A stretch of DNA of 64,000 nt from Dechloromonas aromatica (nom. nud.). Lineage in GTDB: Bacteria > Pseudomonadota > Gammaproteobacteria > Burkholderiales > Rhodocyclaceae. Position 1 is the stretch's first letter; every line of letters begins with the position of its first letter. The stretch covers positions 84,195-148,194 of the forward strand of contig JAFIHA010000025.1 in assembly GCA_017848965.1 (NCBI GenBank), given 5' to 3'. Positions 1 to 64,000 of the stretch are shown here, piece after piece. The position numbers and the translations under genes are program-made. The notes beneath the pieces were generated by a model. That model was not told the DNA's origin. It saw only the letters and a program-made list of their open reading frames with translations, and searched no databases.

Positions 1-3000
1 CTAATCTCCACCAGATCAGCATGGATTGCCAGCCAAAAGGTAAGTCCACGGAGTTTTGACGACGTCGCATTGACGCAGCGCAGTATCAGCTGCTCCAGTT
101 CCGATGTTATCGGTGTGTCGCCGTAACGTGCGGCAACTAAAGTGCCGTAAGCGGCTTCTTCATCGTTAGCATCCAAAGCGGCTTGCAGTGCATCGAGGAT
201 GCACTCAGTTCGTTGAGGCTTTAGGCTGGACACAACCTCAAAAAGGTAGTCCGACCCGAACGCAGGATCGGTTAAGCAGGCAAGCTGTTCCTCAGGCCTC
301 AGATGGGGGGCCACGTAGCTAAACAGGAACATCCGCAAGATATTCTGTTCGCGCTCGGCAAGCGTTTCCAGCATATTTGTCGCCGTGACTCGCTTAACGA
401 GTTGAAGCGCCATGTCGCGAGTCATCAAAGGCGCATATTTCGTGCCATTGAGGATCAATTGACGTAGCGGAAGCATGGAACGGGTAAGGAGGCCGGACAA
501 TATCTCCCCGGCCTTCTCAATGGCTGTTTCTGGCTCAAAACGACATGCTTTCGGGAGGAATTCCTCCAAGTCGTAGTCTTCTCTAGTTCGCCCCATGCAT
601 TTCAGGACGCTGTCCGTATGAATAGCTCGGAAATCACTTACTCCTGTATCAATATCGATTGGCCTGATCGCATTTGGATCTGCAACGACTGATTGGCGCC
701 ATTCAGTAGGCGATGGTTTCCAATGAAACCAGTCATCACGGATTGTTTTAGCGAGTCTGCTGGCTTCTGATGCAACTGCTTCATCTCCAGTTGCGTATAG
801 CATACGCACGACCGTCCAGTGACCAGCCTTCGACGTCTCCGAAGAACGGAGCGGCTCAATCGCCTTCAGGAACGCCTTCTTTGCTGGCTCACGATCCACC
901 CTGTTAAAGGTCGTTAACTGCTGAAATGCCTTTCGTGCAGTCCAACCATGTCGGTCGAGTGCAAATCCAAGTCCTAGAGCCACAAAGCTGCTCGCAAACC
1001 CTGCTAATGGGCGGCCCGCAAGTAGTTGTAGCGCTAGGGTAAACAGGGCGTCTGTCTCGCCAGTGACTTCGGTCATTTGCGCAAGTAGGCCTTCTTCGAA
1101 GGGCGATAGGGTTGATAGGATTTCCTGGATTTCCTTCTGTGCGTTCTGCAAACCCTTCGCGTCTTCGTCTTCATTGCCCTTTGGATAGCGGCTTGCCTGA
1201 TTTACAGCATCCTTGTTGTAGCAATGCAACCACTGATGGATGGCGGTCTCGGCTACTGGCCAGCCGTCTTCAGTAGCTGCGATTTCAAACCCAGCATGAA
1301 TGAACCAATCTTGATTTAGTCGTACCCCCCGTTCGAGCGTAAAAATTCCCAGCACCTTGAAAAACTCTGCTGGCTGGCCTTTTATGATCTCGACGAACTC
1401 TTCGAAGCGTTGCTCATTGACGTTCTGAAGGTTGGCAAATGACTCTAGGAGAACAGAAAAGATTTTTGGATGGAAACGGATCGAATCAAGCGAGCAGACC
1501 ATCAGGGCTGCAAACATGACATCAACGGTCCGGTCCATCGCATTAATCGGATCCATTAGGTGTGTCATCCGCTCAGCAAGATCGAGATTCGATCTCTGCA
1601 TCTGCCACAGTTGATCAATCAGTGCGTAGCCAAGGGCAAGCGTTAGGCCCTCATCACGAAGTTCATAGGCGCCTCCAGGTCCTGGAAGCGTTCGGAAGAA
1701 ACGCGTTTCAATGACAGCAGTCGATTCTGCTTCAAAGTTTTTCGGTGGTTCATTTGACGATCTTCGCACTCGCTCCAACACTTCTTTCGCATGGACGCTG
1801 AGGCGTTCGGTTAGCTTATTCAGTGTCTCTTCTTCAAAGCATTCTCGCTGCGAAGCCCGAAGATGTTCCATGAGAAGCCTATCGGTCGTCAGCCCTTTCC
1901 AGGCAATGTAGTCCTGGTGAGGCAGCGTAGCGACCGCGACCCCAAGTAGCCTGGGATTGCGAAGAGTTCGAAGCGTGGCATCATCGAGCCAATGAAGGTT
2001 GATGCCATAATGTTTTAACAGTTGATCACGCTCGCACGAAGACCATTCGGGTACTTCGATCAGCTTTGGCTTGAAGGTTAGGCCTGGAGCAACGGTCTTT
2101 TGCCAGTAAAGCGGGCGTACTGTCACTACTAGGCCGCCTCCGATGTCCCGCAACCGACTCTGCAAACCGTTGAGGATTCGATCCCATTGAGGGCGCTGCC
2201 GCTGGTTGATGCCATCGACAACGACAATCACAGGAGAGAGTGGTGACTGATTCTTCCAAGCCGTAAGCCGATGACGCCATCTCAGTCTGATTGCTTCATC
2301 GGGCACATCACCGGTCTGTTCAATCAGAAGGTCAACAAGCCATTCATCGAGGTTCTTGGGGGCAACTCCATCGAACCGCTCTGCGCTCGCGAAAAGAGCG
2401 AGGCCTTCATGGTCACAGCAAATCTGTGCAGCAAGCCATGATTTTCCTTGCCCCTCTCCCCCAGAAAGAACGGTACTTTGACCTTCGCGCAGAGTTGCCT
2501 TCACTTGATTTCGCAAGGTTATGCGCAAAGGTGGCAAATCCGCTTCAGCGCGGACAGCTAACGCCTGTCCCAATCTTTCTCTAGCAGCGTTTTCAGATCC
2601 GAAGGTGAGCGCTCGCCACTTCTTGTTCACTTCTATCGAACGTGCTGTTGCCAAGGCCGAAACACTTAGGCTCGACTTGATTCTTTGCAACAAGCTTTCG
2701 AAATCGGGATGCTTCGAAATATCTTCAAACGTTTGAGCGAGTCCTTTTCTATCGGGTTTTGGGTCGCAATGCATAGTCAGGAAATCTATCGCAGGATCGC
2801 CCGCGGCCACGGTAACGACTGCCAATAGAGGCAAGGGTGCTGCGGTCCAATCGAGAATCAAAGTAGAGACTGCGTTTTGATTGCCGTCTTCTCGCACGGC
2901 GGATGTTAGCTGGGCGGGTATCTCTGTCGTTGCTCCAAGAACCCAAAGCCGATCTGGAGCATCCTTGTTACGAGCAAAATCGGCAATCTTGGTCAAGACA

Positions 3001-3227
3001 TCATTTCGATGAATATCCCCGGAATATCGTTTCGCTTCGAAACTAACAGCATCGTTTGGTAACGCACTATCACCATCAATTCCTCCCTGCAAACCATTTG
3101 CAGCCAGCCGAAAAGGAATGCCGGTAAGTACCGTAAGAGCGATACGAACAAATCCCTCGAAACCCTCAGCGCCGGTGGCCTTAAGCGTCAATAAAATGTT
3201 CTTAAGTTCGGTTAACTGTTCACTCAT
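1..3227 (-). CDS. Avs-like STAND NTPase with N-terminal PD-(D/E)XK nuclease domain (C-terminus beyond window)
   Basis: From the ATG at 3227 the minus strand stays open for 1075 codons to the window edge; I checked every line in this frame and found no stop. Residues 20-75 look like an Mrr-type restriction nuclease fold: acidic E24 in a first helix, GGID at 48-51, then FEAKRY with E64 and K66 (D-x12-E-x-K). Residues 256-263 are a Walker A, GGEGQGKS. Residues 333-339 are a Walker B, VIVVVDG, and TVRP at 369-372 resembles the sensor arginine of NACHT/STAND proteins. The remaining roughly 650 residues look helical without an obvious domain, as expected for a target-sensing repeat region. Nuclease plus STAND plus long C-terminus is the layout of antiviral Avs proteins, so defence is inferred. 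A start-proximal GGACGAG lies 4 nt before the ATG. Base composition is clearly more AT-rich than the core genes. A PD-(D/E)XK NTPase outside the Avs families cannot be excluded without the C-terminus. Confidence 0.72.
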   Translation of the reverse strand, partial: MSEQLTELKNILLTLKATGAEGFEGFVRIALTVLTGIPFRLAANGLQGGIDGDSALPNDAVSFEAKRYSGDIHRNDVLTKIADFARNKDAPDRLWVLGATTEIPAQLTSAVREDGNQNAVSTLILDWTAAPLPLLAVVTVAAGDPAIDFLTMHCDPKPDRKGLAQTFEDISKHPDFESLLQRIKSSLSVSALATARSIEVNKKWRALTFGSENAARERLGQALAVRAEADLPPLRITLRNQVKATLREGQSTVLSGGEGQGKSWLAAQICCDHEGLALFASAERFDGVAPKNLDEWLVDLLIEQTGDVPDEAIRLRWRHRLTAWKNQSPLSPVIVVVDGINQRQRPQWDRILNGLQSRLRDIGGGLVVTVRPLYWQKTVAPGLTFKPKLIEVPEWSSCERDQLLKHYGINLHWLDDATLRTLRNPRLLGVAVATLPHQDYIAWKGLTTDRLLMEHLRASQRECFEEETLNKLTERLSVHAKEVLERVRRSSNEPPKNFEAESTAVIETRFFRTLPGPGGAYELRDEGLTLALGYALIDQLWQMQRSNLDLAERMTHLMDPINAMDRTVDVMFAALMVCSLDSIRFHPKIFSVLLESFANLQNVNEQRFEEFVEIIKGQPAEFFKVLGIFTLERGVRLNQDWFIHAGFEIAATEDGWPVAETAIHQWLHCYNKDAVNQASRYPKGNEDEDAKGLQNAQKEIQEILSTLSPFEEGLLAQMTEVTGETDALFTLALQLLAGRPLAGFASSFVALGLGFALDRHGWTARKAFQQLTTFNRVDREPAKKAFLKAIEPLRSSETSKAGHWTVVRMLYATGDEAVASEASRLAKTIRDDWFHWKPSPTEWRQSVVADPNAIRPIDIDTGVSDFRAIHTDSVLKCMGRTREDYDLEEFLPKACRFEPETAIEKAGEILSGLLTRSMLPLRQLILNGTKYAPLMTRDMALQLVKRVTATNMLETLAEREQNILRMFLFSYVAPHLRPEEQLACLTDPAFGSDYLFEVVSSLKPQRTECILDALQAALDANDEEAAYGTLVAARYGDTPITSELEQLILRCVNATSSKLRGLTFWLAIHADLVEI

Positions 3228-3460
3228 GATCTCGTCCGGTGGCATTACCTATATTCAATGTCGGGTAGTGATTCGGGGGGGGCTTTTTAGAAGGACGCAG
3301 GACTTGACGAAGCGGGAAGAGCGGATTATCGGCTTTTTAAAGCAAGCGTAGGCTGGCTGGAAGTCGGCCTTTGCCGTCATTAGGACAAATCTAACTCATC
3401 GGCAGCAATTTGGCCGGTTGCTGACGGTGGCAGCGCCGGGGGGGGGCGGACCACAAACAG
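3228..3460. other. Intergenic region between two nuclease-domain genes, with two long G tracts
   Basis: This 233 bp stretch separates the 434-residue nuclease-like gene from the STAND gene, both read on the minus strand. It contains a run of nine G at 3438-3446, just beyond the upstream gene's stop, and a run of eight G at 3275-3282, about 50 bp before the STAND start. An AT-rich patch between the second tract and the start (minus-strand TATAGG near 3250) could hold the promoter. No convincing rho-independent terminator was found. The tracts are candidates for slippage, but neither lies inside a coding frame. Confidence 0.5.
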
Positions 3461-4765
3461 TCACCCGGGATTCTGCACGGCAGATTCCGTTTCTTGATTG
3501 AACAGCCCACTGAATGCATCGCTCCACTGGCTACTATCCCGCCTTGGAAACACATAGGCGGAACCACTGCTGGTGACAACGTTTGAACTCAGTCTCCTCA
3601 TGGTTCCTCTACTGAGAAAACCGATGCCCACGATATGATCGCGGTCAGTGCAATTTGACAGGAATTTGCTGGCCCACCGGCTTAATCCCGTCGGCGCATT
3701 GCCAGAAATGTTGTCGTGCTCGGCAAGAGATACCATGCCCTCCGGCGACATCCCCCCAAATTCCAACAGAATTAATCCCGGCCGATTAGCGGTCAATTGC
3801 TTGGTAGCAGCCCTTTTGGCAGTTTTCTGAATGGCGTCGAACAGGGAATCATCCTCGTTGCTTTGAATGACGCAGATTACGGCACCACCACTCTTTAGTC
3901 CTGTAACCATAGCTTGGCGATTTGTGGTCCCCGTGATCGACTCAATCAATTCTCGCGCGCGCGGTCCAGCATTGTTCCAGTCAATACCAGTAAGCAGTTG
4001 TGCATCAAAATTATGGATTGAAATGGCTGCCTGAGGGCAAATCTGGTTTTGACCTGACGAGATGGCCTTTGCCACATGTTTGCTCAGTTTTGCACGCTCA
4101 GCAAAACTGATGGGCAACTTGCCGGGCAACGTGATCACAATCGAAAGACCTCCATGCTGCCCACGCGTAGCGTCTAAGAGATCGCGTTGCATTAGGTTCC
4201 AAAATTCAAGTGCTTGACGGGTGGAAATCCGCCGGCCTTTTTCTTCCGAGACAGCCTTGCACTCAACTTCCAAGCCCTTGGGGCCAATATCTTCAACTAG
4301 CAAATCGTACGTATCCCCGCCGTCTTCCCGATCGGGCCATGCAAGCCGATGGTCAAGCTTGGCGAAATGCAAGCCTACGGTGAACTCAAACTGAAGCGCA
4401 CGCATGTCTTCAGGGTTTCTAAAAGCACCTTGGATACGCCCGATGGCTCGGGTACGGTTCTCGGAGTCCATACTATCCAGCGTACTCAGGCAATGGGATA
4501 CGAATGCCAACGCTGGATAGACAGAAGAAAGGTCCAGTCGGTTAACCGGCAGGGTTCCATACTGGCACTCCAGGTTGCTGCACTGATTTAGTTGGTAGGC
4601 AATGTCGTTTTCTTGGAGCAGGTGATGACGGAGAAATTTGTTTCCCCGGATTTCCTCTTCGAGCTTCTTGACGCGTTGGCGCCAGTTGCTGTCCCCGATG
4701 ATGTGCCGGAATCGACGGAATAGCTGGTCAATTTCATAGTCGTGAATCGACGTTTTGAACGGCAT
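3461..4765 (-). CDS. Predicted PD-(D/E)XK nuclease-fold protein of unknown family
   Basis: A 434-residue protein I do not recognise by family. The best functional clue is a nuclease-like core: E126 in a helix (FEFTVGLHF), D154 in a TYDLLVED strand, then LEVECK with E168 and K170, matching the D...E-x-K pattern of the restriction-endonuclease superfamily. There is no signal peptide or membrane segment. The region after 180 is mixed helical and lacks a helicase or P-loop motif. It lies upstream of the Avs-like STAND gene on the same strand, 233 bp away, so the two may form one defence module, though the gap allows independent promoters. No clear Shine-Dalgarno precedes the ATG at 4765. Composition is AT-rich compared with the housekeeping genes, suggesting recent acquisition. 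The nuclease role is inferred from the motif only. Confidence 0.6.
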   Translation of the reverse strand: MPFKTSIHDYEIDQLFRRFRHIIGDSNWRQRVKKLEEEIRGNKFLRHHLLQENDIAYQLNQCSNLECQYGTLPVNRLDLSSVYPALAFVSHCLSTLDSMDSENRTRAIGRIQGAFRNPEDMRALQFEFTVGLHFAKLDHRLAWPDREDGGDTYDLLVEDIGPKGLEVECKAVSEEKGRRISTRQALEFWNLMQRDLLDATRGQHGGLSIVITLPGKLPISFAERAKLSKHVAKAISSGQNQICPQAAISIHNFDAQLLTGIDWNNAGPRARELIESITGTTNRQAMVTGLKSGGAVICVIQSNEDDSLFDAIQKTAKRAATKQLTANRPGLILLEFGGMSPEGMVSLAEHDNISGNAPTGLSRWASKFLSNCTDRDHIVGIGFLSRGTMRRLSSNVVTSSGSAYVFPRRDSSQWSDAFSGLFNQETESAVQNPG

Positions 4766-5029
4766 TTAGATTTGCATCTCGCGATATATTGGCGCCGTAA
4801 TTCTACGACTACCCGAGGGCTACCAACGGTCACCTATGCGGTGTTGCGGAGTTTTCGTAACTAACGCCCGGTTACGGAAGCAAAGTCGACTGTGTTGAGC
4901 CGCGGATCCAAGGGCTGCAATGGCCGACAAGCCACCGTTCGTGGTTCTCTACAAGAAAACGAAGGCCTGAGGTATCCAGGCGCCAAATGGCAAGGGCGAT
5001 ATTGCCGCCCCTGTTCCCTGAACAGACTT
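4766..5029. other. Intergenic region at the island border, with two small inverted repeats
   Basis: This 264 bp stretch has no credible gene. Close to the M15 peptidase stop lie two inverted repeats: a GGGCG/CGCCC hairpin at 4994-5010 and CTGTTC-CCT-GAACAG at 5011-5025. They sit where a terminator for the minus-strand peptidase gene would be, but neither is followed by a T run. The upstream region of the 434-residue gene (4766-4860) shows no clear promoter. Confidence 0.4.
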
Positions 5030-5638
5030 TCAGGCGTAAACCGCCTGGCCGGCAGCCACCCTTTTCCGCAGTTCGGCCAGCATGTCGCGTTCGCGCAGGT
5101 CGGCGGCCCAGGCGGGGCGTAGCTGGAAGTGCGGCTGGTCGACGATGGTTTTCCAGCTGCCGCCCCATTCCAGGCCGAGGTCCATGCCGAGCGCGCCGAC
5201 CGCCTTGTACTTGGGGGAATCGCCCAGGTAGCGGCTGCCTTCGAAGACGCCGATGTCGAAGGCGATGCCGAAGTTGTGGTTGGAGTAGCCGGCGCGGGCG
5301 TTGGTGACTTTCGGGCCGGGTGCGGTGCGCCCCTTGGCGTAGAGGGCGTCCTGTTCGGCGTAGCTGCGCAGGCCGCTGAGCACCTTGATGCTGATGCCGT
5401 GCAGGGCGGCTTTCTGGACCAGGGCGCGGGCCATCGGCTGGACTTCGGGGAGCAGCGTCAGGATGTTCTTCTCGCTGCGCGGGTCGACCGGTGAGACGGC
5501 GATACTGACCGCCGGGACCGCCGTTTTCGGCTTGACGATGCGAGCGTGGATGGCGCCCCAGGTTTCCGGGCCGGCCTTGCCGTCGACACCGACGCCGAGT
5601 TCCTGCTGGACTTCCCGGATCATTTCTTCGATCTTCAT
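5030..5638 (-). CDS. M15-family peptidase (VanY / L-Ala-D-Glu endopeptidase-like)
   Basis: A 202-residue putative zinc peptidase that cleaves peptidoglycan peptides. Residues 8-35 resemble a peptidoglycan-binding repeat (DGKAGPETWGAI). The catalytic domain shows SxHxxGxAxD as SNHNFGIAFD, giving zinc ligands H121 and D128, then E157 in LEWGG and H170 in QPHFQL, the usual M15 set. There is no signal peptide, as in phage endolysins of this family, but no holin, spanin or other phage gene is nearby, so it may be a domesticated lysin or muralytic enzyme. A strong GGAGGAG lies just before the ATG. It is transcribed divergently from the arsC-like gene. Confidence 0.85.
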   Translation of the reverse strand: MKIEEMIREVQQELGVGVDGKAGPETWGAIHARIVKPKTAVPAVSIAVSPVDPRSEKNILTLLPEVQPMARALVQKAALHGISIKVLSGLRSYAEQDALYAKGRTAPGPKVTNARAGYSNHNFGIAFDIGVFEGSRYLGDSPKYKAVGALGMDLGLEWGGSWKTIVDQPHFQLRPAWAADLRERDMLAELRKRVAAGQAVYA

Positions 5639-5839
5639 TTTTCGCTCCTCCAGGGTTCAAATGGGGTTTCCCCCGTTGTTCTTCAGAAACGATATAGCCG
5701 GATGTCATGATGCCATCTTGCTACCGGAAATTCCCGCCTTTTTTGCCGCCAGCGGATGGCTGCGGCCGCCGGAAGCGGGCTGCTATCATTGCGCCTTGTC
5801 GCGGGCCCGGCCCGCTTCCTTACCTGCAGAGCCCCGGAC

Positions 5840-6205
5840 ATGAACCTAGCCTCCCCGAACCAGCCGACCCTGTTCGGCATCAAGAATTGCGACACGATGA
5901 AGAAGGCCATGCACTGGCTGAGCGAGAACGGCATCGCCTACGAGTTCGTCGATTACAAGAAGGCCGGCGTCGCCGCCGCCAAGCTGCCGGACTGGGCGGC
6001 GCGCGCCGGCTGGCAGAAACTGCTCAACACGCGCGGCCTGATGTGGAAGAAGCTGTCCGAGGCGGAGCGCAGCGATGTCGACGAAGCGAAGGCGTTGCAG
6101 TTGATGGCGCAGTATCCGGCGCTGATCAAGCGGCCGGTGCTCGATCTGGGCGGCGAACTGCTGGTCGGCTTCAGCCCGGAAAGCTATGCGGAGAAGCTGA
6201 AATGA
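5840..6205 (+). CDS. ArsC/Spx-family reductase-like protein (YffB type)
   Basis: A 121-residue thioredoxin-fold protein of the ArsC/Spx/YffB family. One N-terminal cysteine, C17 in KNCDTMKKA, occupies the catalytic position; there is no CxxC pair. The conserved RGLMWKKL and the IKRPVLDLGG motif near the C-terminus fit the family. YffB-type members are glutathione-linked oxidoreductases of uncertain substrate, so arsenate reduction should not be assumed, and no ars genes are nearby. An in-frame ATG exists at 5756, but its extension is low-complexity; the start at 5840 matches family length. The stop overlaps the next ATG by 4 nt, which implies translational coupling with hslO. Confidence 0.85.
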   Translation: MNLASPNQPTLFGIKNCDTMKKAMHWLSENGIAYEFVDYKKAGVAAAKLPDWAARAGWQKLLNTRGLMWKKLSEAERSDVDEAKALQLMAQYPALIKRPVLDLGGELLVGFSPESYAEKLK

Positions 6206-7083
6206 GCGGCGGCAGCGTTCGTCGCTTCCTGTTCGAGGGGCTGGATATCCGCGGTGCCGTGGTGCATCTGGACGAAGCTTGGCAGCAGATGCAACTGGGC
6301 CGCGATTACCAGCCGACGGTGGCGCAACTGCTCGGCGAGGTGGCGGCGGTGACGGCGCTGATCGCCGGCCAGTTGAAGCAGCCCGGGCGGCTGACGCTGC
6401 AGTTGCGCGGCAATGGGCCGATCCAGTTGCTGGTGATGGATTGCAACGAGGCGCTGCAGATGCGCGGCATGGCGCGCAGCAACCCGGTGGTGCTGCCGGC
6501 GCCGGTGCCGGAATTGCTCGGCGCGCAGCAGGGCGGCCAGTTGCTGATGAGCCTCGACCTGCCGACCGCGCGCCAGCCTTACCAGAGCTACGTGCCGCTG
6601 GTTGGCGAGAGCATCGCGGCAATCTTCGAGCATTACCTGGAGCAATCGGAGCAGCAGCCGTCGCGGCTGTTCTGCACGGCGGCGCCGCAGGCGGCGGCCT
6701 GCCTGTTTCTGCAGAAGATGCCGGACGCCGACCGGCACGACGCCGACGGCTGGCAGCGGGTGACCCAGCTGGCGTCGACGGTGAAGCCGGCGGAACTGCT
6801 GACGCTGGATGCCGAGGCACTGCTCGGCCGGCTCTTCCACGAAGAGATCGCCGCTGGCGGCGTGCGCGTCTATGACCCGCAGCCGGTGGTCTATCACTGC
6901 CCGGAAGACTGGGACAAGGTGCGCGACATGATCCGCGGCATCGGCCGCGCCGACGCCGAGACGATCCTTGCCGAACACGGCGAAATCCTGATCCGCGACG
7001 ATATCTGCAACCGCGATTACCGCTTCACGGCAGCGGACGCGGCGGCGATCTTCGCCGCCAGCGAGGGGAAGGCGCTCAACTGA
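6202..7083 (+). CDS. hslO: Hsp33-family redox chaperone with degenerate zinc motif
   Basis: At 293 residues this is the normal Hsp33 length, and the substrate-binding fold is recognisable (LRGNGPIQLLV, LGAQQGGQLLMSLDLP). Hsp33 is a cytosolic holdase activated when its C-terminal zinc is lost on cysteine oxidation. The canonical switch is CxC followed about 30 residues later by CxxC. Here the first motif reads HCPED and the second RDDICN, so only one cysteine of each pair remains (second and third positions replaced by E and D). Zinc binding and classic redox activation are therefore doubtful. The DNA reads cleanly, so this is not a frameshift. It overlaps the upstream ArsC-like gene as ATGA. 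The coupling to a thiol-reductase-like gene suggests a thiol-stress role. Confidence 0.9.
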   Translation: MSGGSVRRFLFEGLDIRGAVVHLDEAWQQMQLGRDYQPTVAQLLGEVAAVTALIAGQLKQPGRLTLQLRGNGPIQLLVMDCNEALQMRGMARSNPVVLPAPVPELLGAQQGGQLLMSLDLPTARQPYQSYVPLVGESIAAIFEHYLEQSEQQPSRLFCTAAPQAAACLFLQKMPDADRHDADGWQRVTQLASTVKPAELLTLDAEALLGRLFHEEIAAGGVRVYDPQPVVYHCPEDWDKVRDMIRGIGRADAETILAEHGEILIRDDICNRDYRFTAADAAAIFAASEGKALN

Positions 7084-7092
7084 GCGCCCCGC

Positions 7093-7602
7093 TTACTTCT
7101 GGTAAACCAGCTGCACGCGCCGCATCAGCTTGCGGCATTGCGGCGAACGGCAAGCCGGGCTGACTTCTTCCGAGCCGACCGCCTCGCGCCGGATCTGGGT
7201 CACCGGAATGCCGGCGCCGCGCAGCACGGCGAAGACGGCGTTGATCCGCTGTTCGGCGATGGCCAGGTTGTAGGAGCGGCTGCCCAGGTGGTCGGCATGC
7301 CCGACCAGGGTGACAACCAGTTCCGGGTCGGCCTTCAGGCGGGCGGCGTGTTCGAGCAGGCGCTGCCGCCCTTCGGCGTCGATCGTGTTGCCTGACGACG
7401 CAAAGAAGATGCTGTTGTCGACATCGACCGCCGCCATTGCGGCCTTTTCTTCCTGCGCCGGGTTGCTGGCTGGCTTGGGTGCTTCGCTGCGCACGGACGG
7501 GGGGGTTTCGCGCGGCGGGGTTTCGCTGACTGGCGGTTGAGCGGCGCAAGCGCCGAGCAACAGTACGGCGCCGAGGACAATCGCAAGCTTGGTGGTCGGC
7601 AA
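7093..7602 (-). CDS. OmpA-family peptidoglycan-associated lipoprotein
   Basis: A 169-residue lipoprotein. The N-terminus has a hydrophobic signal ending in the lipobox LLLGAC, followed by a Pro/Glu-rich linker and an OmpA C-terminal domain. Peptidoglycan-binding residues are seen in TLVGHADHLGSRSYNLAIAEQR. Two extra cysteines near the C-terminus (CRSPQC) may form a disulfide. I choose the TTG at 7602 as start because AAGGAG lies 6 nt upstream and it begins 1 nt after the stop of the marR-type gene; longer in-frame starts would bury the signal peptide. The arrangement implies coupled translation with the regulator. It probably tethers the outer membrane to the wall. Confidence 0.85.
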   Translation of the reverse strand: MPTTKLAIVLGAVLLLGACAAQPPVSETPPRETPPSVRSEAPKPASNPAQEEKAAMAAVDVDNSIFFASSGNTIDAEGRQRLLEHAARLKADPELVVTLVGHADHLGSRSYNLAIAEQRINAVFAVLRGAGIPVTQIRREAVGSEEVSPACRSPQCRKLMRRVQLVYQK

Positions 7603-7603
7603 A

Positions 7604-8125
7604 TCAATCTCCTTCGTTATTGCGGACCATGTCGGCCAGCGGCATGTTGGCGTATTTCTCGTCCTTGCCGGGGATATGCTGCAGCAGCTCCGCAAGATTG
7701 ATCTGCAATGTTTTCAGGACGACTTCCGGCACCGCCGCCAGGGCTTCCGGAACGACGCCTTCGGCCGGACCGGGCAAAGCGGCCAGGGCCTCGTGACCGC
7801 GCTCGGTCAACTGCAGGCCGACCCGGCGCTGATCGCCCGTCTTCTTGCGCTTGTCGAGGCAATCCTGAGCCACCAGCTTGTCAACCAACTGGCTGCAGGT
7901 GGACTGGTGAACGCCCATGCGCTCGGCGAGTTCGCCGATGCCGATACCCGGCGAACGCTGCACCTCCTGCAACACCCACATCTGCGAACCGGACATGCCG
8001 CAGCGTTCTTCGACCAGCCGGAAATGCCGGCGCATGGACCCGTAAATCAGACGGAACTGTTGCAGGACGTCAATGACCCGCTGCTCCTTGGAGCTACTCA
8101 AAGCGTTCAAAACTGGTACTTTCAA
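7604..8125 (-). CDS. MarR-family transcriptional regulator
   Basis: A 173-residue winged-helix regulator. Helices around SGSQMWVLQEV, IGIGELAERMGVHQSTCSQLVDKL and the wing KRKKTGDQRRVGLQLTERG give the standard MarR layout, so it should bind palindromic DNA as a dimer. The start is a TTG at 8125 with a weak ribosome site; no good ATG lies upstream. It ends 1 nt before the lipoprotein start, forming an operon. A 15 bp perfect palindrome lies 27 bp upstream in the space shared with the divergent dapB-like gene, a natural autoregulatory operator. C15-type cysteines are limited to two, and the ligand cannot be deduced. Confidence 0.88.
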   Translation of the reverse strand: MKVPVLNALSSSKEQRVIDVLQQFRLIYGSMRRHFRLVEERCGMSGSQMWVLQEVQRSPGIGIGELAERMGVHQSTCSQLVDKLVAQDCLDKRKKTGDQRRVGLQLTERGHEALAALPGPAEGVVPEALAAVPEVVLKTLQINLAELLQHIPGKDEKYANMPLADMVRNNEGD

Positions 8126-8151
8126 ATAATAGTATTGCGCGAATTTTAAGC

Positions 8152-8166
8152 CTCAATTATATTGAG
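8152..8166. promoter_or_regulatory. Palindromic operator candidate for the MarR-type regulator
   Basis: The sequence is CTCAAT-TAT-ATTGAG, a perfect inverted repeat with a 3 nt centre. It lies between the divergent marR-type and dapB-like genes. The position and symmetry suit a MarR dimer, so it may control both directions. Binding is inferred. Confidence 0.5.
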
Positions 8167-8168
8167 CG

Positions 8169-8250
8169 CCAATGGAGTTGTAACTTAGGTCATAACCCCA
8201 TTCCTTTTCGACGAGGTTTTCCATTGGGGGGTGCAACCCCCCTTTTTTTT
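8169..8250 (+). promoter_or_regulatory. Structured leader with rho-independent terminator (possible attenuator or small RNA)
   Basis: On the plus strand, CCAATGGA at 8169-8176 can pair with TCCATTGG at 8220-8227. The latter runs into a classic terminator: six G at 8226-8231, loop TGCAA, six C at 8237-8242 and eight T to 8250. A CCCC at about 8196 could also pair with the terminator's G run. The two folds share bases, as in attenuators. The terminator stands 155 bp before the dapB-like start and no plus-strand gene precedes it, so it must either end a short RNA or act as premature termination in the leader of that gene. I could not match a known riboswitch class. Confidence 0.55.
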
Positions 8251-8405
8251 CCGCCCGTCGCCCAGCAGCGCGCGCCGCACCTTTTGCCGGCGCCCGAGAT
8301 GCGTCAAAGAACGTACATGAACGCCCCCAACCGGGACGTACCGCTTTTCGTCGCCCGACAACCGGGGCGGCCTGGAGATCGCAAACTGCATTTGGAGGAG
8401 AAACC

Positions 8406-9203
8406 ATGATCAAGATCGGACTCGTTGGTTACGGGAAGGCTGGACAGGCCGTTGCCAGCGTCCTGCGGGAAGATCCGCGTTTCGAGTTGTGCTGGGTGGC
8501 ACGCGGTTCGTCCGCCGAGAGCATTGACGACCTGCCCGTCGTGAAGCTTGAAGCGGACAGCTTCGGCGCCTGGCTGGATGCCCACCCGGTCGACGGAATC
8601 ATCGACTTTTCGAACCCGCAAGCCGTCCTCAGCTATGGCGAAGCCGTGCGCCAGCGCGGCATCATGGTGGTGACGGCGATTTCCGGCTATCCGCCGGAAA
8701 CCCTGGATTACATCCGCGACCTCGGTCGCGACATCCGCATCATGTCGTCGCCCAACATCACGCTGGGCATCAACTTCCTGCTGCTGGCGGCGCAGATACT
8801 GCGCCGCATCGCGCCCTTCGCCGATGTCGAGATCGTCGAGCAGCATTTCCGCGACAAGCCGGAAGTCTCCGGCACGGCGAGACGCATTGCCGAGGTGCTC
8901 GACGTCGACGACGAGCGCATCACCTCGCTGCGCCTGGGCGGCATCGTCGGCCACCACGAAGTGATCTTCGGTTTCCCCTACCAGACCGTGCGCCTGATCC
9001 ACGACTCGATCCGCCGCGAGGCCTTCGGCACCGGCGCGGCCTTTGCGATCGAACAACTGTCGCGCTGCGCGACCGGCTTTTACACGCAGGACAAGCTGCT
9101 GATGCGGGTGATCCGCGAGGAACTGCTGCTCGAGGAGACGCTCAGCGCGGCCCCGGCAGTTTCCCTGGATTCATCAGTCCCAGCGGATCGAGCGCCTGCC
9201 TGA
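8406..9203 (+). CDS. DapB-like NAD(P)-dependent dehydrogenase (dihydrodipicolinate reductase family)
   Basis: A 265-residue protein. The N-terminal Rossmann motif is GYGKAGQAVA. The family signature is recognisable but altered: canonical E-A-H-H-R-H-K-V-D-A-P-S-G-T-A reads EQHFRDKPEVSGTA, with the second histidine replaced, one residue deleted and D changed to E. The later GGIVGHHEVIFGFPYQTVRL matches the DapB substrate-domain strand. It is probably a paralogue, not the lysine-pathway enzyme, since gene context shows no lysine genes. GGAGGAG precedes the ATG at a good distance. The leader holds a terminator hairpin and a putative MarR operator, so expression is likely conditional. The last 62 nt overlap the convergent flavoprotein gene. 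Confidence 0.75.
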   Translation: MIKIGLVGYGKAGQAVASVLREDPRFELCWVARGSSAESIDDLPVVKLEADSFGAWLDAHPVDGIIDFSNPQAVLSYGEAVRQRGIMVVTAISGYPPETLDYIRDLGRDIRIMSSPNITLGINFLLLAAQILRRIAPFADVEIVEQHFRDKPEVSGTARRIAEVLDVDDERITSLRLGGIVGHHEVIFGFPYQTVRLIHDSIRREAFGTGAAFAIEQLSRCATGFYTQDKLLMRVIREELLLEETLSAAPAVSLDSSVPADRAPA

Positions 9204-10542
9204 CGGTCCGCATCAGCTCGATTTCGACGGCTGGCTTGTAGCGCAGGATTTCCTCGCGCTTCAGCTGGCCGATGCCGTGTTCGGCGGAGATCGTGCCGTT
9301 CAGCGCATGCACCGTATCGTGCACGATGCGGTTGACCTCCGGCTGACTGGCCAGGAAAGCGGCGTTGTCGGCGGCATCCGGCTTGGACAGGTTGTAGTGC
9401 AGGTTGCCGTCGCCGACATGGCCGAAGGCGACCACGCGGATGCCGGGAAAGGCCGCCGCCAGCGCGGCATCGGCACGGCAGAGGAAATCCGGGATGCGCG
9501 AGACCGGCACGGCGACGTCGTGCTTGATGCTGACGCCTTCGATCTTCTGCGCTTCCGAGATGGCCTCGCGCAGCGCCCACAGCGCCCGCGCCTGGCTGTC
9601 GCTGGCGGCGACGGTGCCGTCGGCGACGGCGCCGCTGGCCAGGCAGTCGGCAAGCCAGCGCTCGACCGCCGCCGGGTCGGCGTCTGAGAACTCGGCCAGC
9701 ACATACCACGGACTGGCCGCCGCCGGCCGCCGGGCGCCGGGGATGTGGCGCAGCACCAAACCGAGCGCCGTTTCGGAAACCAGTTCGAAGGCAGTCAGTT
9801 GCGCGTCGAAGGCGCTGCGCGCGCGGTTCAGCAATTCGACCGCGGCGGCCGGCGTGGCGACGTTGAGCCAGCAGGTGGTCTGCGTCTTGGGCAAGGGGAA
9901 GAGCTTGAGCACGGCGGCGGTGATGATGCCGAGCGTGCCTTCGGCGCCGATGAAGAGCTGCTTGAGGTCGTAGCCGGTGTTGTCCTTGCGCAGGCCGCGC
10001 AGGCCGTCCCACAGTTCGCCGCCGGGCAGCACCACCTGCAGCCCCAGCGTCAGTTCGCGAGTGTTGCCGTAGCGCAGCACCTGGACGCCGCCGGCGTTGG
10101 TCGACAGGTTACCGCCGATCTGGCAACTCCCTTCCGACGCCAGTGCCAGCGGAAAGAGGCGGCCGGCGGCGCGTGCCGCGTCCTGGACGGCGGCCAGCGT
10201 GCAGCCGGCTTCGACGGTGATCGTGTTGTTCTGCGCGTCGACGGCGAGGATGCGGTTCATCCGGGACAGGCTGACCACCACCGCCCGCCCGCTGTCGTCC
10301 GGCGTCGCCGCGCCGCACAGGCTGGTGTTGCCGCCCTGCGGCACGATCGGCGCGCCGGCGCCGACGCAGGCACGGACGACGGCGGCGACTTCGGCGCTGC
10401 TGCCGGGCTGGACCACGCACAGGGCGCGACCGCGGTAACGACCGCGCCAGTCGGTCAGCATCGGCGCCATGGCGGCCGGCTCGCCGAGCACCCGGTCTGG
10501 TCCCAGCAGTTCGCGCAAGTTGTCGAGCAAAGCCTGCATCAC
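9142..10542 (-). CDS. FAD-linked oxidase (GlcD / D-lactate dehydrogenase family)
   Basis: At 466 residues this has the length of GlcD, Dld and D-2-hydroxyglutarate dehydrogenases. The PCMH-type FAD-binding region includes PIVPQGGNTSLCGAA, and SEGSCQIGGNLSTNAGG is the typical phosphate-binding loop. The C-terminal cap contains GHVGDGNLHYN and ISAEHGIGQLKREEI, which supply metal and substrate residues in this family. It oxidises a 2-hydroxyacid and passes electrons to quinone or a cytochrome; the substrate cannot be fixed from sequence. It stands alone, without GlcE or GlcF subunits. Its 3' end overlaps the dapB-like gene tail to tail, so the two may interfere with each other's expression. Confidence 0.85.
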   Translation of the reverse strand: MMQALLDNLRELLGPDRVLGEPAAMAPMLTDWRGRYRGRALCVVQPGSSAEVAAVVRACVGAGAPIVPQGGNTSLCGAATPDDSGRAVVVSLSRMNRILAVDAQNNTITVEAGCTLAAVQDAARAAGRLFPLALASEGSCQIGGNLSTNAGGVQVLRYGNTRELTLGLQVVLPGGELWDGLRGLRKDNTGYDLKQLFIGAEGTLGIITAAVLKLFPLPKTQTTCWLNVATPAAAVELLNRARSAFDAQLTAFELVSETALGLVLRHIPGARRPAAASPWYVLAEFSDADPAAVERWLADCLASGAVADGTVAASDSQARALWALREAISEAQKIEGVSIKHDVAVPVSRIPDFLCRADAALAAAFPGIRVVAFGHVGDGNLHYNLSKPDAADNAAFLASQPEVNRIVHDTVHALNGTISAEHGIGQLKREEILRYKPAVEIELMRTVRQALDPLGLMNPGKLPGPR

Positions 10543-10672
10543 GTCGTATTTCCGTCAATTGCCGCCGATGGCGGCGCAAAGCGCATTCTCGGCAGGCGGC
10601 GGCGAGGCGTCAAACGCTTTCCCGGCAACGTTCCAGCCGCTATGATTCGTTCATAACCAAGACCGCGCTCCC

Positions 10673-11020
10673 ATGCCCCTGCCCGTCCTCGCCCAGCACC
10701 TTGCCCGCAATCGCCTCTCCGCCTATTGCGAGCAACGCTATCCGCCCGAGCTGCGGGAGAGCGTTCGCCTCGACCTGCGCTTCGAAGACGACGCCGTCAT
10801 CCTCTACGAATCGCGGCCGTCGCCGCAGCAGGCTGGGCAGTGGATCCACCTCGACATCGCGCGCTTCCGCTACAACCTCGGTTCCGGCACCTGGCTGCTC
10901 GATGCGCCGAGCTTCGGCGGCCATTCGGCCTGGCGCCAGTACTCGCACCGTCCGGAGCGCGAGCTGCGCCGCCTGCTGGCGCTGCTCGACGAAGACGCCG
11001 AGGGCGTCTTCTGGTCCTGA
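10673..11020 (+). CDS. DUF3024-family protein
   Basis: A 115-residue small soluble protein. The C-terminal DEDAEGVFWS and the central WIHLDIARFRYN match my memory of DUF3024, whose members end with a similar D-x-x-G-x-FW motif. The function is unknown. It lacks membrane segments and a signal peptide. It is convergent with rimO: its stop abuts the rimO stop at 11021, leaving no space for a terminator. Confidence 0.7.
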   Translation: MPLPVLAQHLARNRLSAYCEQRYPPELRESVRLDLRFEDDAVILYESRPSPQQAGQWIHLDIARFRYNLGSGTWLLDAPSFGGHSAWRQYSHRPERELRRLLALLDEDAEGVFWS

Positions 11021-12343
11021 TCAGGCGGGCTGGGCGTAGAGGTCGTGGTGGTCGGCGTCGATGACGCGGACCTTGAGGAAATCGCCGGGCTGGGCGTCGA
11101 AGAAGCCGTCGAGGTAAACCACGCCGTCGATTTCCGGCGCGTCGGCCTTGGAGCGGGCGATCGTCCCTTCGTCATCGACTTCGTCGACCAGCACTTCGAT
11201 CACCGTGTCGATCTTCGCCGCCAGCTTGTCGGCGGAAATGTCTTCCTGCACCTGCATCAGCCAGCGCCGGCGGTCCTCGCGCACGTCTTCCGGCGGCAGG
11301 CCGGGCAGTTCGTTGGCGGTGGCGCCCTCAACCGGCGAGTAGGCGAAACAGCCGACGCGGTCGAGCTTGGCGTCTTCGAGGAACTGGATCAGTTGGTCGA
11401 AATCCTCGTCGGTCTCGCCGGGGAAGCCGGTGATGAAGGTCGAACGGATGACGATTTCCGGGCAGATTTCGCGCCACTTGGCGATGCGTTCCAGCGTGTT
11501 CTCGCTCGAACCGGGGCGCTTCATCGCCTTCAGGATCTTCGGGCTGGCGTGCTGGAAGGGGACGTCGAGGTAAGGCAGGATCTTGCCTTCGGCCATCAGC
11601 GGGATGACGTCGTCGACCGAGGGATAGGGATAAACGTAGTGCAGGCGGACCCAGATGCCGAAGGAGGCAAGCGCGTCGCACAACTCCTTCAGGCGCGTCT
11701 TCACCGGCCGGCCGCCCCAGAAGCTGGTGCGGTACTTGAGGTCGACGCCGTAGGCGCTGGTGTCCTGCGAGATGACCAGAATCTCTTTTACACCGGCGCG
11801 GGCCAGGTTCTCGGCTTCGGCCAGCACGTCGCCGACCGGGCGCGAAACGAGCGGGCCGCGCAGCGAGGGAATGATGCAGAAGGTGCAACTGTGGTTGCAG
11901 CCTTCGGAAATCTTCAGGTAGGCGTAGTGCGCCGGCGTCAGCCGGATGCCCTGCGGCGGCACGAGGTCGGAATACGGGTCGTGCGGCTTCGGCAGGTGCT
12001 GATGCACGTGGCCCATCACCTCTTCCATGGCGTGCGGGCCGGTGATGGCGAGCACCGACGGGTGCGTCGTCTGGACGATGTCGCCCTTGGCGCCGAGGCA
12101 GCCGGTGACGATCACCTTGCCGTTCTCGTTCAGCGCCTCGCCGATGGCGTCGAGCGATTCCTCGACGGCGGCGTCGATGAAGCCGCAGGTATTGACGATG
12201 ACCAGGTCGGAATCGTCGTAGCTGGGCGAGATTTCGTAACCCTCGGCGCGCAGGCGGGTGAGGATGAGTTCGGCGTCCGAGCCGGCCTTGGGGCAACCGA
12301 GCGAGACGAAACCGACGGTCGGCACTTTCTGAATTTGTGTCAT
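11021..12343 (-). CDS. rimO: Ribosomal protein S12 methylthiotransferase RimO
   Basis: This 440-residue radical-SAM enzyme methylthiolates an aspartate of ribosomal protein S12. The N-terminal cluster cysteines are C17, C53 and C82, and the radical-SAM motif CxxxCxxC is C149-C153-C156 in [10 protein letters not shown]. The C-terminal TRAM-type domain shows [17 protein letters not shown] and the RimO-typical ending near DHHDLYAQ. RimO is preferred over MiaB because of the [12 protein letters not shown] start and the [14 protein letters not shown] segment. The gene is divergent from the DUF2478 gene, with 78 bp between the starts. Confidence 0.95.
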
Positions 12344-12421
12344 GCGGGATTCCAGACTTGACCGGCGGGGCCGGCGGAGAAAACGCGTATTTTATGGGGA
12401 AACGCCGGGTAAAATCGCGCC

Positions 12422-12934
12422 ATGATGCCAAGCGCCGACCCCGAACTGCCACCGATCGCCACCATCGTCGCCGCCACCGGTAGCGCCGATGCCCTCTTGC
12501 GCGACTTTGTCGCCGACCTGCGCCGGCGCGGCATACGGGTGCGCGGACTGCTGCAGGAAAGCCATGCCGACGACAGTTGCTGCCAGCACAGCCTGATCGA
12601 CATCGAAGACGGCCGTCGCTACCCGATTTCGCAGCAACTCGGCAGCCAGTCGAACGCCTGTTCCCTGGACACCGCGGCACTCGCCGAGGCGACCGCGGTG
12701 ATGCGACGGATCGCCGACGAAGGCGCCGACCTGGCGATCTTCAACCGTTTTTCCAAGCTGGAAAGCCACGGCGAAGGCTTCGCCGCCGAGATGCTGCAGG
12801 TGATGAGCAGCGGCGTTCCGGTGCTCACCGTCACTTCCCCCACCCACCTGGAAAGCTGGCGCCACTTCACCGGCGGCATCGCCCGCGAACTGCCGCCGGA
12901 TACCGCCGCGCTGAACGCCTGGTTCGCCACCTGA
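12422..12934 (+). CDS. DUF2478-family protein (molybdenum-locus NTPase-like)
   Basis: A 170-residue protein resembling DUF2478, a small family I know as commonly placed in molybdate gene clusters and related to nucleotide-binding folds. The conserved parts are IATIVAATGSADALLRDFVADLRRRG at the N-terminus, the RGLLQES segment, DIEDGRRYPISQ, and FNRFSKLESHGEGF. The usual P-loop lysine is absent at the N-terminus (ATGSADALL), so NTP hydrolysis is uncertain. The DUF2478 assignment and its link to molybdenum come from memory. The context supports it, because ModE-like operators begin 37 bp after its stop. It could support cofactor or transporter function. Confidence 0.65.
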   Translation: MMPSADPELPPIATIVAATGSADALLRDFVADLRRRGIRVRGLLQESHADDSCCQHSLIDIEDGRRYPISQQLGSQSNACSLDTAALAEATAVMRRIADEGADLAIFNRFSKLESHGEGFAAEMLQVMSSGVPVLTVTSPTHLESWRHFTGGIARELPPDTAALNAWFAT

Positions 12935-12970
12935 GCTTTTATTGACCGCCATTGGCGGTTACCCGACAAT

Positions 12971-12994
12971 CGTTATATACACTACAACATATCG
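12971..12994. promoter_or_regulatory. ModE-like operator A
   Basis: The half-sites are CGTTATATA-N7-ACATATCG. This has the spacing and almost the sequence of the E. coli modA operator as I remember it (CGTTATATT-N7-ACATAACG). It lies 116 bp before the unknown gene that starts the TonB-receptor unit. Site B follows 75 bp later. ModE with bound molybdate would repress from here. Confidence 0.72.
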
Positions 12995-13069
12995 TAGCGA
13001 AGCCAACACGCTTCAGCAGCGAAACACCCCATAAAACCCTGGCACCACTTTTGCTGTATAGCCGTCAAT

Positions 13070-13093
13070 CGCTATATATGTTGCTATATTTCC
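13070..13093. promoter_or_regulatory. ModE-like operator B (weaker right half)
   Basis: The left half CGCTATATA is a good ModE half-site; after 7 nt the right half reads ATATTTCC, a poor match. The site ends 16 bp before the ATG at 13110, so bound ModE would block translation initiation or the promoter. Together with site A this supports molybdate control of the downstream unit. Confidence 0.55.
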
Positions 13094-13109
13094 AAACGAG
13101 GCACCAACG

Positions 13110-13496
13110 ATGTATCTGCCGCAACCGGACCCGCAACGCCGTCTCGCCACCGACCCGGAAGCCGCGGTCGACTGGCTGCGACTGCTGCCCGCCGAATGGC
13201 GCGAAGCCGTCGACCGGCCGCTGTATTTCCGACGTTATCGCGAATACGAAATGCTCGCCGAGCGGACCATCGGCTACGACGAGGACGCGCGCCCCTGCTT
13301 CATCACCCACCAGTTCACATTGACCCGCCTGACGAGCGACGACGATGAAGAGTTTTACGAAACCGTCGCTCTGGCCGAGGAAATGACCGCCTGGCGCCTG
13401 CACGACGGACGCTGGCTGGTGCTGCGCAATACCCAGCCCGACCCCGGCAGCAAGAACGGAGATTTCTATGCCATTCACCCCGACGCCCCCCGCTGA
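13110..13496 (+). CDS. Acidic hypothetical protein, first gene of the ModE-boxed unit
   Basis: I do not recognise this 128-residue soluble protein. It is rich in acidic and aromatic residues (RRYREYEMLAERTIGYDED, DDDEEFYETVALAEE) and has no signal peptide, membrane segment or metal-binding cluster. Its length and position before an Xre regulator recall toxin-antitoxin pairs, but no RelE/HigB catalytic pattern is visible. It overlaps the Xre gene by 29 nt, so the two are probably cotranslated. ModE-like sites A and B lie directly upstream, which ties its expression to molybdate status. A role in regulation or as a partner of the Xre protein is the simplest guess. Confidence 0.6.
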   Translation: MYLPQPDPQRRLATDPEAAVDWLRLLPAEWREAVDRPLYFRRYREYEMLAERTIGYDEDARPCFITHQFTLTRLTSDDDEEFYETVALAEEMTAWRLHDGRWLVLRNTQPDPGSKNGDFYAIHPDAPR

Positions 13497-13809
13497 CGCG
13501 GCCGGCGCCCCCGGCTTTGGCGGACTGCGCCGCCGTTTGGGCATCTCGCAGGTGGAAATCGCCGGCCAGCTTGGCGTCACCCAGCCCTGCATCGCCAAGA
13601 TGGAACACCAGGAAGACATGCGCCTGTCGACGCTGCGCCGCTACGTCGCCGCCCTCGGCGGCGAACTGCGCCTGATCGCCGAAATCGACGGCGTGGCGCA
13701 CGAACTGGACATCGGCACCTGGCCGGTGACGCCGGAAGAAAAAACATCCACGCAAAACAACAGGGGTCTTCAATGCAATTCACCAAACATGCTCTCCAGC
13801 CACGCCTGA
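13468..13809 (+). CDS. Xre-family helix-turn-helix protein
   Basis: A 113-residue protein with one HTH: LRRRLGISQVEIAGQLGVTQPCIAKMEHQ (residues about 20-50) is a classic Xre/cro helix-turn-helix, followed by MRLSTLRRYVAALGGELRLIAEI, typical of HigA-like antitoxins and small repressors. A GGAG lies 6 nt before the ATG at 13468, inside the preceding gene, and the 3' end overlaps the TonB-receptor start by 37 nt. The three genes are thus tightly coupled. It may add a second layer of control over receptor expression, or act as antitoxin to the upstream protein. Confidence 0.8.
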   Translation: MPFTPTPPADAAGAPGFGGLRRRLGISQVEIAGQLGVTQPCIAKMEHQEDMRLSTLRRYVAALGGELRLIAEIDGVAHELDIGTWPVTPEEKTSTQNNRGLQCNSPNMLSSHA

Positions 13810-15764
13810 TCGCCGCTGCCGTCGCCGCGGCTTGCGCGCTACCGGCGCATGCAGATTCTTCGCTGTTCGAACTGGGCACCGTCCAGGTCACCGGCGAGCG
13901 CTCGCCGAGCGGAGAAATCGAAGCCGAACAGGTGTCCTCGGTGATCAGCACCGAAGAGATCGAGCGCTTCAGACGGACCAATGTCGGCGACGCGGTCAAC
14001 CTGCTCTCCGGCGTCAGCATCAGCACCAACTCGCGTAACGAGAAGATGGTCTACCTGCGCGGCTACGACGCCCGCCAGGCGCCGCTGTTCATCGACGGCA
14101 TCCCGGTTTACGTTCCCTATGACGGCTATGTCGACATGAACCGCTTCACCACCGCCGACCTCTCGGCGATCCAGGTGGTCAAGGGCTTCAGCTCGGTCGC
14201 CTTCGGCCCGAACACGCTGGGCGGCGCGATCAACCTGATCTCGCGCAAGCCGACGCGCAAATTCGAGGGCGATGTCAGCCTCGGCATCGGTTCCGGCCAC
14301 GAACGGCGAGCCGCGCTCAACGTCGGAACCAATCAGGGCCTGTGGTACGCCCAGGCCGGGCTGTCCTACGACGCGGCGGACTATTTCCCGATGTCCTCGG
14401 GCTTTTCGGCGACGACGACGGAAAACGGCGGCCACCGCGAGAACTCGGCGCACCGCGACAGCAAGGTATCGCTCAAGCTCGGCCTGACGCCGAACGCCAC
14501 CGACGAATACGCGCTCAGCTACTACCGCCAGGATGGCGAAAAAGGCCAGCCGCCATCGACCGACCCGGCCGCCGCCCGCTACTGGCAGTGGCCGTACTGG
14601 GACAAGGAAAGCCTCTACTTCGTCTCGCGCACCGCGCTGGGCGACAAGGAAATGCTCAAGGTCCGCCTGTTCCGCGACACTTTCGACAACGACCTGCGCA
14701 TCTACAGCGACGCCAGCTACACCACCTACAACCCGGTCAGCGGCGTTAGCGTCTATCACGACAAGAGCAACGGCGCTTCCGTCGAACTGTCGTCGATCCG
14801 CCTGCCGGCGCAGGAAATCAAGCTCATCGCCAGCCGCAAGAGCGACGAGCACAAGAGCGTCGACGGCGCCGGCGTCACCGGTGAGGCGTTCAAGGATGTC
14901 CTGACGTCGTATGCGATCGAGGACAACATCCGCCTCGGCCAGCGCTGGCTGCTCTCGCTCGGCCTCTCCCGGCACAGCCTGGAGGCTGAACACGTTTTCA
15001 AGAGCGGCTGGCCGGCTTTCGACATCAGCGACGAGAAGCGCGCCACCGACGGCCAGGCCGCGCTCTTCTTCGACCTCGACGCGAAAAACCGCTTCTACGC
15101 CAGCATCGCCGAGAAGACCCGGCTGCCGACGCTGAAGGACCGCTTCTCGCTGCGTTTCGGCCGCTACGTCGAAAACCCCGACCTCAAGCCGGAATCGTCG
15201 ATCAATTACGAGATCGGCTACCAGGGCACGCCGTGGCGCGCCCTGCGCGTCGAGGCGGCGCTTTTCCACAGCCGGATCGACGACAAGATCCAGTCGGTCT
15301 TCCTGGTTCCTGGCACCACCGCCTGCAGCAACGCCAAGCCCTGCCAGATGCAGAACGTCGGCGAAGTGAAAAGCAGCGGCGTCGAACTCGGCCTGCGCAC
15401 GCCGCTCGCCAACTGGCTCGATGTCGGCGCCAACTACACCTACCTGCGCCTGAAGAACGTCAGCGACTCGAGCATCAAGATCACCGACGTGCCGCGCCAG
15501 AAGCTCAGCGCCTTCGCCATCGCCCGCTTCGGCGACCAGTTCGAAGCCGTGCCCTACATCGAGAGCGAGACCGGTCGCTGGGCGTCGAACAGCAAACAGC
15601 TCGGCGGCTTCACCACCGTCAACCTGAAGCTCACCTACCGTCCGCAACCGGCACTCGCCCTCGAAGCCGGCGTCAGCAACGCCGGCGACAAGCAGTACGA
15701 GACCTCGGACGGTTTCCCGAGCCCGGGCCGCATGTACTACGCCAACCTGCGCTACAGCTTCTGA
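13773..15764 (+). CDS. TonB-dependent outer-membrane receptor, probably for a molybdenum/tungsten species
   Basis: A 663-residue receptor with a signal peptide cleaved near PAHA-DS (residue 27), a TonB-box-like stretch (LGTVQVTGE), a plug domain with SRNEKMVYLRGYDAR and FGPNTLGGAINLISRKP, and a 22-strand barrel ending in the aromatic terminus LRYSF. Such receptors import chelates or vitamins using TonB energy. The substrate is inferred from location: ModE-like operators precede its unit and ABC genes for molybdate-like anions follow. A barrel loop holds two close cysteines (TTACSNAKPCQM). Siderophore or cobalamin uptake remains possible, but no Fur box or B12 riboswitch is evident. The next gene begins 1 nt after its stop. 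Confidence 0.88.
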   Translation: MQFTKHALQPRLIAAAVAAACALPAHADSSLFELGTVQVTGERSPSGEIEAEQVSSVISTEEIERFRRTNVGDAVNLLSGVSISTNSRNEKMVYLRGYDARQAPLFIDGIPVYVPYDGYVDMNRFTTADLSAIQVVKGFSSVAFGPNTLGGAINLISRKPTRKFEGDVSLGIGSGHERRAALNVGTNQGLWYAQAGLSYDAADYFPMSSGFSATTTENGGHRENSAHRDSKVSLKLGLTPNATDEYALSYYRQDGEKGQPPSTDPAAARYWQWPYWDKESLYFVSRTALGDKEMLKVRLFRDTFDNDLRIYSDASYTTYNPVSGVSVYHDKSNGASVELSSIRLPAQEIKLIASRKSDEHKSVDGAGVTGEAFKDVLTSYAIEDNIRLGQRWLLSLGLSRHSLEAEHVFKSGWPAFDISDEKRATDGQAALFFDLDAKNRFYASIAEKTRLPTLKDRFSLRFGRYVENPDLKPESSINYEIGYQGTPWRALRVEAALFHSRIDDKIQSVFLVPGTTACSNAKPCQMQNVGEVKSSGVELGLRTPLANWLDVGANYTYLRLKNVSDSSIKITDVPRQKLSAFAIARFGDQFEAVPYIESETGRWASNSKQLGGFTTVNLKLTYRPQPALALEAGVSNAGDKQYETSDGFPSPGRMYYANLRYSF

Positions 15765-15765
15765 C

Positions 15766-17055
15766 ATGAACACCCTCACCCCTCCCTCCCGGCAGCGCCG
15801 CCGCCTGCTCAAACTGGCCGCCCTCGGGCCGCTGCTCGGCGGCGCTCTGCCGGGCGCGCTGGCGGCGCCGCAGGTGGTCACCGTCGTCACCAGCTACCCG
15901 GACGAATTCGTGTCGCGCGTCGAGGCCGCCTTCGAGGCAGCCCACCCCGGCTACCGCCTCAACGTCATCTGGCGCAATGCCGCCGACGCCGCCGACTTCC
16001 TGCGCCAGCCGGATCATGGCGGCGCCGATGTCTATTGGTCGCCGTCGCCGCGCAATTTCGCGCAACTGGCGCAGGCCGGCGTCTGGCGCCCGCTGCCGAT
16101 TGACCGGGCGAGCCTGCCGGCTCGTATCGGCAACACGCCGCTCGGCGATCACGACGGCTTCTATACCGCCAGCGAAGTCGCCGGCTTCGGCTTCGCCATC
16201 GTCCCCGACTGGTTCGCCAGGAACGGCGTGGCGCCGCCGGCCGACTGGCCCGACCTCACCGACCCGCGGCTGGCCGGGCGGATCGCCCTGCCCATTCCGT
16301 CGCAGGTCGGCTACGCGCCGCCGATGGTCGAAATCGTCCTGCAGGCCTGGGGCTGGGACAAAGGCTGGGCCTTGTGGAGCGAGATCGCCGGCAACGCGAC
16401 GCCGATCGCCCGCGCCTCGACCTTCGTCAGCGACCTGGTCGCCGATGGGCGCTACGCCGTCGGCCTGTCGATCGACTTCTTCGTCAACTCGGCGATCGCC
16501 AACGGCCATCCGGTCCGCTTCGTCTATCCCGCGCACACCGGCCTCAACCCGGCGCATATCGCGCTCACCCGGGCGGCCCCCAACCCGGAAGGCGCCGCCC
16601 GTTTCGTCGCCTTCGTGCTGTCCCCGGCCGGCCAGCAACTGCTGCGCCACGCCGACATCCGGCGCCTGCCGGTGCGCCCCGACGCCTACACCGGCGCCGG
16701 CTTCAATCCGTTTGCCGCGGCCGCCAGCGGCGGCATGGATTTCGACGCCGAACGCGCGCGGCCGCGCCTGGCGCTGAGCAGCGCCGTCTTCGACGCCATG
16801 CTGGTGACGCCGCACGGCGAGCTGGCGACGCTCTGGCAAGACCTGCGCCGCGCCGAAGCGAACGGCCACGACCTGGGTGCCGTCCGCCGCTTGCTCGGCA
16901 CGCCGCCGCTGGATGCGGCAGCAGCCGACGACCCGGCGTTGCAGCAACGCTTTGCCGAGCGCGATCCGACAACGACGCAACTGCTCACCGCCTGGCAGCG
17001 CGACTGCACCACCCGCCGGGGCGAAGCCCGGCGCCTGTTGAAAGCCCTCACATGA
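15766..17055 (+). CDS. Periplasmic solute-binding protein, FbpA/type-2 PBP fold
   Basis: At 429 residues this resembles iron(III) and polyamine-type extracellular binding proteins (TVVTSYPDEFVSRVEAAFEAAHPG at the mature start; VYWSPSPRNFAQLAQAGVW; AFVLSPAGQQLL). The N-terminus RQRRRLLKLAALGPLLGG looks like a Tat or long Sec signal. The C-terminal 100 residues extend beyond the core fold. No permease of matching type follows directly; the nearest transporter genes are 1.5 kb downstream in the same unit. It may receive the substrate from the TonB receptor. It overlaps the following cytochrome gene as ATGA. Confidence 0.8.
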   Translation: MNTLTPPSRQRRRLLKLAALGPLLGGALPGALAAPQVVTVVTSYPDEFVSRVEAAFEAAHPGYRLNVIWRNAADAADFLRQPDHGGADVYWSPSPRNFAQLAQAGVWRPLPIDRASLPARIGNTPLGDHDGFYTASEVAGFGFAIVPDWFARNGVAPPADWPDLTDPRLAGRIALPIPSQVGYAPPMVEIVLQAWGWDKGWALWSEIAGNATPIARASTFVSDLVADGRYAVGLSIDFFVNSAIANGHPVRFVYPAHTGLNPAHIALTRAAPNPEGAARFVAFVLSPAGQQLLRHADIRRLPVRPDAYTGAGFNPFAAAASGGMDFDAERARPRLALSSAVFDAMLVTPHGELATLWQDLRRAEANGHDLGAVRRLLGTPPLDAAAADDPALQQRFAERDPTTTQLLTAWQRDCTTRRGEARRLLKALT

Positions 17056-18359
17056 TCCGCCCCTGGCCCATGCATCGCCTCGCCGCCGGCCTCTGCCTGG
17101 CTGCCGTGGCACTCGCCGCCGCCGCGACCCCGCCGCGCGACCTGCTGACCGACCCCATTCCCGGGATGAACGGTGACGAGACCGAAAGCTTCCTGCGCGG
17201 CCGCAGCCTGTTCCGCCAGAGTTGGGTGATCGCGCCGGCCCGCGATCAGGCGCTGGATGGTCTCGGACCGCTCTACAACCGCCTCGCTTGCATTTCCTGT
17301 CACCCGCGCAACGGCCGCGGCGGCGCGCCGGAAAACCCGGCGCAGCGGATGCAGACGATGCTGGTCCGCCTCTCCGTCCCCGGCGACCCGCCCCGCCCGC
17401 ACCCGGTGTACGGCGAGCAACTGAACGAGGAAGGCATCCCCGGCGTGCCCGGCGAAGGACGCGCCGAAGTCCATTGGCAGTACGAAACGCTGAGTCTCGA
17501 CGACGGCAGCCGCGTCGAGTTGCGCCGGCCGCTGCTGAAATTCGTCGACCTTGCCTACGGCGAGCTGGGGCCGGTCCTCAGCTCGCCGCGCGTCGGCCCG
17601 CCGGTCGCCGGCCTCGGCCTGCTCGACGCGGTGCCGGCGGCGACGCTGGCGGCGATGGCACGCGAAACCAAGGCGGACGGCGTGCGCGGCAGCGTCAACC
17701 ACCTCGGCCCGCGCCGCCTGGCCGGCCGCTTCGGTCTCAAGGCCAACAGCAGCGACCTGCGCAGCCAGATCGCCGGCGCTTTCCACGGCGACATGAGCAT
17801 CACCTCGCCGCTCTTCCCGGACGAGAACTGCAGCCCGGCGCAGACCGCCTGCCGCCGCGCACCGGACGGCGGCAAGCCGGAACTGAGTGCCGCCCAGCTC
17901 GCCGACATCACCTTCTACATCGCCCACCTGGCGCCGCCGCCGCGCCGCGACACCGAACAGCCGGCGGTCGTGCGCGGCAACGCGCGCTTCGCCGAGTTCG
18001 GCTGCGCCGTCTGCCATCGCCCGACACTGCAAAGCGGCGCCAGCCGTTTCCGCCTGCTCGCCGGGCGCAGTTTCGCGCCCTACACCGACCTGCTGCTCCA
18101 CGACATGGGCCCCGGCCTCGCCGACGGCCGCCCCGACCACGCCGCTTCCGGCAGCCAGTGGCGGACCGCGCCGCTGTGGGGAATCGGCGTCCTGGCGGCG
18201 ATCAACGAACAGGTCGGCTACCTGCACGATGGCCGCGCCCGCAATTTCGAGGAAGCCATTCTCTGGCACGGCGGCGAAGCGGCGGCGGCGCAACGGCGTT
18301 ACCGCGCCGCCAGCGCCGATGCGCGCGCCGAGCTGCTCGCCTTCCTGCAATCCCTCTGA
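17052..18359 (+). CDS. Di-haem c-type cytochrome / thiol oxidoreductase-like (DUF1111 family)
   Basis: A 435-residue protein with two haem c motifs, CISCH at 80-84 and CAVCH at 318-322, and an N-terminal signal (LAAGLCLAAVALAAAA). The general plan, including FAEFGCAVCHRPTL, LHDMGPGLADGRPD and VGYLHDGRARNFEEAILWHGGEA, matches DUF1111 di-haem proteins distantly related to MauG and CcpA peroxidases. In other bacteria DUF1111 genes often sit in iron-responsive loci with TonB receptors. Here the location is the molybdate island. A periplasmic redox step on an incoming metal chelate is a reasonable inference. The start is fixed by the 4 nt overlap with the binding-protein gene. Confidence 0.82.
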   Translation: MIRPWPMHRLAAGLCLAAVALAAAATPPRDLLTDPIPGMNGDETESFLRGRSLFRQSWVIAPARDQALDGLGPLYNRLACISCHPRNGRGGAPENPAQRMQTMLVRLSVPGDPPRPHPVYGEQLNEEGIPGVPGEGRAEVHWQYETLSLDDGSRVELRRPLLKFVDLAYGELGPVLSSPRVGPPVAGLGLLDAVPAATLAAMARETKADGVRGSVNHLGPRRLAGRFGLKANSSDLRSQIAGAFHGDMSITSPLFPDENCSPAQTACRRAPDGGKPELSAAQLADITFYIAHLAPPPRRDTEQPAVVRGNARFAEFGCAVCHRPTLQSGASRFRLLAGRSFAPYTDLLLHDMGPGLADGRPDHAASGSQWRTAPLWGIGVLAAINEQVGYLHDGRARNFEEAILWHGGEAAAAQRRYRAASADARAELLAFLQSL

Positions 18360-18375
18360 CCGCACGGAGCAAATC

Positions 18376-18567
18376 ATGGCTGACAAACCCGAGCCCGCCG
18401 CCGACGAAGCCTTCGCCATCTCGCCGGGCGCCGCCCGCGCCCACGGCTGTTGTCGAGGCTGGCGGCCGGCTGGCCGGCAGCCGACGGCCGAGATCATCGA
18501 TCTGGCGAAGGCGCGAACGCCGATCGAAGCCACCGAGGAAGAGACGCATGACCGTTCTACCGACTGA
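18376..18567 (+). CDS. 63-residue hypothetical protein between the cytochrome and ABC ATPase genes
   Basis: A GGAG lies 7 nt before the ATG at 18376, and the frame overlaps the ATPase start by 20 nt, so it is placed as a real cistron. The peptide is acidic at both ends, with an HGCCRGW segment in the middle that could bind metal. No family is recognised and no signal peptide is present. It may only serve to couple translation of the ATPase gene. The coding evidence is the ribosome site and the position. Confidence 0.5.
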   Translation: MADKPEPAADEAFAISPGAARAHGCCRGWRPAGRQPTAEIIDLAKARTPIEATEEETHDRSTD

Positions 18568-19306
18568 GCCCGCCCCCGGCGAGCTGTTCTTCGCCCTGCG
18601 CAAGCCGCTCAATTTCGCCAGCGGCGAGGCGCTGCTCGACGTCAGCCTGCGCCTGCCGCCCGGCCAATGGCTGGCCCTGCAGGGGCCGTCCGGAGCGGGC
18701 AAGACGACGCTGCTGCGCCTGCTCGCCGGACTGGAAACGGCCGCCGAAGGAGTGATCCGCGCCGGCGACGAGATCTGGCTCGACAGCCGCCGGGGCAGCT
18801 GCCTGCCCACCCGGCTGCGCCGCGCCGGCATGGTCTTCCAGGAACTCGGCCTGTTCCCGCACATGAGCGCCCGCCGCCAGGTCGATTTCGCCCGCCGTCC
18901 GGAGAGCAAGGCGCTGCCGACCGCGCAACTGCTCGAACTGGTCGGGCTGGAAAAACTCGCCGAGCGCTACCCGGCCGAACTTTCGGGCGGCCAGAAACAG
19001 CGCCTGGCGCTGGCCCGCACGCTGGCTTCGGCACCGCGCCTGCTGCTGCTCGACGAACCGCTGTCGGCGCTCGATCCGCAACTCCGCCGCTCGATGCAAA
19101 CGCTGCTGCAGGAAGTCCGCGCCAGCGCCCTGGTCGACTACGCGATTCTGGTCAGCCACGACCTCGACGAAGCCTGCCAGCTCGCCGCCCGCATCGTCCG
19201 CCTGCAACGCGGCCAGGTCTGCGGCGACGCGCCGACTGATCGTCCCCACCCCCACCTTTCTCTCATCAAGGAAACGTCATGCACCTCTTCCGCCGCCTGC
19301 TGCTGA
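18548..19306 (+). CDS. ABC transporter ATP-binding protein (molybdate/tungstate-type, no TOBE domain)
   Basis: A 252-residue ATPase: Walker A GPSGAGKTT, Q-loop FQELGLFPHMS, signature LSGGQKQRLALARTL, Walker B LLLLDEPLSALD, and the H-loop VSHDLDEA. It lacks the C-terminal TOBE domain of ModC, ending soon after the ATPase core, and its last 28 nt overlap the next gene. With the following binding protein and permease it forms a complete importer. The family most resembles ModC/sulfate-type ATPases. Its substrate is likely molybdate or tungstate, judged by context. Confidence 0.88.
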   Translation: MTVLPTEPAPGELFFALRKPLNFASGEALLDVSLRLPPGQWLALQGPSGAGKTTLLRLLAGLETAAEGVIRAGDEIWLDSRRGSCLPTRLRRAGMVFQELGLFPHMSARRQVDFARRPESKALPTAQLLELVGLEKLAERYPAELSGGQKQRLALARTLASAPRLLLLDEPLSALDPQLRRSMQTLLQEVRASALVDYAILVSHDLDEACQLAARIVRLQRGQVCGDAPTDRPHPHLSLIKETSCTSSAACC

Positions 19307-20016
19307 TCGCCGGCCTCGTCGCCGGTCTTTTCGCTACCCTCCCCGCCTTTGCCCAGGACCTGCTGATCGCCGCCGGCGCCGGCTACAAGCGCCCGGTCGG
19401 CGAACTCTGCGCCGCTTTCCAGAAACAGAGCGGCATCAAGGTCGAGCAGGTCTACGGCAACATGGGCAACATCGTCGCGCAGACCAAGCAAGGCGGCGAA
19501 ATCGCCCTCATCTTCGGCGACCACGCTTTCCTGGCCGGCGTCGACGGGCTCGACTTCGCCAGCTTCCTGCCGCTCGGCAACGGCCGCCTGGTCGTCGCCT
19601 GGCCGACCGGCGGCAAGCTGGGCACACCGGCTGAACTGGCCGACGCCCGCTTCGCCCGCATCGCCATGCCCAACCCGAAGGCGGCGATCTACGGCATTGC
19701 CGCCAGCGAGTTCATGGAGCGCAGCAAGTTGAAGGCGGCGCTGCAGGATCGCCTGCAGGTCGTCGCCACCGTGCCGCAGGTTTCCGCCTACCTGATCTCC
19801 GGCGACATCGACGCCGGCTTCATCAACCTGACCGAGGCCCTCGCCATCGCGCCGAAGATCGGCGGCTACCAGGAAATCGACGGCGCGCTCTATACGCCGA
19901 TCCGCATCGTCGGCGGCGTCCTCAGGACGCAGGCGCAGCGGGCCGAGGTCCTGGCGCTCGGCCGCTTTCTGGAAAGCGACGAAGCCCGCGCCATCCTCAA
20001 GCGCAACGGGCTTTGA
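19279..20016 (+). CDS. ModA-like periplasmic anion-binding protein
   Basis: A 245-residue protein with a clear signal peptide (LLLIAGLVAGLFATLPAFA-QD). The mature protein starts LLIAAGAGYKRPVGELCAAFQKQSGIKV and contains QTKQGGEIALIFGD, NPKAAIYGIAASEFMER and AYLISGDIDAGFINLTEAL, all in the order of ModA-family proteins, although residues differ from the typical modA downstream at 22228. It may prefer tungstate or another oxyanion. It is translated with the upstream ATPase (28 nt overlap) and the permease that begins immediately after its stop. Confidence 0.83.
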   Translation: MHLFRRLLLIAGLVAGLFATLPAFAQDLLIAAGAGYKRPVGELCAAFQKQSGIKVEQVYGNMGNIVAQTKQGGEIALIFGDHAFLAGVDGLDFASFLPLGNGRLVVAWPTGGKLGTPAELADARFARIAMPNPKAAIYGIAASEFMERSKLKAALQDRLQVVATVPQVSAYLISGDIDAGFINLTEALAIAPKIGGYQEIDGALYTPIRIVGGVLRTQAQRAEVLALGRFLESDEARAILKRNGL

Positions 20017-20724
20017 GTGGATTCGCCGCTCGCCTCGCTGCTCGACCTGTTCGCGACGCCGGGCAACCGGCAGATGCTGTGGCTGACCGCCCGCGTCGCC
20101 CTCGCCGGCACGCTCCTCCACGCGCTCAGTGGCCTCGCCCTCGGCTACGCGCTGGCGCGCCCGGGCTGGCGCGGCCGCAACCTGCTCGACATCGCGGTGA
20201 CGCTACCCCTGGTCTTCCCGCCGATGGCGACCGGCTTCCTGCTGCTCCTCCTGCTCGGCCGCCGCGGCCCGCTCGGCGAAGCGCTCCAGGAATGGTTCGG
20301 GATCGCCCCGGTATTCGCCTTTTCCGGCCTGCTGATCGCCGCCTTCGTCGCCGGCCTGCCGCTGGTCGTCAAGCCGGTGCAGGCGGCTTTCGAAAGCCTG
20401 CCGAAAATCCTGCCGGAAGCGGCGCGCACGCTGGGCAAGAACGAGTGGCAGATTTTCTGCTACGTGCTGCTGCCCAATATCCGCAACGCGCTGGCCGGCG
20501 GCCTGATCCTCGCCCTCGGGCGCTCGCTGGGCGAAGTCGGCATGACCATGATGCTCGGCGGCAACATCGAGGGGCGCACGGTGACCGCCTCGCTCGACAT
20601 CTACAACGCGGTGACCAGCGGCGACTTCGAACGCGCCGCCGCCGTCTCGCTGCTCCTCGGACTGGTCAGCAGCGGCCTGTTCTTCCTGCTGCGGCGCAAT
20701 GCCCGCGCGCCGCTCGGCTGGTGA
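20017..20724 (+). CDS. ModB-like ABC permease
   Basis: A 235-residue inner-membrane protein with about five to six transmembrane segments. The EAA loop is AARTLGKNEWQIFCYVLLPNIRNALAGG, which docks the ATPase, and LGRSLGEVGMTMMLGGNIEG is highly typical of ModB-like permeases. The GTG at 20017 directly follows the preceding TGA, so coupled translation is likely. With 18548 and 19279 it completes a second molybdate-like importer in the island besides ModABC. A hairpin follows the stop. Confidence 0.87.
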   Translation: MDSPLASLLDLFATPGNRQMLWLTARVALAGTLLHALSGLALGYALARPGWRGRNLLDIAVTLPLVFPPMATGFLLLLLLGRRGPLGEALQEWFGIAPVFAFSGLLIAAFVAGLPLVVKPVQAAFESLPKILPEAARTLGKNEWQIFCYVLLPNIRNALAGGLILALGRSLGEVGMTMMLGGNIEGRTVTASLDIYNAVTSGDFERAAAVSLLLGLVSSGLFFLLRRNARAPLGW

Positions 20725-20727
20725 ACG

Positions 20728-20750
20728 AAAAAGGCGGCCCGCTGGCCGCC
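20728..20750 (-). terminator. Rho-independent terminator after the molbindin gene (possibly bidirectional)
   Basis: GGCGGCC at 20733-20739 and GGCCGCC at 20744-20750 form a stem with a 4 nt loop. On the minus strand it is followed by TTTTT (20728-20732), right for ending the molbindin transcript, which stops at 20774. On the plus strand the T run is poor. Confidence 0.8.
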
Positions 20751-20773
20751 TCGCATTTACGCCCGGCGTAATC

Positions 20774-21202
20774 TCAAGCCGGCACGCCGAGAATGACGTG
20801 ACTGGCCTTGATCAGCGCCGTCGCCGGTTCGCCGAGCTTGAGGCCGAGTTCGAGCACGGCTTCGTTGGTGACCACCGAATGGACGACGGTACCGCCGGCC
20901 AGCGTAATACCGACTTCGGTATTGACGGCGCCCTTGGTCAGCGCGCTGACCGTGCCGGCGAGCTGGTTGCGCGCCGAGAAGCGGACGTCCGGCGCCCCCG
21001 ACAGCAGCATCACCCACGGCGCCTTGACGTAGGCGACGGCGTCCTTGCCGACCGCCAGGCCGAGCGACTGAACGCTACCCTCTGTGACGATTGCGACAAT
21101 CTTGTCGCCTCCCGACAAGGTGAGCTCGACTTCGGCGTTGACCGCACCGTCGGTCAAGGCGGTGATTTTTCCTGCAAAAACATTGCGTGCGCTGACATTC
21201 AT
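20774..21202 (-). CDS. Di-domain molybdate-binding protein (molbindin, ModG/Mop type)
   Basis: A 142-residue cytoplasmic protein made of two tandem Mop/TOBE domains, each beginning with SARN (residues 3-6 and about 73-76) and containing G-x-V/I-x-A-L-T-x-G-A-V-N-x-E-V. Mop domains bind molybdate or tungstate as multimers and buffer the cell pool. The ATG at 21202 has AAGGAG 7 nt upstream; an in-frame extension to 21316 is rejected because it lacks Mop sequence and would cover the operator. It is divergent from modE, sharing a regulatory region with two ModE-like sites. Confidence 0.93.
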   Translation of the reverse strand: MNVSARNVFAGKITALTDGAVNAEVELTLSGGDKIVAIVTEGSVQSLGLAVGKDAVAYVKAPWVMLLSGAPDVRFSARNQLAGTVSALTKGAVNTEVGITLAGGTVVHSVVTNEAVLELGLKLGEPATALIKASHVILGVPA

Positions 21203-21241
21203 GGCGTTCTCCTTGGTTATCAATCCGGCTGGCCCGCTTTT

Positions 21242-21265
21242 CGCTATATACGACAATAAGCAACG
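21242..21265. promoter_or_regulatory. ModE-like operator D upstream of molbindin gene
   Basis: The left half CGCTATATA is strong; after 7 nt the right half AAGCAACG agrees only partly with the ACATAACG consensus. It lies 40 bp upstream of the molbindin ATG, suiting control of that gene by ModE. Confidence 0.55.
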
Positions 21266-21353
21266 TAACCAACCCGGCTTGTTGGCAATATAACCAACCC
21301 ATTTATGAACAGACAACCATAGCGCCTCGATAATTTTCCGGTAAACTCGAAAT

Positions 21354-21377
21354 CGTTATATATCGAAAGACATAACA
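21354..21377. promoter_or_regulatory. ModE-like operator C overlapping the modE start
   Basis: CGTTATATA-N7-ACATAACA, close to the E. coli modA operator as remembered. Its right end lies 2 bp before the modE ATG at 21380. Binding would block the modE-modABC unit itself, giving autorepression by molybdate-loaded ModE. Confidence 0.75.
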
Positions 21378-21379
21378 TA

Positions 21380-22974
<1,595 letters not shown>

Positions 22975-22995
22975 CGGCAAATAGGCGGATCGAGC

Positions 22996-23823
22996 ATGAC
23001 GACGACGCGCAGGACGGCCAGCGGCTTCGCCTCCGGTTTTGCCATCGGCAATCTCGGCGGAATGATCGGACTGGGGGGCGCGGAATTCCGCCTTCCCCTG
23101 CTGGTCGGCCATTTCCGCCTGGATGCCCTGTCCGCGATCATCCTCAACAAAGCCTGCAGCCTGGTCGTCGTCGCCACCGCCCTGCTGATCCGCAGCACCA
23201 GCATCTCCCCCAGCGAGTTGTGGGCGCAACGCGGCATCGTCTTCAATTTGCTGGCTGGCAGCCTGCTCGGCGCCTGGTGGGCGGCCGGCCATGCCATGAG
23301 CATACCGAAGCAACGCCTGAACGCCTTCATCCTCGTTCTGCTGCTTGGCCTGGGGCTGTTCATGCTGGCCGAAGCCGTCATCGGCCAGGGCTCCGTCACG
23401 CAACTACTGATCACCGACCCGACCGTCCAGTTGCTGGCCGGCATCGGCGCCGGCCTTCTGATCGGCATGGTCGCGGCCTTTCTGGGCGTCGCCGGAGGAG
23501 AATTGCTGATCCCGACGATCGTCCTGCTCTACGGCAGCGATATCAAACTGGCCGGCAGCCTGTCGCTCGCCGTCAGTCTGCCCACCATGCTGACCGGCTT
23601 CCTGCGTTACCGGTCGGCAGCGGCATTTTCCGTATTGCGCCAGGAGGCCACCCTGTTTCAGGCGTTGACGCTGGGTTCGATACTCGGCGCGATTGCCGGC
23701 GGATTGATGCTCGGCTGGCTGGATGCCAGACTGCTGACCGGCGGACTTGGCCTGTTGCTGCTCATCTCTGCCTGGAAGACCTTTCGCCACAGCGCCTCAA
23801 TGAAAAACCATGTACCTGACTGA
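22996..23823 (+). CDS. TauE/SafE-family membrane transporter inside the mod operon
   Basis: A 275-residue protein with about eight predicted membrane segments and the family's two glycine-rich repeats: [20 protein letters not shown] at 18-37 and [20 protein letters not shown] around 160. TauE/SafE proteins export sulfite or organosulfonates. Its place between modA and modB, with its stop inside modB (14 nt overlap), is unusual and means it is coexpressed with molybdate uptake. It could export excess oxyanion, move sulfur anions competing with molybdate, or handle thiometallates; none is established. Confidence 0.85.
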
Positions 23824-24490
23824 CACCGACCTCCAGGCCATCTGGCTGACCCTCCGTCTGGCCGGCATCACGACGCTGATCCTGCTCCTGATCGGCACCC
23901 CGATCGCCTGGGGACTGGCGCGCTGCCGGGCCTGGTGGAAGGGCCCGCTGGGCGCCGTCGTCGCGCTGCCGCTGGTGTTGCCGCCGTCGGTGCTGGGTTT
24001 CTCCCTGCTGCTGGCGATGGGGCCGAACGGCCCGGTCGGCCAGTTTACCGAGTCGCTCGGCATTGGCACCTTGCCCTTCACCTTCTGGGGACTGGTCGTC
24101 GCCTCGGTCTTCTATTCGCTGCCCTTCATGGTGCAGCCGCTGCAGGGCGCTTTCGAGGCGATCGGCGAGCGGCCACTGGAAGTGGCCGCGACCCTGCGCG
24201 CCTCGCCGCTCGATACTTTCTTCACCGTCGCCGTGCCGCTGGCGCTGCCCGGTTTCATTACCGCCGGCATCCTGACCTTCGCCCACACCGTCGGCGAGTT
24301 CGGCGTCGTGCTGATGATCGGCGGCAACATCCCCGGCGTCACCCGGGTGGCGTCGGTCCAGATCTACGACCACGTTGAGGCCATGGAATACATGGATGCC
24401 CACCGCCTGGCCGGCGTCATGCTGGCTTTCTCCTTCCTCGTGCTGCTGGCGATGTACGTCTGGCGGCCGGGCGCCCGGAAGGGAGGCTGA
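23810..24490 (+). CDS. modB: Molybdate ABC transporter permease ModB
   Basis: A 226-residue protein with five transmembrane helices. [25 protein letters not shown] is the EAA coupling loop and [23 protein letters not shown] is the ModB signature. As the membrane channel partner of ModC it accepts molybdate from ModA. The ATG at 23810 lies inside the TauE gene, so translation is coupled, and only 1 nt separates its stop from modC. Confidence 0.95.
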
Positions 24491-24491
24491 G

Positions 24492-25562
24492 ATGCCTGAA
24501 ATCGCCGCCCGCTTCAAGCTCGACTGGCCCGGTTTCAGTCTCGACGTCGACCTGAACCTGCCCGGCAAGGGCGTGACTGCACTGTTCGGCCACTCCGGTT
24601 CCGGCAAGACGACGCTATTGCGCTGCATCGCCGGTCTCGAACGACCGGCGCATGGCCGCCTGGTGTTCAACGACCGCACCTGGCAGGACGCCGGCACCTG
24701 GCTACCGACGCACCGCCGGCCGATCGGCTATGTTTTCCAGGAAGCCAGCCTGTTTCCCCACCTGTCGGTGCTCGGCAACCTCGAATACGGACGCCAGCGC
24801 AGCGCTGGCACGGCACGGGTGGCGCTCGATCAGGCGGTGGCGCTGCTCGGCATCGACCACCTGCTGCAGCGCAAGCCGGACAGTCTGTCGGGCGGCGAAC
24901 GGCAGCGCGTCGGCATCGCCCGGGCGCTCGCCGTCAGCCCGGAAATCCTGCTCATGGACGAACCGCTGGCGGCGCTTGACCTCAAACGCAAACAGGAAAT
25001 CCTGCCCTATCTCGAACGCCTGCACGACCAACTCGACATCCCGGTCATCTACGTCAGCCACGCGCCGGATGAAGTCGCCCGGCTGGCCGACCACCTGGTC
25101 GTCCTCGACGCTGGCCGCGTCATCACTGCCGGCCCGCTGGCCGAGACGCTGGCCCGCATCGACCTGCCGATCCGCCTCGGCGAGGACGTCGGCGTCGTCC
25201 TCGAAGCGACGGTCGACCACATCGACGAAACCTGGCAACTGATGCGCGTCACCTTCCCCGGCGGCAGCCTGTGGACGCGCGCCCGCGACCTGCCGCCGGG
25301 ACGCCGCGTGCGGGTGCGCGTGCTGGCCCGTGACGTTTCGCTGGCGATCGACGAACCCGGGCCCAGCAGCATCCAGAACATCCTGCCGGCGACCGTCGAT
25401 GCCGTCGGCCCGGACGAACACCCCGGCCTGCTGCTGGTTCGCGTCGCGCTCGGCGAAAGCCGGCTGGTCGCCCGTCTGACCCGGCGCTCGGCCGAGCAGC
25501 TCGGCATCGTCGCCGGCCGGCCGGTGCATGTGCAGGTCAAATCCGTTGCCTTGATGGAGTGA
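24492..25562 (+). CDS. modC: Molybdate ABC transporter ATP-binding protein ModC
   Basis: A 356-residue ATPase: Walker A GHSGSGKTT, Q-loop FQEASLFPHL, signature LSGGERQRVGIARAL, Walker B ILLMDEPLAALD, H-loop VSHAPDEV. The C-terminal TOBE domain (about 290-356, SSIQNILPATVDAVGPDE...VHVQVKSVAL) is the regulatory molybdate-binding part of ModC. The start at 24492 matches the family. It is adjacent to modB (1 nt) and modD (4 nt). Confidence 0.96.
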   Translation: MPEIAARFKLDWPGFSLDVDLNLPGKGVTALFGHSGSGKTTLLRCIAGLERPAHGRLVFNDRTWQDAGTWLPTHRRPIGYVFQEASLFPHLSVLGNLEYGRQRSAGTARVALDQAVALLGIDHLLQRKPDSLSGGERQRVGIARALAVSPEILLMDEPLAALDLKRKQEILPYLERLHDQLDIPVIYVSHAPDEVARLADHLVVLDAGRVITAGPLAETLARIDLPIRLGEDVGVVLEATVDHIDETWQLMRVTFPGGSLWTRARDLPPGRRVRVRVLARDVSLAIDEPGPSSIQNILPATVDAVGPDEHPGLLLVRVALGESRLVARLTRRSAEQLGIVAGRPVHVQVKSVALME

Positions 25563-25566
25563 AGCC

Positions 25567-26403
25567 GTGAATCCCTACACCCTGCCCGACCATGAACTCG
25601 AACGCCTGCTCGGCGAGGACGTTCCCGCTGGCGACGCGCCGACGCTGGCGCTGGGCATCGGCGAGCGCCCCGGTCGTCTCGATTTTCGCGCGCGTTACGA
25701 GATGGTCGTCTGCGGCAGCGAGGAAGCCCGCCGCCTCGGCGAACTGCGCGGCCTGACGGCGAGCGGCGCGCTGGCCGCCAGCGGCACGCCGCTTGCCGCC
25801 GGCGCCACCATCCTCAGCCTCGAAGGGCCGGCGAGCGGCCTGCACACGGTCTGGAAAACCGCCCAGACGCTGATGGAATACCTGTCCGGGATCGCCACCA
25901 GCACTGCCGCCATCGTCGCCGCCGCGCAGCGCGGCGACCCAGACTGCGCGGTGGTATGCACGCGCAAGAACTTTCCCGGCACCAAGGCGGCGGCCGTCAA
26001 GGCGGTCCTCGCCGGCGGCGCCAGCCCGCACCGCCTGAGCCTCTCGGAAACGCTGCTGATCTTCGCCGAACACCGCGCCTTTCTCGACGCAACGCCGGCC
26101 GCCAGCATCGCCCGTCTGCGCCGCCGCTGGCCGGAACGGGCGATCGTCGTCGAAGTCGGCGATCTCGCCGAAGCGCAAACCTGGGCGCAAGCCGGCGCCG
26201 ATATCCTGCAACTGGAGAAATGGCCGGTCGAGGCAGTCGCCGACATCATCCGGCAATTGCCCGGCACGCGAATTGCTGCGGCAGGGGGTATCAACGCCAG
26301 CAACGCCGAGGCCTACGCCCGTGCCGGCTGCCGCATCCTGGTCAGCAGCGCGCCGTATTTCGCCGGCCCGCGCGATGTGGCGGTGACCCTGTCCGCGCTG
26401 TAA
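25567..26403 (+). CDS. modD: ModD, quinolinate-phosphoribosyltransferase-like protein
   Basis: A 278-residue protein of the NadC-like fold found in mod operons. The N-terminal DHELERLLGEDVPAGD, the KTAQTLMEYLSGIATSTA helix, the CTRKNFPGTKAAAVKAVLAGGASPHRLSLSETLLIF segment and the late AAGGINASNAEAYARAGCRILV barrel loop are all ModD-typical. Its true reaction is unknown; relatives use nicotinate-type substrates, but in mod loci it is presumed to act on a molybdenum-linked metabolite. GTG start at 25567, 4 nt after the modC stop. Confidence 0.9.
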   Translation: MNPYTLPDHELERLLGEDVPAGDAPTLALGIGERPGRLDFRARYEMVVCGSEEARRLGELRGLTASGALAASGTPLAAGATILSLEGPASGLHTVWKTAQTLMEYLSGIATSTAAIVAAAQRGDPDCAVVCTRKNFPGTKAAAVKAVLAGGASPHRLSLSETLLIFAEHRAFLDATPAASIARLRRRWPERAIVVEVGDLAEAQTWAQAGADILQLEKWPVEAVADIIRQLPGTRIAAAGGINASNAEAYARAGCRILVSSAPYFAGPRDVAVTLSAL

Positions 26404-26432
26404 GCGCCTGTAGGTTTCCCGACAAGTCGACC

Positions 26433-26825
26433 ATGAAAATCGCCATCGCCACCAAAAACCACCTCGAAGTCAGCGGCCACGCCGGCCAATGCCGGCACTG
26501 GCTGCTCTACGACCTGAGCCAGCACCGCAGCAACCAGCTCCTGCCGGCACCTCGCTTCATCGAACTGGAGAAGGACGAAATCCTGCACAGTTTCGCCGAC
26601 GACCGCGCCCATCCGCTCGACGGCATCGATCTCATCGTCTGCGCCAGCGCCGGCGACGGCTTCATCCGCCACATGAAGAAGCGCGGCTGCGAGGTGCTGC
26701 GTACCGGCGAAACCGACCCGGCCCTGGCGATCACCCGCATCCTCGCCGGCGAGGCGCTGCCCGACCCGCGCTTCGACATCACCACCTCGCTGTGCAAACT
26801 GCGCGACCTGTTCTCGCGCCACTGA
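26433..26825 (+). CDS. NifX/NifB-family (dinitrogenase Fe-Mo cofactor-binding) protein
   Basis: A 130-residue protein with the NifX/NafY-like core: MKIAIATKNHLEVSGHAGQCRHWLLYDL at the start, DLIVCASAGDGFIRHMKKRGCEVLRTGE in the middle, and ILAGEALPDPRF. Such proteins bind iron-molybdenum cofactor precursors in nitrogenase assembly, or related metal clusters in other contexts. It ends the mod unit 29 bp after modD, although no nif gene is seen here. It may carry a Mo or W intermediate or store the metal. The start is the first ATG giving the full fold. Confidence 0.85.
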   Translation: MKIAIATKNHLEVSGHAGQCRHWLLYDLSQHRSNQLLPAPRFIELEKDEILHSFADDRAHPLDGIDLIVCASAGDGFIRHMKKRGCEVLRTGETDPALAITRILAGEALPDPRFDITTSLCKLRDLFSRH

Positions 26826-26835
26826 ACGCAGCTAC

Positions 26836-27510
26836 TTAGTCACCCAGCTCGATCTGGCCGCTGACCGTCGTCGTCAGCTGGCTTTCGCCGGCTTCCAGCG
26901 GCGCCGGCGCGGCTTCCGCCAACATCGCCTTGGCCGCCCGGAAGACCGGCACCGGCATCGGCCCACCCTGCTGTGACACCGCTAGCTGCCTGATCTTCCA
27001 CGGCTTGCCGAGCGCCGCGGCGATCACTTCGGCACGCGCCTGGAAGGCGCGGATGGCGTCACGCGTCGCTTCGTCCTCGACCTTGCGCCGTGTTTCCGGC
27101 GACGGCATCTGGCTGACCTGGCCGACCGCCAGCTTGCGTTGCTGCAATTCGCCGAGCAACTCGGAGACCGCCGCCAGATCGTGCGATTCGAGGACCAGTT
27201 CGCTGCGCATCTGCCAGCTTTCGATCTTCTGCTCCCGGCCATAAACCGGATAGGTGGACTGGTTGCCGCTTTTTACCTGAACCCCGGCCTTGCCGCGGAT
27301 CAGTTGCAGCGCGCCGGCGATTTCCTGGTTGACCTGGCGCGCCAGCACGGCCGGATTGGCGCCGCGCGCTTCAACGAAAACCACCGCCTGAACCTGGTCG
27401 TTGGCCGCCGGCCGCGACGCCTCCGCCGCCAGATCGACGGTAGTGCCGGCCTGCGCCACGGAAACGCCAAACCAGGCGAGGGAGACAACAAACCGGGAAA
27501 ATGCTTTCAT
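26836..27510 (-). CDS. SIMPL-domain (DUF541) periplasmic protein
   Basis: A 224-residue secreted protein: signal peptide about 1-20 (FVVSLAWFGVSVAQA-GT) and then DUF541/SIMPL sequence (VDLAAEASRPAANDQVQAVVFVEARG, DEATRDAIRAFQARAEVIAAALGK). These oligomerise into periplasmic channels or stress proteins of poorly known role. The in-frame extension to 27735 is rejected: the ATG at 27510 has AGGAG 7 nt upstream and starts the signal. The gene is convergent with the nifX-like gene, 10 bp apart. Its upstream region is shared with the 319-residue gene. Confidence 0.8.
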   Translation of the reverse strand: MKAFSRFVVSLAWFGVSVAQAGTTVDLAAEASRPAANDQVQAVVFVEARGANPAVLARQVNQEIAGALQLIRGKAGVQVKSGNQSTYPVYGREQKIESWQMRSELVLESHDLAAVSELLGELQQRKLAVGQVSQMPSPETRRKVEDEATRDAIRAFQARAEVIAAALGKPWKIRQLAVSQQGGPMPVPVFRAAKAMLAEAAPAPLEAGESQLTTTVSGQIELGD

Positions 27511-27658
27511 GAGTAAACTCCTGCGTTGACCGGAACCGATCATAACGAGCGTCCCATCCGGCTGCCCAAATCCAAAAGTAAAAATATGTTTCGTCCTGGT
27601 AAAGCGGGCACAGGTTCTTCTTGTTTCCGACTCTGCCTTTTGTAATACTTGCTCCCCC

Positions 27659-28618
27659 ATGATCAACGTCCTCCCCATCGATCGCCATACCGTCGACGAC
27701 GCCCCCCCCGAAGAAGGCTCACGCCGCATCATCAACGGAGAAGAGCGCGTCTATTACGACGGCTACTGGATCAAGGCCTACCAGGTTCCGGCGGATACGC
27801 TGGAGGCGAAGAAACGCCTGATCGACGCGCTGACCCGCCGCCTGTTCAATCATACCGAGCACGGCCTCAACATCCCGGGCACCCGGCTCGCCGAAGCGCG
27901 CGCCGCGTTCGAGGCGGAAGAGGATGCCGCCCGCCGCCGGATCAAGGGGGCGATGCTGGCCGGCGCGCTGTTCAACCGCGCCGCCGACATCTTCCGCAAA
28001 CTGGTCGAACTACAGGCCTGCGGCATCGAGATCCTCAGCGACAATCCGCTGATGCGCGAATGCGGCCGTTGCCTGCTGGAAGCCATGGAACTGGGCAGGA
28101 ACGTGCTGCACCGTAGCGGCGAGGAAGGCATCGACGAACTGTGGGGTGAACCGTTCCGCGCCTTCTCGATCCCGCTCGAGGATTTCTACGAAAGCCGCTA
28201 CATCAAGATCGGCCAGACGATGCGCGACATCGACCGGATCGCCAACTGCATGATCGCCAACATCGCCCGCCTGCCGGCGTTCGCCGGCGCCGAACCGGTC
28301 ATTCTCGACCTCGCCCGGGCAGCCAAGATCAAGACCGAGACCCTGCGTACCGACCCGGACATCTTCGACGTCTGGGCGATCATGGTCACTGCCGGCGAGC
28401 GGCTCGACGCCCTCACCCCGAACCCGCTCGACTGCAACTGCAGCGTCGAACACGATATCGCCGTCGGCCTCCAGCTACTGCGCCAGGGCCGCGACCTGAT
28501 TTTCTACATCACCCGCGCCCGGACGCCGATGCCCAAGAGCACCCGGGAATTCGTCGAGCGCTGCGAAACCTTCCACAGCAGCGGCCACGCACCGATGACC
28601 CATTTCCGCCAGGACTGA
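27659..28618 (+). CDS. Conserved-looking hypothetical protein, 319 residues
   Basis: I cannot place this protein in a family. It is soluble, mostly helical and rich in Arg/Glu. Features include RIINGEERVYYDGYWIKAY near the start, several cysteines (ECGRCLLEA; DCNCSVEHD), and DIDRIANCMIANIARLPAF. No P-loop, HTH or membrane segment is seen. The start at 27659 lacks a strong ribosome site. The gene is divergent from the SIMPL gene and convergent with the diguanylate cyclase (7 bp between stops). Codon use matches the core genome, so it is likely ancestral. Confidence 0.6.
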   Translation: MINVLPIDRHTVDDAPPEEGSRRIINGEERVYYDGYWIKAYQVPADTLEAKKRLIDALTRRLFNHTEHGLNIPGTRLAEARAAFEAEEDAARRRIKGAMLAGALFNRAADIFRKLVELQACGIEILSDNPLMRECGRCLLEAMELGRNVLHRSGEEGIDELWGEPFRAFSIPLEDFYESRYIKIGQTMRDIDRIANCMIANIARLPAFAGAEPVILDLARAAKIKTETLRTDPDIFDVWAIMVTAGERLDALTPNPLDCNCSVEHDIAVGLQLLRQGRDLIFYITRARTPMPKSTREFVERCETFHSSGHAPMTHFRQD

Positions 28619-28625
28619 AGCCCCT

Positions 28626-29564
28626 TCAGTTCGATTCGCAGCGATTGCGGCCGCTCCCCTTGGCCTTGTACAGCAATTCATCGGCCTGACGGAACACATC
28701 CTTGACCATGCTGCTGGCTGGCGACACGCAGACCGCGCCGACCGAAACCGTGACCCGGCCCCAGGACTCGTTGCGTTCGTGCGGCAGGTTCAGCGCCGCC
28801 ACCGCCTCGACGATCGAAAGACCGACGCCGACATGCACTCCCGGTGGCGCTTCGGGAATGATCACCGAGAATTCCTCGCCACCATAGCGCGCGGCGAAGG
28901 CGCCCGGCGCCAGCCGGTCGGCGTCGGCCCGCATGGCCACGCCGTCGATGGCCGCGGCGACGGCCCGCAGACAGTCGTCGCCAGACTGATGCCCGTAATG
29001 GTCGTTGTATTTCTTGAAATTATCGACATCGATCATCAGCAGGCTGAAGGCCTTGCCTTTCTGGACCGCGGTTTCCCACAGGGTGTCGATGCGCATATCC
29101 ATCGCCCGCCGGTTGAAAAGGCCGGTCAGACCGTCATGATTCGCCTGGTCCTGCAGCTTGCCGTTGGCTTGCGCCAGACGCGAGCGGAGCGCGGCAATCC
29201 GCGACATCGCCTTCATCTTCGCCTGCAGGACGCCTTCCGGAGAACTCTTGGAAATGAAATCGTCGCCCCCCGCTTCGATCGCCGTGATCAAGTTGGTGTC
29301 GCTGTCTGTTGCCGTCACGAAGATGATCGGCGTCCAGGCCCAGGGTTCATGCCCTTCCAGCCCGCGAATCCGGGTTGTCGTCTCGAAACCGTTCATCCCC
29401 GGCATCTCGATGTCCATCAACACGAGGTCGAAGGATTCGTTGCGAAACATGTCGATCGCCGCTTGACCGTTGTTCGCATGGCGCACTTCGTGACCGAAGG
29501 ATTCCAGACGTGCCGTCGTGATCATGGCGATCGCGCGCGAGTCATCGACCAGAAGGATTTTCAT
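28626..29564 (-). CDS. Response regulator with GGDEF (diguanylate cyclase) output
   Basis: A 312-residue two-domain protein. Residues 1-125 form a receiver with acidic pocket D7/D8 and phosphoacceptor D51 in LVLMDIEMPG. After a helical linker, residues 145-312 form a GGDEF domain: DGLTGLFNRRAM, DVDNFKKYND and the active loop RYGGEEF. It should make cyclic di-GMP on phosphorylation. The inhibitory RxxD site, normally five residues before the loop, is not present (DRLAPGAFAA), so product inhibition may be lacking. No cognate kinase is adjacent. Confidence 0.93.
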   Translation of the reverse strand: MKILLVDDSRAIAMITTARLESFGHEVRHANNGQAAIDMFRNESFDLVLMDIEMPGMNGFETTTRIRGLEGHEPWAWTPIIFVTATDSDTNLITAIEAGGDDFISKSSPEGVLQAKMKAMSRIAALRSRLAQANGKLQDQANHDGLTGLFNRRAMDMRIDTLWETAVQKGKAFSLLMIDVDNFKKYNDHYGHQSGDDCLRAVAAAIDGVAMRADADRLAPGAFAARYGGEEFSVIIPEAPPGVHVGVGLSIVEAVAALNLPHERNESWGRVTVSVGAVCVSPASSMVKDVFRQADELLYKAKGSGRNRCESN

Positions 29565-29768
29565 GACACTGTGAATTCATAAAAAGAGCCGACAGCATAC
29601 CCTTTTATCCCGCACCGGGGTAGCACGAAAGTCTTATACAGCGACACACTGTCGACAGATAGGCAAGCACCGCAGCACTCGATCCGGTTTAATCTAGCCG
29701 TAACATTAACGCAACAAAATGAGCATCTTGAAGCCTATACTTGAGAAACCCCTTCCGGATCGCGCGCC

Positions 29769-31847
29769 ATGATCAACAACGACCAGCCTTCACGCTTCCC
29801 GTCCGACAACTACCTCAACCGTGAGCTCGGCCTGCTTGCCTTCAATCGCCGCGTGATGGCCCAGGCGCAGGACGAACGGATGCCGCTGCTGGAGCGCCTG
29901 CGTTTCCTGTGCATCGTCTCCAGCAACATGGACGAATTCTTCGAAATCCGCGTTTCCGGCCTGAAGGAACAAATCCGCGCCAAATCGTCGGTAACGACGA
30001 TCGACGGCAAGACGGCGCAGGAGACCTTCCGTCTGGTCGCCGCCGAAGCGCACGCCATCGTGCACGAGCAATACCAGCATCTCAACGACGTGATCCTGCC
30101 GGCGCTGGCCGAACAGGGCATCCGCTTCCTGCGCCGCTCGACCTGGAACGAAGCGCAGCGCGAATGGATCCGCGACTATTTCATTCGCGAAATGGTGCCG
30201 GTATTGACGCCGATCGGCCTCGACCCGTCGCACCCCTTCCCGCGCGTCCTCAACAAGAGCCTCAATTTCGCCGTCGAACTCGAAGGCAAGGATGCCTTCG
30301 GCCGCAGTTCCAACATCGCCATCGTCCAGGCGCCGCGCGTGCTGCCGCGCGTCATCCAGCTCCCCGAGGAACTCGCCGGCTGTGCTTACGGTTTCGTCTT
30401 CCTGTCATCGATCCTGCACGAATTCGTCGGCGAGCTGTTCATGGGCATGACCGTGCTCGGCTGCTACCAGTTCCGGGCGACGCGCAATTCCGACCTCTTC
30501 GTCGACGAGGAAGAAGTCACCAACCTGCGCACCAAGCTGCAGGGCGAACTGCCGCAACGCCATTTCGGAAACGCCGTGCGCCTCGAAGTCGCCGACAACT
30601 GTTCGCCGGCAATCACCGAATTCCTGCTCGCGCAGTTCGGTCTGCAGGCGGTCGACCTCTACCGCGTGCACGGCCCGGTCAATCTGGTCCGCCTGATGCA
30701 GGTGCCGGACTGGGTCGATCGTCCGGACATGAAATTCCGCCCTTTCATCCCGGGCACCCCGAAAGGCCTGAGCAAGGGCGTCAGCATCTTCGACAGCATC
30801 CGCAAGGGTGACATCCTGCTGCACCATCCCTACCAGTCGTTCGCGCCGGTCATCGAACTGCTCAGCCAGGCGGCGACCGACCCGGCCGTGGTGGCAATCA
30901 AGATGACGGTGTATCGCACCGGCACCGATTCGGTGCTGATGGAGTCGCTGGTCCGCGCCGCCCAGAACGGCAAGGAAGTCACCGTCGTCGTCGAACTGAT
31001 GGCGCGTTTCGACGAGGAAGCCAATATCAGCTGGGCGACCAAGCTCGAACAGGTCGGCGCCCACGTGGTGTACGGCGTCGTCGGCTACAAGGTGCACGCC
31101 AAGGCGCTGCTCATCGTCCGCCGCGAGGAAGCCGGCCTCAAGCGCTATGCCCACCTGGGCACCGGCAATTACCACCCGCGCACCGCCCGCCTCTATTCCG
31201 ACTTCGGCCTGATGACCGCCAACGAGGAAATCACCCACGACGTTTCCGAGGTTTTCAAGCAACTCACCGGCCTGGGCAAGGCGCGTACCCTGAAACATCT
31301 GTGGCAGGCGCCGTTCACGCTGCAGCAGAACGTCGTCGCGGCGATCCAGGCCGAGGCCGAAGCGGCGCGCAACGGCCAGAAGGCGCGCATCGTCGCCAAG
31401 ATGAACTCACTGGTCGAACGCGAGGTCATCCACGCACTCTACGAAGCTTCGCAGGCCGGCGTCGACATCGAACTGATCGTCCGCGGCGTCTGCATGCTGC
31501 GTCCCGGCGTCCCCGGCCTTTCCGAGAAGATCCGCGTCCGCTCGATCATCGGCCGTTTCCTCGAACACCACCGCGTGATGTACTTCTACGCTGGCGGCAA
31601 GGAAAACGTCTATCTCTCTTCCGCCGACTGGATGGACCGCAACTTCTTCAAGCGCATCGAACTCGGCTTCCCGCTGCTCGACCCGCGCCTGAAGAAGCGC
31701 GTGATCACCGAAGGGCTCAAGTTCTACCTGGCCGACAACCAGCAAGGCTGGGACATGAACAGCCAGGGACACTATCAGCGCCGCCGCTCGCTACGCAGCA
31801 AACCGCACAATGCGCAGGGCGAACTGATGGTGACGCTGGGCGGCTGA
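29769..31847 (+). CDS. ppk1: Polyphosphate kinase 1
   Basis: A 692-residue full-length PPK1, which reversibly makes polyphosphate from ATP. The four domains are present: N-terminal (NRELGLLAFNRRVMAQAQDE), head, and C1/C2 phospholipase D-like domains with VVYGVVGYKVHAKALLIVRRE (phosphohistidine) and MYFYAGGKENVYLSSADWMDRNFFKR. Polyphosphate accumulation is typical of Rhodocyclales. The 204 bp upstream of the start holds a CTGTCGACAG palindrome (29648-29657) but no confident Pho box. The downstream small gene follows after 16 bp. Confidence 0.97.
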   Translation: MINNDQPSRFPSDNYLNRELGLLAFNRRVMAQAQDERMPLLERLRFLCIVSSNMDEFFEIRVSGLKEQIRAKSSVTTIDGKTAQETFRLVAAEAHAIVHEQYQHLNDVILPALAEQGIRFLRRSTWNEAQREWIRDYFIREMVPVLTPIGLDPSHPFPRVLNKSLNFAVELEGKDAFGRSSNIAIVQAPRVLPRVIQLPEELAGCAYGFVFLSSILHEFVGELFMGMTVLGCYQFRATRNSDLFVDEEEVTNLRTKLQGELPQRHFGNAVRLEVADNCSPAITEFLLAQFGLQAVDLYRVHGPVNLVRLMQVPDWVDRPDMKFRPFIPGTPKGLSKGVSIFDSIRKGDILLHHPYQSFAPVIELLSQAATDPAVVAIKMTVYRTGTDSVLMESLVRAAQNGKEVTVVVELMARFDEEANISWATKLEQVGAHVVYGVVGYKVHAKALLIVRREEAGLKRYAHLGTGNYHPRTARLYSDFGLMTANEEITHDVSEVFKQLTGLGKARTLKHLWQAPFTLQQNVVAAIQAEAEAARNGQKARIVAKMNSLVEREVIHALYEASQAGVDIELIVRGVCMLRPGVPGLSEKIRVRSIIGRFLEHHRVMYFYAGGKENVYLSSADWMDRNFFKRIELGFPLLDPRLKKRVITEGLKFYLADNQQGWDMNSQGHYQRRRSLRSKPHNAQGELMVTLGG

Positions 31848-31863
31848 CTCCACCAAGTCGGCG

Positions 31864-32376
31864 ATGACGCAATCCTGCCCCAGCGCGGGCGCCGATCTGA
31901 TCTTGACCGTGCCGCTGCCGGAAGTCCTGACCTGGGCCGGCAGCGGTCTGGCGCTCCTGGTCGTCGGCGTACTGCTGTTCCGCAACCGGCTGCCGTCGCG
32001 CGCCCCCGATTTCCTCGGCGGTGGTGTCGGCGGTATCGGCTTCATGCTCATCGTGTACGGCGCCCTGCTGTTGCTGGTTTTCGCCCCCAGCGAGTATTTC
32101 GTCGAGCGCATCGTCGTCTCGCCGAGCAGCACCTGCGCGGCGCGTGGTTTCTGGTTCTGGCGACAGCCACCACTGCGCCTCGAGCATGCCGATATCGTCA
32201 GGCTGCGCCGGACGAGCGACGCCAAGGGCGATCCGCAACTGGAAGTCCGGCTGCGTGACGGCAGCCTGCAGCGCAAGTGGCTGCCATCGCTGTGGACCGA
32301 CAACGAAGCGCAGATCGAAGCCGCCTGGCGGCGGCTCGGCATCGGCAGCGAATGGGGGCCGCTTACTGGCCGATGA
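31864..32376 (+). CDS. Small inner-membrane protein of unknown function
   Basis: A 170-residue protein with two predicted transmembrane helices (about 21-40 and 53-76: LTWAGSGLALLVVGVLLF and GGIGFMLIVYGALLLLVF) and a C-terminal soluble half rich in basic and tryptophan residues. No family is recognised. It is probably cotranscribed with ppk1 (16 bp apart). Its 3' end overlaps lolA tail to tail by 14 nt. Confidence 0.6.
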   Translation: MTQSCPSAGADLILTVPLPEVLTWAGSGLALLVVGVLLFRNRLPSRAPDFLGGGVGGIGFMLIVYGALLLLVFAPSEYFVERIVVSPSSTCAARGFWFWRQPPLRLEHADIVRLRRTSDAKGDPQLEVRLRDGSLQRKWLPSLWTDNEAQIEAAWRRLGIGSEWGPLTGR

Positions 32377-32980
32377 CGTCGGTGCCGGCGGGCGGCGTGA
32401 AGCGGAACAGCGTTGCCGACAGCGCCGGGTTGCGCTCGCTGCGCTGCAGCCGGATCAGCGTCGTCTGACCGAAGTTGTCGAACAACTCCATCACCTTCAT
32501 TTCCTTGCCGAGCAGGCCGATGCGCACTTTCTCGAAGCCGCTGTCGGCAGTCTTCGGCGTCGCCTCGACCCACGAGAGGCCGTCGCGCTCGCCGCCTTCC
32601 CTGAGCACGAAGTTCTTTTCCAGCGCATTGCTGCCGGCGAGCAGCGCCGCCGGCGAGGCGCCGATCGCGTCGCCGGCCGGGCGCACCGTGACCTGCTGCA
32701 GTTCCGGATCGTGAATCCAGATCTTTTCGCCGTCGCCGACCACCAGTTGCGGATAGGGCTTGAGGATTTCCCAGCGCAGCTTGCCCGGCCGCAGGATCGC
32801 CAGCTTGCCCGAGGATTCCTGGGGCTTGCGGCCGTTGCGGGCGAGCACCGACTGGTCGAAGTCGGCGCGGTAGCTGCGGGTGTCGTCGAGGAAGGCGCGC
32901 AACTGGTCGATGGCACCGGCGTGGGCGAAGGCCGGAGCGAGGACGAAGGCGGCAGCGAGAAGTTTCCGGGTGAGGTTCAT
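32363..32980 (-). CDS. lolA: Outer-membrane lipoprotein carrier LolA
   Basis: A 205-residue periplasmic chaperone that ferries lipoproteins from LolCDE to LolB. A signal peptide ends AFAHA-GA. DQLRAFLDDTRSYRADFDQSV, SSGKLAILRPGKLRWEI and PQLVVGDGEKIWIHDPELQQVTV are typical of the LolA half-barrel. It sits downstream of ftsK (69 bp), the usual neighbour. Confidence 0.94.
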   Translation of the reverse strand: MNLTRKLLAAAFVLAPAFAHAGAIDQLRAFLDDTRSYRADFDQSVLARNGRKPQESSGKLAILRPGKLRWEILKPYPQLVVGDGEKIWIHDPELQQVTVRPAGDAIGASPAALLAGSNALEKNFVLREGGERDGLSWVEATPKTADSGFEKVRIGLLGKEMKVMELFDNFGQTTLIRLQRSERNPALSATLFRFTPPAGTDVIGQ

Positions 32981-33049
32981 GGGCGCAGCTTACGCCGGCC
33001 TGTGGGCCGGCGCTGTTTCAATGTGTAAGGGTTTGTCGCGCCGGCCGCG

Positions 33050-35341
33050 TCATTCGGCCGGCTTCTTCATCAGCACTTCGCGACCGCCGCGACCGTCCAT
33101 CGCCGACACCAGGCCGGCGTTTTCCATCGCCTCGATCAGCCGCGCCGAGCGGTTGTAGCCGATACGCAGGTGGCGCTGCACCAGCGAGATCGAAGCGCGC
33201 TGGTTCTTCAGCACGATGTCCACGGCCTGGTCGTAGAGCGGATCGCTCTCGGCATCGCCGCCACCTTCGCCGGCCTCGCCGCCGCCTTCGTCGTCGCCGC
33301 CGGCGCCGCTCAGGATGTCCTCAACGTATTCCGGGGCGCCGTTCGCCTTGAGGTGCTCGACGACGCGATGCACTTCATCGTCGGAAACGAAGGCGCCATG
33401 GACGCGGGTCGGATAGCCGGTACCCGGCGCGAGATAAAGCATGTCGCCCTGGCCGAGCAGGGCTTCGGCGCCCATCTGGTCGAGGATGGTGCGCGAGTCG
33501 ATCTTGCTCGACACCTGAAAGGCGATGCGCGTCGGAATGTTGGCCTTGATCAGGCCGGTGATCACGTCGACCGACGGGCGCTGCGTCGCCAGCACCAGGT
33601 GGATGCCGGAGGCACGCGCCTTCTGGGCGAGGCGGGCGATCTGCTCCTCGACCTTCTTGCCGACCACCATCATCAGGTCGGCCAGTTCGTCGATGATGAC
33701 GACGATGTAAGGCATGTGTTTCAGCGGCTCGGGCGCTTCCGGGGTCAGGCTGAGCGGGTTCGGAATGTGTTCGCCGCGCTTCTCGGCGTCCTTGATCTTG
33801 GTGTTGAGGCCGGCAATGTTGCGCACGCCCATCGCCGACATCAGCTTGTAGCGTTTCTCCATCTCGGTGACGCACCAGTGCAGCGCGTTGGCCGCCTGCT
33901 TCATGTCGGTGACGACCGGCGCCAGCAGGTGCGGGATGCCCTCGTAGATCGACAGTTCGAGCATCTTCGGGTCGACCATGATGAGGCGGACGTTTTCCGG
34001 CTCGGACTTGTAGAGCATCGACAGGATCATCGCGTTGACCCCGACCGACTTGCCCGAACCGGTGGTACCGGCGACCAGCAGGTGCGGCATGCGGGCCAGG
34101 TCGGCGACCACCGGCAGGCCGCCGATGTCCTTGCCGAGACAGACGGTGAGCGGACTGCCCATGTCGTTGTAGGGCTTGCTCGAAATGATCTCGGACAGCT
34201 TGACCGTCTGCCGCTTCGAATTCGGCAACTCGAGCGCCATGCACGACTTGCCGGGCACCGTCTCGACGACGCGGATCGAAACCATGGCCAGCGCCCGCGC
34301 CAGGTCGCGGGCCAGATTGACGATCTGTGCGCCCTTGACGCCGACCGCCGGCTCGATTTCGTAGCGGGTGACGACCGGCCCCGGCAGGGCGGCGATCACC
34401 TTGACCTGAACACCGAAGTCGGCAAGCTTCCTTTCGATCAGGCGCGAGGTGAATTCCAGGGTTTCGGCGCTGACCGTCTCGGTCGCCGGCGGCGCCGGGT
34501 CGAGCAGGTGCAGCGGCGGCAGCGTGCCGCCGACGATCGCCTCGGGGAACAGCATCGCCTGCTTCTCGCGCTCGACGCGGGCTTCCGCCTTCTTCGACAC
34601 CGGCACTTCCGGTGCCGGCGTGTCGATGAAGATCGGTTCGTGCAGTTCGACGCGCCGCTTCTCCTCCTCGACGACGACCTCGCGGCGCTGCGCGACCTCC
34701 TTGCCGATGCGCCGGTCGCGCCAGGCATCGATCTGCCCGTAAACGAACAGGGTCAGCGCCTCGAGCAGCAGACCGAGCTTTTCGAAGGCCCAGATCCACG
34801 ACATACCGGAAAATGCGCTCCAGGCGACGCCGATCAGCGCCAGCAGGAGCAGCGTCGCGCCGGTGAAACCGAACAGGCCCGCCAGCCAGCGGCTCAATTC
34901 GACGCCAAGCATACCGCCTGCCGCCAGCGGCAACTGGACGTCGAGGCTGTGGAAACGCAGCGCTTCCAGCGCACAACTGGCAAGCAGCAGGACAATGAAA
35001 CCGGGCACGGCCAGGTAGGTCGTATGCGCCGCTCCCTGGCCGCTGGCGTGCAGCTTGCGGAAACCCCACCAGACTAGCATGCCGAGCAGGACCACCCACC
35101 ACCAGGCGGAAAGTCCAAAAACGTAGAGCAGCAGATCGGCGACCCAGGCACCGGCACGGCCCGCCGGGTTCTGCGGACTGCCGTTGCCGACCGCGTGCGA
35201 CCAACCGGGGTCGGTACGCTGGAAGCCCCACAGCGCCATGACCAGGAACAGCGCCAGTGCGCCAACCCCGAGCCAGCGGGATTCCTGCAGCAGGCTACCG
35301 ATCTTGTCGGGCATCGGACTGGGGTCGTTTCGTCTTGCCAT
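33050..35341 (-). CDS. ftsK: DNA translocase FtsK
   Basis: 763 residues: four N-terminal membrane segments, a short linker, then the motor domain with Walker [13 protein letters not shown] and [12 protein letters not shown], and the C-terminal gamma winged helix ([21 protein letters not shown]). It pumps chromosomal DNA and activates XerCD at the division septum. The linker is short compared with E. coli FtsK. The ATG at 35341 is chosen over that at 35389 because AAGGA precedes it at 6 nt. lolA follows in the operon. Confidence 0.95.
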
Positions 35342-37323
<1,982 letters not shown>

Positions 37324-37327
37324 GGCC

Positions 37328-37353
37328 AAAAAAATGCGCCCCGCAGGGCGCAT
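37328..37353 (-). terminator. Rho-independent terminator of hppA
   Basis: ATGCGCCC at 37334-37341 and GGGCGCAT at 37346-37353 form an 8 bp stem with a CGCA loop. On the minus strand a run of T (A at 37328-37334 on the plus strand) follows, just after the hppA stop at 37378. It also ends 5 bp past the smr stop but lacks T's in that direction. Confidence 0.88.
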
Positions 37354-37377
37354 TCCTTGAACTGTAAAAACAAGCGA

Positions 37378-39420
37378 TCAGACGATCAGCGGCACGATCA
37401 GCAGCGCAACCAGGTTGATGATCTTGATCAGCGGGTTGACCGCCGGGCCGGCCGTATCCTTGTAGGGATCGCCGACCGTGTCGCCAGTGACCGCCGCCTT
37501 GTGCGCATCGGAACCCTTGCCGCCGAAGTGGCCGTCCTCGATGTACTTCTTGGCGTTATCCCAGGCACCGCCGCCGGTGGTCATCGAGATGGCGACGAAG
37601 AGGCCGGTGACGATGGTGCCAACGAGCAGACCGCCGAGCGCCTGCGGGCCAAGCAGCAGGCCGACGACGATCGGCACGGCGACCGGCAGGATCGACGGAA
37701 TCATCATTTCCTTGATCGCCGCAACGGTCAGCATATCGACCGCGCGGGAGTAGTCGGGCTTGGCCGTGCCTTCCATGATGCCGGCGATTTCCTTGAACTG
37801 ACGCCGCACTTCGACGACGACGGCGCCAGCCGAACGACCGACCGCCTCCATCGCCATCGCGCCGAACAGGTAGGGAATCAGGCCGCCGATGAAGAGGCCG
37901 ATGATCACCAGGTGGTTGGAAAGGTCGAAGGTGAATACCTGGCCGGTCGCCGCTTCCAGCGCATGCGTGTAGTCGGCGAACAGGACCAGCGCGGCAAGAC
38001 CGGCGGAACCGATGGCGTAGCCCTTGGTGACCGCCTTGGTGGTGTTGCCGACGGCGTCGAGCGGATCGGTGACATTGCGCACCTCGGGCGGCAGTTCGGC
38101 CATTTCGGCAATACCACCGGCGTTGTCGGTGATCGGGCCGTAGGCGTCCAGCGCGACGACGATACCGGCCATCGATAGCATCGAGGTGGCGGCGATCGCC
38201 AGCCCGTACAGACCACCGACCGAGTAGGCCGCCCAGATCGAGGCGCAGACGGAAAGCACCGGCAGCGCCGTCGCCTTCATCGAAACGCCGATGCCGGCGA
38301 TGATGTTGGTCGCGTGACCGGTCTGGCAGGCCGACGCGACATGCTTGACCGGCGCGTACTCCGTTCCGGTGTAGTACTCGGTGATCCAGACCATCGCCGC
38401 GGTCAGCACGAGGCCGATGACGGCGCAGGTGAACATGCTTGCCGTCGTCACCTGGACTGCCGTGTCACCGGCACCGATCAGCCACGAGGTCACCGGGTAG
38501 TAGAAGGCCAGGGCCAGCACGCCGGCAACGATCAGGCCTTTGTACAGCGCCCCCATGATCTTGCCGCCGTCCGTGGTCTTGACGAAGTAGCAGCCGACGA
38601 TCGAGGCGATGATCGACACCGCGCCCAAGGCCAACGGATAGAGAATCAGCGCGTCGCCGAGAACGGCCGAAGTCTTCAGCATCAGCGCACCGAGCACCAT
38701 GGTGGCGACGACGGTGACGACATAGGTTTCGAACAGGTCGGCGGCCATGCCGGCGCAGTCACCGACGTTGTCGCCGACGTTGTCGGCGATCACCGCCGGG
38801 TTGCGCGGATCGTCCTCGGGAATCCCGGCTTCCACCTTGCCGACGAGGTCGGCGCCGACGTCGGCGCCCTTGGTGAAGATGCCGCCGCCGAGACGGGCGA
38901 AGATCGAGATCAGCGACGAACCGAAGGCGAGACCGATCAGCGCGTGCAGCGCCGCATCCTGGCTCAGGCCGAAGGCCTGCATGCCGCCGTAGTAGCCGGC
39001 GATGCCGAACAGGCCCAGACCAACCACCAGCATGCCGGTGATCGCGCCGCCCTTGAAGGCCACGTCAAGCGCCGGCGCAATGCCCCCGCGTGCCGCTTCG
39101 GCGGTACGCACATTGGCGCGGACGGAAACGTTCATGCCGATGAAACCGGCGGCACCGGACAAGGTGGCGCCGATGACGAAACCGACCGCCGTCGGCATGC
39201 CGAGGAATATGGCGATCAGCACCGCCATCACCACGCCGACCATCGCAATGGTCTTGTACTGGCGGCTCAGATAAGCGGCCGCCCCTTCCTGGATCGCCTT
39301 GGCGATTTCCTGCATGCGCTCGTTCCCCGCCGGCAACGCAAGAATCGAACGACTGGACAACCAGCCGTAAATGACCGCCAACCCCGCACATAACAACGCC
39401 AACCACAATGCAGAAGACAT
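37378..39420 (-). CDS. hppA: Membrane-bound H+-translocating pyrophosphatase
   Basis: A 680-residue protein with about 16 helices. It couples pyrophosphate hydrolysis to proton (or sodium) export. The catalytic signatures [21 protein letters not shown] and the late [10 protein letters not shown] are present. [16 protein letters not shown] has lysine at the position that distinguishes K+-independent from K+-dependent enzymes (A in the latter), so this is probably a K+-independent proton pump. GGGAG lies 5 nt before the ATG at 39420; an upstream in-frame start is weaker. Its 5' leader is long. The soluble pyrophosphatase gene ppa is 2.6 kb away, so both PPi routes are encoded nearby. Confidence 0.96.
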
Positions 39421-39961
39421 TACTTCTCCCTCTCTTTTGACTGACAAAAATTGAACAGACTATTTCTCCGCAATACTTTCCGGACGGCAAGACACAGCCC
39501 GGACACGGATGCGCCTGGGCAGTTACCGGAAAAGGAGGAAAACGGGTGCTTGTCGGTCTGTGCCGAATCGGGTCTTGTCTGGAAAACCGCGCCGACCGCG
39601 ACAGCGCTTCCGGGTACCGCGTGGAAGGCTGGCCGCGTCGTCATACTCTGGCCCTTAGTTCAGGGACATGACACGGCCGGACATACCGACCCTGTCATCG
39701 CCACATGCCTCACGGCATGCCGGGAAGATTGGGGATAGGTGACGGCGGTTGCCGTCACATCTTCTCTCTACCTGAATGATGTACATGAAATCCCGCTTGC
39801 CACTGAATCGTTGGAGAATCCTGACTGACGGATGAGGGGAACCCCCTCAGGCGAAGGAAATTACCCGCTTTTGCCGGGTCGGTCAAACGATTTGCTCAGA
39901 CTTGGTGCAAATCGCTGGCAATGACATGAAAAACCGCCTGGCATGCACCACTCCGGAAACG
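39421..39961 (-). promoter_or_regulatory. Long structured region upstream of hppA, no gene seen
   Basis: These 541 bp hold no credible protein gene. On the minus strand several hairpins stand out: 8 bp perfect GTGACGGC/GCCGTCAC (39739-39758), CATGCC/GGCATG with a GTGA loop (39705-39720), and a nested ATGACA...TGTCAT element with an internal GG-CGG/CCG-CC stem and a flanking CAGGG/CCCTG (39661-39696). Farther up are GAGGGG/CCCCTC (39835-39849) and ACCCG/CGGGT (39864-39880). None is followed by a T run, so these are not terminators. It may be a regulatory leader or an RNA gene; I could not match a known riboswitch. Confidence 0.35.
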
Positions 39962-39987
39962 AAAACGGGACGGCTGACGCCGTCCCG
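39962..39987 (-). terminator. Rho-independent terminator after glnB
   Basis: CGGGACGGC (39966-39974) pairs with GCCGTCCCG (39979-39987); on the minus strand the stem is followed by TTTT (39962-39965). It lies 29 bp past the glnB stop and ends the ppa-nadE-glnB transcript. Confidence 0.9.
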
Positions 39988-40016
39988 CTCGCTCCACCGC
40001 GCCTGGTGGCCGGTGA

Positions 40017-42003
<1,987 letters not shown>

Positions 42004-42004
42004 C

Positions 42005-42553
42005 TTAGTAGTTCGGCTTGTCTTTCGCGTCGTTGTAACGCTGGATGCCGGTGGTGATTTCTTCGCGGGCGGCGTCGATGCCTTGCCAGCCGTTGACCTT
42101 GACCCACTTGCCCGGCTCCAGGTCCTTGTAGTGCTCGAAGAAGTGCGCGATCTGCTGACGCAGCAGTTCCGGCGTGTCTTCGTAGGTCTTGACGTCGTTG
42201 TACAGCGGGGTCAGCTTGGACACTGGCACGGCGAGCAGCTTGGCGTCTTCGCCGCCTTCGTCGGTCATCGACAACTGGCCGAGCGGACGGCAGCGGACGA
42301 CGACGCCCGGCGGCAGCGGGAAGGGGCTCATCACCAGCACGTCGACCGGGTCGCCGTCACCGGCGATGGTGTGCGGGATGTAGCCGTAGTTGCACGGGTA
42401 GTGCATCGACGTGGACATGAAGCGATCAACGAAGATGGCGCCGCTTTCCTTGTCGACTTCGTACTTGACCGGGTCGGAATGGGCGGTGATCTCGATGATG
42501 ACGTTGAAGTCGTCGGGGAGGGACTTGCCGGAGGGAACGTTGTTAAGAGCCAT
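42005..42553 (-). CDS. ppa: Inorganic pyrophosphatase, soluble family I
   Basis: A 182-residue cytosolic enzyme hydrolysing PPi. The metal-binding signature [10 protein letters not shown] with its aspartates, the [22 protein letters not shown] stretch and the [16 protein letters not shown]-terminus are canonical. It leads the ppa-nadE-glnB group. Confidence 0.96.
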
Positions 42554-42616
42554 TATTTTCTCTCTGCGTTGGGTTTGAAAAGAAACTTTGCGATTATAGC
42601 TTGCTGCGCCGCATGA

Positions 42617-43402
42617 TCATTGCCAGGCGGCGAGAAACTCGCGCCAGTGCGGCGCATCGATCTTCGCCAGTTGGCCCTTGATGAAAGCCTGTTCGGCCAT
42701 TTCCTCGTCGGCGGTAAATTCGCCGCGCATGCGCCGGAAACGGTTATAGACCAGGTAGGTATTGACCACGTCGGTCTCGCAGTAATCGCGGATATCGGCG
42801 GCCTGCCCGGCCTGCCAGGCGTCCCAGACCTTGCTGCCGTCCATGCCAAGCTTGCCGGGAAAGCCGAACAGCTTGGCCAGTTCGTCGAGCGGCGCGTTGG
42901 CGCGGCCGTTGTACATCGCCAGCAGATCCATCAGGTCGAGGTGACGGGTGTGGTAGCGGCTGATGTAGTTGTTCCACTTGAAGTCGCGCGAGTCGGCGTA
43001 ATCACCGTCGCCCATGTCCCAGTAGCGCGGTGCGGAAACGCCGTGCAGCATGCCGCGGTAGTGCAGCACCGGCAGGTCGAAGCCGCCGCCGTTCCAGGAG
43101 ACGATCTGCGGCGTGAATTTCTCGATGCCGTCAAAGAAGCGCTGGATGATCGCGCCTTCGTCAAGCTCCGGCTCGGCCAGCGACCACACGCGGAAACCGT
43201 CGAGCGTGCGCAGCACGCAGGAAATGGCGACGATGCGCTGCAGGTGCAGCGGCAGGAAGTCGCTGCCGTTCTTCGCCCGGCGCTGCTGGAAGGCGAGTTC
43301 GGCGACTTCGGCATCGGACAGTTCGCCCGGCAGCTCGTTGATCCGGCGCAGGCCGGCAACGTCGGGAATGGTTTCGATGTCGAAGACGAGGACCGGCTTC
43401 AT
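42617..43402 (-). CDS. Predicted 3'-5' exonuclease, PolB-exonuclease-like (DEDDy)
   Basis: A 261-residue protein of the DnaQ-like fold. The three exonuclease motifs are VFDIETIP (residues 5-12), SWNGGGFDLPVL and YCETDVVNTYLVY, the last with the Y-x3-D-type pattern. It is a stand-alone relative of the proofreading domain of B-family DNA polymerases. Its start overlaps the cysM stop as ATGA, so it is the last gene of the superoperon. Nucleic acid repair is inferred. Confidence 0.85.
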   Translation of the reverse strand: MKPVLVFDIETIPDVAGLRRINELPGELSDAEVAELAFQQRRAKNGSDFLPLHLQRIVAISCVLRTLDGFRVWSLAEPELDEGAIIQRFFDGIEKFTPQIVSWNGGGFDLPVLHYRGMLHGVSAPRYWDMGDGDYADSRDFKWNNYISRYHTRHLDLMDLLAMYNGRANAPLDELAKLFGFPGKLGMDGSKVWDAWQAGQAADIRDYCETDVVNTYLVYNRFRRMRGEFTADEEMAEQAFIKGQLAKIDAPHWREFLAAWQ

Positions 43403-44298
43403 GCGGGGAAGACGCCGGTCGACAGGTAGCGGTCGCCGCGGTCGCAGACGATCGAGACGATGGTCGCATTCTCGACCTGGGCGGCGATGCGCAGTGCCAC
43501 GGCAAGCGCGCCGCCGGACGAAATGCCGGCGAAGATGCCTTCCTCGACAGCAAGCCGCCGGGTCATCGCCTCGGCGTCGGCCTGGCTGACGTACTCGATG
43601 CGGTCGACGTTGGTCGGTGCGTAAATCTTCGGCAGGTAGGCTTCCGGCCATTTGCGGATACCGGGAATCTGGCTGCCCTCTTCCGGCTGGCAACCGACGA
43701 TGGTGATCGCCGGGTTCTTTTCCTTGAGGTAGCGGCTGGTACCCATGATGGTGCCGGTGGTGCCCATGCTGGAAACGAAATGGGTGATGCGCCCGCCGGT
43801 GTCGCGCCAGATTTCCGGGCCGGTGCCTTCGTAGTGGGCGACCGGATTGTCCGGGTTGGCGAACTGGTCGAGGATGATGCCCTTGCCTTCGTCGCGCATC
43901 CGTTCGGCGACGTCGCGGCACAGTTCCATGCCGCCGTCCTTGGGCGTCAGCACCAGTTCGGCGCCGTAGGCGCGCATGCTCTGGCGGCGCTCGACGCTCT
44001 GGTTCTCGGGCATCACCAGGATCATCTTGTAGCCCTTGATCGCCGCCGCCATCGCCAGCGCGATGCCGGTATTGCCGGACGTCGCCTCGATCAACGTGTC
44101 GCCCGGCTTGATGTCGCCGCGCGCTTCGGCGCGCTGGATCATCGACAGCGCCGGGCGGTCCTTGACCGAGCCGGCCGGGTTGTTGCCTTCGAGCTTGGCC
44201 AGGATGACATTGCCGCGGCGTTCGTTGTCGGCGCCGGGAATGCGCTGCAGGCGAACCAGCGGCGTGTTTCCGACAAAATCCTGCAGGGTTTTATACAT
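43399..44298 (-). CDS. cysM: Cysteine synthase B
   Basis: A 299-residue PLP enzyme making cysteine (or S-sulfocysteine) from O-acetylserine. The PLP lysine is K46 in [20 protein letters not shown] and [11 protein letters not shown] bind the cofactor phosphate. [23 protein letters not shown] is typical of CysM, not CysK. It overlaps hldD by 8 nt at its start and the exonuclease by 4 nt at its end. Confidence 0.95.
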
Positions 44299-45289
44299 GG
44301 GCGTGCAACCAGTCGATGTATTGGGAAACGCCCTCCTCGACCGTCGCCATCGGCGCGTCGTAGCCGGCTTCGCGCAGTTTCGTCAGATCGGCCTGCGTGA
44401 ACGCCTGGTACTTGCCCTTGAGCGCTTCGGGGAAGGCGACGTATTCGAGCAAGCCCTGTGCCCGCAGATCGTCCAGACCGAGCGCGGCTTCGCCCCGGGC
44501 CTTGCGGCAGCCGTTGGCCGCCGCCACCGCGACGTCGTTGAAGCTCTGCGCCCGCCCCGAACCGAGGTTGAAGATGCCGGACTTTTCCGGATGGTCAAGG
44601 AAGAACAGATTGACCTTGGCGACGTCGCCGACGAAGACGAAATCGCGCATCTGGCCGCCGTTCTCGTAGCCATGCGAGCCCTCGAACAGCTTGACCTTGC
44701 CGTCAGCGCGGAACTGGTTGAAGTTGTGGAAGGCGACCGAGGCCATGCGCCCCTTGTGGTTCTCGCGCGGCCCGTACACGTTGAAGTAGCGGAAACCGAC
44801 GATCTGCGACGACGGTTGCTGCGCCAGGCGCTGGCGAACAACCTGGTCGAACAGGAACTTGGAGTAGCCATAGACGTTGAGCGGCCCCTCGAATTCGCGT
44901 TCTTCGCGGAAGACGCTGGAAGCACCATAGGTCGCCGCCGACGAGGCGTAGAGGAACTGGACGTCCTGGTCTAGGCACCAGTCGAGCAGGATGCTGGAGT
45001 AACGGAAGTTGTTCTCCATCATGTAGCGGCCGTCGGTCTCCATGGTGTCGGAGCAGGCGCCCTCATGGAAGATGGCTTCGACGTCGCCGTCGAAATGGCC
45101 GGCCTGGATGCGCTCGATGAAGTCCTGCTTGTCGATGTAATCGACAATCTCGCAGTCGACCAAGTTCTTGAACTTTTCCGCCTTGCTCAGGTTGTCGACG
45201 GCGATGATCTTGGTCACGCCGCGCTCGTTCAAAGCCTTGACGATGTTGGAACCGATAAACCCGGCCGCACCGGTGACAATGGTTTTCAT
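44291..45289 (-). CDS. hldD: ADP-L-glycero-D-manno-heptose-6-epimerase
   Basis: A 332-residue short-chain epimerase making the heptose of the LPS inner core. Rossmann motif [11 protein letters not shown], the [11 protein letters not shown] strand, the catalytic YGYSKFLFD and the long [22 protein letters not shown] insertion are the RfaD signature. AAGGAG precedes the ATG. It follows the heptose kinase gene by 9 bp. Confidence 0.97.
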
Positions 45290-45298
45290 CTCTTCTCC

Positions 45299-46225
45299 TT
45301 ACAGGGCGCCCGCGATTTCGTCGCGGGTGACGACGGCAGTGCCGAGCTTGCCAACGACGATGCCGGCAGCGATGTTGGCGATGCGAATGGCTTCGGCCCA
45401 GTCGGCACCGGCAGCAATCATGACGGCGAGCGTGGCGATGACGGTATCGCCGGCCCCCGAAACGTCGAACACTTCGCGCGCCTGCGCCGCCTGGTGGAAA
45501 GTCTGGCCGTCGGCGAAAAGCGTCATGCCTTCCTCGCTGCGGGTGACCAGCAAGGCCTCAAGACCAAGTTCGCCGCGCAGCTTCTCGGCCTTGTCGAAGA
45601 GCATTTGCTCCGACGACCAGCGGCCGACGACATCGCGCAATTCGGAGCGGTTCGGGGTAATCACCGTGGCGCCAGCATATTTTTCCCACTCGTCACCTTT
45701 CGGATCGACCAGCACCGGCTTGGCGGCAAGGCGAGCGAGACGGATCATCTCGGTGATATGGGTCAGCCCACCCTTGCCGTAATCGGACAGGATGACGATG
45801 TCGCAGTCGGCGAGCCGGCGTTCGTACTCGGCGAGCTTGGCGTCGAGCACTTCGTGCGACGGTGCGGTTTCGAAATCGATGCGCAACAACTGCTGCTGGC
45901 GACCGATGACGCGCAGCTTGACCGTGGTGTCGATCTGACGATCGATCTTCAGATCGGCAGCGATCTCGCTCTCGGCGAGCAGACGGGAGAGTGCCCGACC
46001 AGCATCGTCGTCGCCAACCACCGAGAGCAGGGTCGTCCGCGCCCCAAGCGAAGCGGCGTTGCGGGCAACGTTGGCAGCACCGCCGAGGCGCTCTTCCATG
46101 CGCTCGACCTTGACCACCGGCACCGGCGCTTCCGGCGAAATCCGGCTGACCTCGCCGAACCAGTAGCGGTCCAGCATGACGTCGCCGACGACGAGCAGGC
46201 GCACCTGCGAGAGTTTTTCCAGCAT
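45299..46225 (-). CDS. rfaE1: D-glycero-beta-D-manno-heptose-7-phosphate kinase (separate RfaE domain I)
   Basis: A 308-residue PfkB-family kinase. VVGDVMLDRYWFGEVSRISPEAPVPV and GGAANVARNAASLG are HldE domain I motifs; FDVSGAGDTVIATL holds the catalytic aspartate. Unlike E. coli HldE, the nucleotidyltransferase half is missing, so the organism must carry it elsewhere, as is usual in betaproteobacteria. It lies between lapB and hldD. Confidence 0.95.
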   Translation of the reverse strand: MLEKLSQVRLLVVGDVMLDRYWFGEVSRISPEAPVPVVKVERMEERLGGAANVARNAASLGARTTLLSVVGDDDAGRALSRLLAESEIAADLKIDRQIDTTVKLRVIGRQQQLLRIDFETAPSHEVLDAKLAEYERRLADCDIVILSDYGKGGLTHITEMIRLARLAAKPVLVDPKGDEWEKYAGATVITPNRSELRDVVGRWSSEQMLFDKAEKLRGELGLEALLVTRSEEGMTLFADGQTFHQAAQAREVFDVSGAGDTVIATLAVMIAAGADWAEAIRIANIAAGIVVGKLGTAVVTRDEIAGAL

Positions 46226-46232
46226 CGAAGTC

Positions 46233-47405
46233 CTACAGGGATTGATCGAATTCCTCGCTGCGCCGCGGCGGGCTGGTCTCCCAGCCGCCGCAGGCCGGGC
46301 AGCGCCAGTAGAACTGACGCGCCTTGAAGCCGCAATTATTGCACCGATAGCGCGACAGGCGCCGGGTATAGCCCTGAACGATGCTCTTGCCCAGTTCCAG
46401 ATCGCTGCGCACTTCCGGCGACGCCAAGGGTAGACGTGCCGCCATCAGTCGCTCCAGCCCGACCAGCGTCGGGTTGCGCTGCAGTTCGGCGCGCACCAGG
46501 CGATAGGCCGCCTCGTTGCCCTCGTTTTCCAGCACCAGCTGGTACACGACTTCGAGCAGGTCGATCGACGGGTAATGTTCGAGATAGCCGCGCAGCAGCG
46601 CCACCCCGGCGTCGGAACGGGACAGCTTGCGGTAGGCGTCAAGCAGGCGCTGAGCGACCAGCGACAGGTAGGCGGGATCCTGCTGTTCGATCGCCTGCCA
46701 GGCGTCGATCGCTTCCACCGCCTTGCCCTCCTGGGCAAACAGGTCGCCGAGCAGGATGCTGGCGCGCACGCACTTGCGGTTTTCCTGGATCGCCACCTCG
46801 AGATACTGGCGCGCCGTATCGTGGCGCGACCGCATGATCTCGCCGGCGGCCAGCTCGCAATAGTATTCGGCGATTTCCTTGTGCGTCGCGACGTCGGGCA
46901 GTTCGCGGGCGATCTCGATCGCCTTCTGCCATTCCTTGCCGACCTGGTAGATCTCGAGCAGCGAGCGCTTGGCATCGGCCTCGCGGGCGGTACCCAGCAG
47001 CTTGTTGAAAATGTCTTCGGCGCGGTCGAGCAGGCCAGCCTTCAGGAAATCCTGACCGAGTTCGACCATCGCCTGCAAGCGATGCTTGTCCTCGACTTCC
47101 GGCAGCTCCAGCAGGTTCTGGTGCATGCGGATCGCCCGCTCGGTCTCGCCGCGCCGGCGAAACAGGTTGCCGAGCGCAAAATGCAGCTCGACGGTCTGCG
47201 AATCGACCTTGGCGACTTCGAGGAAGGAATCGATGGCCTTGTCCGGCTGCTCGTTGAGCAGGAAATTCAGGCCCTTGAAATAGGAACGCGGCAAGGCCCG
47301 CGATTCATGGACAACCTGCCGCATGTCCACACGGGCGGCAGCCCAGCCCATGGCGAAAAACACCGGGACCAGCAGGAGCTGCCAGTATTCGAACAGTTCA
47401 TTCAT
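46233..47405 (-). CDS. lapB: LPS assembly regulator LapB (YciM)
   Basis: A 390-residue inner-membrane-anchored protein: an N-terminal helix (LLLVPVFFAMGWAAARV), six or more TPR repeats, and a C-terminal rubredoxin-like zinc site CNNCG...CPACG. LapB directs FtsH-mediated degradation of LpxC and so balances LPS. Its ATG overlaps the lapA stop by 4 nt and it precedes heptose genes, all LPS-related. Confidence 0.95.
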   Translation of the reverse strand: MNELFEYWQLLLVPVFFAMGWAAARVDMRQVVHESRALPRSYFKGLNFLLNEQPDKAIDSFLEVAKVDSQTVELHFALGNLFRRRGETERAIRMHQNLLELPEVEDKHRLQAMVELGQDFLKAGLLDRAEDIFNKLLGTAREADAKRSLLEIYQVGKEWQKAIEIARELPDVATHKEIAEYYCELAAGEIMRSRHDTARQYLEVAIQENRKCVRASILLGDLFAQEGKAVEAIDAWQAIEQQDPAYLSLVAQRLLDAYRKLSRSDAGVALLRGYLEHYPSIDLLEVVYQLVLENEGNEAAYRLVRAELQRNPTLVGLERLMAARLPLASPEVRSDLELGKSIVQGYTRRLSRYRCNNCGFKARQFYWRCPACGGWETSPPRRSEEFDQSL

Positions 47406-47683
47406 TGTTGCAGCGGCAAATCCGGCAGCGGTGGCTGCTCGGCCTTGAGCAGGGCGCGTTTGAGACGGGCGATTTCGCGTCGCTGACGAAATATCGTGCC
47501 AACCAGGGAGAGCACACCAAGCAGGGCGCCACCACCGAAAAAGGCGAGCAGGACGATGACCAGCGGTGCCTGCCAGTAGTAATCGAGGGCCAGACTCAAG
47601 GTGACCGGTGCCGTGTTCTGGACGGCAAAGAGCACCAGGAAAGCGAAGATGATGAAACGCAGGAACCAGGTCAGGGCTGTCAT
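47402..47683 (-). CDS. lapA: LapA (DUF1049) inner-membrane protein
   Basis: A 93-residue protein with two membrane segments (LTWFLRFIIFAFLVLFAVQN and PLVIVLLAFFGGGALLGVLSLVG) and a basic coiled tail (RQRREIARLKRALLKAE). It partners LapB. Start is the ATG at 47683; a TTG at 47692 is in frame. Neither has a good ribosome site because a terminator hairpin lies immediately upstream, which is odd for a coupled gene. Confidence 0.88.
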   Translation of the reverse strand: MTALTWFLRFIIFAFLVLFAVQNTAPVTLSLALDYYWQAPLVIVLLAFFGGGALLGVLSLVGTIFRQRREIARLKRALLKAEQPPLPDLPLQQ

Positions 47684-47694
47684 GACATTCAATG

Positions 47695-47721
47695 AAAAGG
47701 GGCAGTGAAACTCACTGCCCC
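47695..47721 (-). terminator. Strong rho-independent terminator between ihfB and lapA
   Basis: GGGGCAGTGA (47699-47708) and TCACTGCCCC (47712-47721), 10 bp perfect stem, 3 nt loop, followed on the minus strand by TTTT (47695-47698). It ends the rpsA-ihfB transcript only 11 bp before the lapA ATG, splitting the superoperon. Confidence 0.92.
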
Positions 47722-47750
47722 GAATCTACCACATTGGGCCAAGCCCGGCT

Positions 47751-48035
47751 TCAGATCGACTGATCGACCCGCTCGCGCAGTTCCTTGCCGGCCTTGAAGT
47801 GGGGAACCCACTTCGCCGGCACGCTGACCTTGTCCCCGGATTTCGGGTTACGTCCAACGCGCGGCGGCCGGTAGTTGAGCGCGAAGCTGCCAAATCCGCG
47901 GATCTCGATGCGATCTCCGCGCACCAGCGCTTCGGACATCGCATCGAGAATCATCTTGACTGCGAAATCGGCATCCTTCGCCACCAACTGGGGAAAACGC
48001 TCCGCCAGCCGGACGATGAGCTCGGATTTGGTCAT
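47751..48035 (-). CDS. ihfB: Integration host factor beta subunit
   Basis: A 94-residue HU/IHF-fold DNA-bending protein: [23 protein letters not shown], then [51 protein letters not shown], with the intercalating proline in the RNPKSG arm. Forms IHF with the alpha subunit. It sits directly after rpsA, the conserved arrangement. Confidence 0.96.
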
Positions 48036-48046
48036 GTCGCAGCCTA

Positions 48047-49723
48047 TCAGCCTTGCTGGTTCAGCTTGGCCTTGAGCAGCGCACCCAGGTTGGTCGTACC
48101 GGTGGCAGCGGAAGTGTCGGCAGAGAACTTCTGCATCGCTTCGTGCTGTTCGGCTTGATCCTTAGCCTTGATCGACAGGTTGATGCCGCGGGTCTTGCGA
48201 TCGACGTTGATGATCATCGCTTCGATCTCGTCACCGACCTTCAGGTGTTGCGACAGGTCTTCGGTACGCTCGCGGGAGAACTCGGAAGCGCGCAGGTAGG
48301 CTTCGTTTTCGCCATCCAGGGTGACCACGGCGCCACGGGCATCGACCGTCTTGACGATACCGCGGACGATGCTGTTCTTCTCGTGCGTGGCGATGAAGTT
48401 GGCGTACGGATCACCGTCGAGCTGCTTGATGCCCAGGGAGATGCGTTCCTTCTCGACGTCGATGCCGAGAACCACGGCTTCAACTTCGTCACCCTTCTTG
48501 AAGTTGCGGATCGCTTCTTCGCCAGTCGCCGACCAGGACAGGTCGGACAGGTGAACCAGACCGTCGATGCCACCGGGCAGGCCGATGAAGATGCCGAAGT
48601 CGGTGATCGACTTGATGGCGCCCTTCACCTTGTCGCCCTTCTTGTGGTTCATCGCGAACTCGTCCCACGGATTCGCCTGGCACTGCTTCATACCCAGGGA
48701 GATGCGGCGGCGCTCTTCGTCGATCTCGAGGATCATAACTTCGACTTCGTCGCCCAGCGAGACAACCTTGGACGGATGGACGTTCTTGTTGGTCCAGTCC
48801 ATTTCGGAGACGTGCACCAGGCCTTCGATGCCTTGTTCGATCTCGACGAAAGCACCGTAGTCGGTCAGATTGGTGACCTTGCCGAAGAGGCGGGTGCCGG
48901 CCGGGTAACGGCGGGCGATGCCGACCCACGGATCGTCGCCGAGCTGCTTCATGCCCAGCGAGACGCGGTTCTTCTCGGCGTCGAACTTGAGGATCTTGGC
49001 GGTAACTTCGTCACCGACATTGAGCACTTCGCTCGGGTGACGGACACGGCGCCAGGCCAGGTCGGTGATGTGCAGCAGGCCATCGATGCCGCCCAGGTCG
49101 ACGAATGCGCCGTAGTCGGTGATGTTCTTGACGATACCCTTGACGGTGGCACCTTCCTTGAGGTTTTCCATCAGCTTTTCGCGATCCTTGTCGGCGGTCG
49201 CTTCGAGGACGGCACGGCGGGACAGGACGACGTTGTTGCGCTTGCGGTCAAGCTTGATGACCTTGAACTCCATGGTCTTGCCTTCGTACGGCGTGGTGTC
49301 CTTGACCGGACGCATGTCGACCAGCGAGCCCGGAAGGAAGGCACGGACGCCGTTGGACATGACGGTGAGACCACCCTTGACCTTGCCGGTGATGGTGCCG
49401 GAAACCAGGGCACCGTCGTTGAGGGCTTGCTCGAGGAAGTTCCAGGAGGCGATGCGCTTGGCGCGATCGCGGGACAGACGGGTCGAACCATAGCCGTCTT
49501 CCAGCATTTCGATGGCGACCTGGACGAAATCGCCGACGGCGACTTCAACTTCACCCTGGTCGTTGAGGAATTCTTCTACGGGAACGTAGGATTCGGATTT
49601 CAGGCCGGCATTGACCACGACGAAATTGTGATCGATGAGCACCACTTCTGCAGTGATGACTTCGCCTTGACGCATTTCCTGGCGAGCCAGGGATTCTTCA
49701 AAAAGTTGAGCAAAAGATTCCAT
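48047..49723 (-). CDS. rpsA: 30S ribosomal protein S1
   Basis: A 558-residue protein with six S1/OB domains, e.g. [33 protein letters not shown] and the series [28 protein letters not shown]. It binds mRNA and unfolds structured initiation regions. ATG at 49723 ([12 protein letters not shown]) is the family start; the upstream in-frame extension to 49810 is rejected as it covers the spacer after cmk. Confidence 0.98.
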
Positions 49724-49814
49724 TACGGAGCGAGTTCCTTGCCGCGAGCCAACCGGCCCACAGCGGGTTGAGGTGAAAAACAAGTCGTCGACCGGGATGG
49801 CCGGCAACACCGTG

Positions 49815-51746
49815 CTACTTGGCTGCTTCCGCGTACCAGTCCAGCACCTGTTTCACCGCCTGTTCGATGGTGAGATGCGTGGTTTCCAGCAGCCTGGCAT
49901 CCACTTCCTGCCTGAGCGGCGCCACGCTGCGCTGCGAATCTCGCGCGTCACGTAGCTGCAGGTCAGCCAGAAGGTCGGGGAGATTAGCAGAGAAACCTTT
50001 TTCGATCAACTGCTTATGACGACGTTCGGCGCGCGCTTCGGCGGTGGCGGTAAGGAAGACCTTGAGTGGCGCTCGCGGGAAGACCACCGAGCCCATGTCG
50101 CGCCCGTCGCCGACCAGTCCGGGCACCGTGTTGAAGGCACGCTGGCGGAACAGTAGGGCCGCGCGCACGGCCGGCAGGGCCGCGACTTTCGAGGCACCGG
50201 CCGAGATTTCCTCGGTGCGGATGGCATCGCCAACCAGAACGCCGGCAAGGCGGATGTCATCGCCGGTGAACACGACGTCGAGCCCGGCGGCGATAGCGGC
50301 AACGCCGGTTTCGTCGTCCCAGGCGACATTCGCCCGCTGCGCGGCGAGCGCGGTCAGCCGGTAGAGCGCGCCGGAATCGAGGTAGCCAAAACCGAGCGCG
50401 GCGGCGACGCGCGCCGCCACCGTGCCCTTGCCGGAAGCCGACGGGCCGTCGATGGCGATCACCGGCGCCGCCCGGGTGACTGCGGCAAAGCGCTCGAAGT
50501 AATCGGGGAAGGTCTTGGCCACGCACTTCGGATCGTTGATCCGCAGCGGCGTCGCGAAAGCGGCCAGCGAGAAGCACATCGCCATGCGGTGGTCGTCGTA
50601 GGTATCGATGGCCGCAGGCTTCAGCGGCGCCGGGGTGACGCGGATGTAATCGGCGCCCTCCTCGACTTCGGCGCCGAGCTTCCTCAACTCGATTGCCATT
50701 GCCGCGATGCGGTCGGTTTCCTTGACCCGCCAGCTGGCGATGTTGCGCAGCGTGGTCGTGCCCCTGGCGAATAGCGCGGCGGTAGCCAGCGTCATCGCCG
50801 CGTCGGGGATGTGGTTGCAGTCGAGATCGACCGCGACCAGCCCCCCCTGCGGCGCGCGCGCTGCCATCCAGTTCGGCCCGGTTTCGATGATGGCGCCCAT
50901 CTGCGCCAGCGCTTCGGCGAAACGCACATCGCCCTGAATCGAATCAGCGCCGACGCCTTCGACGCGTAGCGGCCCGCCGCCGATGGCGCCGAGCGCCAGG
51001 AAATAGGACGCCGACGAGGCATCGCCTTCGACATACACCGTGCCCGGCGACACATAGCAGCTGCCGGCCCTGACCGTGAAGCGCTGCCAGCCGTCGCGCT
51101 CGACGACGACGCCGAAGCGGGCCATGGTCGCCAGCGTGATCTCGATGTAGGGCTTGGAAATCAGCTCGCCGACGACCTCGACCGTGACCGTCTCGCCAGT
51201 CAGCGGCAGGGCCATCAGCAGGCCGGTCAGGAACTGGCTGGAAACATCGCCGCGCACCTTCACCGCGCCGTCCGGACGGATCGTCGCCGGCCTCAGGTGC
51301 AGCGGTGGATAGCCGTCGTTGCCGAGGTAGGTGACGTCGGCACCGAGCTGGCGCAGGCCGTCGACCAGGTCGCCGATCGGCCGCTCGTGCATGCGGGCGA
51401 CGCCCTTCAACACATAGTCGCCGCCAGCCAGCGCCAGCGCCGCGGTGAGCGGCCGGAAGGCGGTGCCGGCATTGCCGAGGAAGAGTTCCGCCTGCCTGAC
51501 CGGAAAACGCCCGCCACAACCGGCGATCTTCCAGGCTTCGCCGCCCAGCGGCGTGACACCGACGCCGAGCGTCTGCAGGGCTTCCAGCATGCGCTCGGTG
51601 TCGTCGGAGGCCAGGAGGTCGCGCACCTCGGTCTCGCCCTCGGCGAGCGCCGCCAGCAGCAGGACGCGGTTGGAAATGCTCTTCGAACCGGGCAGACGGA
51701 CGCTGCCGGCGGCGGAAAGCAGTTGGGGAAGATCGAGGAATTCCAT
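49815..51746 (-). CDS. aroA-cmk: Fused 3-phosphoshikimate 1-carboxyvinyltransferase / cytidylate kinase
   Basis: A 643-residue two-enzyme fusion. Residues 1-425 are EPSP synthase: [38 protein letters not shown] and [14 protein letters not shown]. Residues about 428-643 are cytidylate kinase: P-loop [21 protein letters not shown] and [12 protein letters not shown]. The frame runs through without stop or linker repeats; the junction is [10 protein letters not shown]. In most relatives aroA and cmk are adjacent separate genes, so this is a translational fusion of neighbours. It links the chorismate pathway to CMP phosphorylation only by gene order. Confidence 0.95.
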
Positions 51747-51814
51747 GGCGAACCCGGCGGGGTGAAAAATGCGCCAGTTTACCCGGGGACCGTCAAAGTC
51801 CGAAGTCCCCGCCC

Positions 51815-52363
51815 TCAGAAAGCCTTTTCCGCCTCGGCAAAGCCCGGTGCTGCGGCGTCCTTGGCCGACAGTTGCGGCTCCTGCCCGTAACCCCAGTCGA
51901 TGGCCAGCGCCGGATCGTTCCAGCGGATGCAGCGCTCGTGCTCAGGCGCATAGTAGTCGGTGGTCTTGTAGAGGAACTCCGCGGTTTCGCTCAGGGTCAC
52001 GAAACCGTGGGCGAAGCCCGGCGGTATCCACATCTGCCGCTTGTTGGCGGCGGACAGCAGGGCACCGGCCCAGTGGCCGTAAGTCGCAGAGGCGCGGCGC
52101 AGATCGACCGCGACGTCGAACACCTCGCCTTCGACGACGCGCACCAGCTTGCCCTGGGCTTTCGGCGGCAATTGATAATGCAGGCCGCGCAGCACGCCGC
52201 GCCGGCTTTTCGAGTGGTTGTCCTGGACGAAATCAACGTGCTCGCCGACCACTTCGTCGAAGGCGCGCTGATTGAAACTCTCGAAAAAGAAACCGCGCTC
52301 GTCGCCGAAGACGCGCGGCTCGAGCAGCAGCACGCCGGGCAGCAAGGTGGAGACGAGCTGCAT
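51815..52363 (-). CDS. rfbC: dTDP-4-dehydrorhamnose 3,5-epimerase
   Basis: A 182-residue cupin-fold enzyme. Key motifs are [67 protein letters not shown], with catalytic His in LRGLHYQ, and [15 protein letters not shown]. It gives dTDP-4-dehydro-L-rhamnose. Its start shares one base with the rfbA stop (TGATG). Confidence 0.95.
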
Positions 52364-53250
52364 CAGAACCTCCGCTCGCCGAGCAGGCCGATCAGGTACT
52401 GGCCGTAGGGATTCTTGAGCATCGGCTGCGCCAGTTTTTCCAGTTGCGCCGCATCGACCCAGCCCTTGCGGAAGGCGATTTCCTCGGGACAGGCGATCTT
52501 CAGCCCCTGGCGTTTCTCGATCGTGGCAATGAACTGGCTGGCGTCGAGCAGGCTTTCGTGGGTGCCGGTATCGAGCCAGGCGTGGCCGCGGCCCATGACC
52601 TGGACGTTGAGCTGGTCGCGGTCAAGGTAGAGGCGGTTGATGTCGGTGATTTCCAGTTCGCCGCGCGCCGACGGCTTGAGGTCGCGCGCCATGTCGAGCA
52701 CCTGGTTGTCGTAGAAGTAGAGGCCGGTGACCGCGTAATTCGACTTCGGCTGTTTCGGCTTTTCCTCGAGGCTGACCGCCCGGCCCGCCGCGTCGAATTC
52801 GACGACGCCGTAACGCTCCGGATCATGCACGTGATAGGCGAAGACGGTCGCCCCCGAAGGCTGTGCGCCGGCCGCGGCGAGGTCGTTGGCGAACTCGTGG
52901 CCGTAGAAGATGTTGTCGCCGAGCACCAGCGCCGAATCGCCGCCGCCGATGAAGTCGCGGCCGATGATGAAGGCCTGCGCCAGACCGTCCGGGCTGGGTT
53001 GCACCGCGTATTGCAGGTTCAGCCCCCACTGGCTGCCGTTGCCGAGCAGTTGCTGGAAGCGCGGCGTGTCCTGCGGCGTCGAGATGACCAGGATGTCGCG
53101 GATGCCGGCGAGCATCAGCGTGCTCAGCGGGTAGTAGATCATCGGCTTGTCGTGGATCGGCAGCAACTGCTTGGAAACCGCCAGCGTCACCGGGTAGAGC
53201 CGGGTGCCGGAACCGCCGGCGAGGATGATGCCCTTGCGCTGCTGACTCAT
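52363..53250 (-). CDS. rfbA: Glucose-1-phosphate thymidylyltransferase
   Basis: A 295-residue nucleotidyltransferase making dTDP-glucose. [16 protein letters not shown] at the start, [13 protein letters not shown] and the C-terminal YGQYLIGLL are the RmlA signature. ATG at 53250, overlapping the rfbB stop by 4 nt; the longer frame upstream is another gene's shadow. Confidence 0.96.
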
Positions 53251-54311
53251 GCGTTTTCTCCGTAATGCTTGCCCAGCCACTGCTTGTACGCACCGCTGGT
53301 GACGTTCTGCACCCAGGCCGGGTTGTCCAGGTACCACTGCACCGTCTGGCGGATGCCGGTGGCGAAGGTTTCGGCCGGCTTCCAGCCCAGTTCGCGCTCC
53401 AGCTTCGTCGCGTCGATTGCGTAGCGGCGGTCGTGGCCGGGACGGTCGCTGACGAAAGTGATCTGCGTCCGGTAGGACTGGCCATCGGCGCGCGGGCGCA
53501 GTTCGTCGAGCATGTCGCACAGGGTATGCACGACCTCGAGGTTGGTTTTCTCGTTCCAGCCGCCGACGTTGTAGGTTTCGCCAAGGCGGCCGGCCTCCAG
53601 GACGCGACGGATGGCGCTGCAATGATCCTTGACGTAGAGCCAGTCGCGGATCTGCCGGCCGTCGCCGTAGATCGGCAGCGGCTTGCCGGCGAGCGCGTTG
53701 TGGATGACCAGCGGGATCAGTTTTTCCGGGAAATGGTAGGGACCGTAGTTGTTCGAGCAGTTGGTGGTCAGCACCGGCAGGCCGTAGGTGTGATGATAGG
53801 CGCGCACCAGATGATCGGAGGCAGCCTTGCTCGCCGAGTACGGGCTGTTCGGCTCGTAACGGTTGGTCTCGGTGAAGGCCGGATCGTCGCTGGCGAGCGA
53901 GCCATAGACTTCGTCGGTCGACACGTGCAGGAAGCGGAAGGCCGCCTTTTCGTCCACGCCCAATCCGCCGCAATGGGCGCGCACCGCTTCGAGCAGGCGG
54001 AAAGTGCCGACGATGTTGGTCTGGATGAAATCCTCCGGACCGTGAATGCTGCGGTCGACGTGCGATTCGGCGGCGAAATTGACCACCGCGCGCGGCCGGT
54101 GTTCGGCGAGCAGTTTGGCAACCAGGTCGAAGTCGCCGATGTCGCCGTGGACGAAGAGATGGCGCGGATCGCCCCGTAGTGCCGCAAGGTTCTCGAGATT
54201 GCCGGCGTAGGTCAGCGCGTCGAGGTTGAGCACCGGCTCGGCGGATTGAGCGAGCCAGTCGAGGACAAAGTTGCTGCCGATGAAGCCGGCGCCGCCGGTG
54301 ACGAGGATCAT
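53247..54311 (-). CDS. rfbB: dTDP-glucose 4,6-dehydratase
   Basis: A 354-residue extended short-chain dehydrogenase. [12 protein letters not shown] binds [16 protein letters not shown] holds the catalytic D-E pair, and [12 protein letters not shown] the Y-x3-K. ATG at 54311 is chosen because it directly begins the Rossmann strand. First gene of an rfbBAC group without rfbD. Confidence 0.96.
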
Positions 54312-54357
54312 GCCGAAAATCCGCCGCAAAAATGGGGCATTTTACGCCAAGCGCACT

Positions 54358-55191
54358 TCATTCCTGCCGGCGGCGCAAAAAACTGGCGAAGCGCGGCAAA
54401 CCCTTGGCGGTCAGCTCCCGGTAGCGATAAGTGACGACGCTGCCGATCGGCGGCGGGCTCTTGCGCTGCGCATCGGTAAAGCCCGTCCCCAGACGGAATT
54501 CGCGACCGTCCGCCAGGCGCACGCGCAAGGCGCCGAGTTGCCCGGCGTACTTGCCCTTGCCCGGCAGGTGGGCAATGACCACGGCCTCGGCGTCGAGCCA
54601 GAGTTTGAGCTTGAGCAGGGTGTCGGAACGGCCGGTTTCGTAGGGCGCGTCGGCGCGATGCAGCATCAGGCCTTCGCCACCCGCCTTGATGGTTTGCGCC
54701 AGCCGCTGGCGCAGCACTTCCCGGCTGGCCAGCGTTTCCTGCGGCACCTCGGCCAGCCAGGGCAAGGCCGCGGCGGCGACGATTGCGCGGATGCGCCCGG
54801 CCCGCTCGGCAAAAGTCCCCGGCGCCCCGGGCAGTTCGAAGATCATGTAGCGGACTTCCCGCCACTCGGCATCGACCGGCTGCTCGCGGCGGACGATGCC
54901 GGAGAGGCGCTCGAAGCGGCCACGGCCCAGCCACAACTCACCGTCCATCGGCGTTTTCGGCAGAGCATCGGTGAACCAGGCCGGCGCATTGACCCGGTTG
55001 CCGCTGCGAAAACGCAGCGTCTCGCCGTCCCAGACGGCGCGCACGCCGTCGAGCTTCTCGCTGACCAGGTAGGCGGCGGGGTCGATGTCGTCGCGATAGA
55101 CGTTGGCCAGCAGGAGTTCCGGCGGCGCGGCGGCGAGCGGCAGGGCAAGGAGCAGCGCGAGCCCGCAGAGCAGCGCGCGCAGCCGCCGCAT
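54358..55191 (-). CDS. ligE: Exported ATP-dependent DNA ligase, LigE (Lig E) type
   Basis: A 277-residue minimal ATP-dependent DNA ligase: signal peptide about 1-22 (LLCGLALLLALPLAAA-PP), adenylation motif EKLDGVR with nucleophile K46, motif III-like DGELWLG, motif IV EGLMLH, motif V LLKLKLW, and an OB domain ending FASFLRR. It has no accessory domain, as in Lig E, which seals DNA nicks in the periplasm or outside the cell. It is adjacent to rfbB (46 bp) and tyrA (2 nt from its stop). Confidence 0.92.
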   Translation of the reverse strand: MRRLRALLCGLALLLALPLAAAPPELLLANVYRDDIDPAAYLVSEKLDGVRAVWDGETLRFRSGNRVNAPAWFTDALPKTPMDGELWLGRGRFERLSGIVRREQPVDAEWREVRYMIFELPGAPGTFAERAGRIRAIVAAAALPWLAEVPQETLASREVLRQRLAQTIKAGGEGLMLHRADAPYETGRSDTLLKLKLWLDAEAVVIAHLPGKGKYAGQLGALRVRLADGREFRLGTGFTDAQRKSPPPIGSVVTYRYRELTAKGLPRFASFLRRRQE

Positions 55192-55193
55192 GC

Positions 55194-56072
55194 TCAGCTT
55201 CCCGCCCACTCCCGGCGCGCCTGACGGGCGATGCCGAAGACGTCCTCGAGACGCTCGCCGTCGGCGCGGGCCAGCGCGTCGCGCAGCTCGTCGAGCTGGG
55301 CCCGGTAGCTGTCGAGTTCGCCGAGCAGCGCCTCGCGGTTGGCGAGGCAGATGTCGCGCCACATTTCCGGGTGACTGGCGGCGATCCGCGTGAAGTCGCG
55401 GAAGCCGGAGGCGGCGAAGGTGAAGAACAGTTCGGCGTCGTCGCGCACCGCCAGGTCATGGACCAGGGCGAAGGACAGCAGGTGCGGCAGGTGGCTGACG
55501 GCGGCGAAGACGCGGTCGTGCATTTCCGGCGTCAGCTCGTAGATGTCGGCGCCGCACAGCGCCCAAGCGCGCTTGACGCGGTCGAGGCGCTCGTCGTTGT
55601 TCTCGGGCAGCGGCGTGACGACGACCTTCCTGCCCTGATAGAGGTCGTGCCGGGCGGCCGACGGCCCGCTGTTCTCGGCGCCGGCAATCGGATGCGCCGG
55701 CACGAACTTGCCGATGTGGCCGCGGAAGGCGGCACGGGCCGCAGCAACGACGTCGCCCTTGGTCGAACCGCCGTCGGTGACGATGGTGTTCGGCCCGAGA
55801 TAGGGCGCGATGCGGGCGAAGATTTCCGGCATCTGCGCCACCGGCGTCGCCACCAGCACGATGTCGGCGTCGCCGATCTCGTGCGCCGGGTTGATCCCGG
55901 CGCGGTCGATGACGCCCAGTTCCTGCGCCACGCGCAAGGTCGATGGCGTACGGCCGAAGCCGACCACCTCCTCGACGGCGCCGGCCGCCTTGAGGGCAAG
56001 CGCGAAGGAACCGCCGATCAGGCCGGTACCGAAGACGACGATCTTGCCGAACTCGGGCTGGCCGGCGTCCAT
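55194..56072 (-). CDS. tyrA: Prephenate dehydrogenase
   Basis: A 292-residue NAD(P)-dependent enzyme in tyrosine synthesis. GTGLIGGSFALALK is the dinucleotide motif, DGGSTKGDVV and FVPAHPIAGAENSGPSAAR carry the conserved histidine, and HDRVFAAVSHLPHLLSFALVHDLA follows. No chorismate mutase or ACT domain is attached. It directly follows hisC and precedes ligE. Confidence 0.95.
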   Translation of the reverse strand: MDAGQPEFGKIVVFGTGLIGGSFALALKAAGAVEEVVGFGRTPSTLRVAQELGVIDRAGINPAHEIGDADIVLVATPVAQMPEIFARIAPYLGPNTIVTDGGSTKGDVVAAARAAFRGHIGKFVPAHPIAGAENSGPSAARHDLYQGRKVVVTPLPENNDERLDRVKRAWALCGADIYELTPEMHDRVFAAVSHLPHLLSFALVHDLAVRDDAELFFTFAASGFRDFTRIAASHPEMWRDICLANREALLGELDSYRAQLDELRDALARADGERLEDVFGIARQARREWAGS

Positions 56073-57161
56073 TTACAGGGCCTTTTCCAGCGCCGCGATG
56101 AAGCGCGCGTTCTCGGCTTCGCTGCCAATCGTCACGCGCAGCCACTCGGGCATGCCGTAGCCGCCGATCGGCCGGACGATGACGCCCTGCTGCAGCAGCC
56201 TCTGGTTCACCGCCGCGGCGTCGCCGGCCTTGAAGGTGACGAAGTTGCCGTAGGACGGGATGTAGGCCAGACCGAGTTTTTCCAGCGCGGCGACGATCTG
56301 CGCCATGCCGCGCCGGTTGAGTTCGTAGCTGGCCTGCAGGAATTCATCGTCATCGAGCGCGGCGAATGCGCCGGCGAGCGCCAGGTTGTTGACGTTGAAC
56401 GGTTGGCGGACGCGGTTCATCAGGTCGGCGACGGCCGCCGAAGTGACGCCGTAGCCGATGCGCAGCCCAGCCAGGCCGTAGATCTTGGAGAAGGTGCGGC
56501 AGACCACCAGGTTGGGGAATTCGGCGACCCAGGCGGCGGTATCGACACGTGCCTCGGGCGGGATGTATTCGTTGTAGGCCTCGTCGAGAACGACGACGAC
56601 ATCGGCCGGCACCTTTTCGAGGAAAGCGCGCACTTCCGGATAGGGCAGGAAGTTGCCGGTCGGGTTGTTCGGGTTGGCAATCCAGACAACGCGGGTATCC
56701 GGACGGATGGCGGCGAGCATCGCGTCGAGGTCGTGGCCGAAATCCTTCGCCGGCACGCAGATCAGTTCGCCGCCGATCGACAGCGTGGCCAGCGGATAGA
56801 CGGCGAAAGCATGCTGGGCGAACACCGCCGAACGTCCCTGGGCGAGGAAGGCGCGGGCAACCAGATCGAGCACGTCGTTGGAGCCGTTGCCGAGCACCAC
56901 CTGGTTCTGGTCAACGCCGCAGCGCGCCGCCAGCTTGGCGATCAGCTCGAACTGGTCCGGGTAGCGTTCGACGCCGGCCAGCGCCGCTTCCACCGCCTGC
57001 CTGGCCTTCGGGCTCATGCCGAGCGGGTTCTCGTTGGAGGCGAGCTTGACGATGCTGTCCACCGGAATGCCCATCTCGCGGGCCAGTTCGGTGATCGGCT
57101 TGCCCGGCTGGTAGGGCGAGATGGCGCGGACGTAGGAAAGGGCTTGTTCAGTGAGGGACAT
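56073..57161 (-). CDS. hisC: Histidinol-phosphate aminotransferase
   Basis: A 362-residue class II PLP aminotransferase. LASNENPLGMSPKA, NPNNPTG, DEAYNEYI and the PLP lysine in RTFSKIYGLAGLRIGYG are present. In the gyrA-tyrA cluster such HisC copies often also transaminate aromatic precursors, so it may serve phenylalanine and tyrosine synthesis too. ATG at 57161; 9 nt from pheA. Confidence 0.93.
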   Translation of the reverse strand: MSLTEQALSYVRAISPYQPGKPITELAREMGIPVDSIVKLASNENPLGMSPKARQAVEAALAGVERYPDQFELIAKLAARCGVDQNQVVLGNGSNDVLDLVARAFLAQGRSAVFAQHAFAVYPLATLSIGGELICVPAKDFGHDLDAMLAAIRPDTRVVWIANPNNPTGNFLPYPEVRAFLEKVPADVVVVLDEAYNEYIPPEARVDTAAWVAEFPNLVVCRTFSKIYGLAGLRIGYGVTSAAVADLMNRVRQPFNVNNLALAGAFAALDDDEFLQASYELNRRGMAQIVAALEKLGLAYIPSYGNFVTFKAGDAAAVNQRLLQQGVIVRPIGGYGMPEWLRVTIGSEAENARFIAALEKAL

Positions 57162-57170
57162 CGGGATTCC

Positions 57171-58262
57171 TCAGAAGACGGCGACCGGGTAGGAGCCAAG
57201 GATTTTCAGGTAGGCGGCGTTGCCGGCCAGTTCTACGAGCGCGGCCTTGACCGCCGGCTCGTCGCGATGGCCTTCGACATCGACGTAATAGACGTATTCC
57301 CACAGCGCGTTGCGCGCCGGCCGCGATTCCAGCCGGCACATCGAGACGCCGGCGGCGGACAGTGGCGCCAGTAGTTCGTGCAGGGCGCCGGCACGATTGG
57401 GCGCCGACATGATCAGCGAGGTCTTGTCGCGCCCCGACGGACCGGCATCATGCTTGCCGAGGACCAGGAAGCGCGTCGTGTTGTTCGGTTCGTCTTCGAT
57501 GTTTTCAACCAGCTTCGCCAGGCCATAACGCGCGGCCGCGGCCTCGCCGGCGATCGCCGCCGAACCGGCTTCCTCGGCGGCCTTCTGCGCTGCCTGCGCG
57601 TTGCTGCCGACCGAGATGCGCTGCGCCTGCGGCAGCATGCGGTTGAGCCATTCGTGACACTGCGCCAGCGACTGGGCGTGCGAATAGACGCGGCTGATCG
57701 CGCCGAGCTCGCTTTCCTTCGACAGCAGGTTCTGGTGGATGCGCAGCACAACTTCGCCGCAGATCTTCAACGGCGTGCCAAGCAGCAGGTCCATCGTCCG
57801 GCCGACCGCGCCTTCGGTCGAATTCTCGACCGGCACGACGGCGTAATGGGCATGGCCGGACTCGACCTCGCGGAAGACGTCGTCGATCGAGGCCTGCGGC
57901 AGCAGGCGGCCGGCGTGGCCGAAATGCTTGGTCGCCGCCGATTCCGAGAAGGTGCCGAGCGGGCCGAGGAAGGCGATGCCGAGCGGCTGTTCGAGCGACA
58001 GGCAGGCCGACATCACCTCGCGGAAGAAGAAGGTGATGTTCTCGTTCGGCAGCGGCCCGGGATTGACGTCCTGCAGCCGGCGCAGCACCTGCGCCTCGCG
58101 CTCCGGCCGGTAGATGAAGCCGGCGTCGCCGAACTCGGCCTTGATCTCGCCGACGCGCTGGGCGCAGCGGGCGCGTTCGTTCAGGAGGCGCAGGATGTCG
58201 CCGTCGATGCGGTCGATATCGGCGCGCACGCCGGCCAGGGCCTTCTGCAGATCGTCGCTCAT
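57171..58262 (-). CDS. pheA: Bifunctional chorismate mutase / prephenate dehydratase
   Basis: A 363-residue P-protein: AroQ chorismate mutase at about 5-90 (LAGVRADIDRIDGDILRLLNERA), prephenate dehydratase at 93-270 (IAFLGPLGTFSESAATKHFG, ENSTEGAVGRTMDLL), and an ACT domain at 280-360 (GALHELLAPLSAAGVSMCRLESRPA) for phenylalanine feedback. The start is 4 nt after the serC stop. Confidence 0.97.
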   Translation of the reverse strand: MSDDLQKALAGVRADIDRIDGDILRLLNERARCAQRVGEIKAEFGDAGFIYRPEREAQVLRRLQDVNPGPLPNENITFFFREVMSACLSLEQPLGIAFLGPLGTFSESAATKHFGHAGRLLPQASIDDVFREVESGHAHYAVVPVENSTEGAVGRTMDLLLGTPLKICGEVVLRIHQNLLSKESELGAISRVYSHAQSLAQCHEWLNRMLPQAQRISVGSNAQAAQKAAEEAGSAAIAGEAAAARYGLAKLVENIEDEPNNTTRFLVLGKHDAGPSGRDKTSLIMSAPNRAGALHELLAPLSAAGVSMCRLESRPARNALWEYVYYVDVEGHRDEPAVKAALVELAGNAAYLKILGSYPVAVF

Positions 58263-58266
58263 GCGC

Positions 58267-59352
58267 TCACCCGTTCCGTTTGGCGAAATCGTTCATGAAA
58301 CCGACCAGCGCCTTGACCGCGTCGAGCGAGACGGCGTTGTAGATCGACGCGCGCATGCCGCCGACCGACTTGTGGCCCTTCAGGCCGAGCACGCCGGCAT
58401 CCTTGGCGGCCGCCAGGAAAGGCGCGTCGAGCGCGGCATCGGCCAACACGAACGGAACGTTCATGCGCGAACGGCAGTCGGGATCGACCGGGTTGGTATA
58501 GAAACCGCCGGAATTGTCGATGCACTCGTAGAGAATGCGCGCCTTTTCAGCGTTGATCGCGTCGATGCCGGCCAGACCGCCCTGCTTCTTCAGCCACTGG
58601 AAAACCAGGCCGGCAATGTAGATGCCGAAAGTCGGCGGCGTGTTCAGCATCGAACCGTTCTCGGCCATCACCGCGTAATCCATCACCGTCGGGATGGTGA
58701 GCGGCGCCATACCGAGCAGGTCACGATGGACGATCACCAGCGTGACACCCGAGGGGCCGATGTTCTTCTGCGCACCGGCGTAGATCAGGCCGAACTTCTC
58801 GACATTGACCGGGCGCGACAGGATGTGCGACGACATGTCGGCAACCAGCGGCACGCCGGTGTCGGCGATGCGTTCGGCAGGAATCTCGACGCCGTGGATG
58901 GTCTCGTTGGTGCACACATGCAGGTAGGCGGCGAACGGGTCGAGCTTGATTTCTTCGGCCGTCGGCAGACGGGTGAAGCCGCTGTCCTCGGTCGTCGCCG
59001 CGACGCGCACGGTCCCGATGCGCTGCGCTTCCTTGACCGCCTTCTTCGACCACGAGCCGGTGACGATGTAGTCGGCCGAGCGGCCGGCCAGCAGGTTCAT
59101 CGGAATCTGCGCAAACTGCTGCGTCGCGCCGCCCTGCAGGAACAGCACCTTGTACTGTTCGGGAATCCCCATGAGCTCGCGCAGGTCGGCTTCGGCCTTG
59201 GCCAGGATGGACATGAATTCCTTGCCGCGATGGCTCATTTCCATGACGCTGCAGCCGGCGCCCTGCCAGTCGAGCAGCTCTTCCTGCGCCTGGCGCAGGA
59301 CCTCTTCGGGAAGTGCAGCCGGACCGGCGCTGAAATTCCAGATACGCGTCAT
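58267..59352 (-). CDS. serC: Phosphoserine aminotransferase
   Basis: A 361-residue class V PLP enzyme of serine and pyridoxine synthesis. NFSAGPAALPEEVLRQAQEELLDW is the family start; GLIYAGAQKNIGPSG holds the PLP lysine; GGMRASIYNAV is near the end. It abuts gyrA without spacer. Confidence 0.97.
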   Translation of the reverse strand: MTRIWNFSAGPAALPEEVLRQAQEELLDWQGAGCSVMEMSHRGKEFMSILAKAEADLRELMGIPEQYKVLFLQGGATQQFAQIPMNLLAGRSADYIVTGSWSKKAVKEAQRIGTVRVAATTEDSGFTRLPTAEEIKLDPFAAYLHVCTNETIHGVEIPAERIADTGVPLVADMSSHILSRPVNVEKFGLIYAGAQKNIGPSGVTLVIVHRDLLGMAPLTIPTVMDYAVMAENGSMLNTPPTFGIYIAGLVFQWLKKQGGLAGIDAINAEKARILYECIDNSGGFYTNPVDPDCRSRMNVPFVLADAALDAPFLAAAKDAGVLGLKGHKSVGGMRASIYNAVSLDAVKALVGFMNDFAKRNG

Positions 59353-61974
<2,622 letters not shown>

Positions 61975-62076
61975 GTCTCTGCTATCCGTGCCGGGCTGGC
62001 CGGCACTATGTTTGGTTGAAGCACAGGTAATTTGCTATTTTACCACGCCGCCACCGGCCTACCGCAGCCCATTTCC

Positions 62077-63423
62077 ATGACACCGACACCCGAAAAAATC
62101 GACACCCTGATCGAAGCCCGCTGGATCGCCACGGTGGAAACCGACGACATCCTGCACAACCACGCGATCGCGGTACGCGGCGGACGCATCCTGGACATCC
62201 TGCCGGCCGCCGAAGCGCGCCAACGCTACCAGGCCAGCGAACAGCACCGCCTCGAACAGCACATCCTGATCCCCGGCCTGATCAACCTCCACACGCACGC
62301 CGCGATGACGCTGCTGCGCGGCATCGCCGACGACAAACCGCTGATGGAATGGCTGCAGCACCACATCTGGCCGGCAGAGGGAGCGCTGGTTTCGGCGCCC
62401 TTCGTACTCGACGGCACGCGGCTGGCCTGCGCCGAAATGCTGCGCGGCGGCATCACCTGTTTCAACGACATGTATTTCTTCCCCGAAGCCGCCGCCCAGG
62501 CCGCGACGGAGTTCGGCATGCGCGCCGCGCTCGGCATCACCACGCTGGAATTCCCCGGCAACTACGCCAGCGACGCCGACGACTACATCGCCAAGGGCTT
62601 GGCCGCCCGCGAAGCCTGCCGCGATAACCCGCTGCTCAGCTTCTGCCTGGCGCCGCACGCGCCCTACACCGTGTCCGACCGCACCTTTCAGCGCATCGCC
62701 ACGCTGGCCGAGCAGCTCGACCTGCCAATCCACTGTCACATCCACGAAACCCGGCAGGAAGTCGCCGATGGCCTGCAACAGCACGGCCAGCGCCCGCTCG
62801 CCCGACTGCAGGCACTGGCCCAGCTAGGCCCCGGCTTCATCGGTGTACACGCCGTCCACCTCGACGACAAGGATATCCGACTGCTCGCCGACGCCGGCTG
62901 CAGCATCGCCCACTGCCCGACCTCCAACCTGAAGCTGGCCAGCGGCATCGCCCGTATCGCCGAAATGGACGCTGCCGGCATCAATATCGGCCTCGGCACC
63001 GATGGCGCCGCCAGCAACAACCGCCTCGACATGTTCGGCGAAATGCGCCTGGCCGCCCTGCTGGCCAAGGGCAGCAGCGGCGACGCCGCCGCCCTGCCGG
63101 CAGCGAGAGCACTGCGCATGGCCACCCTGAACGGCGCCCGGGCGCTGGGACTGGACAGCATCACCGGTTCCATCGCCTGCGGCAAACAAGCCGACCTCTG
63201 CGCAGTCTCGCTGGCTGATCTTGAATGCCAGCCCTGCTACGATCCGTTGTCGCACCTGGTGAATGTCGCCGGCCGCGAACAGGTCAGCCATGTCTGGGTG
63301 GCCGGAAACTGTCTGCTAGAGCACAAAACTTTACGGCTTGGCAAGGAATTTCGCTTGGATGCATCCGCCGCGCTATGGCAGAATAAAGCGGAAGTCTGCA
63401 CTGGGAAGGCGCATGCGCCCTGA
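62077..63423 (+). CDS. mtaD: TrzA/MtaD-type amidohydrolase (5'-methylthioadenosine/S-adenosylhomocysteine deaminase-like)
   Basis: A 448-residue metal-dependent deaminase. The metal ligands are in PGLINLHTHAAMTLLRG, HCHIHETRQE, GVHAVHLD and LGTDGAASNNRLDM. It resembles MtaD and N-ethylammeline chlorohydrolases; MTA/SAH deamination is the probable reaction but the substrate is not certain. The ATG at 62077 is preferred over 62032, which lacks family sequence. Position beside gyrA and before ompA-ubiG is typical of the group (ubiG is beyond the window). Confidence 0.87.
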   Translation: MTPTPEKIDTLIEARWIATVETDDILHNHAIAVRGGRILDILPAAEARQRYQASEQHRLEQHILIPGLINLHTHAAMTLLRGIADDKPLMEWLQHHIWPAEGALVSAPFVLDGTRLACAEMLRGGITCFNDMYFFPEAAAQAATEFGMRAALGITTLEFPGNYASDADDYIAKGLAAREACRDNPLLSFCLAPHAPYTVSDRTFQRIATLAEQLDLPIHCHIHETRQEVADGLQQHGQRPLARLQALAQLGPGFIGVHAVHLDDKDIRLLADAGCSIAHCPTSNLKLASGIARIAEMDAAGINIGLGTDGAASNNRLDMFGEMRLAALLAKGSSGDAAALPAARALRMATLNGARALGLDSITGSIACGKQADLCAVSLADLECQPCYDPLSHLVNVAGREQVSHVWVAGNCLLEHKTLRLGKEFRLDASAALWQNKAEVCTGKAHAP

Positions 63424-63466
63424 TGCAAACCGCTGAAATTTCCAATTTCTTCAACGAGGGAAGACC

Positions 63467-64000
63467 ATGATCAAGAACATCGCCAAGAAATCCCTGGCCG
63501 TTGCCCTGCTGGCGGGTATCGGCTTTGCTGCCGTCGCTCAGGAACGTGTCTATGTCATCGACCAGCGCGACGTCGTCGCCAAGAGCGGCTTCGGCCTCTG
63601 CTGGCGCACCGGCTACTGGACCCCGGCCGCCGCCGCCGCCGACAAGGCCGGTTGCGAATGCGACCGCGACCTGCTGCCGAAGGCCGCCTGTGAAGGCAAG
63701 CCGGTTGCCGCTCCGGCCGCCCCCGCCGCTCCTGTGGCCGGCGTCAAGCCGACCGGCGAAAAGGTCACCGTCGCCGCTGACGCGCTGTTCGACTTCAACA
63801 AGGCCGTGCTGCGTCCGGAAGGCAAGGCCAAGCTTGACGAGCTGGTCGCCAAGGCTGGCCAGATCAAGCTCGAAGTGATCCTCGCCGTCGGCCACACCGA
63901 CCGCATCGGCGGTGCCGCCTACAACCAGAAGCTGTCCGAGAAGCGCGCTGCCGCGGTCAAGGAATACCTGGTTGCCAAGGGTATCGAAGCCAACCGCGTC
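63467..64000 (+). CDS. OmpA-family outer-membrane protein (cut by the right edge)
   Basis: 178 codons are visible. A signal peptide (KKSLAVALLAGIGFAAVA-QE) is followed by a short cysteine-bearing region (FGLCWRTGYWTPAAAAADKAGCECDRDLL), an Ala/Pro linker and the start of an OmpA peptidoglycan-binding domain (ALFDFNKAVLRPEGKAKLDELV, VGHTDRIGGAAYNQKLSEKRAAAVKEYL). No barrel domain is present, so it is a periplasmic OmpA-like protein common in Rhodocyclales before ubiG. AGGGAAG precedes the ATG. Confidence 0.93.
   Translation, partial: MIKNIAKKSLAVALLAGIGFAAVAQERVYVIDQRDVVAKSGFGLCWRTGYWTPAAAAADKAGCECDRDLLPKAACEGKPVAAPAAPAAPVAGVKPTGEKVTVAADALFDFNKAVLRPEGKAKLDELVAKAGQIKLEVILAVGHTDRIGGAAYNQKLSEKRAAAVKEYLVAKGIEANRV

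Follow-up and report, generated by a model that had tools for sequence, protein, structure and literature searches.

What NLR immune receptors are to plants and animals, antiviral STAND proteins are to bacteria. Avs2 bears an N-terminal nuclease, and Avs3a follows a nuclease-STAND-sensor order. The bNACHT proteins, which share the hallmark of a tiny residue following the Walker B aspartate, include the described clade 6, with NCH1. Nuclease effectors are reported for Avs1 to Avs4 (PMC12931631), and defense by bNACHT25 and bNACHT32 is reported to require a DNase residue (PMC12169576). Here we examine a gene at the left edge of a 64,000-nucleotide stretch of a Dechloromonas aromatica contig (the window). 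From comparisons of its predicted protein, we put at roughly 0.8 the probability that it encodes a one-gene abortive-infection (altruistic defense) protein of the Avs or bacterial NLR/NACHT build.

Gene extent, nuclease, and NTPase

A first-pass annotation of the window described a 1,075-codon, edge-crossing frame joining a nuclease to a STAND NTPase, without giving a strand. The frame is single and open on the minus strand (positions 3 to 3245) and runs past the left edge. Of two candidate starts, neither clearly superior, the ATG at 3245 leaves 1,081 codons in the window and a second ATG at 3227 leaves the 1,075 codons originally counted; the motif positions given then (D51, E64-A-K66, Walker A 256-263, and Walker B 335-339) are likewise correct in the 3227 numbering. 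Counted from the ATG at 3245, as in Table 1 and below, the TVRP motif falls at residues 375-378. The same assembly continues leftward, and the frame there reaches its stop codon about 1.28 kb beyond the window without an internal stop, giving a product of 1,508 amino acids (C63:82913-87439 in the source genome; also L002:10914-15440). This intact frame, together with 14 close relatives that are also encoded in single frames (1,444 to 1,523 amino acids; 49 to 61% identity), rules out a frameshift or assembly artifact; a fifteenth close relative (L024) is a split gene. Judged from the translated sequences, the frame is far beyond chance expectation, because the alignments with the 14 relatives cover almost the whole length and the motif residues hardly vary. 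With a full-length gene of this size, a predicted Mrr-like nuclease, and a predicted NACHT/STAND NTPase, the core of the earlier claim stands.

Table 1. Coordinates in the window of the gene, its predicted domains and motifs, and adjacent features
Feature	Positions	Strand	Remarks
Nuclease-STAND gene, 5' part	1..3245	-	1,081 of 1,508 codons in window
Mrr-like PD-(D/E)XK nuclease effector domain (predicted), residues ~1-165	2751..3245	-	Mrr_cat in relatives, conserved residues
D57, presumed catalytic	3075..3077	-	39/39 rows
E70-A-K72, presumed catalytic	3030..3038	-	E70 37/39 (Q in 2), K72 39/39
NACHT/STAND NTPase core (predicted), residues ~236-400	2046..2540	-	Pfam NACHT in relatives; hhalign to Avs2
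Walker A GGEGQGKS (262-269)	2439..2462	-	K268 in 38/38 rows reaching domain
Walker B VVVDG (341-345), conserved N347 after	2211..2225	-	D344, G345, N347 in 38/38
Helical/winged-helix-like STAND part, residues ~401-560	1566..2045	-	P431, R432 in 38/38 rows
Presumed sensor, ~950 aa, residues 561-1508 (561-1081 in window)	1..1565	-	No convincing relative
Neighboring 434-aa gene of same low-GC island	3461..4765	-	Not a conserved partner
Low-GC (about 50-53%) island, right part	1..4800	.	GC content; carries nuclease-STAND gene
M15-type peptidase gene near right border of variable site	5030..5638	-

By its catalytic residues and the Mrr_cat similarity of its family, the N terminus is a predicted Mrr-type PD-(D/E)XK nuclease. 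Conservation was counted over 39 alignment rows, 38 of which reach the NTPase domain, and E30, Q53, D57, and K72 are kept in every one of the 39. The anticipated N-terminal Mrr match exists in relatives and not in the window's own protein: the Pfam scan of the 39 members detected Mrr_cat in 17 (best E value, 0.002), with no match in the nuclease domain of the window's protein and with each other Pfam family confined to two members or fewer. The sole PDB match of the nuclease profile at E values up to 10 is the type ISP restriction enzyme LlaBIII, at the catalytic motif (E value, 0.49). A 203-amino-acid protein at locus L052 consists of the family nuclease domain standing alone. These two observations, like the Mrr-like effector itself, would suit an NTPase-nuclease, of restriction or regulatory type, that recognizes modifications or ends in foreign DNA and cleaves it directly, rather than a cell-death receptor. 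We consider such a role unlikely, since the family loci hold no conserved methylase, helicase, or specificity partner and the NTPase lies nearer to the signaling NACHT/STAND class than to helicases. An ordinary restriction or helicase enzyme was rejected as the main reading on the same two grounds.

The central module has NACHT features in its sequence, namely the Walker A motif, a Walker B aspartate followed by a tiny residue (G345 next to D344 in all 38 rows), and Pfam NACHT in seven of the nine members of set A1 (best E value, 1.7e-6), where it is the commonest Pfam match. The central STAND match predicted earlier is seen in relatives, while the window's protein stays under the Pfam cutoff (15.9 versus 26.7 bits). 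In the PDB, the matches of the NTPase profile included 9n00, the top one (E value, 0.0052), RecA (0.042), Avs2 9o4e (0.078), and Apaf-1 (0.23), with RecA outranking Avs2; the whole-family profile placed FtsY on top (0.06) and found no Avs. The 9n00 entry, an AAA family ATPase of 1,523 amino acids, is of the same size class and has the conserved R-N-P-R stretch, but its alignment spans only 126 profile positions, and our literature search returned no paper naming the entry. Aligned directly to the Avs2 STAND region by hhalign, the NTPase region reached a probability of 92.5 and a score of 56.2, versus 23.4 or less in 60 column-shuffled controls. Residues ~401-560, probably a winged-helix part, form the best-conserved stretch of the protein (mean, 67.3% against the 14 close relatives).

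The prevalence of NACHT matches raises the question of whether the family is a further clade of bNACHT (NLR-related) proteins, such as clade 6. Its effector type and order, a PD-(D/E)XK DNase and then NACHT, are those of bNACHT25 and bNACHT32 when compared by description only (PMC12169576). The same nine members differ in that Pfam, which may have no NCH1 model, lists for them neither a named sensor-type domain at E values of ≤0.1 nor an NCH1-type match. We regard this placement as a serious possibility, albeit not the favored one; the difference is one of filing, not of mechanism.

Comparison with Avs proteins and a proposed mechanism

An N-terminal effector, a central STAND NTPase, and a large C-terminal region are all found by sequence in one protein. 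Avs2 (PDB 9o4e, NCBIfam NF041813; AVAST type 2) likewise carries D-[GA]-x-N in the Walker B motif of its central STAND NTPase, has a large C-terminal region, and is ~1,400 to 1,500 amino acids long, and it matches the family profile colinearly over the first ~500 columns. The hhalign match covers the nuclease and NTPase (465 columns; probability, 85.7), each of which exceeds 60 shuffled controls; taken by itself the nuclease is weak, at a probability of 27.1 to the N-terminal slice and 5.7 to the whole Avs2 profile. The two diverge in the last ~950 amino acids, where no similarity is detectable and no alignment extends past column 517. Avs3a (NF041816) has the same nuclease-STAND-sensor order. 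It differs in that hhalign to a single Avs3a-like protein, itself just below the Avs3a cutoff, gave a probability of 11.5 over part of the N-terminal half, with no alignment of the family C terminus. Among Avs1 to Avs5, profile-profile comparison covered Avs2 and this one Avs3a-like protein.

Whether the protein belongs to a known Avs group had been left open by the first-pass annotation. Its length class, its domain order, the shared D-[GA]-x-N at Walker B, and the colinear Avs2 match would all be expected of a divergent Avs1-5 member that public models miss. No PADLOC or NCBIfam defense model, Avs included, matched the window's protein at E values up to 1, even though true Avs2 proteins score 500 to 1,700 bits on Avs2 models, and the sensor aligns to neither comparison protein; membership in Avs1-5 is accordingly improbable. 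Six further family proteins also gave no Avs match, and of the nine A1 members one had an Avs2 match (E value, 0.029) and another matched a REase-TIR model associated with Argonaute (E value, 0.00063). In sequence, the window's protein is outside every catalogued family tested and appears built like Avs or bNACHT.

The presumed sensor has no convincing relative in Pfam, PADLOC, NCBIfam, or PDB, and residues 1051-1300 are the least conserved part of the protein against the 14 close relatives. A long helical C terminus may be present, the sole basis being a crude propensity count in which helix-like windows stood at 0.52, the remaining domains giving 0.39 and 0.41. The C-terminal repeats suggested earlier did not materialize in a profile self-comparison (best probability, 5.5).

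For an abortive-infection protein of the Avs or NLR/NACHT build, we propose that the C-terminal ~950 residues would recognize a protein of the phage or a disturbance that the phage brings about; a phage trigger is conjectural because the sensor lacks a detectable relative. Trigger binding would lead the NACHT/STAND NTPase (K268 and D344) to bind nucleotide and oligomerize, gathering the N-terminal Mrr-like domains (D57, E70, and K72). The gathered nucleases would then cut the DNA of host and phage before progeny release, and the infected cell would die. The sequences themselves show the order of the domains, the conservation of the presumed catalytic residues, the organization as a single gene, the patchy occurrence, and the surroundings rich in defense-model matches; oligomerization, DNA cutting, and cell death are carried over from characterized Avs and bNACHT proteins. 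There is slightly less than an even chance that the gene represents an unnamed, widespread nuclease-NACHT receptor family with a sensor unrelated to those of Avs and bNACHT and with a phage feature new as a trigger. A family whose nuclease and switch are conserved and whose sensor is unrelated could give a new handle on the phage features that bacteria detect, and it is open to testing, being a single gene with intact relatives in cultured species (of Amphritea, Shewanella, and Zobellella, for example) and clear residues for mutation.

Distribution and genomic neighborhood

Relatives of ~1,500 amino acids occur sporadically across Proteobacteria and beyond. A contig search with a single protein returned no relative, and one with the four-sequence alignment A2 returned 40 loci. 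Plasmid copies are present in 12 records, mostly annotated as "hypothetical protein" and in one case as "NACHT domain-containing protein." Distant blastn with the window part gave no copy in Escherichia coli genomes, and none was found in phage records. The family is widespread and apparently unnamed; routine annotation would miss it because the window's protein lacks PADLOC and NCBIfam matches and the annotated plasmid copies are mostly labeled hypothetical.

Across 51 family-bearing loci (one record occurring twice) there is no conserved partner gene. A two- or three-gene system with the neighbors P0002 and P0003 was rejected, as neither clusters with any gene in the 50 other loci; the plasmid relatives of both that were found sit in records other than the family-bearing ones (for P0003, 3 of 14 records viewed). 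The surrounding island (~51% GC) begins roughly 2 to 2.7 kb left of the window. In one congener (G033) the island borders lie 85 bases apart and the site is almost empty, and in another (G031) a type I-F CRISPR-Cas system lies between them. Part of the variable-site cargo is not defense-like: a scan of 10 proteins from the cargo or related to it left 4 (1 from G026 and 3 from G028) unmatched at E values of ≤0.01, and 1 more from G028 had only a weak match.

The 12 plasmid records, related tyrosine-recombinase genes beside or near the family gene at three loci (L013, L049, and L055), and the position of the L013 copy directly after an AbrB/VapC pair are features that a gene serving mobile elements for stability or addiction, and having no part in phage defense, might also display. 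No antitoxin-like neighbor is conserved and many defense-model matches occur near the copies, which makes that role very unlikely. In all, 119 flank genes of family loci matched 140 PADLOC models at E values of ≤1e-15, versus 4 models for 43 window genes, figures that tally redundant models rather than genes and set the flanks against one small control region. Among the 25 PADLOC models listed, many of them redundant, are GajA, GajB, Old, AriA, Avs2, MTase_III, Cas85f, and AbiEii. These flanks, the low-GC island, and the CRISPR-Cas system at the congener site support the earlier proposal of an Avs-like antiviral candidate. Near the plasmid copies, annotated genes include restriction-modification, HamA, and AAA/RloB genes.

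The complete gene and its domain architecture

The first-pass annotation described an open giant frame running off the left edge of the window with the layout of an Avs-like antiviral protein, and the frame is borne out. The window covers C63:84195-148194 of its own assembly, and the contig goes on leftwards (L002, a stretch of this contig reaching left of the window), carrying the gene to a stop after 1508 codons with no internal stop. The motif positions given earlier are correct if numbered from the second ATG (3227, where that annotation had placed the gene's end); residues here count from the first ATG.

Table. Locations of the nuclease-STAND gene, its domains and associated features
Feature	Location	Strand	Remarks
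Nuclease-STAND frame inside the window	window 3..3245	minus	1081 codons, open at left edge
Complete nuclease-STAND gene	L002:10914-15440	minus	1508 codons
Nuclease domain	residues 1-165		Mrr_cat matches in relatives, kept catalytic residues
NTPase	residues ~236-560		Walker motifs and Pfam NACHT in relatives
P0003	window 3461-4765	minus	434 aa; relatives in 14 plasmid records
P0002	L002:9754-10710	minus	318 aa, left of window, just downstream of nuclease-STAND gene
~48-base element	L002:10827-10875		between P0002 and nuclease-STAND gene
Manganese (yybP-ykoY) riboswitch	L002:4579-4749	minus	apparently before membrane-protein-like gene
Type I-F CRISPR-Cas in G031	L065 (G031:C1:537000-554700), about 3800-8120 and 10832-16434		same chromosomal site in congener
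Lone nuclease domain, Bipolaricaulota contig	L052:1819-2427		203-aa frame; 50% identity over 130 aa
Giant frame beside a relative	L027:12012-16751		1579 aa, often annotated "ATP-binding protein"; 13 plasmid records of its own

Within the nuclease domain, E30, Q53, D57, K72, and Y74 are invariant in all 39 rows of an alignment of the window protein with 38 of the 41 loci L015 to L055 (L024, L037, and L041 excluded), whereas position 70 is E in 37 rows and Q in the other two. The anticipated Mrr assignment found its support in relatives: Pfam Mrr_cat matches 17 of 39 family members (best E, 0.002) and every other Pfam family at most two, although the window protein's own domain has only a chance-level match to a different family. 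Against the PDB, the nuclease profile matched LlaBIII alone at E up to 10, weakly (E, 0.49) and on the catalytic motif.

The central STAND domain expected by the first-pass annotation is likewise present. Walker A K268 and Walker B D344-G345-x-N347 are kept in 38 of 38 rows, and Pfam NACHT matches seven of nine members (best E, 1.7e-6), with the window protein alone falling under the cut-off. The NTPase profile had 13 PDB matches, the best to 9n00 (an AAA family ATPase of 1523 aa; E, 0.0052), with RecA (0.042), Avs2 (0.078), and Apaf-1 (0.23) among the others; the whole-family profile had FtsY at the top (E, 0.06) and no Avs among its PDB matches.

No convincing relative of the C-terminal ~950 aa was found in Pfam, PADLOC, NCBIfam, or the PDB, and no internal repeats, which the first-pass annotation had listed as possible support, were found within it. 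Conservation against 14 close relatives reaches its minimum at residues 1051 to 1300 (mean, 42.6%; nuclease, 62.1%; residues 401 to 560, 67.3%), a pattern that would be expected of a sensor.

Relation to Avs and proposed action

Profile comparison with hhalign gave the NTPase a probability of 92.5 and a score of 56.2 against the Avs2 STAND region (best of 60 shuffles, 23.4). The nuclease alone scored 29.0 against Avs2, versus 19.0 in shuffles (probability 27.1, and 5.7 against the whole Avs2 profile). The similarity to Avs2 ends near the end of the NTPase, and the single Avs3a-like protein compared gave a probability of only 11.5. No PADLOC or NCBIfam model matched the window protein at E up to 1 while positive controls did; by this test, the protein is not an Avs in the catalogued sense. 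Some relatives have weak matches to defence models. We rate the family as uncatalogued within the known antiviral STAND kind; it may nest among the NACHT clades.

The original Avs and bNACHT papers reportedly supply part of the basis for viewing such proteins as receptors. By likeness to Avs and bNACHT, as portrayed in PMC12931631 and PMC12169576, the best reading of the nuclease-STAND protein is as a receptor. The C terminus would detect infection, the NTPase would build oligomers, and the Mrr-like nuclease would then cut DNA, ending the cell before the phage does. The sequence gives the parts; this action is a proposal. The literature searched, including the consulted portions of PMC13092281 and PMC10907252 and with the original Avs and bNACHT papers outside its scope, contained no description attributable to the family. 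The DefensePredictor paper validates further nuclease and NACHT systems, and the family may possibly have appeared earlier under another name, for example among these.

Family distribution and gene neighborhoods

The family is rare: in the class sample 3 of 274 genomes carry it (E ≤ 1e-10), and in the phylum sample 4 of 398 do (E ≤ 1e-20). The two samples overlap, and the window's own genome is in each. The gene is absent from all 59 other genomes of the genus; in one of them, a weak match spans 108 residues of the C terminus (E, 6.8e-4). A tblastn search of plasmids returned 12 records, six with query coverage of 80% or more at 24 to 30% identity, from "Candidatus Manganitrophus" (Nitrospirota) and alphaproteobacteria. 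When a four-sequence alignment was searched against genome contigs, which the tool describes as covering 84,980 species with one genome each, 116 stretches emerged as candidates and 40 loci proved to contain a relative: L015 to L029 at 49 to 61% identity (14 of 15 single frames of 1444 to 1523 aa; L024 split), 22 at 26 to 30% identity (one, L041, being a Manganitrophus plasmid already found by tblastn), and three partial or remote (L052 to L054). In viral contigs, one of 54 candidate stretches encodes a member (L055); phage records and a distant blastn of Escherichia coli genomes yielded none.

In a tree of the 45-row alignment minus L023, L053, and L054, the window protein falls together with three gamma genera (Amphritea, Pseudomonas, and Rheinheimera) and one alpha genus (Sneathiella); supports are 93 to 94, under the starred level. 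The alpha label changes 7 times versus a shuffled mean of 10.8 (as low in 5/500 shuffles) and the gamma label 8 times versus 10.2 (48/500), so the labels are partly clustered yet far from a single origin. We read this patchy placement as horizontal spread.

The family was present in 51 of the 52 loci compared for neighbors (the exception, L003, is a further stretch of the window's own contig), and other genes form clusters of five loci at most, so the gene appears to be a single-gene system. Of the largest clusters, several represent near-identical plasmids of Manganitrophus or consist of transposases or recombinases, and another groups ~300-aa proteins. In Manganitrophus, plasmid copies have restriction-modification genes nearby, as well as a helicase accompanied by a SAVED-annotated gene clustering with HamA; plasmid copies lie near HamA in Methylobacterium and near an AAA ATPase with RloB in Sphingobium. 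PADLOC matched 140 models at E ≤ 1e-15 on 119 flank genes (124 chosen, five long ones dropped), and the 25 listed, many redundant, include GajA, GajB, Old, AriA, mad2, Avs2, MTase_III, Cas85f, and AbiEii; the same procedure on 43 control genes of the window (6 to 64 kb) matched four (mad3, SspH twice, and mad8), both tallies counting models, not genes.

Related tyrosine-recombinase genes occur in L013, L049, and L055, directly after the nuclease-STAND gene in the latter two and ~1.4 kb upstream in L013, which suggests a small integrative element as carrier. Three related giant ORFs (1735 to 1775 aa) stand beside the family member in L014, L042, and L043.

The low-GC island and its variable site

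GC content is 50 to 53% across about L002:10,000-17,000, with 62 to 72% to the left and 63 to 67% to the right. This island holds P0002, the nuclease-STAND gene, and P0003, and is bordered on one side by an old-yellow-enzyme-type gene and on the other by an M15 peptidase, beyond which lies an Spx/Hsp33 block (the peptidase named by Pfam, the others from translations). DNA comparison across 60 genus genomes matched 59. At least seven have the two borders near each other on a single contig (G033, G050, G026, G008, G028, G031, and, with a contig-end fragment, G006); elsewhere they are apart or on separate contigs. G033, with borders 85 bases apart (G033:C273:4481-6584), is a natural, almost empty site.

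The stretch between the borders varies in length and content across the other six. The G031 site is occupied by the type I-F genes cas8f, cas2-3f, and cas1f and a CRISPR array whose 28-base repeat recurs every 60 bases, and a P-loop gene in G006 matches PDC-M36A, a candidate defence model (E, 3.8e-13). In a PADLOC scan at E ≤ 0.01, which excluded the cargo of G050 and G008, three of four G028 genes and the one G026 gene had no match, and the fourth G028 gene matched mad2 only (E, 0.0028). By these matches, the site thus bears defence genes in some species, not all.

P0003 contains a D...E-C-K stretch that may mark another PD-(D/E)XK nuclease, and its congener copy (L071) adjoins a protein that weakly matches an Argonaute-associated REase (E, 5.7e-7). 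P0002 has weak AbiJ (E, 0.0029) and HEPN matches. The 36-base core of the ~48-base element is absent from the window at up to three mismatches; the element recurs in at least nine genus genomes at 86 to 100% identity, with three copies ~50 bases apart in G001.
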